The notes beneath the pieces were generated by a model that was not told the origin of the DNA, did no database searches, and worked only from the letters and a program-made list of their open reading frames with translations. Shown here in pieces: positions 1 to 64,000 of a stretch of 64,000 bases of DNA (positions are counted from its first letter, which is position 1; each line of letters opens with the position of its first letter). This DNA is from Actinophytocola algeriensis (GTDB lineage Bacteria > Actinomycetota > Actinomycetes > Mycobacteriales > Pseudonocardiaceae). The translations under genes were made by a program, and so were the position numbers. The stretch lies in the NCBI RefSeq assembly GCF_014203735.1, contig NZ_JACHJQ010000002.1:1239224-1303223 (forward strand). The letters run 5' to 3'.

Positions 1-2144
1 CCGGGGAAGGTGCGCTGCCGGGCACCGGAACCGACGTCCCACACCGTGGCCGCGCCATCCGAACCCACGGTGGCCAGCAGCCGGTCGTCGGGGCTGAAGT
101 CGACCCCGGCGACCGGGCCGCCGGTGGTCAGGACCGTCGGTTTCCTGCCGAGCACGTCCCCGTCGCGATCCCAGATCCGGACCGTGCCGTCGAAGCCGGC
201 ACTCGCCAGCTTGGCGCCGCTGGCACTCACGTCGAGGCCGGAGAGGTCGCCCTGGCCGGTGTCCAGCCCGACGCGGCCCCGGGAGTCGGCCACCGCCTGG
301 CGCAGCACCGCCGCCGCCTCCGCCGACGGCGACGTGTCGAACGCCTTCATGGCCAGTGACAGCCCGAGTTCCGGCTGCCTGGCCAGTTCGGCGCGGGCGG
401 TGGCCACCTGCCTGCGGTGCTCGGCCAGATCGCGTTCGGCCGCCACCCGGCCCGCCTGCACGACGGCCAGCCCGGCGAGGAGGCTGACCACCACCAGCGC
501 ACAGCTCAGGCTCATGACGAGCACGTTCCTGCGACGCCGTGCGGCCGCCTGCTCACGGCGCGCCCCGGCCCTGCCGGCTTCGAGGAACGCCTGCTCACGG
601 TCGTTGAGCACGGTGTCGGGTCGCCGTTCCCATGCGGACAGCCGGGCACCGCGGTAGAGCAGTCCCGGGTCCCGCTCGTGGCTGTCCCAGTCGGCTGCGG
701 CCTCGGTCAGCCGCCGGTGCAGGTGCAGTGCTTCGCGGTCCTCCGTCAGCCACTCGCGCAGCCGGGGCCAGGAGCCGATCAGTGCCTCGTGGGCGATCTC
801 GACGGTGTCACGGTCGAGGGTGAGCAGCCGCGCGGCCGCGAGTCGTTCCAGTACCAGGGCGAGATCCGCGTCCTGGCTGTCGAGTTCGGCGCGGGTGACA
901 CGGCGTTTGGTGTCCTCGGTGCCCTCACCCAGCGCGGTCAGCCGCAGGAACAACGCGGCCGCCACCTGCTGCTGACGGGGTTCGAACGAGTCGTACACCG
1001 CTTCCGCGGTCTGCCGCAGGGCACCGTCGATGCCACCGGCCGCCTGGAAACCTGCCAGTGACAGGGAGTTCCCTCTGCGCCGCAGCCAGGTTTCGCGGAG
1101 CGCGTGGGAAAGCAGTGGCAGGACACCGGTCTCGCCGTCGGCGTGGGTGCACAGGGTGGCCTGCAAAGCGGATTCCACCGAGCAGCCGACGCGCGTCGCG
1201 GGTTTCGTGATCGCGTCGCGCAGTTCCTGTCCCGACATCGGGCCGACCACCACCTGGTGGTTCTGCAGCACCTCGACCAGTTCCGGGTACCGGCTGCAGC
1301 GGCCGTAGAAGTCGGCGCGAATCCCCAGGACGATCCGCACCCGGCTGTTCTCCTCGGCCGCCGCGGTCACGAGCGACTCGATGAACCGGGAGCGTTCCCG
1401 CTGGTCGCGGCAGAGCGTGAAGACTTCCTCGAACTGGTCGACGACGATGATCACCTCGGCGTCGTCCGGCCGGTTGCTGAGCGCCTGCCGCACCAGCCGG
1501 TGCAGACCACGCGGCCCCTCGGCCAGTTCGCCGGCCAGCATGGCCGGGCCCGCGCCGAGCGGGGCGGCGAACTGGATCGCACATTCCTCGACCGGGTGCT
1601 GCCCCGGCGTCATCGTGATGACGACCGACTCCCCGGCCCGCAGTTGCGGCAGCAACCCCGCCCGCAGCAGCGAACTCTTCCCCGCACCCGAGGCGCCGAC
1701 CACGGCGACGAGCCGATGTGCACGGACCCGTTTGCTCAGCTTGTCGACGAGATCCTGCCTGCCGAAGAACAGGTCCGCGTCACGTTCCTGGAACGCGCTC
1801 AAACCCACATAAGGCGCCCGCGCGTCCGGGTCGGGCGGCTCAGGTTCCTTCTGCCGGGCGATGTCGGCGGCGACCTCGTGCCAGCGTTGTTCCCATTCCC
1901 CGGCATCACCGTCACAGGCACGGACATAAGCCAGCGTGATCGCCAGGCTGGGCAGTTTCTGCCCACCCGCCGCCGCCGACAACGCCGAAGCGGACACATG
2001 CGCCCGCGCGCCGAGCTCCCGGTACGACGGCTGCCCGGCCTTGGCCCGCAACCTCCGAAGATCCCCCGCGAACCGCCGTAGTACGTCGTCCTCGTCGCCC
2101 AATGGGCGTTCCCCACGCGGCAATGCGCTACCCCCGTCCCCCAC
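1..2144 (-). CDS. XRE-nSTAND1-WD40 repeat protein (3' end outside window)
   Basis: The minus-strand frame is open from about 2144 to the left edge, so the protein continues out of the window. It begins with a helix-turn-helix-like segment (about residues 8-60) and continues into an nSTAND1 NTPase. The Walker A is GASGAGKSSLL and the Walker B is VIIVVDQFEEVF. A hydrophobic helix (about VLVMSLSCALVVVSLLAGL) follows, and then the first WD40 repeats (GFDGTVRIWDRDG, GSDGAATVWDVGSG). This architecture is a common actinobacterial signalling or regulatory protein of unknown target. The GTG at 2144 (VGDGG...) is the first in-frame start after the regulatory repeats; TTG at 2123 is an alternative. It is divergent from the secreted-protein gene at 2243 and shares its upstream region. 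The family is well supported; the start and biological role are not. Confidence 0.85.
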   Translation of the reverse strand, partial: MGDGGSALPRGERPLGDEDDVLRRFAGDLRRLRAKAGQPSYRELGARAHVSASALSAAAGGQKLPSLAITLAYVRACDGDAGEWEQRWHEVAADIARQKEPEPPDPDARAPYVGLSAFQERDADLFFGRQDLVDKLSKRVRAHRLVAVVGASGAGKSSLLRAGLLPQLRAGESVVITMTPGQHPVEECAIQFAAPLGAGPAMLAGELAEGPRGLHRLVRQALSNRPDDAEVIIVVDQFEEVFTLCRDQRERSRFIESLVTAAAEENSRVRIVLGIRADFYGRCSRYPELVEVLQNHQVVVGPMSGQELRDAITKPATRVGCSVESALQATLCTHADGETGVLPLLSHALRETWLRRRGNSLSLAGFQAAGGIDGALRQTAEAVYDSFEPRQQQVAAALFLRLTALGEGTEDTKRRVTRAELDSQDADLALVLERLAAARLLTLDRDTVEIAHEALIGSWPRLREWLTEDREALHLHRRLTEAAADWDSHERDPGLLYRGARLSAWERRPDTVLNDREQAFLEAGRAGARREQAAARRRRNVLVMSLSCALVVVSLLAGLAVVQAGRVAAERDLAEHRRQVATARAELARQPELGLSLAMKAFDTSPSAEAAAVLRQAVADSRGRVGLDTGQGDLSGLDVSASGAKLASAGFDGTVRIWDRDGDVLGRKPTVLTTGGPVAGVDFSPDDRLLATVGSDGAATVWDVGSGARQRTFP

Positions 2145-2149
2145 TGCGA

Positions 2150-2200
2150 TTGTGCACGATCCGTTGTGCACCGTCCAGCGACCGATCGTGCACAACGGAT
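2150..2200. promoter_or_regulatory. Divergent operator: three TTGTGCAC boxes with a perfect inverted repeat
   Basis: ATCCGTTGTGCAC (2159-2171) and its exact reverse complement GTGCACAACGGAT (2188-2200) form a perfect 13-bp inverted repeat with a 16-bp spacer. A third TTGTGCAC lies at 2150-2157 in direct orientation, 14 bp from the second. The boxes sit between two divergent genes starting at 2144 (minus) and 2243 (plus). This is the position expected for a shared operator; a binding protein is not identified. Confidence 0.55.
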
Positions 2201-2242
2201 CCGCGCTAGACACAGCAGGTACACGACCGAAAGGGAGCGATT

Positions 2243-2641
2243 GTGCGCAAGATTCTCGTGTTGCTGGCCGGGGTCATCACGGCGGCCAGCCTGATCAGCG
2301 GAGGCGGTGTGGCCACCGCGGACACCCTCACCGTCCAGGGCTGCTACGACAACGCGAAGCCCTACAACAAGTACATGGACGAGGCGTACGCGCCCAGCGG
2401 ATTCCCCAGAAACTGGTTCACAACGACGTCGAACTGCGGCGACATCAACATCCTCACTGCCGCACAACGAAACGTAAAGGTCTGTTTTCTCCCCTCTCAG
2501 GGTGGGATGTCTTGCCAACTTAAGTGGACATTGACCAAACCCAGCGCCTGGACCGTGGTCGCCACCGGCGTGAAAGACGGCACACGATTCGGATTCCAGT
2601 TCAGCACCGCCGGCGCCAACAGCGGTCACTACGCAGCCTGA
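2243..2641 (+). CDS. Small secreted four-cysteine protein, unknown function
   Basis: This is a 132-aa protein with a clear Sec signal peptide: MRK, then a hydrophobic core (ILVLLAGVITAASLI), then a likely AxA-type cleavage site near VATADT at about residue 27. The mature part of about 105 residues has four cysteines (GCY, NCG, VCF, SCQ), consistent with two disulfides in a small extracellular domain. The GTG start is preceded by AGGGAGC at a suitable distance. I do not recognise the family. It is followed by a strong terminator and diverges from the nSTAND regulator, so the two may be co-controlled through the TTGTGCAC boxes. It could be an inhibitor-like or binding protein, but nothing in the sequence decides that. 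Confidence 0.8.
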   Translation: MRKILVLLAGVITAASLISGGGVATADTLTVQGCYDNAKPYNKYMDEAYAPSGFPRNWFTTTSNCGDINILTAAQRNVKVCFLPSQGGMSCQLKWTLTKPSAWTVVATGVKDGTRFGFQFSTAGANSGHYAA

Positions 2642-2655
2642 TCACCTGATCGCCG

Positions 2656-2690
2656 ACGGCCGCCGCCTTCCTGGGGGAGGCGGCGGCCGT
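2656..2690 (+). terminator. Rho-independent-type hairpin after the secreted-protein gene
   Basis: ACGGCCGCCGCC (2656-2667) pairs perfectly with GGCGGCGGCCGT (2679-2690) across an 11-nt loop. It lies 15 nt after the stop codon. As is usual in actinomycetes, there is no long T-tract. Confidence 0.8.
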
Positions 2691-2725
2691 GTGCTTTGGG
2701 TATGAGGGGAGATGTACGGGCGGCG

Positions 2726-2745
2726 ACTAGCTTGAGTTTAACGTG
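2726..2745 (+). repeat. Left terminal inverted repeat of the IS
   Basis: ACTAGCTTGAGTTTAACGTG is the mirror of the right end at 4193-4213, apart from a single-base length difference in the T/A run. Confidence 0.8.
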
Positions 2746-2791
2746 CTGGGCCTGATGGCTGACCCCTGTAGATCATGGACGAAGCCCTTGG

Positions 2792-4340
2792 TTGATCATT
2801 CCTCTGCGACAGAAGGACGACCACGACCAAGGGCTTCTGTTGATCAGTGTGCACGACACCGGCTCTGCCGGTGTGTCCGGGGACCTCACCCGCTTCCGCC
2901 AGGAGCTTTACCGGTGCTTGTCCAGGCGGGGAGATGCGTTGTTCGAGCTGGTCGATGCGGTGTTGTGCGCGGACGGGCCGGTGCGGTCGTTGCCGGAGTT
3001 GTCCCTGGTAGGTGAACACCGTCGCGGACACGGCAGCCTGTATGCGGGCCTGGCGCGTGGCCGGGTGGACGCCGACCGGCTGCGACGTGCTCTGGCGGCT
3101 GGGCCGTTGCCGCGGGCGGCGGATGGCCGGCTGGTGTTGGCGGTCGATGTCACCTGCTGGCTGCGTCCGGAGGCGCATACCTCGCCGAAGCGGATCCTGT
3201 GCCATACCTACGGACGCGGCAAAGACACCCACATCATGGTGCCCGGCTGGCCCTACTCGATCGTCGTGGCGTTGGAGACCGGCCGCAGCTCCTGGACCGC
3301 GCCAGCCCGGCGACCGAGAAATCCTGCTGGTGGCCGACGCGGGCTATGACGGTCCCCGGCTCGCGTTCCTGTTGGCGGACCTGCCAGTGGTCGTGCTGGT
3401 TCGGATGCGCTCGGACCGAGTGCTACGCCGCTCCACGCCAGCGCGCCTGCCGGGCACCATGGGGCGGCCTCGCCGCCACGGCGACGAGTTCGTCTTCGGT
3501 GACCCCGCCACCTGGAGCGAGCCGGACGTGACCACACGTACTGACACCCGGCTTTACGGCCCAGCACTGGCCCGCGCCTGGAACCGGCTGCACCCACGCC
3601 TGACCCACCGCACCGCCTGGACAACCCACCTCGGGAAGCTCCCCATCATCGAGGGAACCGTGATCCGCCTCGAGGTCGACCGGCTGCCATCCGGCGCGAT
3701 CCCGAAACCGGTCTGGCTCTGGCATTCCGCCACCGATCTCGATGCCACGGTGGTTGACCTTCTCTGGCAAGCGTTCCTGCGGCGGTTCGACATCGAGCAC
3801 ACCTTCCGCATGCTCAAACAAACCCTCGGCTGGACCACGCCGAAACTCCGCACGCCCGAGCAGGGCGATCGCTGGACCTGGCTGCTCCTGGCCGCCTACA
3901 CCCAACTCCGTCTCGCCCGCGATCTCACCGCGGACCTACGCCCCCTGGGAGAAACCGCCCGCCCTGGCCGACTGACCCCGGCCCGGGTCCACCGCGGGTT
4001 TCGGCACCTCCGCACAACAATCGGTACACCAGCCAGCGCACCGAAACCCACCCGACCAGGCCCAGGACGCCCCACCGGACAACCCAACCAACGACCAGCC
4101 CCACGACACGACGTCCACATCGCCACCAGCGCCGACACACCGACGACCCGCAGCAGCAAAAACCACGTCCAGCACCCCCCGACCCCGCCGAACACGTTAA
4201 AACTCAAGCTAGTGTTCAGCGATCGGCGGCTGCCCCGACGGGGAACAGGGCGAAGTCGTCGAGGCTCAGTTCGGCGAACAGCTCGGTGTGCGCGGCGCCG
4301 GTCCACGGCCAGACGATCGGCAGTCCGGCCCGGTCGGTGA
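2792..4340 (+). pseudogene. Transposase (NF041680-like DDE family), internally deleted and frameshifted
   Basis: The N-terminal part (frame of 2792-3349) contains RRGDALFELVDAVLCADGPV and VLAVDVTCWLRPEAHTSP. The C-terminal part (another frame, from about 3310) contains EILLVADAGYDGPRLAFLLA, RFDIEHTFRMLKQTLGW and LRTPEQGDRWTWLLLAAYTQ. These blocks are typical of a large actinobacterial transposase group. At the junction, ALETGRSSWT runs almost directly into GDREILLVADAGYD. From memory of the family, roughly 40-50 residues normally lie between these motifs, so a piece of about 130-150 bp appears to be lost together with the reading frame. The second frame also runs past the right inverted repeat into flanking DNA before stopping near 4340. 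The enzyme is almost certainly inactive. Confidence 0.8.
4193..4213 (-). repeat. Right terminal inverted repeat of the IS
   Basis: Read on the minus strand it gives ACTAGCTTGAG followed by TTTTAACGTG. It matches the left repeat with one inserted T. Confidence 0.8.
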
Positions 4341-5682
4341 ACCAGCTCGAGCACGCGACGAAGGTGGTGTTCGGCAAGGCTTCGCGCACCGTGTCGCAGA
4401 ACCGGAGGGTCGCCGCTGTGGTCGGTGCCAGCGCGACCCGGCGCGCACGAATCACGTCCAGAAGCCTGAGCAGATAGCCGACCTCGTCGGCGAGTATGGC
4501 CGGCGCCGGCACCACGTTGACCGGCGCGAAGGGCCCGTTCAACAGGAAGAGGTTCGGCATGCCGGGCAGCGCGACGCCGCGGTACGAGTACACGCCGTCC
4601 GCCCACAGCTCGTCGACGGTCACACCGCTGATGCCCTCGACGCGCATCGGCCGCATGTAGGCGTGGCTGTCGAAACCGGTGGCGAAGACGAGGACGTCCA
4701 GGTCGTGTGCGCGGCCGTCGCCGTCGATCACGCCTGCCGGGGTGATCCGGGTCAGCGGACCGGTCACCGGCGTCACGTTGGGTCGTTGAAGCACCTGGTA
4801 GAAGTGCTCGGACTTCGGGATGCGCCGGCAGCCGACCTCCTCGTCCGGGGTCAGCCGCGCGCGAAGCCCGGGGTCGCGTACCTGGCGGGCCAGCTCGGCG
4901 AGGTACCGGCGCCGCATCCCGTCGCGTTCCGGGCCCGGCGCCAGTCGCCAGCCTTCACCGCCCTCGGCCCGGACCTTCATGGCGCGCAGCCGCCGGTCCC
5001 ACAGCCGCCCGGCTCCGGGCAGCGCGGGCACCATCCGCTCCCACCACGAGATGGCCGGGTTCGGGCGCACCATGATCCACTGCGGTCGACGGATGAAGTG
5101 TGTGACCTCCACGCCGCGCATGCCCAGTTCGGTGACGATCTGAACGCCGCTCGAGCCGGCTCCGATCACTCCGACCCGCCGCCCGTCCAGTTCGACCGAG
5201 TGGTCCCAGCACGCGGAGTGGAACGCCGGCCCGGCGAAACTGTCGCGTCCCGTGATCGACGGCAGGACAGGCACCCGCAGGAAGCCGGTCGCGCTCACCA
5301 CAACGTCCGCGGTGAACGTCCGCCCGTCGGCGGCGTCCAGTACCCAGCGACCGCCGTCGTACCGGGCCGCGCGGATCTCACAACCGAACCGGACGTGCTC
5401 GACGATGCGCCGGCCGCGAGCGAGCCGCACGAGGTAGTCCTGGATCTCCCGGCCCGGGGCGTACCGTCGAGACCAGCGGCGGCCGCGCGCGAACGGGAGC
5501 TCGTACCCGCGCGTGACGACATCGACGTACAGACCGGGGTAGGTGTTGTCCCGCCACGTGCCACCAACCTCGCGGGCTTGCTCGTAGACCGTGTGACAGA
5601 TTCCCCGCCGACGCAGCTCGTCGGCCAGGAACAGTCCCGCGATACCGGCGCCGATGACGGCCACCTCGAAGGGAGGACCCAC
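4216..5682 (-). CDS. Class B flavin monooxygenase (Baeyer-Villiger type)
   Basis: This 488-aa protein has an N-terminal FAD Rossmann motif (VAVIGAGIAGLFLADELRRR, residues about 7-26). It also has GGTWRDNTYPGLYVDV, typical of FMO/BVMO enzymes, and a second nucleotide motif GVIGAGSSGVQ. Just before the second motif, FAGPAFHSACWD fits the Baeyer-Villiger fingerprint FxGxxxHxxxW[P/D]. FATGFDSHAYM lies in the C-terminal half. The family inserts oxygen into ketones or oxidises N/S atoms using NADPH and FAD. The GTG start follows GGAGGGAG at good spacing. It is the last gene of the six-gene minus-strand operon beginning at 10485, 12 nt after the methyltransferase gene. Its 3' end is intact but touches the IS. 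The substrate is unknown. Confidence 0.9.
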   Translation of the reverse strand: MGPPFEVAVIGAGIAGLFLADELRRRGICHTVYEQAREVGGTWRDNTYPGLYVDVVTRGYELPFARGRRWSRRYAPGREIQDYLVRLARGRRIVEHVRFGCEIRAARYDGGRWVLDAADGRTFTADVVVSATGFLRVPVLPSITGRDSFAGPAFHSACWDHSVELDGRRVGVIGAGSSGVQIVTELGMRGVEVTHFIRRPQWIMVRPNPAISWWERMVPALPGAGRLWDRRLRAMKVRAEGGEGWRLAPGPERDGMRRRYLAELARQVRDPGLRARLTPDEEVGCRRIPKSEHFYQVLQRPNVTPVTGPLTRITPAGVIDGDGRAHDLDVLVFATGFDSHAYMRPMRVEGISGVTVDELWADGVYSYRGVALPGMPNLFLLNGPFAPVNVVPAPAILADEVGYLLRLLDVIRARRVALAPTTAATLRFCDTVREALPNTTFVACSSWFTDRAGLPIVWPWTGAAHTELFAELSLDDFALFPVGAAADR

Positions 5683-5694
5683 GTGGCTCCCTCC

Positions 5695-6513
5695 TCAGAC
5701 GGCCCGACGTCCCGCCCACACGACCACCGCCTCGTACCATTCCTCCCCCTGTATCGGCACCACGGTCACCTCGCACGCCTCCAGCCCACGTGTTTCCAGT
5801 GCATCGGCAACGAAATCGGTGGACAGGAACGTGGTGTCATAGCCTTTCTCCGCGATGGCGTCGGGTGTACGCAACCAGTTCGCACCGATCACCGTCCCTC
5901 CTGGAGCGACGCGGGTCGCCGTTTCGTTGATGCTGCGGTGAAAGTGGTCGGGGCCGTCGGCCAGACCGAAACAACCGAACGCGGTGACCAAGTCATAGGT
6001 CGAGCGTGGCACCGCGTCCGGCCACGTCTGGGAGAAGTCGAACACCAGGTAACGCCAGCCAGCATCGCGAAAGCGAGCGAGGTGCCGTTCGTCGCGGCCG
6101 TACATCGCCAAGGCGTCGCGATAGCACCGCGGGACCCGGGATGAACGCACGATGCGATCCAGCACCACCAGTGCTTCGACCGACGCGTCCACCACGGTAA
6201 TCGACGCGACCTCTTCCAAAGCACAGCACCAGAACAGTGTGGACGTTCCCGCGCCGAGATCCAGCCATTCGCCACCCCCGCCCCACCTGTCGAGAGCGGC
6301 GAGGATCTGCTCGGTTCCCATCCCGTGCGCGAGCGGGCCGGAGAAGTTCTTCTGTGCGTACGTGTTGAAGTAGGCCAGGCTGGCGCGGTCGACGTTCAGG
6401 TGCTCCCAGTCCGTGATCTCCCGGAAGCCGGTCTCGTTGGAGAACTCCCGGGTCGACTCGGGTATCCAGCCGGTGACCTCTTCCCTGGTGTACTGGCGAA
6501 CCATGCCTCTCAC
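5695..6513 (-). CDS. SAM-dependent methyltransferase-like protein (NNMT/PNMT-like)
   Basis: This 272-aa class I methyltransferase-fold protein carries motif I WLDLGAGTSTLFWCCALEE at about residues 84-102, followed by an acidic ribose-binding residue (ITVVDAS). TYDLVTAFGCFGLADGPDHF corresponds to the motif IV region. The layout, with an aromatic N-terminal part (YFNTYAQKNFSGPL) before motif I, recalls the nicotinamide/phenylethanolamine N-methyltransferase group, which acts on small amines. That resemblance is by eye only. The start overlaps the stop of the upstream gene (ATGA at 6510-6513), showing translational coupling within the operon. Because an AdoMet decarboxylase-like gene is in the same operon, transfer of an aminopropyl rather than a methyl group is an alternative worth keeping open. 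Confidence 0.8.
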   Translation of the reverse strand: MRGMVRQYTREEVTGWIPESTREFSNETGFREITDWEHLNVDRASLAYFNTYAQKNFSGPLAHGMGTEQILAALDRWGGGGEWLDLGAGTSTLFWCCALEEVASITVVDASVEALVVLDRIVRSSRVPRCYRDALAMYGRDERHLARFRDAGWRYLVFDFSQTWPDAVPRSTYDLVTAFGCFGLADGPDHFHRSINETATRVAPGGTVIGANWLRTPDAIAEKGYDTTFLSTDFVADALETRGLEACEVTVVPIQGEEWYEAVVVWAGRRAV

Positions 6514-7319
6514 TCATTCCCGGGTGCTCGGTTCTCGAGTATGAAGATCATTCGTGGGTCACCGGCCTCGTAGGGCTTGAAGGCGTAGTCGCCGTACAAC
6601 GCGGCGCACCGCAGGCCAGACCGCGCCGCGAGACGCAGGAAACTGTCGCGGTTGTGCCGCCGGTACCGCACCGACGCCCGCCAGCCGCACACACCGGCAC
6701 CCGCCTCGTCGAGCGAGTAGTGGAAGTCGATCGTCACCGTGCCATCGTGGTGGTGACGTTGGCGACGACGGCGTGTGCACACTCCGCCAGCTCCGTCCGT
6801 GACACGGCGCCACTCGTCGACCCAGACATCGTCGGGGACGCGCCTGTCGTAGTAGCCGAGAGCGTAGGGCGAGCCGTCCACACGCGCCGAGAAGTCGGCG
6901 AGATCGACAGCGATGAAGCCATCGTCCTCGAGCCGTCGCGCGAAGCCGCGCAACGCCTGTACGGCTTCGCCGTCGTCGGTCAGGAACTGGAAGCCTTCCC
7001 GGATGACGAAGACCGCGTCGAACCTCTCGGCGAGATCCAGCGCACGCATGTCGGCGACGACAGGCCTGACGCGTGGTCGCGGTGAGGTGCGCGCCAGCTT
7101 TCGCCGGACCAGCGCGATCATGCTTGGCTCGAGGTCGACCGCGGTGACGTGCTTCCCCAGTGCCGCAAGATAAAGCGCACGCGTGCCCGACCCGCACGGC
7201 AGCTCCAGTATGGTGTCGGCGCCGTCCGCGAGCGCCGCCCAGAACGACAGGTCGTTGTCATCCGTGTACTCGACGTCGTAGATCTCCGACCGGCGCGAGT
7301 AGTCGTTGACCACGCTCAT
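6510..7319 (-). CDS. Class I SAM-dependent methyltransferase
   Basis: In this 269-aa protein, motif I is ILELPCGSGTRALYLAALG (about residues 38-56) and the ribose-binding acid is in HVTAVDLEPSMI. Motif IV is FDAVFVIREGFQFL and the post-IV region is GFIAVDLADFSARV. These fit the Methyltransf_25/ubiE-like superfamily. The substrate cannot be read from the sequence. It overlaps both neighbours by 4 bp (ATGA) and so is a translationally coupled middle gene of the radical-SAM operon. Two consecutive methyltransferase genes suggest two transfer steps or a split substrate range. Confidence 0.85.
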   Translation of the reverse strand: MSVVNDYSRRSEIYDVEYTDDNDLSFWAALADGADTILELPCGSGTRALYLAALGKHVTAVDLEPSMIALVRRKLARTSPRPRVRPVVADMRALDLAERFDAVFVIREGFQFLTDDGEAVQALRGFARRLEDDGFIAVDLADFSARVDGSPYALGYYDRRVPDDVWVDEWRRVTDGAGGVCTRRRRQRHHHDGTVTIDFHYSLDEAGAGVCGWRASVRYRRHNRDSFLRLAARSGLRCAALYGDYAFKPYEAGDPRMIFILENRAPGNE

Positions 7320-8431
7320 ATCAGCGACGCCATCCCGGGGGCGCCGGCGAACGACTCCTTGAGGTAGGGGTGGGTGATCCTGCCACCCTCGACGATCTTG
7401 CCTGTGGTGAAGAACGCGTTCTCGCGTTCCGCGTAGATCGCGTCGCCGAGCTCGATCAGGTACGGTGTGACGTTGCGGCTCTTCGCCTGCGAGGCCGTGC
7501 GCGGCACGCGCGAAGGGATCCGGTCCATCTTGTAGTGCAGGACACCGTCCACCTCGTAGACCGGGTCGTCGAACGAGCTGGTGCGATGAAACGTCGGCAT
7601 CCAGCCGACGCCGTCACCGTAGCCACACGTGACGTCCATCAGCAGCGACCCCTTCTTCATCATCGCCAGGTGGCGCTTCTCGATCATCGGCGGCGTGTCC
7701 TCCGTGGCTATCAGGATCGCGCCCATGACGAGATCGGCTTTCCGTAGTTCCTCCTCCAGCACGTCCGCCGAGTTCAGCCGGCACGTGACGGTGGGCCCGA
7801 CGGTGGCCGCGAACTCCCGCAGGCGGGTACGGTCGCGCCCCAGGACCGTGACCGCACATCCCATGGCGGCGGCCGCGCGTACCGCGGCTCCGCCGACCTT
7901 GCCATGACCGATGACCAGCACCCTGGGGTCGTCCGCTCCGGGAACGTGTGCGAGCAGTACGCCTGAGCCGCCGAAATGTGCCTGCAACAGGTAGGCACCC
8001 TGGATGAAGGCGAGCTTGCCGGTGATCTCCATGTCCGATCGCGGCAGTGGCACGACGTGGTCCGGCGTCACGCAGTACTCCAGCGAGTACGCCGTCATGC
8101 CGGACTCGCACATGAGGCGAACCATCTCCACCTCGCCCTCGGCATGGAAGGAGGAAGCCAACGTCAGGCCCGAGCGGAAGTACCGGAAATCCTCCGGCTG
8201 CGGCGTCTTGTACTTCACGACATAGGCCGCACGCCAGACGTCGTCGCGGGACACGACGCTCGCCCCGTTGTCCGCGAACTCGGCGTCAGCTATGCCCAGC
8301 TCGGCACCCGTCTTCGTCTCGACCCACACGTCGAACCCTGCCGCACGGTACGCAGGCACCTCGCTCGGCACGACCATGCATCGCGCTTCGCCGGGGTACC
8401 GCTCACGCGCGAAAGCGATGATCTTGGTCAT
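7316..8431 (-). CDS. Alanine dehydrogenase/PNT-family oxidoreductase, divergent
   Basis: This 371-aa protein has the alanine dehydrogenase/pyridine-nucleotide transhydrogenase layout, with an N-terminal catalytic domain and a Rossmann motif VLVIGHGKVGGAAV at about residue 190. Blocks matching AlaDH include VVKYKTPQPEDF (position of the catalytic Lys region), LASSFHAEGE (catalytic His region), GVLLAHVPG, and VLHYKM...VPRTASQAKSRNVTPYL. The usual N-terminal VPKE..ENRV substrate-binding segment is replaced by AFARERYPGEARCMVV, so the substrate is probably not simple alanine/pyruvate. Relatives include opine-forming and saccharopine-type dehydrogenases, which reductively couple an amine to a 2-oxoacid. 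It overlaps SpeD and the methyltransferase by 4 bp each, placing it in the same pathway. Confidence 0.85.
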   Translation of the reverse strand: MTKIIAFARERYPGEARCMVVPSEVPAYRAAGFDVWVETKTGAELGIADAEFADNGASVVSRDDVWRAAYVVKYKTPQPEDFRYFRSGLTLASSFHAEGEVEMVRLMCESGMTAYSLEYCVTPDHVVPLPRSDMEITGKLAFIQGAYLLQAHFGGSGVLLAHVPGADDPRVLVIGHGKVGGAAVRAAAAMGCAVTVLGRDRTRLREFAATVGPTVTCRLNSADVLEEELRKADLVMGAILIATEDTPPMIEKRHLAMMKKGSLLMDVTCGYGDGVGWMPTFHRTSSFDDPVYEVDGVLHYKMDRIPSRVPRTASQAKSRNVTPYLIELGDAIYAERENAFFTTGKIVEGGRITHPYLKESFAGAPGMASLI

Positions 8432-8889
8432 CGGGCACCCGTCCCGTTCCTCGCGCCCGTCGCCGGTGACCGCCGGACGAACTCCGGATGTGTTTGGGGT
8501 GTCGCGAGAAGGCGCTTGTGCTCACTGATGTCGATACGTCCCGGTTCGAAGATCTGCTGGAACGCCAGCACGCACTTGTAGGGATCCAGCGAACCGCAGA
8601 AGAAGACGTCGACCGCCACCATCTTCTCCTCGTGCCATGTGTTCACGCAGATGTGCGACTCCGCGAGAATGGCGAACCCCGTCACTCCGCCGTCGTCGCC
8701 GAACTTCCTGAAACAGGATTCCAGCAGTGTCGCCTTCGCATACCGGACCGCCAACTCGACGGACTTTCCGACCGCTGCCGCATCGTCGGTGTTCTTCGCG
8801 TCCCACATGTCGATGAAAAGGTGGGTGCCCGCGCTGATCCGGTTATCGCCCATCCGGTGGATCGCACCCTTGGGTTCTACGAGCGTCAT
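8428..8889 (-). CDS. speD-like: S-adenosylmethionine decarboxylase-like proenzyme
   Basis: This 153-aa protein matches the prokaryotic class 1 AdoMet decarboxylase fold. It has AGTHLFIDMWDA near the N-terminus, and the self-cleavage region AILAESHICVNTWHEE, where cleavage between Glu and Ser would create the pyruvoyl cofactor. The catalytic-Cys block is VAVDVFFCGSLDPYKC. The conserved Ser, His and Cys are present, so activity is plausible. In polyamine synthesis the product, decarboxylated AdoMet, donates aminopropyl groups to a spermidine synthase. No spermidine-synthase-like gene is next to it. The setting between a radical-SAM and an AlaDH-like gene suggests a secondary-metabolic use. The RBS GGAGAGAGGGACGT precedes the ATG. 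Confidence 0.88.
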   Translation of the reverse strand: MTLVEPKGAIHRMGDNRISAGTHLFIDMWDAKNTDDAAAVGKSVELAVRYAKATLLESCFRKFGDDGGVTGFAILAESHICVNTWHEEKMVAVDVFFCGSLDPYKCVLAFQQIFEPGRIDISEHKRLLATPQTHPEFVRRSPATGARNGTGAR

Positions 8890-8910
8890 ACGTCCCTCTC
8901 TCCGTCGATC

Positions 8911-10485
8911 TCAGCTCGCCCTTCGACGTCGCGACACGATGTCCGTGGCGGTGATGATGTCCCTGACCTCGCTCATTCCGGGGGTGCTGCCACCGGCGAC
9001 CGGATAGCACTCTGACGACTCGCCGAAGTGGCGCAGCAGCGGCAGCATCGGGCCGCGACCGACCGCCCAGTCCAGGTACCTGTACTCGGGTGCGACAACG
9101 GAGTCCCGAAGTGGGTGCTGGGTCGCCCAGTTCATGGAGATGGCGCCGAACATGTCCTGCCTTCTCCACTCCGCCAGCTCCGTGAAGAGGAGATCTCGTT
9201 CGTAGCGCCCCTCGCCCAGCCCAAACAACAGTGACAGTCCCACCGTGATTCCGGCATCAGCCAGGATGGTCAGCGCCCGGTCGGCGCGCTCCATCCATGT
9301 GCCGTTCTTACCGCCGATGTTCTTGTGGAGCCCGCCGACCACATCCGGCAGCGGGGTCTCCAGCCCCATGAAGAGGTACTCCAAGCCGAGTGCGGACATC
9401 CGGTGTGCGAGGTCCGGGCTGCGCACGATCTGGTCGATCGTCGCCTGACCACCCAGGCGTATCCGCACCGGTTCGGCTTCCATGCACTGCTCGAACTGGC
9501 TGACCAACCTTGCGTTCCAGCCGAGCAGCGTCGAGTCCTCGACGAACGCGCTGGCGTCCGACCCCGGGGCGTGGTCTTCGTCGACGACCCGGCGGGCGCT
9601 CGACAACTGCGCGTGCAGGCGCGTTCCACTGGACCTCATCTGCCGCGGCGCGCCGACCACACTGATCCGCTCGCTGCAGAACGCGCAGTCGTAGATGCAG
9701 CCATAGCCGATATCGCTGAACACGTGCGCGGTGGGCGCCCCGCCGAACACGTCGAACGCCGCGGTGATGCCGAACATGGCGGACGGTGACGGCATGCTGT
9801 GGTAGTCGATGGGAACGTTCCCGCCGGACACCACGGCGACGCTGCCGCCGCTGACGGAGCCGGCGATCCAGGTGCCGGGACAGTCGGTGAGCGCATCGAG
9901 GTGCAGGCGTGCCGACCGCGCGGGCATTCCGCGTTCGTCCAATGAGGACACCAGCTCGCCGAGCCGGGCGATGACGTACTCCCCGTCTCCGGAGACAACG
10001 ACGTCGAATACCTCCTCCGGGATCTCTTCTTCCGCCATCAACCGAAGCGGCGAGGAGACGTGGTGTGCGACCTTCCCCGGCTTTCGCCCGGCATAAACGG
10101 TTTCCGTGGCATGGCGTCCACCGAGAACGATGCACACCGAGTCACCGAGGGCCGCACGCACCATCTCCGCCGTTTCGATGGCGCCCCTCAGGCAGATGGT
10201 CATCGCGCCGATCAGCACGAGGTTCGGTCTGACCCGCACCAGGGCACGCTGCATTCGCTGTCGTGCCTCGGGGAGACTCCAAAGCAGGAGTGTCGTCTCC
10301 CGGCGCTGCTCTCGACCGCCGCCCCAGTTGCTGTCACCCCAGGCGCCCCGGCCCTGCGCGGCGAGCGAGGCCGCGTACCGGCAGGCGTTGTACAAACTGG
10401 CGGGGTCGGAGCTCGACAACGCCTTTTCCCCGACATCACCTTCGATGAATTGCGGCGCGGCACAGGCCACCACCCGCAGTGTCAT
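8911..10485 (-). CDS. Radical SAM protein with N-terminal B12-binding-like domain
   Basis: The radical-SAM cluster motif is GYGCIYDCAFCSE (CX3CX2C) in the middle of a 524-aa protein. It is preceded by a Rossmann-like region (PNLVLIGAMTICLRGAIETA, IVLGGRHATET) resembling the B12-binding domains of cobalamin-type radical SAM enzymes. I do not see the DxHxxG cobalamin ligand motif, so cobalamin use is uncertain. Later segments (MSALGLEYLFMGLETP, LADAGITVGLSLLFGLGE) fit the TIM-barrel half. A longer reading frame starts upstream, but AGGAGG at 10493-10498 best serves the ATG at 10485 (ATG 10491 is too close). It is the first gene of the minus-strand operon, and a shared 33-bp motif lies 82 bp upstream. 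Possible reactions are methylation or carbon-skeleton rearrangement. Confidence 0.88.
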   Translation of the reverse strand: MTLRVVACAAPQFIEGDVGEKALSSSDPASLYNACRYAASLAAQGRGAWGDSNWGGGREQRRETTLLLWSLPEARQRMQRALVRVRPNLVLIGAMTICLRGAIETAEMVRAALGDSVCIVLGGRHATETVYAGRKPGKVAHHVSSPLRLMAEEEIPEEVFDVVVSGDGEYVIARLGELVSSLDERGMPARSARLHLDALTDCPGTWIAGSVSGGSVAVVSGGNVPIDYHSMPSPSAMFGITAAFDVFGGAPTAHVFSDIGYGCIYDCAFCSERISVVGAPRQMRSSGTRLHAQLSSARRVVDEDHAPGSDASAFVEDSTLLGWNARLVSQFEQCMEAEPVRIRLGGQATIDQIVRSPDLAHRMSALGLEYLFMGLETPLPDVVGGLHKNIGGKNGTWMERADRALTILADAGITVGLSLLFGLGEGRYERDLLFTELAEWRRQDMFGAISMNWATQHPLRDSVVAPEYRYLDWAVGRGPMLPLLRHFGESSECYPVAGGSTPGMSEVRDIITATDIVSRRRRAS

Positions 10486-10566
10486 GAGCATTACCTCCTG
10501 AAATGTTGCCGACCCAAGGAAATGGGCGACATCCGGAAATCGCGAAGGTGCCGCGTCCTCGTCATT

Positions 10567-10599
10567 CAGGTCTAACAGCCGGAGGTTTAGTCCGGGTTC
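10567..10599 (-). promoter_or_regulatory. Shared 33-bp operator-like motif, copy 1 (upstream of the radical-SAM operon)
   Basis: On the plus strand it contains TAACAGCCG followed by GGTTTAGTCCGGGTTC. It matches copy 2 at 16748-16780 in 28 of 33 positions without gaps. In the direction of transcription it contains ACTAAAC and, 15 bp on, GTTAGAC, a possible direct repeat. The only two copies I found are both upstream of operons in the SARP locus, so it is a likely binding site of the SARP at 10729 or a shared promoter element. Confidence 0.6.
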
Positions 10600-10728
10600 G
10601 GCCGCGATCCGGTTCTGGTTTCGGGGACGTGTAGGCACAGGTTGGTTTGCCCCACATGGCTGTGGGTATGACCTCGGACAGTGCGTCAAGCTTGATCGAC
10701 AGTCTGCGACGTTCGTCTGGGGGCAGGC

Positions 10729-12525
10729 GTGAACTTCGAGATCCTGGGGCCCTTGCGGGTCGCGGACGGGCACGTACGGGTCAGTGCGAGCAAGCACCGC
10801 ACCCTGTTGGCCCTGTTGCTGTGCGAACACGACCACGTGGTGACCGTCGACCAGCTGGTTGACGAGATCTGGCAGGAGAACCCGCCCCGTTCGGCGGTCA
10901 ACCTGGTCCGTCAGTACATCTCCCACGTACGGAGGAAGCTCGGCTCTTCCGGTGCGTCCGCCACGAGCTCCCGGCCCGAACTAGTCACCTACTCGTCGGG
11001 GTACTCGCTGGATTTGCGTGGAAGCTACCTGGACCGGAACGTGTTCGAGGAGCGGGTCGCTGTCGCCCAGCGGGCGGCGGCCCGCGGCGAGACGGACTCG
11101 TGTGTCGTTGCTGTGACCGAGGCCCTGGACCTGTGGCGTGGACCGGCACTGATCGACGTGTCGTGCGGTCCGCGGACCGTCGCCGAAGCCCGGCGGTTGA
11201 ACGGACGGCGCGCATTCGCCGAGGAGATGCGCATCGAGGCGAAGCTGGCGGTCGGCCGCTACGCCGAGACCGTGGACGAACTCGCGGCGCTCGCCCTGGT
11301 TCACCCCACCCGGGAACGGTTGCGTGAGCACCTGATGCGGACCTTGTACGCACTGGGCCGTCGAGCCGAGGCCCTCGAGGTCTACCAGGAGGGCCGGCGT
11401 GCACTCGTCGACCGGTTGGGCATCGAACCGGGAACCACACTGCGGCGGCTGGAGCAGGAAGTCCTCAACGACAACCTGGCGCTGCGGTCCCGACCAAGAC
11501 AGGAACTGGTGTCGAGACCGCGTCGCAGCGCCATACCACGACAGTTGCCGGCCAGCCACCACGATTTCATCGGCAGGGTCCGGGAAACCGAACACCTTGT
11601 GGACCTGCTGAAGCCTTCGGTGGGCGGTCTGCCGCTCGTGGCGCTGTCCGGACTCGCGGGGATCGGTAAGACCGCCCTCGCCCTGCATGTGGCGCGACGG
11701 GTACGGGACTCGTTTCCCGGCGGCCAGATGTTCGCGCGGCTGAGTGCCACCGACGGCCCGGTGCCGACGGCCAACGCCCTCCTGAGTTTCCTGCGCGCGC
11801 TGGGCGTGAGCCAGTCGGACGTACCACCTGGCCTGTACCAGCGCGCCGAACTGTTCCGCGGCATCACCGCCGACCGTCAGATCCTCGTCGTGCTCGATGA
11901 CGCTGGCAGTGAGTCCCAGGTACGGGCCCTGCTCCCCGGCCCAGGTGCGAGTTCCGTGCTTGTCACCAGCCGCAGAACGCTGACCGGGCTCGACAGTGCC
12001 GTCCACCTCACGTGTGGCCCCCTCGACGCCGACACCGGGCTGGCGATCCTGGGCAACCTCGCAGGGCGGCAGCAGCTGGCGCAGGACCCGAAGAGCAGCA
12101 GCGAACTCGTGCGGTGGTGCCGCGGTCTGCCGGTGGCGTTGTGCGTCATCGGCGCCAAGCTGGCGGCGGAGCGAGGCCTGACCGCCAGGACGCTGCTGGC
12201 CACGCTGTCCGGCAATGGTCAGCTGGACGAACTGCAGCTGGGTGAACTGGATGTCCGCGCCCGGATCGCGTCAAGCCACCGACGACTCGGCGCTGCCGAA
12301 CGTGACCTGCTGGGCCGCCTCGCCGCGAGCGCGCGCCCCGTGGCTGGTGGAGACGATCTCCCCCAGCCCCTCGGCGAGCTGACGCCGTCGGACGAGGCAC
12401 TGCTGGAAGGGCTGGTCGCGAACCACATGGTGGAGGTTCTGCCTTCGCCGGGCACCGGTGCCGGGTACTTCCGGCTGAACTACTTCGTTCGGCTGTTCAT
12501 CGAGCAGCCCCGGACAGGCAGGTGA
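10729..12525 (+). CDS. SARP-family transcriptional activator (AfsR-like, with NB-ARC domain)
   Basis: This 598-aa protein starts with an OmpR-type winged-helix DNA-binding domain (MNFEILGPLRVADGHV to about residue 95). A bacterial transcriptional activation domain follows (ALDLWRGPALIDV, RRAEALEVYQEGRRALVDRL, IEPGTTLRRLEQ; about residues 100-245). The third part is an NB-ARC ATPase with P-loop GLAGIGKTALALHVARRV and QILVVLDDAGSE (about residues 270-450). Typical TPRs are short or absent, as the protein ends soon after the ATPase. The family activates secondary-metabolite operons by binding heptameric direct repeats. The GTG start overlaps no other gene; GGGGGCAGG lies just upstream. The amidotransferase follows directly. 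It diverges from the radical-SAM operon and is its natural candidate regulator. Confidence 0.93.
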   Translation: MNFEILGPLRVADGHVRVSASKHRTLLALLLCEHDHVVTVDQLVDEIWQENPPRSAVNLVRQYISHVRRKLGSSGASATSSRPELVTYSSGYSLDLRGSYLDRNVFEERVAVAQRAAARGETDSCVVAVTEALDLWRGPALIDVSCGPRTVAEARRLNGRRAFAEEMRIEAKLAVGRYAETVDELAALALVHPTRERLREHLMRTLYALGRRAEALEVYQEGRRALVDRLGIEPGTTLRRLEQEVLNDNLALRSRPRQELVSRPRRSAIPRQLPASHHDFIGRVRETEHLVDLLKPSVGGLPLVALSGLAGIGKTALALHVARRVRDSFPGGQMFARLSATDGPVPTANALLSFLRALGVSQSDVPPGLYQRAELFRGITADRQILVVLDDAGSESQVRALLPGPGASSVLVTSRRTLTGLDSAVHLTCGPLDADTGLAILGNLAGRQQLAQDPKSSSELVRWCRGLPVALCVIGAKLAAERGLTARTLLATLSGNGQLDELQLGELDVRARIASSHRRLGAAERDLLGRLAASARPVAGGDDLPQPLGELTPSDEALLEGLVANHMVEVLPSPGTGAGYFRLNYFVRLFIEQPRTGR

Positions 12526-12531
12526 GTGTTG

Positions 12532-14034
12532 GTGTGTGGCATCGTAGCGCTCCACAGCGCCGCCGACCCGGAACTCGGGCCGCAGATGCTGCGCCGGATC
12601 GCCCATCGCGGCCCCGACGACGAGGGCATGGTCCGGACAGACGGCGCGTGGCTAGGGCATCGTCGACTGTCGATTGTGGACATCGAGGGTGGCGCGCAGC
12701 CCTTGACCCATGATGGCCAGTACCTCGTCAGCAACGGCGAGATCTACAACCACCGGGCGCTGCGCGCTGGTCTGACGGTCGACAACGTGGGCACCGGTTC
12801 GGACAACGAGGTCATCCTGCATTCGTTGCTCACTCGCGGAGGTGCCGCGCTGGCGGGCTTGCGCGGCATGTACGCCTTCGCCACGGCAGGAAGCCGGCAC
12901 CCATTCCTCGCCGCACGCGACCCGGTCGGCATCAAACCGCTCTACTGGGCGAGGATCGGCGACACGGTGTTGTTCGCCTCGGAGATGAAGGCGTTCGAGC
13001 GGGTGCATCGCCCGTGGGTGGAGCCTTTTCCACCCGGCCACTACTGGACGCCGTCCTCGGGCCTCGTCCGCTTCGCCCACGTTCTGCCGCCCGACCCGCC
13101 GTCCTCGGCCGCCGGTGACGTCGCGGGGTGCTCCCGGCGGGTCAGAGACGCCCTTGTCGCGAGCGTGGAAATGCAGATGATGGGTGACGTCCCGGTCGGC
13201 GTCCTGCTGTCCGGTGGGCTCGACTCCAGTGTCGTCGCCGCGATCGCCGCACGCTGGTACGCGCGGCGCGGACAGCGGCTGCTGACGTTTTCCGTGGGCA
13301 CCGAGGGCTCGGACGACCTGCGAGCCGCACGCGAGGTAGCCGCCCACCTCGGCACCCGGCATTTCGAACGGGTCTACACGGCGGGGGACGCTGTGGCCGC
13401 CGTCCCGGCGGTCATCCGGGCAGTCGAGCACTATGACCCGGCGCTCATCCACAGTTCTGTGGCCAACTACCTGCTGGCCGAGCTGGCCAGCGAGCATACG
13501 AAGGTCGTGCTCACCGGGGAGGGCTCCGACGAGGTGTTCGCCGGGTACGAGTACCTCCACCGCTTCGCGGGCGACGACGGCCTCCTCCACGCGGAACTCC
13601 AGCGGATCGTCGGCCTGCTTCCCAGCCTCAACCTGCAGCGGTGCGACCGCACCTCGATGGCGTTCGGGCTCGAGGCTCGGGTCCCGTTCCTGGACTCAGG
13701 GCTCATCGCTCTCGCCATGACCACCCCGATCGCTCTGCGCAGGCCGGATTTCGGCGGATGCGAGAAGTTCCTGTTGCGATCGGCGTTCTCCGGCTGGCTG
13801 CCCGACGGTGTGTTGTGGCGGCGCAAAGTCCAGTTCGGCGCGGGCTCCGGCATGTCCGAGGTGCTCATGTCCCGGATGAGTTCGACGGTGTCCGAGGCGG
13901 AGTTCCGCGCGGCGCGTTCGACGGTCGAGCCACGACTGCGCAACCGGGAAGAAATGGCGTACTACCGCCTGTGGCGCGACGCTCTCGACGGCATCAGGAC
14001 ATCCGCGCTCGGTCAGTCCCCCGTCATGTCGTGA
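12532..14034 (+). CDS. asnB-like: Glutamine-dependent asparagine-synthase-like amidotransferase
   Basis: The GTG at 12532 gives a protein starting Met-Cys-Gly-Ile-Val. After Met removal this leaves the N-terminal nucleophilic Cys required by class II glutamine amidotransferases, so I prefer it over the GTG at 12526. The glutaminase half has MLRRIAHRGPDDEG, LGHRRLSIVD and NGEIYNH. The synthetase half has the ATP-pyrophosphatase P-loop VLLSGGLDSSVVAAIAA and LTGEGSDEVFAGYEY. At 500 aa it is somewhat shorter than typical AsnB proteins. In secondary metabolism such enzymes amidate carboxylates of pathway intermediates using Gln and ATP. It begins 6 nt after the SARP stop (12525), so the two are one transcript. 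Confidence 0.92.
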   Translation: MCGIVALHSAADPELGPQMLRRIAHRGPDDEGMVRTDGAWLGHRRLSIVDIEGGAQPLTHDGQYLVSNGEIYNHRALRAGLTVDNVGTGSDNEVILHSLLTRGGAALAGLRGMYAFATAGSRHPFLAARDPVGIKPLYWARIGDTVLFASEMKAFERVHRPWVEPFPPGHYWTPSSGLVRFAHVLPPDPPSSAAGDVAGCSRRVRDALVASVEMQMMGDVPVGVLLSGGLDSSVVAAIAARWYARRGQRLLTFSVGTEGSDDLRAAREVAAHLGTRHFERVYTAGDAVAAVPAVIRAVEHYDPALIHSSVANYLLAELASEHTKVVLTGEGSDEVFAGYEYLHRFAGDDGLLHAELQRIVGLLPSLNLQRCDRTSMAFGLEARVPFLDSGLIALAMTTPIALRRPDFGGCEKFLLRSAFSGWLPDGVLWRRKVQFGAGSGMSEVLMSRMSSTVSEAEFRAARSTVEPRLRNREEMAYYRLWRDALDGIRTSALGQSPVMS

Positions 14035-14052
14035 CACGGGCCAGGGTGTCAC
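14031..14052. terminator. Bidirectional hairpin between convergent genes
   Basis: GTGACAC (14031-14037) and GTGTCAC (14046-14052) form a 7-bp stem with an 8-nt loop. The stem overlaps the stop codons of the converging amidotransferase and MFS genes, which end only 14 nt apart. Confidence 0.5.
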
Positions 14053-15308
14053 CGGGCGGCGTTCTGGATGACATCTCCCCGCGGGGCGAAGAACGCGGCC
14101 ATGACAACGACGACAGCGCCGCCCAGCAGGGTGGCGGTAAGCCCGATCAAGTCGGCGACGAGACCACCGATCACCGGGCCGCAGAGCAGGCCGGCCGCCT
14201 GCGCCCCGACCGCCCTGGCCGAGCCGACCGACGGCTGGTCTGGGTAGAGCCGCGTACCCCAGAGGACTGAGACGTTCACGAGCATGCTGTAGGCGGCGCC
14301 GAACGCGGCCGCGGCGATCAGCACAACCCCGACGCGGCTCGGCGCCAACCCGACCGTCGCGATGGCCACTGCCTCCAGAAGCGCGCACAGCACGAACGTC
14401 CGGGCCGCACCTAGACGCCGGATCACGTCGGCGGTGCCCATCGCCAGCACACTCGCGACTCCGGTCACGCCGAGCAGCACGCGTCCCGCGGTCTGGTCGA
14501 GGCCTGCGTCGCGCACGGTGTCGACAGCGAAGGTCCAGAACGGGGCGCTGCCGAGCCCGACGAGCAGGGCGCCGACGAGCATCGGCGTCACACCGTGGCC
14601 GGGTCGTGGCGCAGGTCGGCGCCGCGGCGGACCGCCCTGTGCCGATGGCTGCACGGTTCGGCCGGGCCCCAGCACGTACACGGCGAACAACGTGCTCGCG
14701 AGGGCGCATGCAGCGAAGCCGAGGTAGGCGCCCCGCCACTCGTCGCCCGCCGCGATGGCGATCGGCGCGGCGACCGCCACCCCCCACCCGGTGCCACAAC
14801 TGATCGTCGCCAGGGTGCGGGCGCGGATCGTCGCGGGCAGCCGGTCGACGGCATCGGCGAACGGGGGTTGTACAAGACCGGCGCTCGCGCCCGCGGTGCC
14901 CACCCCGATCGCCAGGACGACCGGGTCGTGGGCCATGGCGATGATGATCGTCCCGACGACGGCGAGCAGTCCACCGACGACGACCGTCGCCCGTTGACCG
15001 ACGCGGACGACACATCGGCCGACCAGGGTCGTCGTGACGACGTAGGCGGCGTAGGCGAGGGTGCCGATCGCCCCGAGCATGGTCGGGGTGAGCACGAGGT
15101 CGTCCTGGATGTCCGGCAGCAGCAGGCCGTAGCCGTACCGGGCCATGCCGAACGCGGTCGCCACGGCCGCCGATCCGGCGACCGCGAGCGCGACCGCCGA
15201 CGGATGGTCCGGACGGCTGCGTTCGCCGGTGTCGTCACGCGACTCTGCCCGGCTGCGGCCGCCACCTTCTTTCACCGGAACGATCCCGACGCGGGCCGGA
15301 GCGGGCAC
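14049..15308 (-). CDS. MFS transporter
   Basis: This 419-aa membrane protein shows about 12 hydrophobic segments after a charged N-terminal tail of about 35 residues. MARYGYGLLLPDIQDDL, TTTLVGRCVVRVGQRATVVV (the motif-A-like loop between TM2 and TM3) and GLVQPPFADAVDRLP identify the major facilitator superfamily. A Pro/Arg-rich loop in the middle (PPRRRPAPRPG) separates the two six-helix halves. The true start may be internal, because the first 35 residues are unusually polar. It follows the Rieske gene by 109 nt on the same strand. It is the only exporter in this locus, so product efflux or self-resistance is the likely role. Confidence 0.88.
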   Translation of the reverse strand: MPAPARVGIVPVKEGGGRSRAESRDDTGERSRPDHPSAVALAVAGSAAVATAFGMARYGYGLLLPDIQDDLVLTPTMLGAIGTLAYAAYVVTTTLVGRCVVRVGQRATVVVGGLLAVVGTIIIAMAHDPVVLAIGVGTAGASAGLVQPPFADAVDRLPATIRARTLATISCGTGWGVAVAAPIAIAAGDEWRGAYLGFAACALASTLFAVYVLGPGRTVQPSAQGGPPRRRPAPRPGHGVTPMLVGALLVGLGSAPFWTFAVDTVRDAGLDQTAGRVLLGVTGVASVLAMGTADVIRRLGAARTFVLCALLEAVAIATVGLAPSRVGVVLIAAAAFGAAYSMLVNVSVLWGTRLYPDQPSVGSARAVGAQAAGLLCGPVIGGLVADLIGLTATLLGGAVVVVMAAFFAPRGDVIQNAAR

Positions 15309-15417
15309 GCAGCGGCGGTCGCTCCCGGTCCGTCAGCAAGCTGAGTCACGACAGCTGCGTACCCGGTAACGCCCTTGTGCATGCTTTGGCGGAGCATCAC
15401 GAACGGCTGAACAGCGA

Positions 15418-16629
15418 TCAGAGCAGCAGTTTCGACGACGGGTCATTCGTCTCGCCACGGACGCCGGCCCGCAGCCGGGCCACGTACCACTCGTGGAACC
15501 GCATCAACGGTCCCTCCACCAGCGGGGAGAGCGGACCGGGCCGGTATCCGCGGGAGGCGGTCCCGGCGTACGCGCGCTCGCAGAGCAACCAGTCCTGTTC
15601 TGATGTCGAGCGCCACACCGCGGTCAGCGCGTTCGTGTCGGCCAGCGCGGCGTCACGATGCACCAGGAAGGTCACCTCGACGTCGGTGGTACCCACGTCG
15701 ACCGGTGTGATCGCGGTCGTCATGGCGTAGTCGCAGTTGGCGTGGGCCACCAGGAGGTTGGGCAGCGCGACCATGCGCAGACTGCCGGTGTCAGTGCCGG
15801 TCAGGGTGCCCATCACCGGTGCCACCGTGTGCCCGTCGAGAGTCTCGGTGAGGTACCCCTCGCGCAGCGGCACCCGAGCGATCCGGTACCAGGCGCCGTC
15901 GGGGAAGTTGACGTCCTCGGGCGCCAGCCCCTGGGCACGCCACCGCGCACGGGCCGCCGCCAGCACAGCGTCGTAGCCGGCGTCTGTCCGCAGGTCGCCG
16001 TACATTCCGAGCTCGAAGTTGGACCGCAGGAACTCGGGATGGTTGCCGCAGTGGTAGCACTCGCGGCTGTTCTCCACCACCGTCTTCCAGTTGGCCGCGA
16101 CCCGGTACCGTTCCCGCGCGGCGATTCGTGCGTCGGCCAGTCCATGCGGCCGCAGTTGCGGAGCGAGCGCCTCGGCGAACGGCTCGAACGGCGGCGGGTC
16201 GGCGGCGAGGCAAACGAACACCAGTCCTGCGACCTCGCGAACTGCGACCGGGGCCAGCCGGTACTGCTCGGTGGAAAAGCACGGACCCATCTGCCGTGCC
16301 GCGCGCAACCGGCCGTCGAGCCCGTAGACCCAGCGGTGGTAAGGGCAGACAAACGAATGCGTGTTCCCGCGCGGCGCCGAGACGATCCGCGAGCCGCGAT
16401 GTGCGCAGACGTCATGGTGCGCGTGGATCTCGTTGTCGCGCCCGCGCACGACGATTACGCGGTCGCGGCCGATGTCGACGGTGTAGTAATCGCCGGCAGC
16501 GCGCAGCTCGCAGCTGTGCCCTACGAACAGCCAACCGACAGTGAAGACGTGCTCGACGTCGGCGGCGAACACCTCCGGATCGGTGTAGGCGGCTTGTGGT
16601 AGCGACCTGCTCGCGACGTGCTCAAACAT
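15418..16629 (-). CDS. Rieske non-heme iron oxygenase, glycine-betaine-monooxygenase-like
   Basis: In this 403-aa alpha-subunit-type protein, the Rieske [2Fe-2S] ligands are in CAHRGSR and CPYHRWVYG (about residues 75-100). The mononuclear iron site lies in NWKTVVENSRECYHCGNHPE. The ECYHC..HPE arrangement is characteristic of GbcA/stachydrine-demethylase type Rieske enzymes, which oxidise N-methyl groups of quaternary amines, rather than of dihydroxylating dioxygenases. This is family knowledge applied by eye. No reductase gene is adjacent, so electrons must come from elsewhere. A copy of the shared 33-bp motif lies 119 bp upstream of the ATG. In this cluster it may hydroxylate or demethylate an N-alkyl intermediate. 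Confidence 0.9.
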   Translation of the reverse strand: MFEHVASRSLPQAAYTDPEVFAADVEHVFTVGWLFVGHSCELRAAGDYYTVDIGRDRVIVVRGRDNEIHAHHDVCAHRGSRIVSAPRGNTHSFVCPYHRWVYGLDGRLRAARQMGPCFSTEQYRLAPVAVREVAGLVFVCLAADPPPFEPFAEALAPQLRPHGLADARIAARERYRVAANWKTVVENSRECYHCGNHPEFLRSNFELGMYGDLRTDAGYDAVLAAARARWRAQGLAPEDVNFPDGAWYRIARVPLREGYLTETLDGHTVAPVMGTLTGTDTGSLRMVALPNLLVAHANCDYAMTTAITPVDVGTTDVEVTFLVHRDAALADTNALTAVWRSTSEQDWLLCERAYAGTASRGYRPGPLSPLVEGPLMRFHEWYVARLRAGVRGETNDPSSKLLL

Positions 16630-16747
16630 GCAAACTCCGCACGCTCGGTTCAGCGGCGGCAGCGTCGTCGTCCTGCGACACTCCCTGTCACTTCGTGTTT
16701 ACCGTCCCGAACGCCTCGACCTCGCACGGCGAGCCGTTCCGCTCCAT

Positions 16748-16780
16748 CAGGTTTAACAGCCGAACGTTTAGTCTGGATTC
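16748..16780 (-). promoter_or_regulatory. Shared 33-bp operator-like motif, copy 2 (upstream of the Rieske-MFS operon)
   Basis: The plus-strand core is TAACAGCCG followed by CGTTTAGTCTGGATTC. Compared with copy 1 (10567-10599) there are five substitutions in 33 and no gaps. The orientation relative to the regulated gene is the same in both cases, which argues for function rather than chance. Confidence 0.6.
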
Positions 16781-17074
16781 ACCGTCGGGATATTCGGCCG
16801 CGAGCATCCGCTGCCCGACGTCCCAGCAACTCGATCGCGGGGTGGACCACCGTTTGACACTCGGTGAAGCCGCCAACTCAGTTACCTCGAATGAGGCCAG
16901 GAGGTGACGTTGTGGCCGGCGATCAGCAACGGACACCTGATCACGCCCGCGAACAGGGCCGCAGACCATGCTGGCCCCGGCGAGGCGGCCTGCGCCGGCG
17001 CCAACGTCCAGCACAACTGGGTTCTCGTAGGATTATGCCGCCGGTGCGCGGTCCCGGCCTTCGTGCGGTATGGG
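16781..17074. other. Intergenic segment, no supported gene
   Basis: The gap of about 445 nt between the Rieske start (16629) and the DUF2795 stop (17075) contains the motif copy at 16748-16780. Several overlapping short frames lack an RBS and recognisable residues. I see no gene in it. Confidence 0.5.
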
Positions 17075-17266
17075 TCAACTCCGGGCAAACTCGGCACTCA
17101 CCGCGTTCGGACCGTCGTAGGTGCGGTCAGGCAACGCCTGGAGATGTTGCAGCACCTCATCGTCGGCGCCCTTGCTCCGCGCGTGTTCCACCAGCTCGTC
17201 CCGGTCGCACGGATAGTCCACTCCGCCGAGGAACTTCTGCATCTGGATCGGGTTGGGTGCGGACAT
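17075..17266 (-). CDS. DUF2795 domain protein
   Basis: This 63-aa protein almost entirely consists of the DUF2795 pattern: QKFLGGVDYPCDRDELVEHA, followed by KGADDEVLQHLQALPDRTYDG. The family is small, helical and common in actinobacteria, with no firmly established function; the pattern is reminiscent of small DNA-associated regulators. The ATG follows GGGGAGT at good distance. It is monocistronic and outside the SARP operons. Confidence 0.85.
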   Translation of the reverse strand: MSAPNPIQMQKFLGGVDYPCDRDELVEHARSKGADDEVLQHLQALPDRTYDGPNAVSAEFARS

Positions 17267-17405
17267 GTCCCACTCCCCTCGTGTCCTAAGAGGACAATCG
17301 GGTTCACTCGTACGCGGCAGGATTTGCCAGGTACCGCGGAGGTAAACCAGCCGGCCCGACTTTCCGCCGGTCCTGTTTCGTCGGCGCGTTCACGGGCGCC
17401 CGGGC

Positions 17406-18050
17406 GTGGTGACAGACATCGACATCGACATCGTCGTTCCCACCAGGAACCGGCAGGCCGAACTCGCGACAACCCTCGCCGGTCTCGCGTCGCAGAGCTA
17501 CCCCGGCTTCCGGGTGCTGGTCAGGACCAGTCCGACGGCGAGCCCTCGTACACGACGCCGTCAGCGCAGTCCATCGCGCGGGTGTTACGGGTCCAGGACC
17601 GGGCCGTCCGGTTCGTCCGGCATCTTCCCCTGCGCGGACTGGCTGAGCACCGCGCCTTCCTCCTCGGCGAGGCGAGTGCGCCCTACGTCCTGTTCCTCGA
17701 CGACGACGTGTGGCTCGAACCGAACGCGGTCGGCAGGCTGCGCGAAGCGATCGGCGAGCTCGAACACGGCTTCGTCGGTGCCGCGGTTCCACGGCTTGTC
17801 CTACGTCGATGAGGTATGACCGCACCAACTCACGCCGTACGAGGAGTGGCAGGGGCCGGTGGAGCCGGCGACGATGTCACCCGACAGTCCTGCCTGGCTG
17901 CGCTAATCACTGCACACCGCGGCCAACCCGTTCCACCTTCAGCGCAAATTACGCCTCCGACCGGGTGACTGGCGCGCCTACAAGATCACCTGGGTCGGCG
18001 GGTCTGTGCTGTCCGACCGCCGCATCTCCTGCTAGTAGGCCTGCGCCGTC
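17406..18050 (+). pseudogene. Glycosyltransferase family 2 relic
   Basis: The N-terminus reads IDIVVPTRNRQAELATTLAG (GT2 start). It then shifts frame near 17525 and continues as SYTTPSAQSIARVLRVQDR and APYVLFLDDDVWLEP, where DDD is the metal-binding motif. Beyond 17820, PYEEWQGPVEP, LHTAANPFHLQRKLRL and WRAYKITWVGG continue the same family in further frames interrupted by stops. At least three frame changes are needed to read it through, so it is a decayed gene. The C-terminal part is missing. Confidence 0.75.
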
Positions 18051-18143
18051 GATTGGTCCGGTTCGAGTGGTGGATCGACGCGCTGAAGGTCAACATGCGG
18101 TAGCAGTCGGCGGACTTCGTCGAAGATCGGGCGTTGTCGTCGC

Positions 18144-18401
18144 TCATCGCTGCCGCCGGCCGCTCGGCTGCCCCTGTCGGCTCGGCGGCGACACGGTGGA
18201 TGTCACGTCGACGATCCAGTCCAGTTGTACGAGGGACCTGGTGCCGTCCGGATGCATGACGGGCGCCCAGCGTGTCCGGTCCTGCGGGTCGACCAGATCG
18301 GCGCCCGCCATGGCCACAGCACGCTGGAATGGTGCGGCTTGCGGGCGCGTGGGGTCGTGGTAGGTGATGATCGCGCCGGGAAAGGGTGGGACAACGGCCA
18401 T
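18144..18401 (-). CDS. Small hypothetical protein
   Basis: This 85-aa frame has ITYHDPTRPQAAPFQRAVAM and MHPDGTRSLVQLDWIVDV. The composition looks protein-like, and the ATG is preceded by GAGG at about 8 nt. The last 15 residues become Arg/Gln/Ser-rich, which may mean the 3' end has been altered. I do not recognise a family. It sits in a region full of relics, so it may itself be a fragment. Confidence 0.4.
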   Translation of the reverse strand: MAVVPPFPGAIITYHDPTRPQAAPFQRAVAMAGADLVDPQDRTRWAPVMHPDGTRSLVQLDWIVDVTSTVSPPSRQGQPSGRRQR

Positions 18402-18613
18402 GATGCGACCTCGTCAGTCCAGGTACTCGTTACGAGTCCTTGTTCCCGGCAAGGCCGGACCTCAAACCGTCATCCGGCACCTCGGCCCCTGACCTTGAAC
18501 CGCGCGGACACCCGATCCATACCCGCCGGGTTCAGGTGCGCGGTGACGGGTACCTGAACCTTGTCAGGCCGCCGCATCGACGATGCCGGCCATGGACCGG
18601 AGAGGAGCAAGCC

Positions 18614-18844
18614 GTGAATCCTGTGGCCGATCTGAATGTCCTCTGCCGGCTCCGCGGCATCTACCGCGACATCGATCGCTGTCTGGACACACGCGATCCG
18701 AGGGGGTTCAGCCGGGCGAGCCTCGAACTTCGGGACGTTCTGTCTCGCCTGCGCGACCTCATCGACAACACCTCGGTCGCCGACATCACCTCGGTCAGTC
18801 CACCGATGCGGTCCGACCACTCCCAACCGCCTCAACGGTGGTGA
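18614..18844 (+). CDS. Small helical hypothetical protein
   Basis: This is a 76-aa frame from GTG 18614, with GAGGAGC 6-12 nt upstream. Its helical core is RDVLSRLRDLIDNTSVADIT. A related stretch (LRDLLTPLRDVIDTVSVSGI) appears in a degraded form at about 38060-38130, so this is a genuine repeated family rather than a random frame. The function is unknown. Confidence 0.45.
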   Translation: MNPVADLNVLCRLRGIYRDIDRCLDTRDPRGFSRASLELRDVLSRLRDLIDNTSVADITSVSPPMRSDHSQPPQRW

Positions 18845-18976
18845 TCGTCAACCAGGTCGGTCCTGGCACGCCGCTGCGTTGTACACGCTGGATTCCTCAA
18901 CGGCACGTCAGCCGAACCGCCTGGGTGTCACCCGACGCCGACCGGGTATTCCGGGTGGAAGAAGAGAGGCGAGCCG

Positions 18977-19768
18977 ATGTCACGTGTCCGGGATCTGCCG
19001 CAGTGGATCGAGGCACACGAACAGATGCTCGGCATGGTGCCGCGACTGTTGCGTGACTTCGCCTGGTGTCAGGTGAAGGCGCGGCAGGGTGCCGGGCTGG
19101 GAGTGCTGCTCGTGCCGGGGTTCGGCTGCGGGGACCGCACCCTCACGCTGACCCGCGGTTGGCTGCAGGCGCGCGGCTACCGGCCGGCCGACGCGCGGAT
19201 CCGGTTGAACGTCGGGTGCACCACCACACTCGTGGACCGCGTCGAACGACGGCTGGAAAGGCACGCCGAGGTCACGGGACGGCGGGTGGTCCTGTTGGGA
19301 CAGAGCCGCGGCGGCTGGCTCGCCCGGTTGGTCGCGGTCCGCCGGCCGGACCTCGTGCGCGGGCTGGTGACGGCCGGCAGCCCGGTGCTCGACCCGCTCG
19401 GCGCCAACCCGAACGTGGTGCGGATCGCCCGCGCCCTCACTCGACTGTCCACTGCGGGCGTGCCGGGCCTGCTCGACGCGGACTGCTTAACCGGCTCCTG
19501 CTACCGCACCCACTCCACCGCGCTGACAGCACCTTTGCCGGCCGGTGTGCCTGCGCTGGCGGTGTACTCCCGTCTGGACAGAATCGCACCGTGGCGGCTG
19601 TGCCAGGACCCGTCCGCCGAATGCGTGGAGATCCGCAGCAGCCACACGGCCATGACGCTGCACCCAGACTTCTACCGCGCGCTGGAACCCCGCCTCGCCG
19701 AGTGGGCCACCACCGACGGAACACCGAGAAAGGCGCGCTCGGGAAGTTCGGCTACCGCGAGGCGGTGA
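18977..19768 (+). CDS. Alpha/beta hydrolase (esterase/lipase-like)
   Basis: This 263-aa protein has an oxyanion-hole region VLLVPGFGCGDRTL (about residue 42) and the nucleophile elbow VVLLGQSRGGWLARLVA (GxSxG, Ser at about residue 111). It also has AVYSRLDRIAPWRLC as the acid region and IRSSHTAM as the likely catalytic His. There is no signal peptide, so it is cytoplasmic. The start has GAAGAGAGGCGAGCCG upstream. It contains a TTA leucine codon at 19487-19489, rare in this DNA, so expression may depend on the bldA-type tRNA. The amidohydrolase follows 48 nt downstream on the same strand. Substrate unknown. Confidence 0.85.
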   Translation: MSRVRDLPQWIEAHEQMLGMVPRLLRDFAWCQVKARQGAGLGVLLVPGFGCGDRTLTLTRGWLQARGYRPADARIRLNVGCTTTLVDRVERRLERHAEVTGRRVVLLGQSRGGWLARLVAVRRPDLVRGLVTAGSPVLDPLGANPNVVRIARALTRLSTAGVPGLLDADCLTGSCYRTHSTALTAPLPAGVPALAVYSRLDRIAPWRLCQDPSAECVEIRSSHTAMTLHPDFYRALEPRLAEWATTDGTPRKARSGSSATARR

Positions 19769-19816
19769 CCGGTTGGGCGACGCCGACGCGGCGGTCCAGT
19801 ATCTGGAGGTGGTCAC

Positions 19817-20944
19817 ATGTCAGCGACCGACGGCATCGCGCTGGTCGACCAGCACTGCCACGGGGTGTTGACCCGCGACGTGGATTCCGAGGAGTTCGGC
19901 ACCGGACTGGCGGAAGCACAGTCCGCAGGCAACCGGGACCGCTTCCAGTCGCTGCTGGGGCTGGCGGTGCGACGCTGGTGCGCCCCCGTGCTGGACCTGC
20001 CACCACACTCCCCACCGGAGGATTACCTGGCACGCCGCTCGGCGCTTGGCTGGCGGGAAGTAACCGAGCGGCTGCTGGCCGCGGCGGGGGTCGAGCACTG
20101 GCTGCTCGACACCGGCTACGCCGTGGACACGTCACCGGCGGAGTTGGCCGAGCTGGGTGGCGGCACCGGCCACGAGGTGCTCCGCGTGGAACAGGTCGCG
20201 GAACGGCTCGCGGCCCGAGCGGACTCACCGGCCGCACTGCTCGACCGGTTCCGCGCCGAACTGCACGAGCGGGCACAGGACGCGGTCGCACTGAAATCTG
20301 TCCTCGCCTACCGGTCCGGGCTCGACCTACCCGGCGACCAACCCACCGACGACCAGGCGCGGCACGCCGCAGGCGACTGGCTACGGGCGGGCGGCGAGCA
20401 GCTGACCGACCCGGTGCTGCACGCCTGGGTGGTGCACGAGGCCGCCCGCGTCAGCGCCGAGCAGCGGCTGCCGCTGCAGTTCCACACCGGCTTCGGCGAC
20501 GCCGACCTGCATCTGCACCAGGTGGACCCACTGCGGCTCACCCATTTCCTCCGATCCACTCAGGACACCGGAGCCACCGTGGTGCTGCTGCACTGCTGGC
20601 CGTACCACCGCCACGCCGCCTACCTGGCCCACGTGTACGACCACGTGTACGTGGACACCGGGTTGATGATCCCGTTCGTCGGCACCAGAGCGGGCGGCGT
20701 CCTGGCCGAGACACTCGAGGTCGCCCCGTTCGAGTCGCTGCTGTACTCGTCGGACGGCAACGTCCTGCCCGAACTGCACCACCTCGCGGCCGCGCTGTGG
20801 CGCCACCACCTCGGCCGCCTCCTCGACACCTGGCTCGCCGACGACGTGCTCGACACGAACACCGCCGAACGACTCGCACACGCCGCCGGTGCGGGCAACG
20901 CCACCCGCCTACACCCCCGACTCGCCTCTCGAACGAAACACTGA
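19817..20944 (+). CDS. Amidohydrolase-family protein (Amidohydro_2-like)
   Basis: This 375-aa protein begins with a metal-binding-like VDQHCHGVL. Further blocks are LPLQFHTGFGDADLHLHQVDP, VVLLHCWPYHRHAAYLAHVY, VYVDTGLMIPF and LLYSSDGNVLPELHHL. These follow the HxH...H...D spacing of TIM-barrel amidohydrolases related to the uronate isomerase/Amidohydro_2 group. Some relatives are fused to or partnered with glutamine synthetase-like ligases in actinobacteria, but no such gene is present here. The RBS GGAGGTGG precedes the ATG. It is probably co-transcribed with the hydrolase upstream. Confidence 0.85.
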   Translation: MSATDGIALVDQHCHGVLTRDVDSEEFGTGLAEAQSAGNRDRFQSLLGLAVRRWCAPVLDLPPHSPPEDYLARRSALGWREVTERLLAAAGVEHWLLDTGYAVDTSPAELAELGGGTGHEVLRVEQVAERLAARADSPAALLDRFRAELHERAQDAVALKSVLAYRSGLDLPGDQPTDDQARHAAGDWLRAGGEQLTDPVLHAWVVHEAARVSAEQRLPLQFHTGFGDADLHLHQVDPLRLTHFLRSTQDTGATVVLLHCWPYHRHAAYLAHVYDHVYVDTGLMIPFVGTRAGGVLAETLEVAPFESLLYSSDGNVLPELHHLAAALWRHHLGRLLDTWLADDVLDTNTAERLAHAAGAGNATRLHPRLASRTKH

Positions 20945-20996
20945 CCGCGAAACACTCGCCCGCACCACCCTCCGCGGCTGAGACCGGCGGTGTGAA

Positions 20997-22661
20997 CTAC
21001 CGATCCCGGCCGGACGGTTCAACCCCTCCCTGCTCGGTGGTGAGGAGGTTCCGCTCCGCGACGGCGGACAAGGAGAGGGTCTTGTAGCCCATGTCGTCGA
21101 AGAGCACGGTCAGCCGGTCCTCTGCGGCCGACATCACCGTGCCGCGACCCCACTCCGTATGGCGGACCACGGTGTCGACTGGAAACATGCCGGAACCCGA
21201 GGTCTCCTGCTCGCTCGTGCCGGTGTCGCAGCTGTCGCAGTTGCGGCACGGGCCGGGCAGCTGGTGACCGAAGTAGCCGAGCAGGTACTGCCTGCGACAG
21301 CCGGCCGTCTCGGCGTAGCCCCGCATCATCTCGATGCGGGAGCGGATGAGCCGCTGGTGTGCCTCGGCGACCTCGACCGCGTCGTCCACCGCCTGTTCCG
21401 GTGAGCGACCGGCATCGATGTACTCCAGCCCGCCCATCCCGGTCGTGGCGACCACGCCGGCCTGCTCGAGCAGGTTCACCGCTCTCGTGCGCTGGCCCAC
21501 CGAGGTGTCCACCTCGTCGTCGAGCTGTGCCGGGCGAACCGGCTCCTCGTGCCCGTCCAGGGCGCGCGCGACCTCGGCCAGGGGCTTCTCGGACACCTTC
21601 CCGGAGGTCAGGAACTTCTGCAGGCTCAGGTCTTCCGGCCGGTAGAACAGCGTGACCGTGGCCGGTTCGCCGTCTCGGCCGGCCCGCCCGATCTGCTGGT
21701 AGTAGGAGTCCAGCGACTCCGGAGCCGAGGCGTGCACGACGAACCGCACATCGGGTTTGTCGATGCCCATGCCGAACGCGGAGGTCGCCGCCACGACGTC
21801 CAGTTCGTCGGCCATGAACTCCTGGTGCACCCGCTCGCGGTCGGCGGCCTTCATCCCGGCGTGGTACGCGGCGACCCGCACTCCGAGCCGCGTGAGTTCG
21901 TCCGCGTAGAACTCCGTGTCCTTCCGGGTCGCGACGTAAAGGAGGCCGCGGCGAGTGGCAAGGTCGCGGACGCGGTCGACGACCGTGCCGCGCTTGTCCT
22001 GGTCGTCGGTGAACCGCTCGACCGCGAGACGCAGGTTCGGGCGGTCGAAACCACCTGTCACCTCCCGATGGTCACGCAGACCCAGCCGCGCCACGATGTC
22101 CCGGCGCACGGGAAGCGCCGCGGTGGCGGTCAACGCGATCACCCTCGGGTGCCCGAGCCGTTCGATCACGGGGGCGAGGCGCAGGTAGTCGGGTCGGAAG
22201 TCGTGTCCCCACGAGGAAACGCAGTGCGCCTCGTCCACTACGAACAACGAGACTCCGACTCGGCTCAGCTCGTCGAGCACCTCGTCCTTGGCCAGCTGTT
22301 CCGGGGAGAGGAAGACGAACTCGGCGTCGCCTCGACGCACGGCTTCCCAGGTCCGCGCACGCTCACCGCGACTCTGGCTCGAGTTCAGCGCGAAGGCGCC
22401 GGGCATCCCGCTGCCGTCGAGGCCGTCGATCTGGTCGTGCTGCAAGGCGATCAGCGGGGACACCACCACCGTCGGGCCCGCCAGCAGCAACGCGGGCACC
22501 TGGTAGATCGCCGACTTCCCGGCCCCGGTCGGCAGCACTGCCAGCACGTCGCGCCCGGCCATCACCTGTTCCATGGCCTGGAGTTGGTAGTCGTGCAGCT
22601 GCGACCAACCGAAGTTCTCCTCGGCGACCCGCCGCAGTTCCCTGACCTGTTCACGTGTCAC
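20997..22661 (-). CDS. recQ: RecQ-family ATP-dependent DNA helicase
   Basis: This 554-aa helicase has motif I VLPTGAGKSAIYQVPAL, motif II VVDEAHCVSSWGHDFRPDY, motif III ALTATAA, and motif VI YYQQIGRAGRDGE. The RecQ C-terminal zinc-binding part is GYAETAGCRRQYLLGYFG with CRNCDSCD. It unwinds DNA 3' to 5' in recombination repair. A longer open frame extends to 23825, but it covers a P450 relic on the other strand. The family-like N-terminus VTREQVRELRRVAEENFGW begins at GTG 22661, which I take as the start although no strong RBS is visible. The C-terminal tail (TVVRHTEWGRGTVM, VLFDDMGYKTLSL) is a small extra domain common in actinobacterial RecQ-like proteins. Confidence 0.92.
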   Translation of the reverse strand: MTREQVRELRRVAEENFGWSQLHDYQLQAMEQVMAGRDVLAVLPTGAGKSAIYQVPALLLAGPTVVVSPLIALQHDQIDGLDGSGMPGAFALNSSQSRGERARTWEAVRRGDAEFVFLSPEQLAKDEVLDELSRVGVSLFVVDEAHCVSSWGHDFRPDYLRLAPVIERLGHPRVIALTATAALPVRRDIVARLGLRDHREVTGGFDRPNLRLAVERFTDDQDKRGTVVDRVRDLATRRGLLYVATRKDTEFYADELTRLGVRVAAYHAGMKAADRERVHQEFMADELDVVAATSAFGMGIDKPDVRFVVHASAPESLDSYYQQIGRAGRDGEPATVTLFYRPEDLSLQKFLTSGKVSEKPLAEVARALDGHEEPVRPAQLDDEVDTSVGQRTRAVNLLEQAGVVATTGMGGLEYIDAGRSPEQAVDDAVEVAEAHQRLIRSRIEMMRGYAETAGCRRQYLLGYFGHQLPGPCRNCDSCDTGTSEQETSGSGMFPVDTVVRHTEWGRGTVMSAAEDRLTVLFDDMGYKTLSLSAVAERNLLTTEQGGVEPSGRDR

Positions 22662-22807
22662 CCGGTGGCAGGTACCCCGGCGGGTCGCCAGGAAACCACG
22701 GAGCCCTGGGCTCCCCCGGACGTCGGCCGGTCGCCCGTCGCGACACCACCACGGTTGTGCGACCCGATGAGGGGTAGCCCACTGACAAGCAGACCGACCC
22801 CGAGGAG

Positions 22808-22984
22808 ATGACGATGATGACGGCACGGGAACCGCGGGCGTCGACCCACCGTGTCGTCTCCGGGTCCGACACGCCCGTCGAGGACCGCGAGACGAGCTTT
22901 GCCGTGTGGGCGCACACCACGATGCTGGATGAGGACACCCAGGACGACCAGCCGGAGCCCACGGTGCTCCGCGGCATCGACTGA
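22808..22984 (+). CDS. Small acidic hypothetical protein (58 aa)
   Basis: MTMMTAREPRAS opens a polar frame ending in DEDTQDDQPEPTVLRGID, with GAGGAG immediately before the ATG. It is divergent from recQ and lies upstream of a P450 relic. No family is recognised. The good start region argues for translation; the lack of any conserved pattern argues for caution. Confidence 0.35.
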   Translation: MTMMTAREPRASTHRVVSGSDTPVEDRETSFAVWAHTTMLDEDTQDDQPEPTVLRGID

Positions 22985-23029
22985 GGACTGTGACCGGCCA
23001 GGAACGTCCGCACACCGTGTGGGACGTCG

Positions 23030-23937
23030 TGGTCTGAACCGCCGATCTTCTTCCTGGTTTGACGGCGTACCGGACGGGCACACGTCCGCATGCGACGTCG
23101 AGGCGAGCCGCGTCCTCGCACGAGCCGTGTGCCGATGGGCCGGCATCCCTCCTGCCGACACGGCGGTGCCCGAGGTCGCGGCGGACCTGGTGGCCATGGT
23201 CGACGGTTTCGCCACACCCGGCCCCCGGCACTGGCGGGCCCGCGCGGCCCGTGGCCGCCGCGAGGCGTGGCTGGCGCGGCTCGTGACCGCCGTCCGCGAG
23301 AACAGCCTGAGTGTCCCGACCGGTTCCGCCCTGGACGTTGTCGCGCACCACCGGGAACCCGACGGCGAACCGCTCTCGCCCAGGCTGGCAGCGGTCGAGC
23401 TGCTCAACGTCATCCGACCGACCGCCGCGGTGTGCTGGTTCGTCGCCTACGCCGGACACGCCCTCCACGCGTGGCCAAGGCACCGGCAACGCCTCCGTGA
23501 CGGCGACACCCACTTCGCCGAGGCGTTCGCACACGAGGTGCGCCGGTTCTACCCGTTCGCGCCCTTCATCGGTGGGCGCGCCATGCGAAGACTGACCTGG
23601 CGCGGCGAGCCCATCCCGCGGTTCTCGCTGGTCCTGCCCGACCTGTGGGGGGCAGAACCACGACGTGGAGCTGTGGGACAACCCGTACGAGTTCCGCCCG
23701 GAGCGGTTCCTCGGCCGGCAGGTCGACCCGTTCGAGCTGGTACCGCAGGGTGCCGGCGACCCGCACACCAACCACCGCTGCCCCGGCGAGCCGTCGACCG
23801 TCGCGATCCTGCGCACCCTCGCCATCCGCCTCTCTCGCCTGGACTATCGCGTGCCCGACCAGGACCTGACCATCTCCCTGCGTCGCGTGCCGGCACGCGT
23901 CCGCAGCGGCTTCGTCCTTGTCCCGAACCATTCATGA
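23030..23937 (+). pseudogene. CYP152-type cytochrome P450 (peroxygenase) relic, copy 1
   Basis: The sequence ASRVLARAVCRWAGIP, AAVELLNVIRPTAAVCWFVA and AFAHEVRRFYPFAPFIGGRA runs in one frame. After a G-run at about 23645 it continues one frame off as ELWDNPYEFRPERFLGR and the heme-ligand loop QGAGDPHTNHRCPGE, ending PDQDLTISLRRVPARV. This order is that of CYP152 fatty-acid peroxygenases. The frameshift looks like one extra G in the run of six (tgggggg instead of tggggg). The first hundred or so residues of a normal family member are missing, so the gene is dead in two ways. A related relic lies at 39000-39330. Confidence 0.8.
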
Positions 23938-24033
23938 CGACGAGGCGTTTCCCGGACATGCGCTGCCGCCGACGGGGAAGAGGACATCCATGACCGCATT
24001 CGTCCGATCTGCCCGGGTGAGGTTCGGCTCGCG

Positions 24034-24309
24034 ATGTCACGGACATCCCAAAACGAGTTGTCGCAGTCGAACCAGCGACTCGATGACAAAGGTGGTGTGA
24101 CGATGCCGGTGCGATCGCATAGCGTGCCAAGCGACGAACCGAGTCCGGTCAACGCCAGCCGGGGGCTCGACCACGTCCCGACCAAGGGCATCCGCCAACT
24201 GGTCCGCGACCTGTTGACTGACCACGCCGGTATCGTCGACGACGCGGTTCTGGTAACCGACGAACCGGTCACCAACGCGCACCGCCACTGCCTGGCTCCC
24301 AGCGTCTGA
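24034..24309 (+). pseudogene. Truncated anti-sigma-factor-type ATPase (HATPase_c)
   Basis: GIRQLVRDLLTDHAGIVDDAVLVTDEPVTNAHRHC corresponds to the helix and N-box of RsbW-like serine kinases (usual pattern LVTSELVTNAVRH). It then stops, so the ATP-lid half is absent, and the N-box is altered (DEPVTNAHRHC). A STAS gene follows, as in intact regulatory pairs. Confidence 0.6.
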
Positions 24310-24417
24310 CGGCTCACTTTGATCAACCACGGCAGACGCTTGTGGTCGATCCACTGTCGTGAACGTTCCGAACGGCACCGGTCCAAGACAATCGGCGACC
24401 GAGTACGGTTCAGTACC

Positions 24418-24803
24418 GTGAGCGAGCACCCCGAGACCGGTCCAGTCCCTGTTGGGCTGGACATCGTGTACCACGAGGTGGACAGCATGCTGGTCATCGC
24501 GGTCACGGGTGAGGTCGACCTGCAGACCGCGCCCGCGCTGCACAAGGCAGTCACCGCCGGGATCGAGCGGACACGTGGCGAGCCCTGTGTCCTGGACCTG
24601 ACCACGGTCACGTTTCTCGGCTCCGCCGGTCTCACTACCCTGGTGGAGGCGACCAGCTTCGGTGAGGCGCGACGGGAACCACTGCGCATCGTGGTGGACT
24701 CCACCGTCCCGTGATCCGGCCCATCCAGGTCACCGGCCTGGACAACGTGTTGCGGCTGTACCACTCCGTGGACGAAGCGGTAGGAGCCGGGGAGCAACGA
24801 TAA
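24418..24803 (+). pseudogene. STAS-domain anti-sigma antagonist with a C-terminal frameshift
   Basis: The frame from GTG 24418 encodes a STAS domain: MLVIAVTGEVDLQTAPALHK and CVLDLTTVTFLGSAGLTTLV, with a Ser in the position phosphorylated in RsbV-type proteins. It stops after VVDSTVP at 24714. A shifted frame immediately continues with VIRPIQVTGLDNVLRLYHSV and ends DEAVGAGEQR at 24803, which is the normal C-terminus of the family. A one-base deletion near 24710 would explain this. The truncated 98-aa form may retain part of the domain. Confidence 0.7.
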
Positions 24804-25152
24804 TCAGGCGGCGGTCATGCCGGGACACCCACCGGATGTGTCCAACCCACATTGCGCAAGATCGTGCCCACCACTCAGAGCGCTCGGCTCCGGGTGCTGG
24901 GCGGATGCGGCTGGCCGGTCTGGTAGACCGGGCACAGGTTGTGGAACCGCGTAGCGGTAGGGAACGGCGGGTGGCGGTGCTGGCGGCCGCCCCCATTTCA
25001 ACCATCTGACCAGGCCGAACCACCGAAAGGCGACTGGTGGCCCTGAGCAACGACACCATCTGTGTCGCTCCGTTGCGGGGGTGGATTGACGGTGAGCGCG
25101 TCGGCTTGAGCGCCTACCGCTGTACGCGCGCGAAGTGGAGGAACGTAATCCG
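24804..25152. other. Intergenic segment, no supported gene
   Basis: This segment lies between the STAS relic and the stop of the GAF-ANTAR gene. The reading frames here are low-complexity shadows without an RBS or recognisable motif. No clear hairpin was seen. Confidence 0.5.
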
Positions 25153-25980
25153 TCAGCTGCTACACCGGCTCTCCGTGGAGCCCGGCTCGGTGAGGATCTG
25201 CCACAGCTTCGCGGCGTCCACGCCCCTGGCGGTGTCTGGTTTGTTGGAAGGCAGGCCGGTGGGTTGCTCGGCGGGTGCGTTGCCCAGGTATTCGACCAGG
25301 ACCATGGCCAGATCGCGGAGCTTGACGTTGAGGTGCTGGCTGGCGATGGAGAGCCTGCGCCAGGCGGCGTCCGCGTCGCAGCGGACGGCGTCCATGATCG
25401 CACCCTTGGCCTGTTCGATGACACCCCGCGACCGCAGCATCGCGAGCACCTGTGGGGATCCATCAGTCGTGGAGGCATATACCACGGCCAGGGTGGCGGC
25501 GGCGAGGGCCTCGTAGCGACGCAGGCTCGACAGCACAGTCTCGTCAGCTGGGCCGGTGACGCAGCAGGACAGGACGAGCACGCCGGCGCCGTCCCAACCG
25601 GCGGCGAGGGCGGCCACGCCGCGGATCCGGCTCCAGGTGTCGTACAGGTGGGGCGTCCGTTCCTTCATCGCTTGCCGGGTGAGAGCGGGCCAGCGTGAGT
25701 CGGCCCAGACATCGTCCGTCGTCACCGGCAAGTCGGAGGCCACCGCATCGAGAACGGGACCACCGAGCTGCTCGATCTGCGCGTCCACCAGCTCGCCGAC
25801 AGCACCCACGTTGGCGAGTCGCACCAGGCCGTATCCCTCTCCGGCCGCGCGATGCCCAACGGTGATCGTCGCTCCGACAGGCTCCTGCGGCGCGAGGTCG
25901 TCGAACAGTCGACCGAGCACATCCTCGAGAAGGATGACCAAAGGTTTCCAGTCAGGCGAGATCATCCCGTGATCGACCAT
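25153..25980 (-). CDS. GAF-ANTAR domain regulator (RNA-binding antiterminator type)
   Basis: This 275-aa protein has an N-terminal GAF-like sensor domain (PLVILLEDVLGRLFDDLAPQ, DDVWADSRWPALTRQAMK, GAGVLVLSCCVTGPAD). Its C-terminal ANTAR helices read LRSRGVIEQAKGAIMDAVRC and AAWRRLSIASQHLNVKLRDL. ANTAR domains bind paired hairpins in leader RNAs to prevent transcription termination, and in actinobacteria they often occur with GAF domains. The longer frame begins at 26019, but ATG 25980 (MVDHGMISPDW) with GGAG upstream looks better. It stands alone; its target RNA is not evident in the window. Confidence 0.88.
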   Translation of the reverse strand: MVDHGMISPDWKPLVILLEDVLGRLFDDLAPQEPVGATITVGHRAAGEGYGLVRLANVGAVGELVDAQIEQLGGPVLDAVASDLPVTTDDVWADSRWPALTRQAMKERTPHLYDTWSRIRGVAALAAGWDGAGVLVLSCCVTGPADETVLSSLRRYEALAAATLAVVYASTTDGSPQVLAMLRSRGVIEQAKGAIMDAVRCDADAAWRRLSIASQHLNVKLRDLAMVLVEYLGNAPAEQPTGLPSNKPDTARGVDAAKLWQILTEPGSTESRCSS

Positions 25981-26019
25981 CACGACTCCGACAGTAGATC
26001 GGCCACCTCGTCTTGTCAC

Positions 26020-26880
26020 TCCGGGGCCTCAGCCACCGTACGTATAGCGAGTCGCCGGCCAACGGGCCTGGGCCGTGGACGCTCGGGGAGAACGTCATGG
26101 ATGCGGACGCCAGCCATGCCGAGCGGTAGCGCTGCGTTTCTACGTCGAGGCGTGGCTCGCGCGGTCGGCGTCGAGGTGGCAGCTGCTTAGCTGGAGCACG
26201 GGCCGCCGTCCTCGGCCTACATCGCTCTCGCCGAGCGGGTCCCTGGCAATCCGCGCTTTCTCATGCTCGAGGACTGACCAACGTGGTGTTCACCATGGTC
26301 GTGCTCCTGCTCGATCGCACCGGGCGCCGCAGCCTGCCGCTCACGGCACCGCGGGTCTGTTACTCGGGTTGCTCGTGGGGGGCCACCACCTGGCCGGTCC
26401 TCGACCCGCACCCGCCGTTGTGCTCGCGGACGTGCTCAGCCAGTGCCAACCCGAGCCGGGCACCACTGCCTCCCGGTCGGAGGTGACCGGCGAGCGAAAA
26501 TGTGCACGAACCGCGTCAGGAACGCCCGACCTGGCGTTGTCGGCCTCGACGCGGGCCTACTCGTCGCGGCGGAGGAGACCCAGCAGGCCGATCGCGTACT
26601 TCGCTCCGCACGACAGTACGTGACGCACTCCGCGCACTGGCTGTGCCTACGCCTTGGGTCCCCGTGGCAACGGACCGTGGACGTCAGTTACGAGCAGCTC
26701 ATCCGCCCCACATCACCACCCGCGCGGAGCTGACCACGCGAGTGCACGACCTGCTTCCCGACCTCGCGCCCGTGGCGCTGCGCGGGCACCACCTGCCACT
26801 GCCCCGGCTCGCGCGGCGGCCGTGGCCGGTCGACCTCGCACTGCGCCGCCCGTGACGACCGGCGCGCCTTCGACCGGCGG
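26020..26880. other. Decayed coding DNA, no intact gene
   Basis: Several short frames contain protein-like snatches, such as SSAYIALAERVPGNPRFLMLED near 26200-26277 and LTTRVHDLLPDLAPVALRGH near 26740. None has a convincing start, length or family. Judging by its neighbours this is degraded coding sequence. Confidence 0.4.
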
Positions 26881-27239
26881 GTCGTGGTGCGGGCAGGGTG
26901 TACGAAGCCCTCGACGTCATGCTCGGGTGCCCCGTCGCGGTGAAGATGTTCCAGCCAGAGGGCAACGCGGTCGCCCGCTACCGGTTCACCGCGGAAGCCC
27001 GCCTGCTCGCAGGGCTGGCCCACCCCGCGCTCGTCACCGTCTACGACGTCTGCCTCGACAGCGACAAACCCTTCCTGGTCATGCAACTGGTCAACGGCCC
27101 ACTCTGCGCGACGTGCTCGACCGCGGCCCACTGGAACCCGCCGCCGTCGCCCGCTTCCGGCGCCCGGCTGGCGGACGTACTCGCCTACGTCCACGCCCGG
27201 GACATCGTGCACCGCGACATCAAGCTCCAGCCGGAGGTG

Positions 27240-27240
<1 letters not shown>
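26880..27240 (+). pseudogene. Serine/threonine protein kinase N-lobe relic
   Basis: VYEALDVMLGCPVAVKMFQP (with the conserved Lys), FTAEARLLAGLAHPALVTVY and PFLVMQLVNGP are a PknB-type N-lobe. After a frame change the sequence returns with ARLADVLAYVHARDIVHRDI, the catalytic-loop HRD. The chain then breaks at IKLQPEVQLVERAY, where it joins a catalase-peroxidase fragment. The glycine loop, activation segment and C-lobe are absent. Confidence 0.75.
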
Positions 27241-27538
<298 letters not shown>

Positions 27539-27715
27539 GCCGGTTGTACTGAAGAACACGACGAACGCGGCTGATCATGGCTGGGCGATCCGAAGCGCGT
27601 TCGTCCTCTGTGGATCGGCACCAGATCGAGTGGTAACAGTCGTCTCCGTCTTTCTGTTGGCTCAATCGGGGAACTCACCGGACACGTCGGTTTCACCGAA
27701 GGATCGGAGTGGGAC

Positions 27716-28093
27716 ATGAAACGCACAGTCCGGAACGGTCTCGTGGCAGCGGCCACCCTTGCCGTGGTGATCGGGGGACCCGCGGCCACGGCCACACCGG
27801 CCGTGCCGCACACCGTCATGGCCCAGCAGCAGGACGAGGACCGGGATCGCGGGGACCAGGACGACGACCATGGACTATGGGGGCTGCTCGGCCTCGTCGG
27901 GCTCGTCGGTCTACTCGGGTTGATCCGACGAGGACGCCGGAACGACCAGCTCGCCGGACCGGCGGTCGCGCCACCGGTCACCCAGTCGGAGATGCCGGCC
28001 CGTCAGCCGGTCGACCACATTCAGCCCGGCGCGCCGCAGCAGTACGCCGATCCCGCCCGGCCACCGCGCGACGGTGGATACCGGCAGCTGTAG
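27716..28093 (+). CDS. WGxxGxxG-motif small membrane or exported protein
   Basis: This 125-aa protein has a signal-peptide-like N-terminus (MKRTVRNGLVAAATLAVVIG) and a strongly acidic spacer (DEDRDRGDQDDDHG). Next comes a Gly/Leu-rich membrane segment, WGLLGLVGLVGLLGLIRRGR, which is the WGxxGxxG pattern. A Pro/Gln-rich cytoplasmic tail follows. Such proteins are common in bacteria and have no clear assigned function. The ATG follows GGAGTGGGAC. Confidence 0.8.
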   Translation: MKRTVRNGLVAAATLAVVIGGPAATATPAVPHTVMAQQQDEDRDRGDQDDDHGLWGLLGLVGLVGLLGLIRRGRRNDQLAGPAVAPPVTQSEMPARQPVDHIQPGAPQQYADPARPPRDGGYRQL

Positions 28094-28250
28094 CGGTCAA
28101 TGCGACCACACGCGCACAACAGCACCGTCGCGTCCCCGGGCGAGGTTGCCCAGCCGGCGTGCCACCGAACGGATGGCAGGCGGAGCTGACGGCACCGCCT
28201 GGTCCGAACACACCGCGAAGGTTGCCTTGGTCCTTTGTGTTGTTTGAAGG

Positions 28251-28592
28251 GTGTGCCCGGAGGTAGCTGTGCTCATGTGGCTGCCGCGACCGTCCGGCGT
28301 TTACCACCCACAGGGCGGCACCTGGCTGCTGGCCAAGGCCCTGCGCGACGCCGGCGTCGGGCCCGGGGCCGATGTCCTGGAGGTTCGACCGGGTGCGGGT
28401 CTCCGGTTCGGTCTCGTGCTGGCCAACCCCGTACGTGCCCGGCGTCCCGGGTGTTCCCGCACGCGGCTCCAGCAGCGCGTGGAAGTCGGTATCGACGGCC
28501 GCACCGTTCTCGACCGGTTGTGCACCGCACCACCCGATCTCCTCGCACCAGGCCGCGGTCTTCTCACCGCCCACTCCGCACTGTGCGAGTGA
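28251..28592 (+). pseudogene. HemK/MTQ2-like methyltransferase relic with internal deletion
   Basis: The start reads WLPRPSGVYHPQGGTWLLAK and VGPGADVLEV, the beginning of a release-factor-type methyltransferase. The middle of the SAM-binding domain is lost. The catalytic NPPY-like region survives out of frame as VLANPYVPGVPGVPARGSS, and the chain ends in DGRTVLDRLCTAPPDLLAPG. At least two frame changes are present, so it is not functional. Confidence 0.6.
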
Positions 28593-28720
28593 ACACCACG
28601 CTTCACTGTGGGATGAGGAGTCCGAGACCCACCGGGCTGCCTCGGCTACAGCGGGCTACCCGCAGCCAGACGGCCGAATGTTCACCACCTGGCGGCTTGA
28701 CCACTGCCGGAGTCAGGCCT

Positions 28721-28751
28721 GCCCGACCCGCCGGCATGAGACGGGTCGGGC
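28721..28751 (-). terminator. Terminator hairpin of the hemerythrin/ferritin-like operon
   Basis: GCCCGACCCG (28721-28730) pairs perfectly with CGGGTCGGGC (28742-28751), giving a 10-bp stem and 11-nt loop. It is located 26 nt beyond the stop codon of the minus-strand hemerythrin gene. Confidence 0.75.
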
Positions 28752-28776
28752 GAGCTGTCACCAGCAGCCCGAGCGC

Positions 28777-29829
28777 TCAGCTCGGCGCCGTGATCGCCTT
28801 CTGAACGAGGTCCTTGGTGCGGTCGAACAGCGACAGGGCCGGTCCGGCGAGGGTGTTCGCGGTAGCGGACTCGACGCCGGGGTGGGGGTGGGTCGGTGCG
28901 ACCGCTTCCGCTGCCTTGACCGCGGCCGTCATGGTGCGCAGCTCGGCGCCCCCGACCTCGCGCCGCAGGTAGCGGAACTCGTAGGCCTCCTCCTTGCTGG
29001 CGTGGTCGAGGACGTCGATGCGCAACTGGTCGAGCAACTGGGGGAACTCGGGGGCATCCGGGCCCATCTTCTCCAACTCCGCCAGGGTCTCCTTGGCGGA
29101 GTGTTCCTCGGCGAGCCGGTCGTCGACGATGTCGTCACCGCCGTGTACCCGCAACCGGGTCAGGGGATGGACCACCTGCTCCTCGGCGGTCTCGTGCACG
29201 GCGAGCAGTCGCACCAGTCGCTGGAACGCATCCGTACGTGCTTTCCCCGTGGCCGACTCGACCTCGATGAACAGGTCGCGAATCTGGGTGTGCTGGCGGA
29301 GCAGCAGATCTACCACATCCTGCTCCGCCGAGCCGTCCGGTTTGCCGTCGCCCGTGACCGTGGCGGCACCGGGCAGCTGTGCTGGTTTGCGCGGCGCTTT
29401 CTTGCGAAGTTTGATCATCTGAGCGCCGATCTCCTGCAGCTGCTTGCGGCCCAGGCCTTCGCGGACTTGCGGGAACCAGCCCTCTTCCTCTTTGCCGAAG
29501 TGGCGTGACACCGTCTCGATCAGCACGGTGGCCTTGGCGTTGAAGCGTTCGTCGTCTGGCGTCATCGCCGCCAGCTCCGTACACAACACTTCCGCTACGT
29601 GGTTTTCCTCGTAGGAACGCAGTACGTCGTCCTCGAGATCCGGCAGCCGCTTGCGCAGTTCGGGGTGCATGCACTCGTTTTCCAGGTACGAGTAGATGGT
29701 CAACGCCTTGACGACGCGCCGCATGGCTGCGCCCTTGCTTCTCTTTGTCTCCGCGGACTGGAACTCCCGGAACAGGCGACGGATCTCCTTGTGGTCCTCT
29801 TTGAGTAGCACGATGGCGTCGGTCGACAT
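28777..29829 (-). CDS. Double hemerythrin-domain protein
   Basis: This 350-aa protein has two HHE cation-binding domains. Domain 1 (residues 1-140) has LLKEDHKEIRRLFREFQ, YSYLENECMHPELRK, SYEENHVAEVLC and VSRHFGKEEEGWFP. Domain 2 (about 170-315) has LLLRQHTQIRDLFIEVES, VHETAEEQVVHPLTR, RLAEEHSAKETLAELEK and LDHASKEEAYEFRYLRR. The His/Glu residues for a di-iron centre are present in both. Such proteins bind O2 or NO or respond to iron and oxidative stress. It starts 2 nt after the partial copy upstream (29832-30215) and shares its operon, ending at the strong hairpin at 28721-28751. Confidence 0.9.
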   Translation of the reverse strand: MSTDAIVLLKEDHKEIRRLFREFQSAETKRSKGAAMRRVVKALTIYSYLENECMHPELRKRLPDLEDDVLRSYEENHVAEVLCTELAAMTPDDERFNAKATVLIETVSRHFGKEEEGWFPQVREGLGRKQLQEIGAQMIKLRKKAPRKPAQLPGAATVTGDGKPDGSAEQDVVDLLLRQHTQIRDLFIEVESATGKARTDAFQRLVRLLAVHETAEEQVVHPLTRLRVHGGDDIVDDRLAEEHSAKETLAELEKMGPDAPEFPQLLDQLRIDVLDHASKEEAYEFRYLRREVGGAELRTMTAAVKAAEAVAPTHPHPGVESATANTLAGPALSLFDRTKDLVQKAITAPS

Positions 29830-29831
29830 GG

Positions 29832-30215
29832 TCAGTCCTTCCCTGCGGCGGGGGTCGGGCGAGTGGGTGTGACCGCCTCAGCGGTTCTCAGCGCGGCGGA
29901 GAAGGCTCGTAGCTCGCCTGCGGGTACATCCCGGCGCAGGTAGCGGAACGCGGCCAGCGTCTGTCCGGTGCGGTACTCCTCGGCGAGCAGGTCGGCGACG
30001 ATGTGGTCGCCGCCGTGCACATACAGCCGGGTCGGGGGGTGCAACACCTGCTCGGCGGCGGCCTCGTGCACCGTCAGCAGCCGCACCAGGCCGTGGAAGG
30101 CGTGCGCCCTGGCTGCCGAGGAACTCGATTCGACTTCGACGAACAAGTCGCGGATCCGCGTGTGCTGCTCGACCAGCAGGTCAACCACATCCTGTTCGAC
30201 CGCGGGGTCGGTCAT
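29832..30215 (-). CDS. Short hemerythrin-like protein with an internal deletion
   Basis: This 127-aa protein is a close relative of domain 2 of the neighbouring gene. EQDVVDLLVEQHTRIRDLFV, VHEAAAEQVLHPPTR and HGGDHIVADLLAEEYRTGQT jump directly to FRYLRRDVPAGELRAFSAAL. Some 35 residues that carry the last metal-ligand helices in the neighbour (the segment ending DHASKEEAYE) are missing in frame. The frame and RBS (GAGGAGAAGGAC before ATG 30215) are intact, so the protein is probably made. It should lack a complete di-iron site. Confidence 0.75.
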   Translation of the reverse strand: MTDPAVEQDVVDLLVEQHTRIRDLFVEVESSSSAARAHAFHGLVRLLTVHEAAAEQVLHPPTRLYVHGGDHIVADLLAEEYRTGQTLAAFRYLRRDVPAGELRAFSAALRTAEAVTPTRPTPAAGKD

Positions 30216-30234
30216 GTCCTTCTCCTCGAGACGT

Positions 30235-31449
30235 TCAGGCCTTGCTGCCGGACTGCTGTCGCAGTTCGGACACGGGGTGCGGGCCGTCGGTCTCCGCTCG
30301 GTAGTCGGTGCCGAACTGGGTTTGGTGCTGGTCGACGACCAGTTCGCTGGGCGGGAGCTCACCTGCCATGAGCTTGTCCTGCAACTTCTCGAACCGCTCG
30401 TGCGCGTCGGTCACATAGCCGGCGCCCAGGGTGGTCAGGTCGATCTGCGTGTCGAGCAGGTGGCGCAGGTATTCCTTGTTCGGCTCGAACGTCACCGGTG
30501 CGGGCAACTCCGGCGGAAGGAGCTCGTCGGGGTCCCGCTTGTCGTGCTTACGGAACAATTCGACCGCGATCCGCAGTTGCTCGATCTCCATGTTCAGGTG
30601 CAGCTCCCAGATCGCCTTCACCTTCGGATCGGACTCGTGCTGCATGAACGAGTGATAGAGGTAGACCTCGTTGTACTCGTGCAGGACCAACCGCTCCCAC
30701 CACGTCTCGCCGGGGTCGACCAGCGACTCGTAGTGCGTCACGTGCTCCTCCTCGATCATCGCGATCTCCTGGTAGAGCTGTCGCGCGATCGGTTCCATGT
30801 ACTGCGGGCCGACGTTCATGTAGAAGTTCATGGTCTGCTGCTCGGCGGACATCACCGTCAACGCGTGCATCTTCGACAACGGCGCCGCGCTGTTGCGGTC
30901 GTACGGGTCGCGGACGTTGTCAACCGGGTGCCGGTGGTGGTACTTCGTCGGACGGCCGGGCATCACCTCGGTGAGGCCCTGCACAAGCTTCTCCGCCTTA
31001 CGGTGCTGGATCATCTCGTAGAGGTTCGAGTACCGGTAGAGATGGTCGAAATCCTCCAGCACTCCGAACTCGTAGGCCTGCTTCAGGTAGGGATCGGGTT
31101 CCATCCGCGCGATCCACGCCGTCAGGTCCACCGCCACCTGCTCGTAGAAGATCGTCGTCTCCAACGGAGAGGACTGACCCGGCAGCAGCCAGTTCACCAC
31201 CTTCTGCTGCTGTTGCTCGATGTAACGGATCTCAGCCAGCTTCCGGGTGACGTCCTGGTCCTGGCACACCCTGGCGAAGTTGTGGCTGAACATGATCGAC
31301 TCGACCTCGATGCCGTTCATCGTGATGATCCGGCACAACGTGTATGGATCACTGAGATCCGGGTCCACGGGAAGCACGTCCAGCTCCCGCCAGTTTCGCA
31401 TCTGCTGGTCAAGCGGGATGCCCTGCTGCTCAAGCGGATTGAAAGTCAT
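30235..31449 (-). CDS. Large ferritin-like di-iron protein
   Basis: This 404-aa, mostly helical protein is rich in Glu/His helix patterns: GIEVESIMFSHNFARVCQDQ, IFYEQVAVDLTAWIARMEPD, VLEDFDHLYRYSNLYEMIQH, IAMIEEEHVTHYESLVDPGE, and LHLNMEIEQLRIAVELFRKH. The paired E..H motifs are those of ferritin-like di-iron domains, possibly two in tandem. I do not know a named subgroup. The open frame extends to 31614, but ATG 31449 (MTFNPLEQQGIPLDQQ) gives the plausible N-terminus. It is followed at 19 nt by the short hemerythrin and then the double hemerythrin, making a three-gene iron or oxidant-stress operon. Confidence 0.82.
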   Translation of the reverse strand: MTFNPLEQQGIPLDQQMRNWRELDVLPVDPDLSDPYTLCRIITMNGIEVESIMFSHNFARVCQDQDVTRKLAEIRYIEQQQQKVVNWLLPGQSSPLETTIFYEQVAVDLTAWIARMEPDPYLKQAYEFGVLEDFDHLYRYSNLYEMIQHRKAEKLVQGLTEVMPGRPTKYHHRHPVDNVRDPYDRNSAAPLSKMHALTVMSAEQQTMNFYMNVGPQYMEPIARQLYQEIAMIEEEHVTHYESLVDPGETWWERLVLHEYNEVYLYHSFMQHESDPKVKAIWELHLNMEIEQLRIAVELFRKHDKRDPDELLPPELPAPVTFEPNKEYLRHLLDTQIDLTTLGAGYVTDAHERFEKLQDKLMAGELPPSELVVDQHQTQFGTDYRAETDGPHPVSELRQQSGSKA

Positions 31450-31777
31450 CGCCGGTCCAATGAACGGAGGAGTGTTGCCGTCTCGGGCGAGTACCCGTCG
31501 CACCGACAGGTACTCGACGACCGACCGTGGGATATTTCGACCTTGACGACGCCGGCGGGGCCGTTTGGGCACACGATCGGCGACCAAGGGCACCAGCAAG
31601 GAACCGGTGACCACCCGATCGTGTGGTGGTGATCGCCATCGAAGTTCGAGTGCGCGACGCCGAGCACGACCCCGCTGCGATCACGTGCGCGCGGTGTGAA
31701 CGCGAAGTATCGCCCCAGCCAGCCACCAACCGGGGGAATCATGCGTCGGCCGGGTTCCAACAGGGTATGCCCCGCGC
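31450..31777. other. Upstream region of the ferritin-like operon, no gene
   Basis: No supported coding frame was found. This interval should hold the promoter of the minus-strand operon starting at 31449. No clear operator repeat was recognised. Confidence 0.4.
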
Positions 31778-31885
31778 ATGTTCCCCAGACGATCTGTCGA
31801 AGGCCGGGTCATGCTGGTGACCGGTGGTTCCGCCGATGTCGGGCGCTCGATCGCGGCGTGCCTCGCGGCCGCGGGCGCAGCCGTC
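31778..31885 (+). pseudogene. Short-chain dehydrogenase N-terminal relic
   Basis: FPRRSVEGRVMLVTGGSADV and GRSIAACLAAAGAAVVRCAR make the first beta-alpha unit of an SDR, with the TGGSADVG cofactor loop (usual pattern TGxxxGIG). Sequence similarity ends after about 35 residues. No catalytic YxxxK follows. Confidence 0.55.
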
Positions 31886-32124
31886 GTGAGGTGTGCCCGG
31901 GACGGCATATGGCTGCGGGCAGCGGCTCGACCCCTTCCGGGATCGTCGCCCCGGTCGCGCGCGACCTCAGGTATGCGCGGGCCCATGGCGTCAGCGATGT
32001 TCGCCGTCGTTCGGCTCAGCAACGACCAACTCCTCGAAAACGCCACCGACATCGTTCGGTCCGGAGATGACGATGACATGACCAGCGCGGCGAGCAACGC
32101 CACGGCGGGACGGTGGGCGACCCC

Positions 32125-32229
32125 ATGAGGATCCGGCCCCTCGGAGGCGGGCTCGGCTGCCTCCTGATGATCGTCTTCTCCGTGCTCGCGTCCGTCATCC
32201 TCACGATCGTGCTCAACCTCGATCTGTGA
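32125..32229 (+). CDS. Conserved 34-aa single-pass membrane peptide
   Basis: MRIRPLGGGLGCLLMI is followed by VFSVLASVILTIVLNLDL: a basic N-terminus, a Gly-rich turn and one transmembrane helix. Very similar tiny proteins recur in actinomycete genomes from memory, which is why I call it real despite its length. The function is unknown. There is no strong RBS; it may be coupled to a short upstream frame (from ATG 32078) that ends within its start region. Confidence 0.55.
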   Translation: MRIRPLGGGLGCLLMIVFSVLASVILTIVLNLDL

Positions 32230-32453
32230 CCGCGACTCTCCGGTTCCCCACCAATCGCACCAGGCGTTCCCCCCGGTCCATCCGGACCCGGTCGCGCGGA
32301 TGACAAGGCCGTGCTCACCCACCAGGACGGCGAACGGCCGGGACGCGCGACGTGCTGGCCGCACGCTGGACCCGTCCCCGGAAATGATCCCGCGACCAGA
32401 CCGGCTCCCCCGACGCCAGCTGGGACACATCGGGAGACCTACGTAGGGTCGCG

Positions 32454-32792
32454 GTGGCCAAGCAACAGTCCTCCATGCCATCCCCAAGACATGTTTCCCC
32501 CGTCCGGAAGCGGACCGCGGCCGTCCCCGGTGAGCGACTTCGGCGAGCCGTGGACACGGTGCTGGCCGACCTCGACGCCGACGACGCTGACCCCGCCCGT
32601 CTCGACGACATCCTGCGTACCGCACTCGCGTGGACCGCGGCCGCCGGCGACACATGCCGGATCGCCCCAGCCGTGTCACAGGTGCGGGACGCTCGCGCCT
32701 GTCTCAGCCACGCCGAAACCGAGCAAGCCAGGTCAGCGCTGCTCGCAGCCCGCGACAGCCTGCAGCTCGTGCCGAACCAGCGCATCCCCTGA
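32454..32792 (+). CDS. Hypothetical protein, 112 aa
   Basis: The GTG start gives VAKQQSSMPSPRHVSPVRKR, followed by a helical body (ERLRRAVDTVLADLDADDAD, CLSHAETEQARSALLAARDS). The composition and amphipathic helices look like a real cytoplasmic protein. I do not recognise the family. It has no operon partner. Confidence 0.45.
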   Translation: MAKQQSSMPSPRHVSPVRKRTAAVPGERLRRAVDTVLADLDADDADPARLDDILRTALAWTAAAGDTCRIAPAVSQVRDARACLSHAETEQARSALLAARDSLQLVPNQRIP

Positions 32793-33259
32793 CATCCTCA
32801 CCAGGCGGACCATATTCAGGTGCGTTTGAGCGGTCGAAGCCGTGCTCGCACACGTGCTCCCCGGCGACCGGACGTGCTGTCCCGCAGACCTAGACCGAAC
32901 CGCCGGTCCCTTGCCGCGTTCGACGAACGGGATCCCCACGTCTACCGCACCGGAACCCGCTTCGCAGCATGGGCCGCAGGTGCGACGATGGTGATCGTCT
33001 CTCGCCCGTTCGGCCCCGTCTGGGCGCTCCCACCGCCGTCCGACTGGAAAGCTTCCGACGGGACGTCGGCGCACGCTCGTAGGTTCGGGCGAGAAGACGA
33101 CCAGAAGGTCGTGGAGGACCGCGTCGACACCGTTCAGCTCGGCCTGCGCGACAGGGCGTCGCCTTTCCCGAATGAGTTCGCCCGTCACGGAGCTTCAGCG
33201 CGCTGATCTGGCCGGTAGCGGATAGGGCCGAACCACGGCCGGACAACCGTGACGTTCGG
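32793..33259. other. No supported gene
   Basis: Frames on both strands here are Arg/Pro/Ser-rich shadows. No motif, RBS or hairpin stood out. Confidence 0.4.
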
Positions 33260-33379
33260 TCATTCCTCCACGTCGTCCTGCTGCTGTTCCCGTACGCGGG
33301 TCTCGGCCTCTTCGCCTTCCTCGCGGCCGCCCTCGGCGGGTTCTTCTGGGTGCTCGGTACGTCCTCGGTCATGTGCCAT
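33260..33379 (-). CDS. Possible 39-aa highly acidic peptide
   Basis: MAHDRGRTEHPEEPAEGG is followed by a Glu-rich stretch and ends REQQQDDVEE. The coding strand shows consistent Glu/Gln/Arg codon use over its whole length. No proper RBS precedes the ATG. It is reported as a possibility only. Confidence 0.25.
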   Translation of the reverse strand: MAHDRGRTEHPEEPAEGGREEGEEAETRVREQQQDDVEE

Positions 33380-33988
33380 GGGGGGTGGGTTCCCGGTTCT
33401 TGGCCGCTCAACCGAGATTGGCATCTGCCCCGCGTTGAACGATGGTTCGAATCCTGATCGGAAATGGGTGCCAAGACGAGCAGGCCACGCATGGAACGAA
33501 CATCCGCGGGCACCACTCCGACGCGATCTCGCGCGGGAACAAAGACCGCCATCCGCACGAGGTGGGTCGCTGTCGCAGGGCGTGGTGGTCTTCGCGGTGT
33601 CACAGCAGTCACGGACGCGACGCCCGGTTCGTGCGCCGCCAGCGGCGGTGTCAGCTAACTCGACGACATCACCGTCGACCGGGGTCCTTGTTCACCTCGC
33701 CGGGTTCGAACCTCCTCACCGAGGTCCACCGATGACCACCACGTGGACCTGGCCGTCCGCACCCTTGGCGTGGTGTCCAGCGAAAGTCATGGCTTCCTCG
33801 CAGATAGGCCGACGTCATGCCTCGGATGGGACGGGCACGCTGCCTGACCGGGAAACCACGCCACTGACGACGGGCGAAGGCCGGATAACATGGTTCTCGA
33901 TCCGCAAACGCCGATGACCACGGCACTCGGCGCGGACGAGCGGCGACGTTGACCGCGGTCCGTACGCATAGCGGCACCCCGGCTCCCA
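33380..33988. other. No supported gene
   Basis: Only short, compositionally biased frames occur between the acidic peptide and the DUF3099 gene. Nothing recognisable was found on either strand. Confidence 0.4.
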
Positions 33989-34390
33989 TCAGCTGTCGAT
34001 GACGGGGTGGTCGCCGGTGTCGATCGCCGTCGCCGACCGCTGGTACCGGTTGACCTTCTTCCGCCTGCGGGGTGGGCGGTCGTTGGCGATCAGCACCGCG
34101 ATCCACGGCAGTGGGATCGACAGCAGCGCAAGTGCCAGTGCCAGCCACCAGGTGCTGTGGAGGACCCCCGCGATCGCCAGGCATGAGATGCGCACGAGCA
34201 TGATCGTCAGGTACTTCCGTTTGCGCGCCGCTTGTTCCTCCTCGTGCGACGGCGCGGCTTCGGTGATGAGAACCGGTTCCCTGTCCCGCTCGTGCTTCAC
34301 GCACACCTCCACATTCGGGTTGTCCCGGTCCTCATCCGCCGTGACCACGTCCCGCCGGTCTCGTTCGACTGTCTTCCGCCGTGAGGTCAC
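33989..34390 (-). CDS. DUF3099 membrane protein
   Basis: In this 133-aa protein, an N-terminal acidic/basic cytoplasmic part leads to [20 protein letters not shown], two transmembrane segments ([38 protein letters not shown]) and [12 protein letters not shown]. This is the DUF3099 pattern, an actinobacterial membrane family of unknown function. Its GTG start (34390) lies inside the end of qcrB, overlapping it by 59 nt, so it is likely translated from the qcr message. Confidence 0.85.
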
Positions 34391-35969
34391 CGTCGTCCGT
34401 GCCGGCGTTCGCCCTCGCCTGGTGCAGGGCGGCCACTTCGTCGTCCGGGTCGGGGCTGAAGAACCCGCCTTGTTTGGGGGAACCCGCGGCGCCGAGCTGG
34501 TTCATCTTCGTCGGCACCGGGGTGCCCTGGTAGGTCAGGTGGGCGCCATCGCTGTCGAGTGGTTGGTGCACCTCGATGAACGCGCCGTGCGGGAGTCGTT
34601 TGATGATCCCGGTTTCCACGCCGTGTTCGAGGACGCGCCGGTCGCCGCGCTGCAGGCCGAGGCAGGTCCAGTAGGTGAGCACGTAGGCGATCGGCGGCAG
34701 GATGAGCAGTCCGATCCGCCCTGCCCAGGTGATGGCGTTGAGGGAGATGGCGAACTTGTTGGCGATGATGTCGTTGCCGCCGGAGACCAGCAGCACGCCG
34801 AAGAACGTCAGTGCCATCACGCCGAGGCTGGTGCGTACCGGCACGTCCCGTGGACGCTGCAGGAGGTTGTGCCAGGCGGTGTCGCCGGACAGGCGCCGCT
34901 CCAGCCATGGGTAGAGCGCCGCGAGGGTGATCATGACCAGTGGCAGCGCCGCGGTGGGCCAGAACTGGGCCGGGATCACGTAGTTGCCCAGGTGCAGGTC
35001 CCAGGGCGGCCAGAGCCGGCTGGAACCGTCGAGCCAACCGATGTACCAGTCCGGCTGCGAACCGGCGGACACGTGCGCGGCGTTGTACGGGCCGAACAGC
35101 CAGACCGGATTGATCTGGAGGAGTCCTGCCATCAGGCCGAGGACCGCGACGACCCCGACGAAGAACGCACCGCTCTTCACCGCGAACACCGGCAGGATCC
35201 GCACTCCGACGACGTTGTGCTCGGTGCGCCCCACGCCGGGGAACTGGGTGTGCTTCTGGTACCACACCAGAGCGAGGTGCACGACGATCAACGCGAGCAG
35301 GATTCCCGGCAGCAGCAGCGCGTGGACGATGTAGAGCCGCGGGATGATCTCGGTACCGGGAAACTCCGACCCGAAGACCAGCCAGTGCGCCCACGTGCCC
35401 ACGACCGGGATGGCCTGCACGATGCCCGACATGATCCGCAAACCCGTGCCGGACAGCAGGTCGTCGGGCAGCGAGTAGCCCGCGAACCCTTCTGCCATCC
35501 CGAGCGTGAACAGCAGGATGCCGATCACCCAGTTGGTCTCCCTCGGTCTGCGGAACGCGCCGGTGAAGAACACCCGCAGCATGTGCACCAGGATCGCGGC
35601 CATGAAGATCAGCGCGGACCAGTGGTGGATCTGCCGCACGAACAAGCCGCCGCGCACCTCGAACGTGATCTGCAGCGTGCTCTCGTACGCCCGGGACATG
35701 TCCACGCCGCGCAGCCCGTCATAGGCACCCTGGTAGCGCACCTCGACCATGGACGGGTCGAAGAACAGCGCGAGGTAGGTGCCCGACAGCAGCAGCACCA
35801 CGAAGCTGTACAGCGCGATCTCGCCGAGCAGGAAAGACCAGTGGGTCGGGAAGACCTTGTTGATCTGCCTGCGGACGGCGGCCGCGGCGTGGAACCGGTC
35901 GTCCGCGGCGTCGGCGACCCGCCCGATGCGGCCGCCGCGCTGCTTGGTCGGTCTGTCCAGTGAAGTCAT
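34332..35969 (-). CDS. qcrB: Cytochrome bc1 complex cytochrome b subunit
   Basis: This 545-aa protein begins [13 protein letters not shown]. The N-terminal heme-b bundle has [20 protein letters not shown] with the paired His and [12 protein letters not shown]. The quinol-site loop [19 protein letters not shown] and [16 protein letters not shown] are typical of actinobacterial QcrB. Further helices and a hydrophilic C-terminal tail of over 100 residues follow, also typical of this phylum. It works in the respiratory bc1-aa3 supercomplex, oxidising menaquinol. The open frame extends upstream, but ATG 35969 overlaps the qcrA stop (ATGA). Confidence 0.95.
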
Positions 35970-37087
35970 GTCCCCAGCTCCCAGAACGCGGGGCCGACGG
36001 CCTCGACGAAGTCGCCGCGTGCCACGAAGTACCCGTCCTCGTCGACGTCGAGCGGCAGCTGCGGCAACGGCCGCGTGGCCGGACCGAAGACCGGCCGCGC
36101 GTTGCCCACCAACGAGAACTGGGACTGGTGACACGGGCACAGCAGTAGGTTGTCCCGCTGCTGGTAGAGCGACACCGGGCAGCCGAGGTGCGTGCAGACC
36201 TTCGAGTACGCGTAGAAGTCCCCGTAGTTGAACTCCTCCTGACCCGGCCGGGTGGTCACCTTCGTGCCGGGCCGCAACCGGAACACCAGCACCGCGCTGT
36301 CGGCACGGCGCAGTGCGGCCGCGAGCCGTTCGGCGTGTTCCCGTTCTTCCTCGCGGAACGGGAACACGGTCACCAGGCCGCCCGCGTGCATGTCCTCGGG
36401 CCGCAGCAGCACGACCTCCTCCGGTTCGCCGGTGTCGACGCGGAGCCAGACCTTCTCGCCTGGGGAGGACCGCCAGGCGGTGTGCCACAACGAGTCAGGG
36501 CCCTCGGTGTCCTTCCACGGGTCGCGCACCAGCGGGGCGATCGCGAGCACACCGATGCCCATGCCGAACACACCGCCGCCGAGCCCCAGCGCACGTCTGA
36601 GCACAGTGCGGCGGCGCAGACCGCTGCGCTCCCCCGCGTCCGCGAACTCCGCCGCGACGGTCCGCCGGTCCACTTCGGACGAACTGCCCGAGTGCCGCTG
36701 CTGGGCTGCCAGTTCGTGCGGCAGGAACTTCTTCGCGTAGCTGATGACACCGAACATCAGGCAGAGCGCAGTCAACCCGAACGTGAGCCCGACCAACGGG
36801 GTGTACAGCACCCGCAACGCATAGCCAGCCTCGCCCGGTGCGCGGTAGTCCCACGGCCACCACAGGAACACCCCGACGAACGCCAGCCCGAACACCGCGG
36901 ACAGCAGAAACCACATCAGAACCCGGCGCTCAGCGCGCCGCTCGGCCTGTGTGCCGCGCACCGGCCACCGTTCCTCGTAGGAGACCAGCTCCACATCGTC
37001 GAGCGACGTGCCGAGCCGGACCAGGTCCGCACGGTCCATCTCGTCGAGCTGCTCGGCGGTGACCTCGTCCTTACGCCGCTCGCTCAT
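35966..37087 (-). CDS. qcrA: Cytochrome bc1 complex Rieske iron-sulfur subunit
   Basis: This 373-aa protein has three N-terminal transmembrane helices ([59 protein letters not shown]), as in actinobacterial QcrA. The C-terminal Rieske domain has ligands in [12 protein letters not shown] and CPCHQSQF. It passes electrons from menaquinol to QcrC. The start [20 protein letters not shown] at 37087 overlaps the end of qcrC by 4 bp. Confidence 0.95.
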
Positions 37088-37863
37088 GACCGCGCCCCGA
37101 TCCAGACACACAGCGCCAGGAGCGCCACGACCCCGATCACGAACGCGGCCGCACCCTCGGCGACCGGGCCGATCTTCCCCAGCGACTGGCCGCCGTAGCT
37201 GTCCCGCTCACCCTGCACCGACTTGACGTAGGCGATGATGTCCCGCTTCTGCTCCGGGGTCAGCGCCCGCTCGGAGAACACCGGCATGTTCGACGGACCC
37301 GTCAGCATCGCGGTGTAGATCTGCTCCTCGTTCGCCGGGTCGAGCTCCGGGGCGGACTTGCCCGAGGACAGCGCACCGCCGCGCCCGGTGAAGTTGTGAC
37401 ACGACGCGCAGTTGAGCCGGAACAGGTCCCCACCCCGCGCCACGTCACCCCGCAGCTCGGCGCCCCGCTCCCCAGGCATCGCGTCCCCACCGCCGTGGGC
37501 GTGAACGTACGCGGCGAGCGCATCGATCTGCGCGGGCGTGAACACCGGGGGTTTGCGATGGGACTGCGCCTCCTGCCGCGCCAACGGCATCCGGCCGGTC
37601 GACACCTGGAAGTACACCGCCGCCTCGCCCACCCCGACCAGGCTCGGCCCCATGCCCTCGACACCTTCCAGATTCGCGCCGTGGCAGCTCACGCACGAGG
37701 TGCGGAACAGCTCCTCGCCCTGCCGCACCAGAGCGGGATCCTGGTCCGCCACCACCACCGGCGGCGCGGGCGCGAGCACGCTGTACGCCGAACCGGTGAC
37801 GAGGAGGGCGAGCAACAGCAACATCGTCCGGGCCAGTCTTCGCCGCCATCGGAGGTTCGTCAT
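37084..37863 (-). CDS. qcrC: Cytochrome bc1 complex diheme cytochrome c subunit
   Basis: This 259-aa protein has a signal-anchor-like N-terminus ([20 protein letters not shown]), two c-type heme sites (CVSCH and CASCH) with their Met-ligand regions ([30 protein letters not shown]), and a C-terminal anchor ([20 protein letters not shown]). This is the actinobacterial diheme QcrC that delivers electrons directly to cytochrome aa3. It is the first gene of qcrCAB. In most relatives ctaE lies just upstream; here the upstream DNA contains no cytochrome-oxidase gene. Confidence 0.95.
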
Positions 37864-38022
37864 GACTGAGCCCAATCGTGAGAAAGACTGGAGGGCGAGC
37901 AGGGCCGGACACCTGCACACGTCAGCCGACACGCGGCACGACGTCGAATCCCTGTGAGTTCAAGAACCGACCCACGCCACTGTCTGCCCGCAAACGCCGC
38001 AACCAAACGCATCGGATTCGGA

Positions 38023-38161
38023 CAAGTCGCCACGGCCCGACGGGTGGTTGTGCCAGGAGCTGCGAGATCTGCTGACCCCTCTGCGGGACGTCATCGACAC
38101 CGTGTCGGTCTCCGGCATCGCGGCGGCGGTGCAACGGCACGGCTCCGCCATGGGTGCCTGA
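38023..38161 (+). pseudogene. Relic related to the small protein at 18614
   Basis: The frame ending at 38161 reads ELRDLLTPLRDVIDTVSVSG, closely matching ELRDVLSRLRDLIDNTSVAD of the 18614 gene. It then diverges and stops. The upstream half and a start codon cannot be traced. Confidence 0.4.
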
Positions 38162-38317
38162 CACCGCGCTGTACTGCCGGGCTCTCGACCGGCTCACTGC
38201 CGCGAAGCCGAACCACCTTCGATGTCGTCAGCGCAACGCTTGGTAGCGAGGAGGTAATGCGGTTCGCCCACTCCCGGGCGGGTAGTCACTTCGTCTGCCG
38301 ATGAATGAGTAACTGCC

Positions 38318-38476
38318 ATGTCCGAGCCGACGCACGAGAAGAACGAGGACGTCGAACGTGGTTACGCGGAGGAGAACAGCGAAGCCCCGCTCGACGACGT
38401 CGAGCGCGACGTCTCCGCACCGCCCGAGGAGCGGTGGCCCGAGCACCAGGGGAACGAGCCGGACTCGACTGATTGA
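38318..38476 (+). CDS. Small acidic hypothetical protein (52 aa)
   Basis: MSEPTHEKNEDVERGYAEEN opens a very acidic, hydrophilic frame ending HQGNEPDSTD. Such composition suggests an unstructured peptide. Codon use is regular, but the RBS is weak. No family is recognised. Confidence 0.35.
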   Translation: MSEPTHEKNEDVERGYAEENSEAPLDDVERDVSAPPEERWPEHQGNEPDSTD

Positions 38477-38999
38477 CCCCGGATGGCGACCAGCGGCGAC
38501 CGGCCGGGATCCGATGGCGAGGTTGTGACTCCTGCTCGACGAACGCGAGGGCCGGATCACGGCCGCGCCGACCAGGAGCGCGCACCGCGAGCGGCAGAAG
38601 CTCCCGCACACCGGCCAGCTACCGCAGCCCCGGTGCCAGGGAGACCCCCTGGTCGCCACGAGTGCACGAGCAGACCATCCGATCAGCTGACCGGAGATAG
38701 AACCGGCTCAAAGCGGGTAACGGGCCGGCATGGACGTGCACAACCTGCTGGAACCAGGACGAGGTACGGAACTGACCGGCCTCGGGCTCGCCGCGACCGC
38801 GCCGACCGCACTACTTCGGACCTCACCGGCGATGCCGACCTCGACGAGCGGCAACGCCGCGTCGACACGTGCTAGAACCGGCGGTGCCCTGGGCGGACAC
38901 CTGTCCTACGCAGGGCGCCGGGGTGTTCCGCTGACAGAACCACGACCCCGGTGCGGCAAACGCCGACGACTACGCGTCGGCCGCGCCGACCCAGTCAGG
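38477..38999. other. No supported gene
   Basis: A frame from ATG 38730 (MDVHNLLEPGRGTELTGLGL) looks protein-like for about 30 residues and then degenerates. Nothing else is supported. Confidence 0.35.
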
Positions 39000-39330
39000 T
39001 CATGAGAACGTCGCAGCGCCGGGTTGAGGACGAACCCGCTCGCGGGCGGGCGGGGACCCACCGCAGCGAGATGGTCAGATCCTGGTCGGGCACCTCGTAG
39101 TCCAGGCGGGCCAGCCGCACCGCGAGAGTCCGCACCATCGCCACCACGGCGGGCTCACCCGGGCAGCGGTGGTTCGTGGTCGGGTCACCGGCGCCCTGTG
39201 GCACCGGCTCGAACGGACCGATGTCGCGGCCGAGGAAACGTTCCGGGCGGAAGGGCACAGGTCGCCCCACAGGTCCTCGTCGTGGTTGTGGCCAAAGGTC
39301 GAGCAGCACCATCGCGTGCTTCGAGTTGCG
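39000..39330 (-). pseudogene. CYP152-type cytochrome P450 relic, copy 2
   Basis: Minus-strand reading gives FGHNHDEDLWGD in one frame and PFRPERFLGRDIGPFEPVPQ, GAGDPTTNHRCPGEP, RTLAVRLARLDYEVPDQDLT and ISLRWVPARP in another. These are the last hundred residues of a CYP152-like P450, including the heme Cys. It closely resembles copy 1 at 23660-23937, including the unusual NHRCPGE. The N-terminal three quarters are absent and the upstream sequence is a JetB relic. Confidence 0.75.
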
Positions 39331-40030
39331 TTCTCCTCGCGGCGCACGAGCGGGTTCTCGACGAGCTTGCGACGCAGGCCGCGGCGCGGCTGCTCAGGGG
39401 GCTGGGTCCGCACGGGATCCGTCGAGCAGGTGCTCCGGACCCGTCCACGTCACGCAGGGCGCGCGTCAGCAGGTGGGGCAGGAGGGGGCGGTTGACGTCG
39501 AGCAGAGCCTCTTCCTGCCGGTTCTCCCACCCGGCGACCGAACCGTCGGTCTCGGTCAGCACACCCCAGTCCACGAGCAGCCCGATCGCGCGCACCAGGT
39601 GCCGCCGCTCGACGATCGTGTCCTCCGCCGTCACACCCGCGGTGACGGCATCGGCACGGACCTGCTCGACCAGCGAGTTCATCAGGACCTGGTCGCCCGT
39701 GCCGGGCGAGAGCAGGCTGGCGCACACGAGTGCCAGATAGGTGTAGGTCCGCGAGGAGAAAGGCCTGTCGTTGCCGGTGCGCGCCGGACGTACGACAGTG
39801 TCGTCGCTGAGAGGCGGCTTCCGCAGCCTGGCGAAAGTCGACTCGACCACCAGCTGGTACCCCAGCACGCGGTTGAACAGGCGCCTCAGGTCGGACGCGT
39901 GGCCGCGGATCAACGCGAACGTCTCGGGGTGCCGGGCCGAGGTGACCACGGGCGTCATCAACAGCACCCGTGCCGCCGCACGAACGCTGTCGGCCCGGTG
40001 CTCCCGGGTTCCGGTGGTGGTCGTGGTCAT
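39331..40030 (-). pseudogene. jetB: Wadjet JetB-like (TIGR02678/DUF2398) N-terminal relic
   Basis: The frame from ATG 40030 reads MTTTTTGTREHRADSVRAAA, ARVLLMTPVVTSARHPETFA, YQLVVESTFARLRKPPLSDD, SRTYTYLALVCASLLSPGTG, VERRHLVRAIGLLVDWGVLT and LLDVNRPLLPHLLT. This is the N-terminal half of TIGR02678 proteins, identified in defence literature as JetB of type II Wadjet. A shift follows, and another frame gives RRGLRRKLVENPLV before the sequence joins the P450 relic. JetA, JetC and JetD are not in the window, so this is a remnant of a lost plasmid-defence system. Confidence 0.7.
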
Positions 40031-40175
40031 GCAGTGCGCCCTGGCCGTTCCGCTTCTCCACCACTCCGGACCCAGGAAGAACGTAAGTAGGGGCCTCACG
40101 TTGACGTGCCGCAGCGATAGCTGATCCTGACGTGAGTCGCCGTTCGCGTGGTCGTCACCGCTGCCGATGACTGAC

Positions 40176-41468
40176 TCAGACGGCTGGCGGGTTGTTGGCG
40201 TGGCCGCGGGCGTACTCGGATGCGCGGGTTTCAGTCACGTGCGCGATGGCGTCGAACCCGGTGAGGGCCGGCTGGTCGAGGAAGTAGTCCGCCATGCGCA
40301 TTCGGGGGTGTTGGGCGGCGTCGATGGCGGTGTCGGCGGCGCCGCGGAGGTCGGCCAGGTACCAGGCCGCGTCGTCGGGGAATATCGACTCGATGGTGTC
40401 CGGTTCAGTCGGTGGCAGCGTCGCTTCGGTGAAGGACGGGGTTTCCGGGTTCTCGACCTCGAAGGCGACGCCGGTCGTGCCGCGTCCCGCGGTGAGCGCC
40501 ACCGCGAGGTAGTCGCCCCGGAGTGCCGCGCGAAGGTGGTGGCCGGCGGGGTAGAGGTCGCCGCCGCCGTCGTCGCGTTGGGTGGCGGTGTGGATGTGCC
40601 AGTTGTGGGCGGCGAGGATGACGCGGCATCCGGGGTCGTTTTCCAGGAGTCGGAGGACCGATGCCGCGATGTAGTGGTCGCGGAAGGTCGATGCGGCGCT
40701 GATGCCTTCGGTTGGGAGTGAGCGGTGCAGGTGATCGAGTTGCCAGGCGCCCATGAGGTGGTGAAGGGCGTCTTCATGCGCGGCCCCGTGTCCCGCCAGG
40801 TGCCGCGCTGGGGCCGTGCGTCGCATGCGGGCGAGGAGGAGACCGAGTGTCGCGGAGAGAGCGTCGCGGTCGCTCTGGCTGAGGAGGGGATAGGTGGACA
40901 GCGCGGTGATCGGCCATGGATCGTGGAACTTCTCCGCCAGCGCGATGGCCTGCTGCGCGAGTTCAGCGCCTGGTGTGTCTGTTTGCAGCAGGTAAGCGTG
41001 GACCTGTTGCAGGGCCGGGAGAGGGGAGCCGAGAGAGCCGGGCAGATCGGCCCCGACACACCGAAGCGGTGTGCCGTTGTTGACGGCATTGTGTTCGCGG
41101 ATCCACGTCAGCGTCTCGTGAAACTCTGGGGTGTCGCCGAGCCCCAGGGCAACCCCGGCTGACGCGACCTGCGGGGCGGTGCCTGCGCCCCCATGCACCC
41201 AGTGGTCGAGGATCAGCGCTTCGGTGAACGGGGCCTCCAGAGCCAGCACGGTGAAGCCGTGCCGCTCGACGAGATATCGGATGAGCCGGTGCCGCAGCCG
41301 GTAGAACTCGTGGACGTGGTGTGAACTCTCGCCCAGCGCGACGACTCGCGCCGCACCGACAAACTGTCCGAAGGGCGCGAGATCGTCGAGCGGATCCGCC
41401 GGATCGATAGTGGTCAACGGAACGCTCTTGTCGCGTATCCATGCACGCACGGTTCGGGCCATGTCCAC
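40176..41468 (-). CDS. Erythromycin-esterase-family protein
   Basis: This 430-aa protein has RVVALGESSHHVHEFYRLRH (the GESxH signature with catalytic-His context), VLALEAPFTEALILDHWVHG, RCVGADLPGS and CRVILAAHNWHIHTA. This is the conserved order of the erythromycin esterase superfamily. Members hydrolyse macrolide lactones or act on other esters and succinylated substrates; most actinobacterial members are uncharacterised. The GTG start has AGGAGG 8 nt upstream. It is monocistronic and not linked to the NRPS operon. A resistance role is possible but cannot be inferred from sequence alone. Confidence 0.88.
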   Translation of the reverse strand: MDMARTVRAWIRDKSVPLTTIDPADPLDDLAPFGQFVGAARVVALGESSHHVHEFYRLRHRLIRYLVERHGFTVLALEAPFTEALILDHWVHGGAGTAPQVASAGVALGLGDTPEFHETLTWIREHNAVNNGTPLRCVGADLPGSLGSPLPALQQVHAYLLQTDTPGAELAQQAIALAEKFHDPWPITALSTYPLLSQSDRDALSATLGLLLARMRRTAPARHLAGHGAAHEDALHHLMGAWQLDHLHRSLPTEGISAASTFRDHYIAASVLRLLENDPGCRVILAAHNWHIHTATQRDDGGGDLYPAGHHLRAALRGDYLAVALTAGRGTTGVAFEVENPETPSFTEATLPPTEPDTIESIFPDDAAWYLADLRGAADTAIDAAQHPRMRMADYFLDQPALTGFDAIAHVTETRASEYARGHANNPPAV

Positions 41469-41550
41469 CGGTTGTCCTCCTCATCGACCGCGTAGGCGTA
41501 CAATATACACCTACGCTCGGGCGGCCACTCAGGACAGAGTGGAGGCATCT

Positions 41551-42340
41551 CGCCACTCGGCTCGACCTGGGGAGACACGAAGGACCGCTTCGCTCGCAGC
41601 GTAAACCTGCTGGAACGCATCAAATCTGGCCGCTACCGCAGCCACGACCTGGTCAGGGTCTACGCCAGCGAGTGCGCGCGTGAGGAGCCAGACCCTCTCC
41701 GTCGCGCAGCAGTGCGCCGACTACTCACCTGGTACCTGCACACAGCCAACGCGGCGCAACGAGTACTGCTGCCCGAACTCCCGCCCATCGAACTGGATGA
41801 CCCCGTCGGCCGGGTGCCGGAGTTCGAGAACTTTGCCGAGGCCCTGTCGTGGTACGACGCGGAACGCGCGAACCTCCTGGCTGCGGTCCGACAGGCCGCC
41901 GCAGGCGACCATCACGACATCGGGTGGAGGCTTCCCATGGCGTTGCTGGGATTCTTCAACCTGCGTCGGGCGTGGGGGTGACTGGTTGCAGGCCTACGAT
42001 ATCGGGTTGCGTTCGGCCCGTCGCGTCGGTGACCGGCTTGGCGAGGGCGTGGATACTCGCCAGTCTGGGCCACGCCTTCCGGGAGCTGGATCGCTTGGAC
42101 GAAGCCGTCGACTACTCGCAGCAGGCGTTGGACATCTGCCGCGACATCGAGTTCCGTTGGGGTGAGGCGGCGGCCATCTACAACCTGGGTGGGGTATACC
42201 GGAGCCAGGGCCGGTTTGAGGATTCTCTGCGATGCTTGGAACAAGCGCTCATCGTGTTCCGAGAGACCGGTAACCGGCAAGGCGAGAGCCGAAACCTCAC
42301 CGCGCTCGGCAACGCCTACCGGGAGATGCGGGACTTCCGT
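41551..42340 (+). pseudogene. NB-ARC/TPR transcriptional regulator, C-terminal relic
   Basis: NLLERIKSGRYRSHDLVRVY, EALSWYDAERANLLAAVRQA and MALLGFFNLRRAWG belong to the linker after an NB-ARC ATPase in AfsR-like regulators. After a frame change near 41980 the chain goes on with WLQAYDIGLRSARRVGDRLG, and after another near 42045 with TPR repeats (AVDYSQQALDICRDIEFRWG, GRFEDSLRCLEQALIVFRET). The DNA-binding and P-loop parts are missing. Confidence 0.7.
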
Positions 42341-42778
42341 AACCTGGAAGAGGTCGTCCCGGGCGAGGTGTGCACCGCCAGCGGCACCACAGGCAACGAC
42401 CGGCTCGCCGACCTGGGCTGGAAGCCCAGTGCCGAACGGTCACTGTTGGCGTGCATGCGGCAGTTCGTGGAAAACCCGAACAGTGATCGCACCGTGTCCA
42501 CCGACATGTCGATACTCCAAGCGTTCGCCGAGAACCGCAAGCAGGGCAAGCGGGCCGCCTGGCAGGACGCGAGCAGCATCGAGATCGGCCAGGAGAGCTA
42601 CGGCGTGGGCATCCCGAACGACCGTCCCAAGCTGTGCGAGGAGCTGAACCGCACGATCACCGAGTTCATCAACGACCACTGGTCGGTGGAATTCGACCGA
42701 CACCTCAAAGGCGTGCAGAACAAGGACGAGCACCTGCCGAAGGCAACCGCACCGTGCCGGAAGACCGGCTTCCTGTAA
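42341..42778 (+). pseudogene. Family 3 extracellular solute-binding protein, C-terminal relic
   Basis: In the same open frame as the preceding TPRs, the sequence changes to VPGEVCTASGTTGNDRL, then RTVSTDMSILQAFAENRKQG, IEIGQESYGVGIPNDRPKLC, ITEFINDHWSVEFDRHL and KATAPCRKTG. This is the order of the last third of GlnH/GluB-type binding proteins. The pattern GYGIGLPK..C..VN is recognisable. No signal peptide, permease or ATPase gene accompanies it, so it is a displaced fragment joined by deletion. Confidence 0.6.
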
Positions 42779-42882
42779 GCCGAGGTCACCGGGCCAGGAA
42801 CCACCCGGCCATCGACCACAGCTGACCTGGTGCCGCCGCGACGGCAGGATCCGCGCAACAAGATGTCAGACATGGTCTGGAC

Positions 42883-43140
42883 TCAGCTGGCGCGGACTTC
42901 CGCCGAACCGGACTTGAGACTTCCCGTGCCGTTCTCGGCGGCGATCGCCACCGCGCGGTCCACATCCCCAATGAGCGCTACCGCCATGATCTTACGGCGA
43001 CCCGCACCGACGTGCGGCCGACCCAACCGATAGAGCGCATAAGCCATGCCGAGAGGAGGTTCAGCAGTCGTCTCGGGCAGGAAGAGCCCAATCCGCCGCT
43101 CGTGTATCGAGGATGGCAAGGCTGGCGATCTGTCGAACAC
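42883..43140 (-). CDS. Small hypothetical protein (85 aa)
   Basis: The GTG at 43140 is preceded by GAGGAGC. The protein contains RRIGLFLPETTAEPPLGMAY and ALYRLGRPHVGAGRRKIMAV, followed by ALIGDVDRAVAIAAENGTGS. The latter part looks like a genuine alpha/beta element. No family is recognised, and it may be a fragment of a larger gene. Confidence 0.35.
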   Translation of the reverse strand: MFDRSPALPSSIHERRIGLFLPETTAEPPLGMAYALYRLGRPHVGAGRRKIMAVALIGDVDRAVAIAAENGTGSLKSGSAEVRAS

Positions 43141-43357
43141 ACGCTCCTCGGCATGGCCGGATGTTCGGGCACGGCGAACCAGGCCACCTGCCCGGCTCCG
43201 GGGACAGCCCGGTCACGTCCACGCCGCTGTGCGCCCACACCCACTTCGCGGAGTCCGAGCACCAGTTCAGCCCTGCAGACAACCCGCAAGCAAGATCTAC
43301 GCGCGCCTACAGGCGAGAAATAGCCTCACCGACGTCAGGACGCCGGTCACGTGGTGG

Positions 43358-44533
43358 TCAGCGGGAACGTGCGAGGTCGGTGACCCGGGGCACGAGGTCG
43401 GCCGGTGATGGCATGGCCGCCACCTCCGCGCGTACCTCGGCCGCGGCGGTGCGCAGGGACTCGTCGTCGACGAGTTGTCGCACGACCGCCGCGGTGACCC
43501 GCTCGCGGTCGATGTCGATCTCGAGGCCCACGCCGCGCCTGACCACCGCGCGTGCGTTGCCGAACTCGTCGCCGACGAACGGGAGCACCAGCTGTGGCAC
43601 GCCAGCGGCGAGCGCGGCCATCATGCTGCCCGAGCCCCCGTGGTGGATCATCGCGTGTGTGGTGGCCGCCAGTGCGTCGACCGGGAGCCATTCGTTGGCA
43701 GTACGGACATTGGGCGGCAACGGACCGAGCACCGACGTGTCCACGCCCGCGAGGGCCAGCACGAACTCGGCGTCCACCCCGGCGGCCACGTCGGCGATCC
43801 AGCGCAGCGGACGCAGGCGCGGCCACAACATCGGCAGGATGCTGCCCATCGTGATCGTGATCCGCGGGCGGTCCGGGGTGCGCCGCAACCACTCCGGGAG
43901 CACGATGCCACCGTGGTACGGCACGTGCCGCATGGCCCAGCCGCGATCGCCGGTCACCATGCTCGGTGGGGCGATGTTCAGCAGCTCGTACCGGTCCGGG
44001 AAACCGGCGACGCCGTGCCTGCGGTAGGCGTCGTCGAGTTCGGCGGCGAGCTTCAGCGTGATCTCCCTGTTGCTGGTCAGCCCGTCGGCGTGTTCGATGG
44101 CGGGCACGCCGAGCTTGGCGGCGACGAGCGGGCCAGCGCCCTGCAGTCGGCTGTGCACCACCAAGTCCGGCCGCCACCACCGCGCGAACTCGACGGCACC
44201 GTCGGCCATCGCGTCGGACAACGCGCCGAACGGCCGGTCCACCTCGTGGTACGGGGTGTCGGCCGCGCGGCGTGCCATACCGCGGAGTTCCTTGTCGGAG
44301 AGGCCGCCGAGACCGACGTCCGCGGTCCCCGTGCGGTACACCTCGGTGACCTGCGCGACGGTGGCCAGCTCGACGACCGCCAGGCCGGACCTGGCGAGTG
44401 CCGGCAGGTGCGTCGCGGTCGCGCCCGCGGTGCCGAGCACGACGTCATGGCCCGCGGCGCGCAGCGCCCAGACCAGCGACACGACCGGCAGGTTGTGGCC
44501 GAACCCGGGTGAGGTCAGGAACAGGATCTTCAT
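43358..44533 (-). CDS. GT1-family glycosyltransferase
   Basis: This 391-aa protein has the N-terminal acceptor domain MKILFLTSPGFGHNLPVVSL and the C-terminal nucleotide-sugar site WLPVDALAATTHAMIHHGGS followed by GSMMAALAAGVPQLVLP. This is the signature of antibiotic glycosyltransferases of the GtfB/erythromycin-desosaminyl type, which use NDP-sugars. It is the last gene of the NRPS operon, overlapping the MFS gene by ATGA, so it probably glycosylates the peptide product. A longer frame runs from 44896 but reads through the MFS gene; ATG 44533 fits the family start. No sugar-biosynthesis genes are in the window, so a common NDP-sugar may be used. Confidence 0.92.
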   Translation of the reverse strand: MKILFLTSPGFGHNLPVVSLVWALRAAGHDVVLGTAGATATHLPALARSGLAVVELATVAQVTEVYRTGTADVGLGGLSDKELRGMARRAADTPYHEVDRPFGALSDAMADGAVEFARWWRPDLVVHSRLQGAGPLVAAKLGVPAIEHADGLTSNREITLKLAAELDDAYRRHGVAGFPDRYELLNIAPPSMVTGDRGWAMRHVPYHGGIVLPEWLRRTPDRPRITITMGSILPMLWPRLRPLRWIADVAAGVDAEFVLALAGVDTSVLGPLPPNVRTANEWLPVDALAATTHAMIHHGGSGSMMAALAAGVPQLVLPFVGDEFGNARAVVRRGVGLEIDIDRERVTAAVVRQLVDDESLRTAAAEVRAEVAAMPSPADLVPRVTDLARSR

Positions 44534-45780
44534 GAGCGGTTCTCCGTTTCGGTCGGCCATTGGACCGACCGGATGCGGCGGTCGCTGATGCTGACGCCGA
44601 GTGCGATCGCGAGCACCGTGGCCAGGGTGAGGATGGCGGCCTGCGCGGACAGGTGCTCCACCAGCAGACCGGAGGCGAGCATGCCGGCCGACGAGCCGAC
44701 ACCGAGCACGGTCATGAACGCGGTGACGGTCCTGCCACGTTGTTCGTCGGGGACCTGCCGGAAGATGAGGATGTCCATGAGCACGCGCATGGAGGGGCCG
44801 CCGAGGCCGAGCAGGAACAGCGCGATCGCGAGCCACCACGCGCCGAACGGGAGGGACAGGGCGGCGATCAGCAGAACGGCCGTGCCACCGAGCCACAGCA
44901 TGAGCGCGCCGGGCGTCAGCCGGTCGTGCAGCGGGCGGACCAGCACGGTGCCCGCGAGGCCGCCGACCGCCAGCCCCGCCATGGTCAGCCCGACCGTGCC
45001 CGGCGACGCGCCGTCGCGGGTGAGCACCACGATGACGACGAGGACGAGCGGCGCCGAGACCGCGTTGAGCACCGCGGCGAACATGGTGCTGTGCCGGAGA
45101 ATGGGCACCTTCCAGAGCTGGGCCAGGCCAGCGAGCATCCGCCGGTCACCATCCACAGTGGGCTTCCGCGCGCGCGCCGGTGGGCGGACGAACAGGGCGC
45201 AGACGAGTGAGACCACAAAGGACACCGCGGTCGCGAGGAAGGGCAGGACGGTGGCGGTCGCGTAGAGCAGACCGCCGAGCGACGGCCCGCCGAGCGCCGC
45301 GGCATGGCTGCGCACCTCCTCCTGGGTCAGCGCCGCGGTGAGTTGCCGTGGTGGGACGACCGCGCGGACCAGCAGCATGCGCGCGGAGCCGCCGAGTGGC
45401 TGGACCGCGCCGACGATGGCGGCGACGGCGAGCAGGTGGGGCAACGTGATCGCGTCGTGCAGCACGGCCACCAGCACGCTCGTGGTCGCGATGGCGCGGA
45501 CGGTCTCCATGATGATCAGCAGGAGCCGCTGATCGTGGGTGTCGGCGAGCTTGCCGGCAGGCAGCCCCGCCAGCAGCGACACCGCCATCTGGGTGGCGCC
45601 GAACGCACCGGCCCACGCCGGTGAGCCGGTGACGGCGAGCACCACGAGTGGGTAGACGAGATCCGTGATCTCCCTGCCCAGCAAGGCAAGTCCCGAACCG
45701 CTCCACAGCAACTGGAAGTTGCGGTTGCGCCGGAGCGGGACCTCCGCCGGGGCGGGGTCGAGTGTTTCCGGAGTGACCAT
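44530..45780 (-). CDS. MFS exporter (EntS/MFS_3-like)
   Basis: This 416-aa protein has about 12 transmembrane helices: LRRNRNFQLLWSGSGLALLG at the N-terminus, AGLPAGKLADTHDQRLLLII for motif A, and PSLGGLLYATATVLPFLATA in the middle. This is the enterobactin-exporter-like MFS_3 group, often found with NRPS clusters. Two ATGs are possible. The second (45780, MVTPETLDPAP) has GGAAGG at 8 nt and is preferred; the first (45786) overlaps the dpgD stop. Likely role: export of the peptide and self-protection. Confidence 0.9.
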   Translation of the reverse strand: MVTPETLDPAPAEVPLRRNRNFQLLWSGSGLALLGREITDLVYPLVVLAVTGSPAWAGAFGATQMAVSLLAGLPAGKLADTHDQRLLLIIMETVRAIATTSVLVAVLHDAITLPHLLAVAAIVGAVQPLGGSARMLLVRAVVPPRQLTAALTQEEVRSHAAALGGPSLGGLLYATATVLPFLATAVSFVVSLVCALFVRPPARARKPTVDGDRRMLAGLAQLWKVPILRHSTMFAAVLNAVSAPLVLVVIVVLTRDGASPGTVGLTMAGLAVGGLAGTVLVRPLHDRLTPGALMLWLGGTAVLLIAALSLPFGAWWLAIALFLLGLGGPSMRVLMDILIFRQVPDEQRGRTVTAFMTVLGVGSSAGMLASGLLVEHLSAQAAILTLATVLAIALGVSISDRRIRSVQWPTETENRS

Positions 45781-45785
45781 GACCA

Positions 45786-46580
45786 TCACCTTCCTTGCCA
45801 CACGGGTTCGCGACCCTCGACGAACGCCATCGGGCCCTCCACCGCGTCCTGGCTCACCGACCGGCGCTCCTCCCACTCGTAACGCGCGCTGAACGCGTCG
45901 GCGAGTGGCATGTCGAGGGAGCGCATGGCCGCTTGTTTGATGGCACGGGTGGCCAGGGGGCCGCAGCGAAGCAGTTCGTCGACCCATCGGGCCACGGAGC
46001 CGTCCAGTTCCTCCTCCGCCACCACCTCGTTGACCAGACCGAGGTGCAGTGCCTGGGCAGCGGACATACGGCGGCCGGTGAGCAGGTAGCCCATGGCGGT
46101 CTTCAGCGGCAGCTGCCGCACCAGGCGGAAGACACCGCCCGCGCCGGGAACCAGGCCCAGTCTGGCCTCCGGCAACGCGAACACGGCGTTCTCCCCGGCG
46201 ATGATGAGGTCGCAGGCGAGCGCGAGTTCGAACCCGCCGCCCAGCGCGTAGCCCTGCACGCAGGCGATGACGGGTTTCACCAGTTCGAACCGTTCGGTGA
46301 GCCGCGGCCACCCCGGTTGTCCCCTGCTGCCGAACGTGGTGGGGCGCCCGCCGTCGCGTACCCGTTCCTTGAGGTCCTGTCCGGTGGAGAACGCCCGCGA
46401 CCCCGCGCCGGACAGGACGGCGACCCACAGCCGGTCGTCGGCGGCGAAGTCGTCCCACACGTCGGCGAGCTCCTCGTGCATGCGCAAGTCCATGGCGTTG
46501 AGGACGTCCGGCCGGTCGAGGGTGACGTAGGCGACGCGACCCCGTTTCTCGTACCGCACCCGCCGCGTGCCCGCCGTCAT
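45786..46580 (-). CDS. dpgD: Enoyl-CoA hydratase-like DpgD
   Basis: This 264-aa crotonase-fold protein has [39 protein letters not shown] (oxyanion region), [20 protein letters not shown] and [20 protein letters not shown]. In glycopeptide-antibiotic clusters DpgB and DpgD assist DpgA in dehydration and aromatisation to 3,5-dihydroxyphenylacetyl-CoA. Its position after dpgA-B-C in the same operon makes DpgD the right assignment over a general hydratase. It overlaps dpgC by 4 bp. Confidence 0.93.
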
Positions 46581-47878
46581 GACGCACTCGTGGTGAAGCG
46601 GGAGACCTTGTTCAGCACGTCCTTGGCGTAGAGCCGGCCTGCCTGCTGGACGGTGAACTCGGCGAGGAACTCCCGGAACGACTCCTGGGACTCGTCGGCG
46701 AGGTTGAGCATGCGGCGGTTCGCGACCACCGCGGGGCTCGCCAGCCGCGACGCCTCGGCCGCGATCGCCGCCGCCATGTCGTCTGGCGCGCACACCTCGT
46801 CGAACAGCAGGCGCGCGACCGGGTCGGCGGCCGCCACCCGCCCGTCGGCGAGGATAATCTGCCTGGCCTGCCGTGCGCCGACCAGCCTGCCGAGACGCAG
46901 GGCAGCGACGCCCGGGATGATCCCTTCGCGGGCGGCCGGGATGGTGAAGTAGGCGTCCCGTTCGACGATGACCCGGTCGCAGGCCAGCATCAGCTGCGCG
47001 CCGCCGCCGATCGCGAACGAGTCCACCGCGGCCAGCCAAGGCTTCTGCACGGCACCGCGGTCCCAGTGGTGGTCGCGCACCCCGGTCAGGCCGTGGATGA
47101 TCTTCGCGAGGTAGCCCATCTCCCTGCCGAGCAGGAAACCGGTGAACGAGATGCGGCCCGCGTGCAGGCTCTTGAGGTTGATGCCGGAGCTGAACACCCG
47201 CCTGCCCGCGTAGCGCGGGTGGCTCATCACGCCGCCACGGATCACCCCGACCTCGGCCGCCGACGCGAGCAGGATCAGGTCGACTGCGGTTTCCATGTCC
47301 TCGACCTGCTGGTTGTCCTCGGCGTTGAGGCAGTCGTCGCGCTGCATGGTGAGGTGGGCGACGCCGGCCGAACACTGGACGTAAACCGAGTCGAGCGACA
47401 GGTGGCCGGTGCGTTCGAACTCCGGCAGCAGGCGCAGCGCACGCGGTGTCGGCCTGCGCATGGCCTCGAGCAGGTGCGACCCCGCGGTGCTGGAACGGAG
47501 CAGGTGGCTGATCAGGATGCTCTGATCGACATCGAGGCCCTCCTTGTCCTCGGGCGGGCGGTTCTGCTCCGCGTCGGACTCCGCCATCGTCGGCGCGAGG
47601 CCGGGCACCGCCGTGGCGGCGGCGTCACACACCTCCGCCAGCCGGAGGAAACGGGTGCGGCCCGCGGTGATCGCGTCGTAGAGCCGGTCGGTGTACGCGC
47701 GGAGGAACCCGGCGGTGCGGAGCCTGACCTCGTGCCGCGCCGAGGCGACGGCCTCGCGTTGCCTCGGCGTGCGCAGGCTGGGCGGTGCGCAGTCGGCGAG
47801 CACCCCGGACAGCGTCGCGTGCGCCGCGGTGACCGCGCGGGCCTCCGGCAGCGCCGCGAGCGAGTCAACCCGCGACAT
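46577..47878 (-). CDS. dpgC: 3,5-dihydroxyphenylacetyl-CoA 1,2-dioxygenase DpgC
   Basis: This 433-aa protein has a long helical N-terminal domain ([40 protein letters not shown]) and a crotonase domain: [60 protein letters not shown]. This is the size and layout of the cofactor-free DpgC, which uses O2 to convert the CoA thioester to 3,5-dihydroxyphenylglyoxylate. The upstream frame is longer, but ATG 47878 gives the family start. It overlaps the end of dpgB by 14 nt. Confidence 0.95.
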
Positions 47879-48527
47879 TGGCCACCTCCCTGGTGCGGCG
47901 CGACAAACGGTCACACGCGGCGAGGTGCCTGCCGAGTGCTTCCTCGAACGTCGTGGTGGTCGCGTCGAGCATCAGCTGGCGGCGCACGGCGACGTCCGCG
48001 CCGTCCGCGGTTTCCAGGCGCGCGACCACGGCGGCGATGGCGGCGCCGGTGTCCTCGGCCACCTCGTCGACCAGGTGGACGCCGACCGCCTCGGCGGCCG
48101 ACAGCGGGTAGCCGAACAGAATCCACCTGCGCACCCGCGCGAACCCGACCTGGTTCGCCAGCCGGTACAGGCCCATGCCGGGCCACACCCCACCCGGCCC
48201 GGCGGGCAGGTGCAGCCGGGTGCGTGGCGCCGCCACACGCAGGTCGGTGGCCAGCAGCGCCTCGACCGCGATGCCGCCGCAGTCCCCGTGCACGACCGCG
48301 ACGGTCGGCCGGTTCAGCCGTTCCAGCCTGCGCAGCACGCGTTCCCATTTGTTGACCAGCGCGACGTCCGGTGCGTCCGCGTCGGCCGCGCCGGGTTCGC
48401 CGGTGCCGGTGATGACCGGCACGACACCGGCCGGCGCGTCCTCGACCTGGTCGATGAACACGTCCAGCGCCGCGATGACATTCGCCGAGACCGGCATGCG
48501 GCCGTCGATGTGGTGGTGCGCCTGCAT
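47865..48527 (-). CDS. dpgB: Enoyl-CoA hydratase-like DpgB
   Basis: This 220-aa short crotonase homologue contains LERLNRPTVAVVHGDCGGIA, VEALLATDLRVAAPRTRLHL and PAGPGGVWPGMGLYRLANQV. DpgB is known to raise the activity of the type III PKS DpgA about its dehydration steps. The ATG has GAGGAGC upstream. It lies between dpgA and dpgC, as in glycopeptide clusters. Confidence 0.93.
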   Translation of the reverse strand: MQAHHHIDGRMPVSANVIAALDVFIDQVEDAPAGVVPVITGTGEPGAADADAPDVALVNKWERVLRRLERLNRPTVAVVHGDCGGIAVEALLATDLRVAAPRTRLHLPAGPGGVWPGMGLYRLANQVGFARVRRWILFGYPLSAAEAVGVHLVDEVAEDTGAAIAAVVARLETADGADVAVRRQLMLDATTTTFEEALGRHLAACDRLSRRTREVANVAG

Positions 48528-48549
48528 TTTCTTGCTCCTCGTGTGAATG

Positions 48550-49686
48550 TCACCAGCGGACCAGCGCGGTCTCGATGGTGGAGCCGGGGCCCATGGTCAT
48601 GAACACGCCGTACTCACCGGGCCGGATGGTGCCCTCGGCCAGCAACCGCTCGTAGGAGAACAGGAACGACCCGCTAGAGAGGTTTCCGTAGTCCCGCAGC
48701 ACCCCGACGGTGTGCCGCAGGTCGTACCGGGTCAGCCCGAGGTTCACGCCGACCGCGTCGATGACCTTCTTGCCACCGGAGTGGACCAGCCAGTGGGCGA
48801 TGTCGTCCTGCCGCAACCCGGCCCTCGCCAGCAACCGGTCCACAGTGGACCGGGCGTGCCGCCCGACCACGTAAGGGATGTCGGGGTCCAGGTAGAAGCT
48901 GAACGCGTTCTTCGCCGTGTCCCACTCGTAGCGCATCGCCTGCATCGCCTCGGTGATGACGCAGCTGGTGAAGTCCACGATCCTGGGCGCCGGCCGCTGG
49001 TCGGTGTGCGTATCCGGTGTCGTCCCGGCAACCAGCGCGATGGCGGCGGAACCGTCCCCGAAGAGACTGTTCACCACCGAGGTCCGCATCGTCCCGTCGA
49101 ACACGTACGCGGCGGAACACGCCTCGATGCACACCATCACCGCCAGCTCACCCGGATGGCTCCGCGCCCACCCGGAGACCACGTTGAGGCTGTTCAGACC
49201 GGCGTTGCAGCCCATCCCGACCACGTCGACGCGGCTGGTGTTCCTGCCCATCTCCAGCTGCGGCATCAGCAGCGCGCTGAACCCGGGGGTGAGGAAACCG
49301 GTCGAGGTGACACAGCACAGGTAACCGATGTCCTGCGGTTCGGCACCGATGTGCTTGAGACACTCCTGCACCGCCCTGGTCCCCATGCTGACGCCCTGTG
49401 CCTTGTGCTTGGCCAGCAGTTCACCGGTCGTCTCCGCCCGGATCCCGTCCGGACCGGACTCGGGCAGCGTGAGGAACCGGCGTTCGATCGCGCTGTTGAG
49501 GTAGACCGAACGGACCCGGGGGTCGGTGATGCCGAGCCGGTCGATGAGATCCCGTTGCGAATACGCCGTTTCCGGCACCGCGGTGCCCACCGCGAAAATC
49601 CTGGCCAGCTCGGTCGACCCGAGCTCCGGTGTGTCCAGGGTCCGGACCAGGCCGGGGTGCGACATCATCGGAACGTCCACCCCCAC
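48550..49686 (-). CDS. dpgA: Type III polyketide synthase DpgA
   Basis: This 378-aa chalcone-synthase-family enzyme has the active Cys in DVVGMGCNAGLNSLNVVSGW, His in WLVHSGGKKVIDAVG, and Asn in YGNLSSGSFLFSYERLL. DpgA condenses four malonyl-CoA units into 3,5-dihydroxyphenylacetyl-CoA. DIGYLCCVTSTGFLTPGFSA agrees with DpgA rather than naphthalene synthases. GTG 49686 starts 39 nt downstream of the NRPS stop in the same operon. Confidence 0.95.
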   Translation of the reverse strand: MGVDVPMMSHPGLVRTLDTPELGSTELARIFAVGTAVPETAYSQRDLIDRLGITDPRVRSVYLNSAIERRFLTLPESGPDGIRAETTGELLAKHKAQGVSMGTRAVQECLKHIGAEPQDIGYLCCVTSTGFLTPGFSALLMPQLEMGRNTSRVDVVGMGCNAGLNSLNVVSGWARSHPGELAVMVCIEACSAAYVFDGTMRTSVVNSLFGDGSAAIALVAGTTPDTHTDQRPAPRIVDFTSCVITEAMQAMRYEWDTAKNAFSFYLDPDIPYVVGRHARSTVDRLLARAGLRQDDIAHWLVHSGGKKVIDAVGVNLGLTRYDLRHTVGVLRDYGNLSSGSFLFSYERLLAEGTIRPGEYGVFMTMGPGSTIETALVRW

Positions 49687-49725
49687 ATGCGGGTCTTGCT
49701 CCGGATCAGTGTCTTGGTCCGCCGC

Positions 49726-52700
49726 TCAGTCAAAGTCCCCTATCCTTTCGCCGATGATCGGCCCGATCGTGGCCATCACGTCCGGCTTGACGATGTCGAA
49801 GTGGCCGCAGTCGAGCCGGTGGAACGTCGTGGCGCCGGTCAGGTGCGGCTGCCACAGCCCGGTCTCGTCGTGCGCCGCGGTGAAACCGAGCACCGGACCG
49901 TCGAACGTGCCGGGGGCGTGGCCGGTCATGGCACGCAGGTTGGCCATCGTGACGGCGACCAGCCGGTCGAGGGTCTCGTCGTCGAGCGAGTCGAGCGGGC
50001 TCGCGGCCGCGGCGAGCCGTTCCCTGCGATCGGCGCCGTCGCCCTCGACGAGCCCGTCCAGCCCGACGTGGTTCGCCTCCTCGATGGTGATCTCCGATGG
50101 CCCGTCCCCGCCCGGCAGCGCGTCCAGCAGGACGAGCAGCGACACGTCCTCGCCGCGGTCCCGCAGGTCCGCGGCCACCTGGTGCGCGAGGGTGCCGCCG
50201 AACGACCAGCCGACGAGGATGTACGGCCCGCTGCCGGACAACGCCATGATCCGGTTCCGGTAGTCCGCGGCCAGGCGGGTGGCGGTCCGGTCGTCGACGG
50301 GCCCGGCCCGCAGTCGCATGTCCTGCAACGCGTACACCGGGTGGCCTGCGGGGATGTGTCGCGACAGCGACGAGTAGCCCCAGCCGAGACCGTTCGCGGG
50401 CGGCAGCAGGAACACCGGCGCCCGCTCCCCCGCGCCGCGGTAGGTGAGCACGGTGTCCAGCTGCGCCGAACCGCCGTCGGCCATGAGCCGGTCGAGCTGC
50501 TCGACGGTCGGCGCCGCGAACACATCGCCCACCTCGAGCTCGCCACCGAGCACCGCGTTGATCCGGCTGACCAGCCGGATCACCAGCATCGAGTGGCCGC
50601 CCAGTTCGAAGAAGCTGTCGTCGACGCCCAGCTCCGACTCATCGAGGTCGAGCACCTCGGCGAACAGGTCGCGGAGGATCCGCTGGCGCGGCGTGGCCGG
50701 TTGCCGCCCGCCCGGCAGGGCGGCGGGCGCGGGCAACGCGGCCCGGTCGACCTTGCCGTTGGCGGTCAGGGGCAACGCGTCCAGCACCACCAGCACCGGT
50801 GGGACCATGTAGTCCGGGAGCGTGGTGGCGAGGTGCGCCCGCACGTCGTCGAGGTCGGGAGCGCGCGCACCCCGCACGAGGTAGCCGACCAGCGACAGCT
50901 CGCCGAGTCGGGTCTCGCGGGCGACGACGACCGACCCGCGCACGTCCTGGTGCCGGTCGAGCGCCGCCTCGATCTCGCCGAGCTCGATCCGGAAGCCGCG
51001 GATCTTCACCTGGTGGTCGGTGCGGCCGAGGTACTCCAGCCTGCCGTCGCGGGCCCACCGGCCGAGGTCGCCGGTGCGGTACATGCGGGATCCCGGCGGG
51101 CCGTACGGGTCGGCGACGAACCGGCCCGCTGTCAGGCCCGGCCGACCGAGATAGCCACGGGCCACCCCGGCGCCCGCGATGTACAGCTCCCCTGCCGTCG
51201 CGTCCGGCACCGGCCGCAGCCGGTCGTCGAGCACGTACACCCGGGTGTTGGCGACCGGCGCGCCGATGGCGGGCGAGCCGAGGCGGCCGTCGAGCCGGGC
51301 GCAGGTCGAGTAGACCGTGGTCTCCGTCGGGCCGTACAGATTGACGACCGCACCGCCGAGCTTGCGTAGTTCGTCGGCGACGTACCGTGGCAGCGCCTCC
51401 CCACCGGTGAGCACGCGAAGCGTGCGCAACGTCTCCGGCACGATGGTCAGCAGCAGCTGCCACAGGCTGGGCGTGGCCTGCATGATCGTGACGTGCTCAC
51501 GCTCGATCAGCTCCGCGAGCCGGGCCGGCTCCCGCACCGACTCGCGGGGCACGAGCACCAGGGTGCCGCCGCTGATCAGGGGCGGATACAGCTCCAGCAC
51601 CGAGGCGTCGAACGCCGCGGTCGTCACGGCGGCCAGCCGGTCCTGTTCGCCGAGACGCAGCCGGTCGCGCATGGCGAGCTGGAAGTTCACCAGGTTGCGG
51701 TGCGACACGACCACGCCCTTGGGCCGCCCGGTCGACCCCGACGTGTAGATCACGTACGCGGCACCGTCGGCGGTGTGCCCGTCACCGGTCCCGGTGTCGA
51801 CATCGAGGTCAAGATCGAGGTCATCGAGCACGATCCGGTCGCGGTCCGCGGGGAGCCGCCCGGCGGACGCCCGGTCGGTCAGCACGACCACGGGACCGGC
51901 GTCGTCGAGCATGAACGCGATGCGCTCCGCCGGGTACTCGGGGTCGACCGGCAGGTAGGCGCCACCCGCCTGCCACACCGCCAGGATCGCCACCGGCAAC
52001 CAGTCCGATCTGGACAGTGCGAGCGCGACAAGCCGTTCCTGGCGCACGCCCCGCGCGCGGAGCACCCCGGCCAGCCGGGCAGCCCGGTCGAGCAGCTCGC
52101 GATAGGTGAGACGACGGTCGCCGGCCACCACCGCGACGTTGTCCGGGGTCTTGTCCGCCTGCGCCGCGATCAGGTCGAGGAGCCGGACGTCGGGGAGCGG
52201 TCTCGCCGTGTCGTTGCGCGTGGTGAGCAGCCGCTCCCTGTCCTCATGGTCGAGCAGGTCGACCTGGCTCAGCCGGACGTCCGGGTCCGCGGCCACCGTT
52301 TCCAGCACGCGCACCAGTTGCCGGGCGATGGACTCGGCCGCGTCGGGCCGGAACAGGTCGGTGGCGTACTCAACGACACCCTTGACCCCTGCCGGTTCCC
52401 CCGCCGCGTCCCGCTCCTCGCCAAGGTAGAAGGAGAGGTCGAACTTCGCGACGTCGCTCGCCGACCGCAGGACCGTGCATGGCAGGCCGAGCAGGTTCAC
52501 GTGGCCGGTGCCGCCACTGGCGAGGGTGAAGAACACCTGGAACAGCGGGTGCCTCGACGGCGAGCGGGCCGGTTGCAGTGCCTCAACGAGCCGGTCGAAC
52601 GGCATGTCCTGGTGCTCGAACGCGGCGAGGTCGGTGTCGCGGGCCCGGTGCAGCAGCTCGGTGAACGTCGGGTCCCCGCCGGTGTCGGCACGCAGCACCA

Positions 52701-53607
52701 ACGAGTTCACGAACAGCCCGACCAGCTCGTCGAGCGCCTCGTCGGTCCGGCCGGCCACCGCGGAGCCGAGCGGAAGGTCCGTGCCGCAGCCGAGCCGGGT
52801 CAGCAGGGTCGCGATGGCCGCGTGCACGACCATGAACACACTCGTCCGCTCCCGGTGGGCCAGGTCGCACAGTCGCCTGTGGACGGTCGGCCCGGTCGCG
52901 AAGTCGACCGTGCCACCGCGGAACGAGGACTGGGCCGGGCGGGGGAAGTCCGTCGGCAGCGTCAGTTCCTCCGGCAGACCGGCCAGCGTCCCGCGCCAGA
53001 ACTCGAGCTGCCTGCGGTACTCGCTCGTCGGCTCGTCGTCGCTGCCCATGAGTTCCCGTTGCCAGTACACGTAGTCGCGGTACTGCACGGGCAACGGCGA
53101 CCACTGCGGGGCGGCACCGGCGAGCCGGGCCTGGTAGGCGGTGGTCAGGTCGTGGCTCAGCGGGCCCATCGACACGCCGTCGGTCGCGATGTGGTGCAGC
53201 AGCAGGACCAGCACGTGGTCGCGCGGGCCGACGGTGATCAGCCGCACCGACAGCGGGAGGTCGCGGGACAGGTCGAACGCGCGCGAGGTGGCCGCCGCCA
53301 GCCGGTCGTCCAGTTCCGCCGCGTCGATCACCTCGTGCACCAGGTCGATCCGCACGTCGTGTTCCGGCAGGATCCGCTGGGCGGGCTCGCCGTCCCGGTC
53401 GACGTAGACCGTGCGCAGGACCTCGTGCCTGCCCACCACATCCGTGACCGCGGCACGCAACGCTTCGGTGTCGACCGCCGCGTGCACCCTGCTGACCAAC
53501 GGGATGTTGTAGGTGGGCGACGGGCCCTCCAGCCGGTGCAGGAACCAGAACCGCCGCTGCGCGTAGGACAGCGGCAGCTCGTCCGTCGCGGCCGGTATCG
53601 TGGTCAC
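49726..53607 (-). CDS. NRPS, one module C-A-T-TE (termination)
   Basis: This 1293-aa protein is the terminal NRPS of the operon. The condensation domain (about 10-430) has [16 protein letters not shown]. The adenylation domain (about 460-960) has [25 protein letters not shown] and a final NGKVDRAAL; the carrier Ser is in [17 protein letters not shown]. The thioesterase (about 1050-1293) has [12 protein letters not shown] and CGHFDIVKP. By hand alignment the specificity residues are roughly D-A-L-Q-L-G-L-V-Y-K, which I cannot assign. GTG 53607 overlaps the methyltransferase stop by 4 bp; upstream frame extension is a shadow. It should add the last residue and release the product. Confidence 0.93.
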
Positions 53608-54425
53608 CGCTTCCGCCAGACGGTGACGTGGGACTCGAAGTAGTTGTACTCGCGCGGGTTCTCGCGCAGCACACCCGCCTCGTCGGACTCCGTGATCAGG
53701 TCGAAGTCCCTGTCCAGCAACGTCTTGAGCGCCTCCGCGCTCGGCGTGCGGGTCGCAGAGGAGCCGAGCCACTCGCCGGGCGGGGTGTACTCCGCGAGCC
53801 ACGCCCACGGGCAGGAGACCATCATCAGCCCGCCCGCGCGCAGGAAGTCCACCGACGCCGACAGCTGCGCCAGGCACGCTTCCGGCCGCCACACCCGGTC
53901 GAGCACATTGGACAGCACGACCGCGTCGAACGCATGTTCCTGTGCCTGCAACGTGTTCGCGTCGCCGACCGCGAACCGCACCCTGGCCCGCTCGCCGGGA
54001 TCGGCGACGCGGATCCGCACCTCGCGGTAGAACGGGCCCTCCTCGATCACCGAGAACGTCCCACCACCGTTGGCGGTCAACTCCCTGGCGATGCCGACCG
54101 ACCGGCTGCTGGCGTCCACACCGAGAACGTCATCCCGCACCCATCGACTGAGTGCGTGGCTGAGGCCGCCAACGTTGCAGCCGACGTCGAGCGCTCTGGC
54201 CACCACGGTGCCGGTGCTGGCCGCGCACGACTGGAGCAGGTCGGACAGCCGCTGGCAGTAACCGTGCGCGTAGGCGAGCGGGTGCGATGTCCTGGTGAAG
54301 TTCTCCTCGAGGCTGCCGTAGTGCATGAGCAGGTACTTCGACAGGTCGCGTGACGTGTCGTACTGGGCGCCGGGGTCGTGTTCGAGCAGTTCGTCGCCTT
54401 TGAGCAGCACCGGGGGCACCGTCAT
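53604..54425 (-). CDS. Stand-alone OvoA C-terminal-type SAM methyltransferase
   Basis: This 273-aa protein has motif [21 protein letters not shown], an acidic residue in [20 protein letters not shown], and [20 protein letters not shown] followed by [20 protein letters not shown]. It ends with [20 protein letters not shown] and [11 protein letters not shown]. The EYTP.EWLG and TVWR blocks with the DRL-type motif IV are those of the putative 4-mercaptohistidine N1-methyltransferase domain normally fused to the C-terminus of ovothiol synthase OvoA. Here the sulfoxide-synthase part is absent. It is located between the two NRPS genes, so it probably methylates an amino-acid building block or the peptide. 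Confidence 0.85.
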
Positions 54426-54426
54426 C

Positions 54427-57400
54427 TCATTTCCCTTTCGAGGTGGGTTCCGTTGACCGACGCCGCAAGGCGGGCCGCGCCGACCGCACGGTCAACAGGT
54501 TGGGTTCGAGCGTGGCGACCGTCGGGTTCTCGAAGAGCAGCCGAACGCTCATCTCCACGCCCAACGTCGACCGGATCCGGTTCACGAGGCGGGTCGCGAG
54601 AAGGGAATGGCCGCCGGCGTCGAAGAAGTTGTCAGCCACCCCGAACTCCGGCAGCCCCAGCACGTCGGCGAACAGACCGCACAACGTTTCCTGACGCGGG
54701 TTCTCCGGTCTGGCGCCGCCACCCGTGCGGTACACGGGCGCGGGCAGTGCGTCGCGGTCGAGTTTTCCGTTGGCGGTCAACGGCAACGCGTCGACGGGCA
54801 CGAACGCGGCGGGCATCATGTAGTCCGGCAGCCTGGCCGCCAGCTCACCACGCAGCCGTGCCACGTCCACTGTCGACGGCACGACGTAGGCCACCAACCG
54901 CTTCTCACCCGACTGGTCGGTATGCGCGAGCACCGCGGCCTGCCGCACCTCGGCGCTCGCAGACAGCGCGCTCTCGATCTCACCGAGCTCGACGCGGAAG
55001 CCCCGGACCTTCACCTGGTCGTCGGAGCGGCCGAGGAACAGCAGGCGCCCAGCGGAGTCGTGGCGCACCATGTCACCGGTGCGGTACATCAGCTCGCCCG
55101 GCCGCCCGAACGGACAGGCCACGAACCGCTCCGCGGTCAGGCCCGGCCTGCCGACGTAACCGCGCGCCATGCCGGCGCCCGCGAGGTACAGCTCCCCCGC
55201 GACGCCCCTCGGCACCGGCTGCAGGAACTCGTCGAGCACGTAGCGGCGGGTGCCGCGCATCGGGTGTCCCAACGGGACGGTGGGCCCGACCTCCTCGCCC
55301 GCCCGCCACGGATACTGCGTCACGCACAGGGTCATCTCCGTCGGCCCGTACGTCGTGCGGACGATCGTGTCCGGACAGTTCCGCAGGGTGTGCTCGACCG
55401 CGCTCGCCGAGATCACGTCGCCGCCGGTGGTCACCTCGGTCAGGTCACCGAAGACGTCGACTAGATCGTCGGCGATCACCCGGAAGAGCCCGGCGGTCAG
55501 GCTCAGCCGCGTGACATCGCGCGTGCGGACCAGCGACCGCAACGTCATGACGTCGAGGTCACCCGGTGGTGCGACCACGACCGTGCCGCCCGCGAGCAGC
55601 GGCCCCCAGATCTCCCACGTGGTCGCGTCGAACGCGTGCGGCGAGTGCAACAGCACCCGGTCGCCGGGTCCCATGGCCCACGCCGGGTCCAGGATCAGGT
55701 CGACGACACCCTGGTGGGTGATCTGGATGCCCTTCGGCTCGCCGGTGGAGCCGGAGGTGTACATGACGTAGCACAGCTGGCCGGGTCGCACGACCGGCAA
55801 CGGCCCGGGCTCGTCGTCGATCACGTGGTCGCAGGTGAGCACGTGCCTGCCCGCCCGCGCCGCGGCGACCGCGAGCTCGTGGTCGGCGAACGCCTTGTCC
55901 ACGAAGAGGACCGGCGAGCCGCTGTCCGCGTCGACCGACCGCATCCGCGCGAGCGGGTACGCGGCGGAGATCGGCAGATAGGCGCCGCCCGCCTTGAGCG
56001 TGGCCAGGAACGCGACGATGAGGTCAGAAGATCGTTCCATGAGCACCGGGACCGTGGTCTCCGCACCGACACCCGCCGCGCGCAGCACCCTGGCCAGCCG
56101 CTCGGCCCGCTCCTGTAGTTCCACATAGGACAGTTCAGTCGTGCCGTCGGTGACCGCGACCGCGTGCGGGGACCGTGCCACCGCGGCGTCGAACGCCGCC
56201 ACGACCGTGCCGGGCTCGGTGGCCGGGGTGTCGTCCGCTTCGGTGAGCAGACGCCGTTCGGCGTCGGTCAGGATGTCGAACCGGCCCAGCCTCGTCGCCG
56301 GGTCCGCCGCGGCCAGAGCCAGGATCCTGGCCAGCCGCGTGCCGAGCAGCTCGGCGGTCTCGTGCGTGAACAGGTCGGTGGCGTAGCCGATGCTGATGGC
56401 GAGATCGGCGTCCACCGGCTCGTCGGAGACCGTGATGTCCAGGTCGAACTTGACGATGTTCAGCCTGGTCGGCTCCGCCTCCGCGTCGAGTCCTGCCAGC
56501 GGGAACGAGCTGGGCGCCCGGTCCGCGCGGGACAGCGCGACCTGGAACAACGGATGCCTGGCGAGCGACCTGGCCGGGCGCAGGTGCTCGACGAGGCGCT
56601 CGAACGGCAGGTCCTGGTGGTCGAGCGCGGTGAGGTCGGCGTCGCGGACCCGGCACAGCAGCTCGGCGAAGGTCGGGTTGCCCGAGGTGTCGTTGCGCAG
56701 CACCAGCGAGTTGACGAAGAACCCGACCAGATCGTCCAGCACGTCGTCGGCCCGGCCCGCGACCACGGTGCCGAGCGGGATGTCGGTGCCGCACCCCATC
56801 CTGGTCAGCAGCGCCGCGATGGCGGCCTGCACCACCATGAACGACGTCGCGTCGTTGGCGCGCGCCAGCGCCCGCAACTTCGCGTGCGTCGCGGCGTCGA
56901 CGGACACGTCCACTCGGCCCGCCCGGTAGGACGCCTGGGCCGGGCGCGGAAAGTCCGTCGGCAGCGCGAGTTCCTCGGGCAGTCCGGCCAGCGCCGTGCT
57001 CCAGTACCGGAGCTGCCTGCTGATCTCGCCGTCCGGATCGTCCTCCTCGCCGAGCAGTTCTCGTTGCCAGAGCGTGTAGTCCCGGTACTGCACCGGCAGT
57101 GCCGCCCACACCGGCGCGGCGCCGGCGCGGCGCGCGGCGTACGCGGTGGACAGGTCCCGGCTCAGCGGGCCCATCGAGACCCCGTCGCCCGCGATGTGGT
57201 GCAGTGTCAGCACCAGCAGGTGCTCCTCGTCGCTGACACTGAACAACCGGACCGCCAGCGGGAGGTCGGCAGCCAGGTCGAACGCGCGGGCCGAGGCCGC
57301 GGTCACCGCGGGTTCCAGCGCGTCGGGCGACACCGTCTCGTGCGCGAAGTCGACGCTGGCCATGGCGGCAGGGATGATCCGCTGCGCGGGCTCGCCGTCG

Positions 57401-60400
57401 ATCTCGGCGAAGACCGTGCGCAGCACTTCGTGGCGGGTGACCACATCACCGATGGCGGCCCGCAGTGCCGCGACGTCGACACGACCGCGCAGGCGGGTCG
57501 TCACCGGCACGTTGTAGGTGGCGGTCGCCCCCTCCAGGCGGTGCAGGAACCACAACCGGCGCTGCGCGAACGACAACGGCAGCGGCTCCGGTGGGTCCGC
57601 GACCGCGCGCAGCGGCGGGCGGACGGCGCCGGACACCAGGTGCGGCTCCAACGTGGCGACCGTGGCGTTCTCGAACAGCAGCCGGACACCCAACTCCACG
57701 TTCAGCGTCGACCGGATCCGGTTCACCAGCCGCGTCGCCAGCAGGGAATGCCCGCCCATGACGAAGAAGTTGTCGTCCACACCGACCCCAGGCAGGCCGA
57801 GCACGGCGGCGAACAGCTGGCACAGCACCTCCTGCCGCGCCGTGCGGGGCTTGCCGCTGCCCGCCCCCGTGCCGTACGCCGGCGCTGGCAACGCCCGCCA
57901 GTCGAGCTTTCCGTTCGAGGTCAACGGCAACTCGTCCACCTGGACGAACGCCGACGGCACCATGTAGTCCGGCAGCCGCGCACCCAGTTCCCTGCGCAGC
58001 ACCGGCACGTCGACCGTCCCGTCGGCAGGCACCACGTACGCCACCAGCCGCTTGTCGCCGGGCTGGTCGGTCCGCACGACCACCGCGGCCTGCCGCACGC
58101 AGTCGACGGCGGCCAGCGCGGTCTCGATCTCGCCGAGCTCGATCCGGAAACCCCGCACCTTCACCTGGTTGTCGGAGCGGCCGACGAACACCAGCCTGCC
58201 GTCGGGCAACCACCGCACGACGTCCCCGGAGCGGTACATCACCGTGCCGGGCGGCCCGAACGGGCACGCGACCCAGCTCGCCGCGGTCAGTGCGGGCCTG
58301 CCGACGTAGCCGCGCCCCAGACCGGGGCCCGCCACGTACAGCTCGCCTGCCACGCCCACCGGTACCGGCCGCAGGAACTGGTCCAGCACGTAGAGATCGG
58401 TGTTGGCGACCGGCACGCCGAGCGTGACCGGCTCATCCGCGTGGAGCCAGGCACCGGTGCTGATGACCGTCGCCTCGCTCGGCCCGTAGGAGTTCACCAG
58501 CCGGTGGCCGGTCCCCCAGTTGTCGACCAGCCACTGCGGCACCTCCTCACCGGCCACGATGAGCATCGCGCTCGCCGGGAACGTCCCCGGCCGCAACGAG
58601 GCGAGCAGTGACGGCGTGACCGTGACGTGTGTGGTCCGGCGGATCAGCTCGGCGTCGGCGGTGTCGGCGGCGGTGAGCCGGTCCGGGTCGAAGGGGATCA
58701 CGGCGCCACCGGCCAGCAGCGCCATGAGGATCTCCCACGGCGAGCCGTCGAAGCCGATCGAGCAGATCTGCAGGACGCGGCTGCCCGGCCGGACCTCGAA
58801 GTCGTCGCGGAAGCGGTGCTGCAGCCGGGTGATGCCGCGGTGCGTGAGCACCGCACCCTTCGGGGTGCCGGTCGAGCCGGACGTGTAGATCACGTAGGCG
58901 CCGTTGTCCAGTGACAGCCGGGGCGGTGGGTTGTCCTCGGGCAGGCTCGCGATCTCGTGCCACAGAACGGCGCCCGCGCTCAGCCGTGGCGCGGCGGTGA
59001 CCGGCAGGTGGTCCTCGTCGTCGACGATGACCACGGCGGGCGCGGTCTCCTCGAGGATCCGCTGCTTGCGCGCGGTCGGGTAGGCGGGCTCGACCGGGAC
59101 GTAGCAGCCGCCCGCCTTCGCGACCGCCAGCATCACCGTGACGAGGTCCGGCGACCGGCGCATCGACACCGCGACGTGCACGTCCGGGCCGACACCGTGG
59201 CCGATGAGGTGATGCGCCAGCCGGTTGGCCATGGCGTTCAGCTCGCGGTAGGTCACGTCCCGCCCGGCGACGACCGCGACCTCGTCCGGGTGCTCGCGCA
59301 CCTGCTGTTCGAAGAGGGCGGGCAGGGTCTCTTGCGGCACGCGTGGCGTGGCGGCGTTGAACTCGTCGAGCACGCGAGTGCGCTCGGCCTCGCCGAGGAT
59401 CTCGACCGAGGACAGCGGCAGGTCCGGCGCGGCGGCGACCTGGGTCAGCAACCGCACCAGGCGGTGTCCCACAGTCTCGGCGCCGGCCCTGGTGAACAGG
59501 TCCTCCGCGTAGGTGACCTTCAGCTGCAGGTCGCCGTCGGCACGGACGACGAACCCGAAGAACAGGTCGAACTTCGCGGTGTCGAACGGCGGCTGCTCGG
59601 CGACGCCGTTGAGGCCGGTCAACGCCAGCACGTCCCCACGGTCGACGGTCATGGCCATCTGGAAGAGCGGGTGCCTGGCGAGCGACCGCGTGGGATGGAG
59701 GTGTTCGACGAGGCGCTCGAACGGCAGGTCCTGGTGGTCGAACGCGGCCAGGTCGGCGTCCCTGGTCCGGTCGACCAGCTCGGCGAACGTGGGGTTGCCC
59801 TCGGTGTTGTTCCGCAGTACCAGCGAGTTCACGAAGAACCCGACCATGTCGTCGAGCGCCTCGTCGGCGCGGCCGGAGACCACGGTCCCCAACGGGATGT
59901 CGCTGCCGCAGCCGAGCCGGGTCAGCAACGCCGCGGTCGCCGCCTGCACCACCATGAACAGCGTCGCGTCGTGCGTACGGGCCAGGTCGACGAGTGCGGC
60001 GTGAATCGCGGCGTCGATGGTCAAGTCCACCCTGCCCGCGCGGTACGACGCGTGCGCCGGGCGCGGGAAGTCCGTCGGGAGCGCCAGTTCCTCCGGCAGC
60101 CCGTCCAGCGCCGTGCGCCAGTACCGGAGCTGCCTGCTGATCTCGCTGTCCGGGTCGTCCTCCGCGCCCAGCAGTTCCCGCTGCCACAACGTGTAGTCCT
60201 GGTACTGCACCGGAAGCGGCTCCCACTCGGGGGCGCCGCCTGCACAGCGGGCGACATACGCCGTCGACAGATCACGGCTCAACGGACCCATGGACGCGCC
60301 GTCGCCCGCGATGTGGTGCAGCGTCAACACCAGCACGTGCTCGCGTTCCCCCACACTGAACAACCGCGCCGACAGCGGCGGCTCGGCCGCCAGGTCGAAC

Positions 60401-60702
60401 ACCCGCGAGGACGCGGCCAGCACCGCCGCGTCCAGCTCCGCGGCGTCCACCACCTGGTGCGCGAAGTCGATCCGCACCTCGTCGACCGGGATCACCAGCT
60501 GCACCGGCTCGCCGTCGGCTTCGACGTACACGGTGCGCAGCACCTCGTGCCTGGCCACCACGTCAGCGATGGCCGCCGACAGCGCGGCCACGTCCATCGC
60601 GTCGTGAATCCGGGTGATCACCGGGATGTTGTAGGTGGCCGATGGTCCTTCCAGCCGGTGCAGGAACCACAGGCGGCGCTGCGAAAACGACAACGGGATC
60701 AT
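54427..60702 (-). CDS. NRPS, two modules C-A-T-C-A-T
   Basis: This is a 2091-aa protein. Module 1: C (1-430; [16 protein letters not shown]), A (about 455-955; [16 protein letters not shown]) and T ([15 protein letters not shown], about 978). Module 2: C (about 1045-1470; [16 protein letters not shown]), A (about 1500-2000; [14 protein letters not shown]) and T ([15 protein letters not shown], about 2027). No epimerisation or terminal domain is present. Hand-aligned codes are about D-G-W-T-I-A-S-V-I-K for A1 and D-A-W-S-T-G-T-L-C-K for A2. A2 also shows [18 protein letters not shown] and [11 protein letters not shown], typical of Hpg/Dpg-type A domains, so it is my candidate for Dpg. A leading C domain implies acylation or an upstream donor. 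It starts inside the hpgT stop (ATGA). Confidence 0.94.
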
Positions 60703-62012
60703 GCTTGGCCACTCTCTTTCACGAAGCCGGTCAGCCGTTTCATACCTTCGGTGATCTCCGCGGGGCTGAGGTGGCTGAACGACAGCCGGATCCGCGGCCG
60801 GGCACGCCCGTCGCCGTGGAAGTGGTGAATGGGCGTCCACAGCACGCCGTGGTCGCGTGCGGACCGTTCCAGCTCCTCGTCCCCGGCCACGAACGGCACG
60901 TTCAGCACGATGAAGAACCCGCCGCCGGGGTCGTTCCAGGTGACCTCGGGTGTCGTCCCCTCGGGAAACGCCTCGGCCAGCCCGGCACGCAGCATCCGCA
61001 GGTTGCGCAGGCAGGCGTCGACCTCACGTTTGTTGGCGGCCCGGATGCTGAACCCGTGGTCCAGCAGCTTCCCGGCGATCACCGCCTGCCCGATGGGCGC
61101 GGTGTTGACCGTCAGGACGCTCTTCAGCTTGGCCAGCTGGTCGGCGAGCGACTCGGTGCGCGCGCCGACGGTGACCGGCTGGTCCGCGACGGCGAACCCG
61201 ACCCGCGCGCCGGGGAACACCGTCTTCGCGAAGGAGCAGACGTACACCACCCGGCAGGAGGTGTCGAGCGCCTTCAGCGTCGGCACGCGTTCCTGGTCGC
61301 CAGTGAACAGGCTGTACGGGTTGTCTTCGATCAGCAGGATCTGCTCGTCCTCGGCGATCCGCAGCAACTCCCGCCGGGTGGCGAGCGACATGCTCAGCCC
61401 GGTCGGGTTGGCGAAGTCGGTGTTGAGGTACAGCACGCACGGGCGCGCGCCGGCAGCACGCGCCGTGTGGATCGCGGTGCGCAGCTCGGCCAGGTCGATG
61501 CCGTCGGCGGTGCTCGGCACCGGAATGGCCCGCATATCCGCGAGCCGCGCGGCGCCGGTGAAGCCGACATACGCTGGCCGCACGTAGAACGCGACGTCGT
61601 CGGCCGTACGGCGAAGCGCCCGCAGCACGAGGTAGATCGCCTCCTGGGCGCCGACGGTCACCACGATCGACTCCGGATCGACGTCGATGCCCTCGTCGAC
61701 GAGCAGCATCCTGGCGATGAGGTCGTGGATGATGCCCTTGGTGCGGCCGTACTGGAGCAGTGTCCGGCGCACCCGCACCTCGTCGCCGCCGCATTGCCGC
61801 ATCAGGTGCGCGACATACGTGTCCACGTAGTGGTGGACCAGGTCGGTGGAGAAGAACTCGTCGTAGGGCCTGCCCGCCGCGAACGAGATGGCGTCGGGAA
61901 AGCGCAACGCGATCTCGTTGAGGAAATTCATCACGTCCGCGTCGGCCGAGCCGACGAACGAGCACAGGTCGTCGACGGCCAGCGGGGGAACGATTCCGGT
62001 CACCGAGGTCAT
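60699..62012 (-). CDS. hpgT: HpgT/PgaT-type arylglycine aminotransferase
   Basis: This 437-aa fold-type I PLP enzyme has [40 protein letters not shown] and the PLP-Lys region [40 protein letters not shown] matches aminotransferases of the Hpg/Dpg pathway. It converts 3,5-dihydroxyphenylglyoxylate (from DpgC) to L-Dpg, and in relatives also 4-hydroxyphenylglyoxylate to Hpg. The start overlaps the mbtH stop by one base (TGATG). With DpgA-D it completes Dpg synthesis. Confidence 0.93.
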
Positions 62013-62221
62013 CAACCCGCCCGCATCGCGGCGATCAGGCTGTCCGGCCGCATGTCCACCCAGTTCGTTTCGACGTATTCGACACAGGCCGCACGCGGTG
62101 AATCGGGCAGCCGCACCGTCCAGCCGGCGGGCACCTCGGCGAATGACGGCCAGACGCAGTGCTGACCCTCGTCGTTCACCAGGACCTGGAAACTGCCATT
62201 CTCGTCGTCGAACGGATTCAT
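62012..62221 (-). CDS. mbtH: MbtH-like NRPS accessory protein
   Basis: This 69-aa protein has NPFDDENGSFQVLVNDEGQH, the family core NxEGQxxxWP as NDEGQHCVWPSFAEVP, and YVETNWVDMRPDSL. MbtH proteins bind A domains and aid their folding and activity. GGGGAGGA lies 7 nt before ATG 62221; an extended frame upstream is not family-like. As the first gene of the operon it ensures co-production with the NRPSs. Confidence 0.95.
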   Translation of the reverse strand: MNPFDDENGSFQVLVNDEGQHCVWPSFAEVPAGWTVRLPDSPRAACVEYVETNWVDMRPDSLIAAMRAG

Positions 62222-62501
62222 CACGAATCCTCCCCGATAGTTGGATTTCACTGGCTGCTCGCCACGGTGACGGCGAGGCCGCGAAAAATCGGCCTCCAAC
62301 ATCCGTTCCAGCGTTTCTCCAGCCGTTGTCATGTGTACCCGAGGTGTCGTAACGGAACCAGGGTTCTGTCACGAACTGGACAGCGATCAGCCGGAAGTCG
62401 CCCCGGTCCGGACGAGGCATCGTCAATGAAAAAGTGAGCGCCCGACCGCATGCTGGCCAGTACTCCGCAACCGACGACCGTGAAACTGGGGAGATCGAGA
62501 T
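62222..62501. promoter_or_regulatory. Divergent promoter region: NRPS operon and LuxR-type regulator
   Basis: This 280-nt gap lies between mbtH (minus, 62221) and the regulator (plus, 62502). Both transcripts must start here, as no other promoter-sized gap exists in the 19-kb operon until dpgA. I did not find a clear inverted repeat of StrR type. Confidence 0.6.
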
Positions 62502-63197
62502 ATGCCAGCATCGGGGAACGACGCACCGCCTTATGGCGATAGTCGATTAGTCCAGAAGGCGTATCTGGTCGCCGACATTCGCGGGATGGAACTGATCGAA
62601 AAGATTACTTCCGACCAGGCGCCGGGCACCGCGATCGCCAGGGCCTCCTGCGCGTCGTGGGCGGACTGCGAATCGCTCGGCATCGTCGACACGCTGCACC
62701 GCGACATCCTGCACATCGGCCACCGGCTGCAGTTGTTGCTGCACCGGTCGGTACTCGCCACCGCGACCCACCCCCGGCTCACCCGGCTCGGCGCGCTGGG
62801 CGCGGAGGTGCGCGTCACCCACCGGAGCCTGCCTGACATGCTCGTCTTCGGCGCCGAGGTCTTCGCCGTCGCGCACCACGACCGCGGTCAGGAGCGACGC
62901 CAGGTCGTCCACATCCACAGCCAGGAACTCAGCACGGGCCTTCTCCACCTGTTCGGCGGATTGTGGGACCACGCGGAGGACATCGCGTCCGCCCGGCGGG
63001 CAGAGGACAGCATTCAGGCGATCGTGCTCTCCTATCTCTACGCCGGCACCCTCGACGACGCGGCGGCCCGCGAAATGGGCATCTCGGTACGCACCTATCG
63101 CCGCTACGTGGCGAAAGTCCTGCGCGACCTCAACGTCACCTCCAGGTTTCAGGCCGGGGCCAAGGCAGCCAACCTCAAACTGCTGTCCGGTTTATGA
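62502..63197 (+). CDS. LuxR-type HTH pathway regulator with an early TTA codon
   Basis: In this 231-aa protein, the C-terminus AGTLDDAAAREMGISVRTYR, RYVAKVLRDLNVTSRFQAGA is a LuxR/GerE-like HTH. The N-terminal part (HIGHRLQLLLHRSVLATATH; LPDMLVFGAEVFAVAHHDRG) resembles the effector part of TrmB/LuxR-type regulators in antibiotic clusters. The ATG has GGGGAGATCGAGAT upstream. Codon 16 is TTA (62547-62549), the codon read by the bldA tRNA in streptomycete-type development. It is divergent from mbtH and is probably the cluster-situated activator; no StrR-type regulator is present. Confidence 0.85.
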   Translation: MPASGNDAPPYGDSRLVQKAYLVADIRGMELIEKITSDQAPGTAIARASCASWADCESLGIVDTLHRDILHIGHRLQLLLHRSVLATATHPRLTRLGALGAEVRVTHRSLPDMLVFGAEVFAVAHHDRGQERRQVVHIHSQELSTGLLHLFGGLWDHAEDIASARRAEDSIQAIVLSYLYAGTLDDAAAREMGISVRTYRRYVAKVLRDLNVTSRFQAGAKAANLKLLSGL

Positions 63198-63296
63198 CAG
63201 CACTGTTCCCCCGACAATCTTGCCGACCGCCGCGTGCCGTGCCTAGCATGGTGAACCGTCGGCCGAGATCCCAGGCAATTTTCCATCGGGGGTTTG

Positions 63297-64000
63297 ATGA
63301 CGGCACGAATCCAGGCTCTTGACAAACACACCGACGTGTTGCGCCTGCATGCCAGCGAGAATGTTTACGGCGCGAGTTCCTTCGTGCTCGAAGCGGTTGC
63401 CGAGGAACTGTCGAATCTTCACCGGTACCCCGACAGCGAGGGCACCGAACTCGTGCACGCGATCGCCGGTTTTCACGGTGTCGCCCCGGAACGGGTCAGC
63501 ATCGGCAACGGCGTGGACGAGATCATCCTGCTACTGGTACTCGCGCTCGCTGACGGCACCAGGGCCGCCCTGACCACCGACGCGACTTTCCCCAGCTACC
63601 GGGAAAGCATGCGTGCCACCGGGCAGCCGTACACGACCTGCGCCCTGCGCGACTACCGCGTCCCGGTCGACGACCTCGCGGCACGGCTGCGCGACGGCGC
63701 GCCGTTCGCCTTCGTGTGCACGCCGCACAACCCGACCGGCGGCGTCCTCGACGAGGCGGCGATCACGACGCTGCACCAGGCCGCGATCGCGGGCGGCGGC
63801 GTGCTGATCGTCGACGAGGCGTACGGCGAGTTCGCGGCCGCGGGCTTCGCATCGTCCCTGCCTGCCGCCGCCACCGGCCGGAACATCTGTGTCATGAAGA
63901 CCTTCTCCAAGGCGTACGGTCTCGCAGGCCTGCGGGTGGGTTATGTGGTTGGCGATCCCGCCGTCATCGCCAAGGTCAACCGGCTCCACCCCGCGGTGCC
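63297..64000 (+). CDS. HisC-like class I/II aminotransferase (3' end outside window)
   Basis: Starting at ATG 63297 the sequence reads LRLHASENVYGASSFVLEAV, RYPDSEGTELVHAIAGFHGV, FVCTPHNPTGGVLDEAAITT, VLIVDEAYGEFAAAGFASSL and the PLP-Lys block CVMKTFSKAYGLAGLRVGYV. This is a histidinol-phosphate aminotransferase-like enzyme, open to the right edge. Such genes in peptide clusters transaminate unusual 2-oxoacids. Its place next to the NRPS regulator suggests it supplies another residue. GGGGG precedes the start. Confidence 0.88.
   Translation, partial: MTARIQALDKHTDVLRLHASENVYGASSFVLEAVAEELSNLHRYPDSEGTELVHAIAGFHGVAPERVSIGNGVDEIILLLVLALADGTRAALTTDATFPSYRESMRATGQPYTTCALRDYRVPVDDLAARLRDGAPFAFVCTPHNPTGGVLDEAAITTLHQAAIAGGGVLIVDEAYGEFAAAGFASSLPAAATGRNICVMKTFSKAYGLAGLRVGYVVGDPAVIAKVNRLHPAV

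What the first reader, a model, noticed from the sequence alone, without database searches (positions are those of the whole stretch)
4216..16629. SARP-controlled biosynthetic locus of unknown product combining SpeD-like, radical-SAM, AlaDH-like, Rieske and BVMO enzymes
Six coupled minus-strand genes (radical SAM, AdoMet decarboxylase-like, AlaDH/PNT-like, two methyltransferases, Baeyer-Villiger-type monooxygenase), a SARP with an AsnB-like amidotransferase, and a Rieske oxygenase with an exporter form one compact locus. There is no PKS, NRPS or RiPP precursor, so the scaffold is probably a small molecule built from amino-acid or SAM-derived pieces. I do not know a characterised pathway with this enzyme set.
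Basis: partly seen in the sequence, partly recalled or inferred. Interest (0 to 1): 0.8.

Follow-up and report, generated by a model that had tools for sequence, protein, structure and literature searches.

The report
Unusual amino-acid-tailoring biosynthetic gene cluster
An actinobacterium carries ten tightly packed, apparently co-controlled genes that look like a pathway for a small, methylated, oxidised amino-acid-like molecule, built around an unusual set of enzymes whose pieces reappear in bean-nodulating Rhizobium and in other actinobacteria, but whose product is not known.

Summary
Window 4216-16629 carries ten intact genes: a six-gene minus-strand operon (B12-type radical SAM, SpeD-like, AlaDH-like, two methyltransferases, Baeyer-Villiger-type monooxygenase), SARP and AsnB on the plus strand, and an MFS transporter and a Rieske oxygenase. 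(1) A 34-bp element lies upstream of the six-gene operon and again upstream of the Rieske gene (29/34 identical; best of 1000 shuffles 24; no third copy found in the 9.73-Mb genome), so the parts look like one regulon. (2) SpeD follows rSAM at 11 of 11 Rhizobium loci examined, with an AlaDH stump at 6 of 11. AlaDH-MT2-MT1 plus a SpeD recur in a different eight-gene system at 9 of 11 actinobacterial loci examined. (3) Both shared enzymes are altered at catalytic positions: SpeD His68 is Asn (Ser in the other system) and the AlaDH Asp is Gly. Most likely the cluster methylates, decarboxylates and oxidises an amino acid into a small amide or amine; substrate, step order and product are inferred. 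The whole set was not seen in another genome searched, and no paper found describes it. New variant of a known kind.

The parts
8911..10485 (-). radical SAM enzyme with B12-binding domain, TIGR04434 (rSAM_Pput_1520), first gene of the operon
   Evidence: TIGR04434 559.4 bits, cut-off 550; CxxxCxxC at residues 263-270; AF2 model pLDDT 82, Foldseek top hits TsrM, MgmA, OxsB; AGGAGGT before ATG
8428..8889 (-). SpeD-fold protein (AdoMet_dc) with His68 replaced by Asn
   Evidence: PF02675 1.7e-25, TIGR03330 93.6 bits, cut-off 75.65; Ser63 and Cys83 kept, His68 to Asn
7316..8431 (-). alanine dehydrogenase/PNT-fold oxidoreductase of a separate clade
   Evidence: PF01262 2e-44 and PF05222 1.7e-22; one side of a 100/100 branch with 8 cluster-type relatives against 6 annotated ald; catalytic Asp to Gly
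6510..7319 (-). class-I SAM methyltransferase MT2 (solved relatives include N-methyltransferases)
   Evidence: PF13649 6.1e-17; PDB hits cypemycin N-MT, CcbJ, glycine/sarcosine N-MT
5695..6513 (-). class-I SAM methyltransferase-like MT1, divergent
   Evidence: PF13489 1.7e-5 and PF01234 1.3e-4, both under their cut-offs; no NCBIfam match; no PDB relative by sequence; relatives at 28-33% in nine loci of the eight-gene system
4216..5682 (-). Baeyer-Villiger-type flavin monooxygenase
   Evidence: PF00743 3.7e-14; both type I BVMO fingerprints (motifs recalled) at residues 40 and 149; best solved relatives cyclohexanone monooxygenases
10729..12525 (+). SARP-type regulator (DNA-binding, BTAD, NB-ARC), 598 aa
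   Evidence: PF03704 3e-41, PF00931 2.1e-11, PF00486 2.3e-10
12532..14034 (+). AsnB-type glutamine amidotransferase/synthetase
   Evidence: TIGR01536 375.9 bits, cut-off 267.1; Cys2 and SGGLDS present
14049..15308 (-). MFS transporter, putative exporter
   Evidence: PF07690 1.3e-21
15418..16629 (-). Rieske oxygenase alpha subunit of the stachydrine demethylase / glycine-betaine monooxygenase type (type of the PDB chains partly recalled)
   Evidence: PDB 3vca, 4qup, 3n0q at 1e-84 to 1e-86; GbcA model 342.6 bits, under its cut-off of 670; CxH...CxxH
10566..10599 (-). 34-bp element, copy 1, in the rSAM-SARP divergent region, about 80 bp upstream of the rSAM start
   Evidence: 29/34 identical to copy 2; best of 1000 dinucleotide shuffles 24; only two matches in the window and genome at up to 3 mismatches
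16747..16780 (-). 34-bp element, copy 2, about 117 bp upstream of the Rieske gene

Best explanation
A self-contained specialised-metabolite cluster controlled by its SARP. Shown: ten intact genes, 4-nt coupling inside the operon, an element shared by the two minus-strand promoter regions, and conservation of the sub-modules rSAM-SpeD(-AlaDH) and AlaDH-MT2-MT1 plus SpeD in other genomes. Inferred: a TsrM-like B12 radical SAM enzyme C-methylates (or otherwise rebuilds) a free amino acid; the altered SpeD protein removes its carboxylate using a pyruvoyl group made without His68; the altered AlaDH-fold enzyme, which keeps the Lys/His pair that handles the 2-keto/2-amino acid (role recalled) but has lost the alanine-dehydrogenase Asp, does an imine-forming or imine-reducing step (possibly joining an amine to a keto acid, as saccharopine dehydrogenase and carboxyethylornithine synthase do; this comparison is recalled); MT2 and MT1 methylate, probably on nitrogen; the BVMO and the stachydrine-demethylase-like Rieske enzyme oxidise late; AsnB amidates a carboxylate; the MFS protein exports the product. 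The order of steps is not known.
For: Families and motifs. Fold of the rSAM closest to B12 radical SAM enzymes such as TsrM and OxsB. 34-bp element. Rhizobium: SpeD follows rSAM at 11 of 11 loci and an AlaDH N-terminal stump follows SpeD at 6 of 11; neither was found at 6 of 6 other loci of rSAM relatives. AlaDH-type, MT2, MT1 in the same order, with a SpeD further down, at 9 of 11 actinobacterial loci, partial at 2. Cluster-type AlaDH proteins lie on one side of a branch with 100/100 support. Position 68 of SpeD: His in 14 of 14 other SpeDs read, whose fetched loci (about 3.3 kb) show no other cluster protein; Asn in the window and the 10 Rhizobium loci read across it; Ser in 9 of 9 loci of the eight-gene system.
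Against: No substrate or product is shown. No ferredoxin or reductase for the Rieske enzyme was recognised among the ten genes. SpeD still passes NCBI's AdoMet decarboxylase cut-off, and three spermine-synthase-family matches exist elsewhere in the genome, so a dcSAM role is not excluded. One search found no second SpeD in the own genome at E 1e-8, but ordinary SpeDs of relatives score only 1e-9 to 1e-11 there, so one could be missed. AsnB passes the general asparagine synthase cut-off. The link to the eight-gene system is weakest for MT2: as a query the window's MT2 hits only 2 of its 11 loci (E 2e-7 and 8e-4), while AlaDH hits 11, MT1 9 and SpeD 9. The Rhizobium copies are close kin and partly decayed. 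SARP binding to the element is not tested, and its spacing is not the classic 11-bp heptamer pattern (recalled).
Confidence: 0.55

Rival explanations
1. SpeD makes decarboxylated SAM, and one of the two 'methyltransferases' uses it to transfer an aminopropyl group, so the product is an aminopropylated (polyamine-like) compound.
For: SpeD passes TIGR03330 (93.6 against 75.65 bits); Ser63 and Cys83 are kept; MT1 is divergent and matches no NCBIfam model; three PF01564 matches occur elsewhere in the genome.
Against: His68 is lost in all cluster-type copies read; neither MT1 nor MT2 matches the spermidine synthase family at E 0.001; MT2 resembles N-methyltransferases.
Confidence: 0.2
2. The SpeD protein is not cleaved and is no decarboxylase; it is a retired fold that binds a SAM-like or amino-acid ligand and acts as partner or scaffold of the radical SAM or AlaDH enzyme.
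For: His68, described as essential for self-processing and also involved in catalysis (PMC10407285, section 7), is Asn or Ser in every cluster-type copy read and His in all 14 other copies read.
Against: Ser63 and Cys83 and the surrounding ESH...C block stay conserved, which is hard to explain without cleavage. The structure prediction failed, so it adds nothing.
Confidence: 0.15
3. Two or three independent units lie side by side by chance: an amino-acid operon, a SARP-AsnB pair, and a Rieske-MFS catabolic pair.
For: Only parts of the set recur elsewhere; relatives of Rieske, MFS, AsnB, BVMO and SARP were not detected in the fetched loci of relatives, whose flanks are limited. A transposase ORF flanks the locus.
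Against: The 34-bp element joins the operon and the Rieske promoter region, with no further copy found in the genome; the compact packing.
Confidence: 0.1

Closest known systems
TIGR04434 (rSAM_Pput_1520), B12-binding/radical SAM family; the model's description gives no function
   Same: The window protein passes the curated cut-off (559.4 against 550); 44-61% identity to Rhizobium, Salinarimonas and Paraburkholderia relatives and 35-39% to Pseudomonas and SAR324 relatives
   Different: The Rhizobium copy scores 542.5, just under the cut-off, the Salinarimonas one 566. Relatives outside Rhizobium have other neighbours: a Cys/Met PLP enzyme in Paraburkholderia, B3/4 domain + methyltransferase-like in Pseudomonas, class-V aminotransferase in SAR324, DUF364 in Salinarimonas
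TsrM-type cobalamin radical SAM methylase
   Same: Top Foldseek hits of the model (6wte, E 3.7e-12)
   Different: About 13% identity, TM about 0.45, rmsd over 8 A; substrate unknown
Class 1b SpeD (AdoMet decarboxylase) and its arginine/ornithine decarboxylase offshoots (PMC10407285)
   Same: Fold family, Ser63, Cys83
   Different: His68 is Asn; sits with AlaDH, methyltransferases and a B12 radical SAM gene
Alanine dehydrogenase
   Same: Full-length homology, Lys and His kept
   Different: Separate clade, Asp to Gly, Asn of VAN[MI]P lost; misses the TIGR00518 cut-off
   Same: AlaDH-MT2-MT1 order and an altered SpeD
   Different: Has X (class-I aminoacyl-tRNA-synthetase-like by eye), an ASCH-like and an HTH-like protein (by eye) and an M20 peptidase; no rSAM, BVMO, Rieske, AsnB, MFS or SARP relative of the window detected
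Stachydrine demethylase / glycine-betaine monooxygenase Rieske oxygenases
   Same: Nearest solved relatives (3vca, 4qup; stachydrine is recalled, 4qup is titled monoxygenase; demethylase)
   Different: Under the GbcA equivalog cut-off (342.6 against 670); biosynthetic-type context

Membership tests
TIGR04434 B12 radical SAM | bit score over the curated cut-off of 550 | tested here: met
   559.4; 560.4 in the genome scan
TIGR04434 B12 radical SAM | CxxxCxxC cluster motif and B12-radical SAM fold | tested here: met
   C263/267/270, invariant in 9 of 9 aligned proteins; Foldseek. Cobalamin binding itself not tested
AdoMet decarboxylase (SpeD) | TIGR03330 cut-off | tested here: met
   93.6 against 75.65; the eight-gene system's SpeD of L052 scores 71.2, under it
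AdoMet decarboxylase (SpeD) | processing residues Ser63, His68, Cys83 | tested here: not met
   Ser63 and Cys83 present, His68 is Asn
AdoMet decarboxylase (SpeD) | decarboxylates SAM | not testable with these tools
   needs an assay
Alanine dehydrogenase | TIGR00518 cut-off 391.85 | tested here: not met
   210.6
Alanine dehydrogenase | Lys, His and Asp of the active site (roles recalled) | tested here: not met
   Lys and His kept, Asp replaced by Gly in 9 of 9 cluster-type sequences aligned; Asp in 6 of 6 annotated ald aligned
Type I Baeyer-Villiger monooxygenase | FxGxxxHxxxW[PD] and [AG]GxWxxxx[FY]P[GM]xxxD (recalled) | tested here: met
   FAGPAFHSACWD and GGTWRDNTYPGLYVD
Asparagine synthetase-type amidotransferase | Cys2 nucleophile and SGGxDS ATP loop (recalled), TIGR01536 cut-off | tested here: met
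   375.9 against 267.1; VCGIV and SGGLDS
SARP regulator | BTAD with an N-terminal DNA-binding domain | tested here: met
   PF03704 and PF00486
SARP regulator | binds repeats at target promoters | tested here: inconclusive
   a shared 34-bp element exists; binding not tested
Glycine betaine monooxygenase GbcA | equivalog cut-off 670 | tested here: not met
   342.6

The most novel reading that the evidence does not exclude
The core is a previously undescribed amino-acid-tailoring module, used in at least two different pathways, in which a SpeD-fold enzyme that has dropped His68 and an AlaDH-fold enzyme that has dropped its Asp act as a pair on one methylated amino acid (decarboxylation joined to imine chemistry). 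That would be a new enzymatic route to substituted amines and a new way of making, or doing without, the pyruvoyl cofactor.
Probability: 0.3. Interest if true: 0.75.

Novelty: new variant of a known kind. Interest (0 to 1): 0.58.

Why it matters
If right, the locus points to a small-molecule class that searches keyed on PKS, NRPS or RiPP genes would miss, and gives two enzyme families with changed catalytic residues that can be assayed at once. The Rhizobium copies suggest that part of the same chemistry passed through bean-symbiosis plasmids, and the eight-gene actinobacterial system gives independent genomes in which to test the shared step.

Tried and rejected
Considered and set aside: plain polyamine synthesis (no spermidine synthase match among the ten), alanine catabolism (AlaDH cut-off and residues), RiPP (no precursor was sought, so a short unlisted peptide is not excluded), and a match to a described cluster (paper searches gave no description; only open-licence PMC papers are held, and of the listed papers only PMC10407285 was opened; no cluster collection was available). 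The SpeD structure prediction (pLDDT 45) is unusable, probably because the alignment was shallow. The viral-contig scan gave one short match, not followed. The X protein of the other system has no significant family or PDB hit. The promoter/terminator scan was uninformative. Plasmid searches: MT1 no match; Rieske and BVMO many matches, top rows 39.7% and 51.2%, none opened.

Limits: the genome-contig scan used two peptide patterns only, so absence there is weak, and records very near our own genome may be left out; the genome search samples of large groups are partial (1,988 genomes over all searches, counted by the tool); the AlaDH profile A2 includes the window itself; only 4 of the 9 Rhizobium plasmid hits were opened (L024-L027), and the Rhizobium copies are close kin (L028 and L029 have the same match positions and contig length), not independent events; the Streptomyces plasmid hit (26.9%) was not opened; some genes of L053 and L054 appear in pieces.


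Full report
What is there. The ten genes of 4216-16629 are intact and biased like coding sequence. The minus-strand operon runs rSAM (8911-10485), SpeD (8428-8889), AlaDH-type (7316-8431), MT2 (6510-7319), MT1 (5695-6513), BVMO (4216-5682); three middle junctions overlap by 4 nt. On the plus strand SARP (10729-12525) is followed 6 nt later by AsnB (12532-14034). MFS (14049-15308) and Rieske (15418-16629) lie on the minus strand with a 109-nt gap between them. Flanks are a DDE transposase ORF, a partial glycosyltransferase match and RecQ. The region between RecQ and 64000 was not analysed beyond ORF listing, composition and the pattern searches. The genome has 48 BTAD matches, so a SARP as such is not remarkable.

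Co-regulation. Reading the intergenic regions showed a common stretch, TCAGGTYTAACAGCCGRASGTTTAGTCYGGRTTC, at 10566-10599 and 16747-16780, with 29 of 34 identical. In 1000 pairs of dinucleotide shuffles of the two regions the best 34-base match was 24 (mean 19.6); comparisons with the MFS-Rieske intergenic region and with reversed strands gave 18-20. The degenerate pattern matches only these two places in the window and in the 9,733,683-base assembly at up to 3 mismatches, with no match to the reversed control pattern. The left half alone, at 2 mismatches, also matches at 54237 and 60391. The pattern was built from the two copies, so their zero mismatches are by construction; the informative results are the shuffle comparison and the lack of a third copy. 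Both copies have the same orientation towards minus-strand genes. That the SARP is the binder is inferred from its position.

Conservation of the pair rSAM-SpeD. tblastn against plasmids found nine Rhizobium plasmids and one Streptomyces plasmid (26.9%) with the rSAM. Four of the nine were opened, and the genome-contig scan gave 13 loci, 7 of them Rhizobium. At all 11 Rhizobium loci examined (L024-L033, L037) SpeD (65% identity) follows rSAM (59-62%), within 0.1 kb or after about 1.4 kb, and at 6 of 11 the first 49 residues of the AlaDH-type protein follow SpeD. At the 6 other loci of rSAM relatives (Salinarimonas, two Paraburkholderia, two Pseudomonas, SAR324) neither was found; the rSAM has other neighbours there, several of them amino-acid enzymes. 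In p42d the rSAM match is split between frames and SpeD carries an in-frame stop, so the Rhizobium set is at least partly decaying. The rSAM family is rare: 1 of 396 genomes sampled from the phylum, which was our own; 1 of 6 of the genus, again our own; 2 of 297 of the order of Salinarimonas. In the window's order 14 of 397 genomes matched the SpeD at E 1e-8: our own at 344.7 bits and 13 others at 38-44 bits.

Conservation of AlaDH-MT2-MT1 with SpeD. The best AlaDH relatives in the window's own family (5 of 297 genomes at E 1e-50, own included) have an MT1 relative next to them in 4 of 4 other genomes and an MT2 relative in 1 of the short loci first fetched. The longer stretches show an eight-gene system: AlaDH-type, MT2, MT1, X, SpeD, and divergently an ASCH-like protein, an HTH-like protein (both named by eye) and an M20 peptidase. 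Relatives of all eight were detectable at 9 of 11 loci examined (L051-L054, L058, L059, L072, L073, L076; some in pieces in L053 and L054) and only part at L074 and L075. With the window's own proteins as queries AlaDH hits 11 of 11 loci, MT1 9, SpeD 9, MT2 only 2 (E 2e-7, 8e-4), and the other six none at E 1e-3, so MT2 is tied to the window mainly by its place between AlaDH and MT1. With a profile of the AlaDH-type protein, 3 of 394 class-wide genomes (own included) and 6 of 190 genomes of the order of G1161 (two of them seen before) matched at E 1e-70. One partial locus (L074) lies on a contig with the length and coordinates of the Streptosporangium sp. NBC_01495 plasmid, which suggests that its family is Streptosporangiaceae.

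Altered catalytic residues. PMC10407285 (section 7, read) states that Ser63, His68 and Cys83 of the Thermotoga enzyme are essential for self-processing. In 14 of 14 SpeDs read here from other genomes, whose fetched loci of about 3.3 kb show none of the other cluster proteins, position 68 is His; it is Asn in the window and in the 10 Rhizobium loci that could be read across it, and Ser in 9 of 9 loci of the eight-gene system, two of them from one genome. Ser63 and Cys83 are kept. That paper also says that a Pro of the central region is completely conserved in true AdoMet decarboxylases; I could not see the figure, so I do not say which Pro, though the window has His where the others read have Pro after the Trp/Tyr; the eight-gene copies keep that Pro. 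The AlaDH-type protein keeps the Lys and His of alanine dehydrogenase in 9 of 9 sequences aligned but has Gly in place of the Asp in 9 of 9; 6 of 6 annotated ald keep Asp (residue roles recalled). The tree puts the 9 cluster-type proteins on one side of a branch with 100/100 support; it is unrooted, the window sits on a long branch (1.17), and the 6 ald were picked from one plasmid search.

The rSAM. The AF2 model from nine sequences has pLDDT 82 and pTM 0.86. Foldseek ranks TsrM, MgmA, OxsB and AprD4 on top. TsrM and OxsB are titled cobalamin enzymes; MgmA as a B12 enzyme is recalled; AprD4 is a radical SAM dehydratase. Identities are 12-15%, TM normalised to the query 0.44-0.51, rmsd 7-11 A, so the domain make-up is supported, not the reaction. 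phmmer against the PDB gave nothing at E 0.1.

Reading. The strongest statement the data bear is that this is one co-controlled biosynthetic-type locus, assembled from a conserved amino-acid-type module plus oxidative and amidating enzymes. The chemistry proposed in Best explanation is inference from family knowledge. The rival in which SpeD feeds decarboxylated SAM to an aminopropyl transfer stays open, since SpeD passes the family cut-off and spermine-synthase-family proteins exist elsewhere in the genome. No paper found describes the set; the searches cover only open-licence PMC papers, and of the papers listed only PMC10407285 was opened (passages, section 7).

Noticed in passing
L051, L052, L053, L054, L058, L059, L072, L073, L076: A conserved eight-gene actinobacterial system: ASCH-like, HTH-like and M20 peptidase genes divergent from AlaDH-type, MT2, MT1, X and SpeD. 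X has HxGT- and K(L)SK-like motifs and a zinc-ribbon-like stretch by eye (class-I aminoacyl-tRNA-synthetase-like) but no significant Pfam, NCBIfam or PDB match.
   Followed up: partly
L078-L081: Relatives of X (27-31%) occur on 12 plasmid records; 4 were opened. In Amycolatopsis and Streptomyces an annotated ASCH protein follows it, in Macrococcus an ASCH-like one by eye after two ATP-grasp genes and X, in Pantoea it lies between a methyltransferase and a TIGR00730 gene.
   Followed up: partly
L024 15001-18538; L025 14995-17086: On the Rhizobium symbiotic plasmids opened the rSAM-SpeD pair lies near nif genes (nifH or nifQ) and, in L025/L026, before a P450/SDR/isoprenoid gene set. In L028 the AlaDH stump is followed by a reverse-transcriptase-like frame (by eye).
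   Followed up: partly
L034, L035, L036, L038, L039, L040: Relatives of the TIGR04434 radical SAM gene have different neighbours in different bacteria, several of amino-acid type: Cys/Met PLP enzyme, B3/4 domain, class-V aminotransferase, DUF364.
   Followed up: partly
L072 and L076: One genome (G1655) carries two copies of the eight-gene system on different contigs, with the same AlaDH match score.
   Followed up: no
window 16904-17812: ORF with a partial glycosyltransferase family 2 match at its C-terminal end, just beyond the cluster.
   Followed up: no
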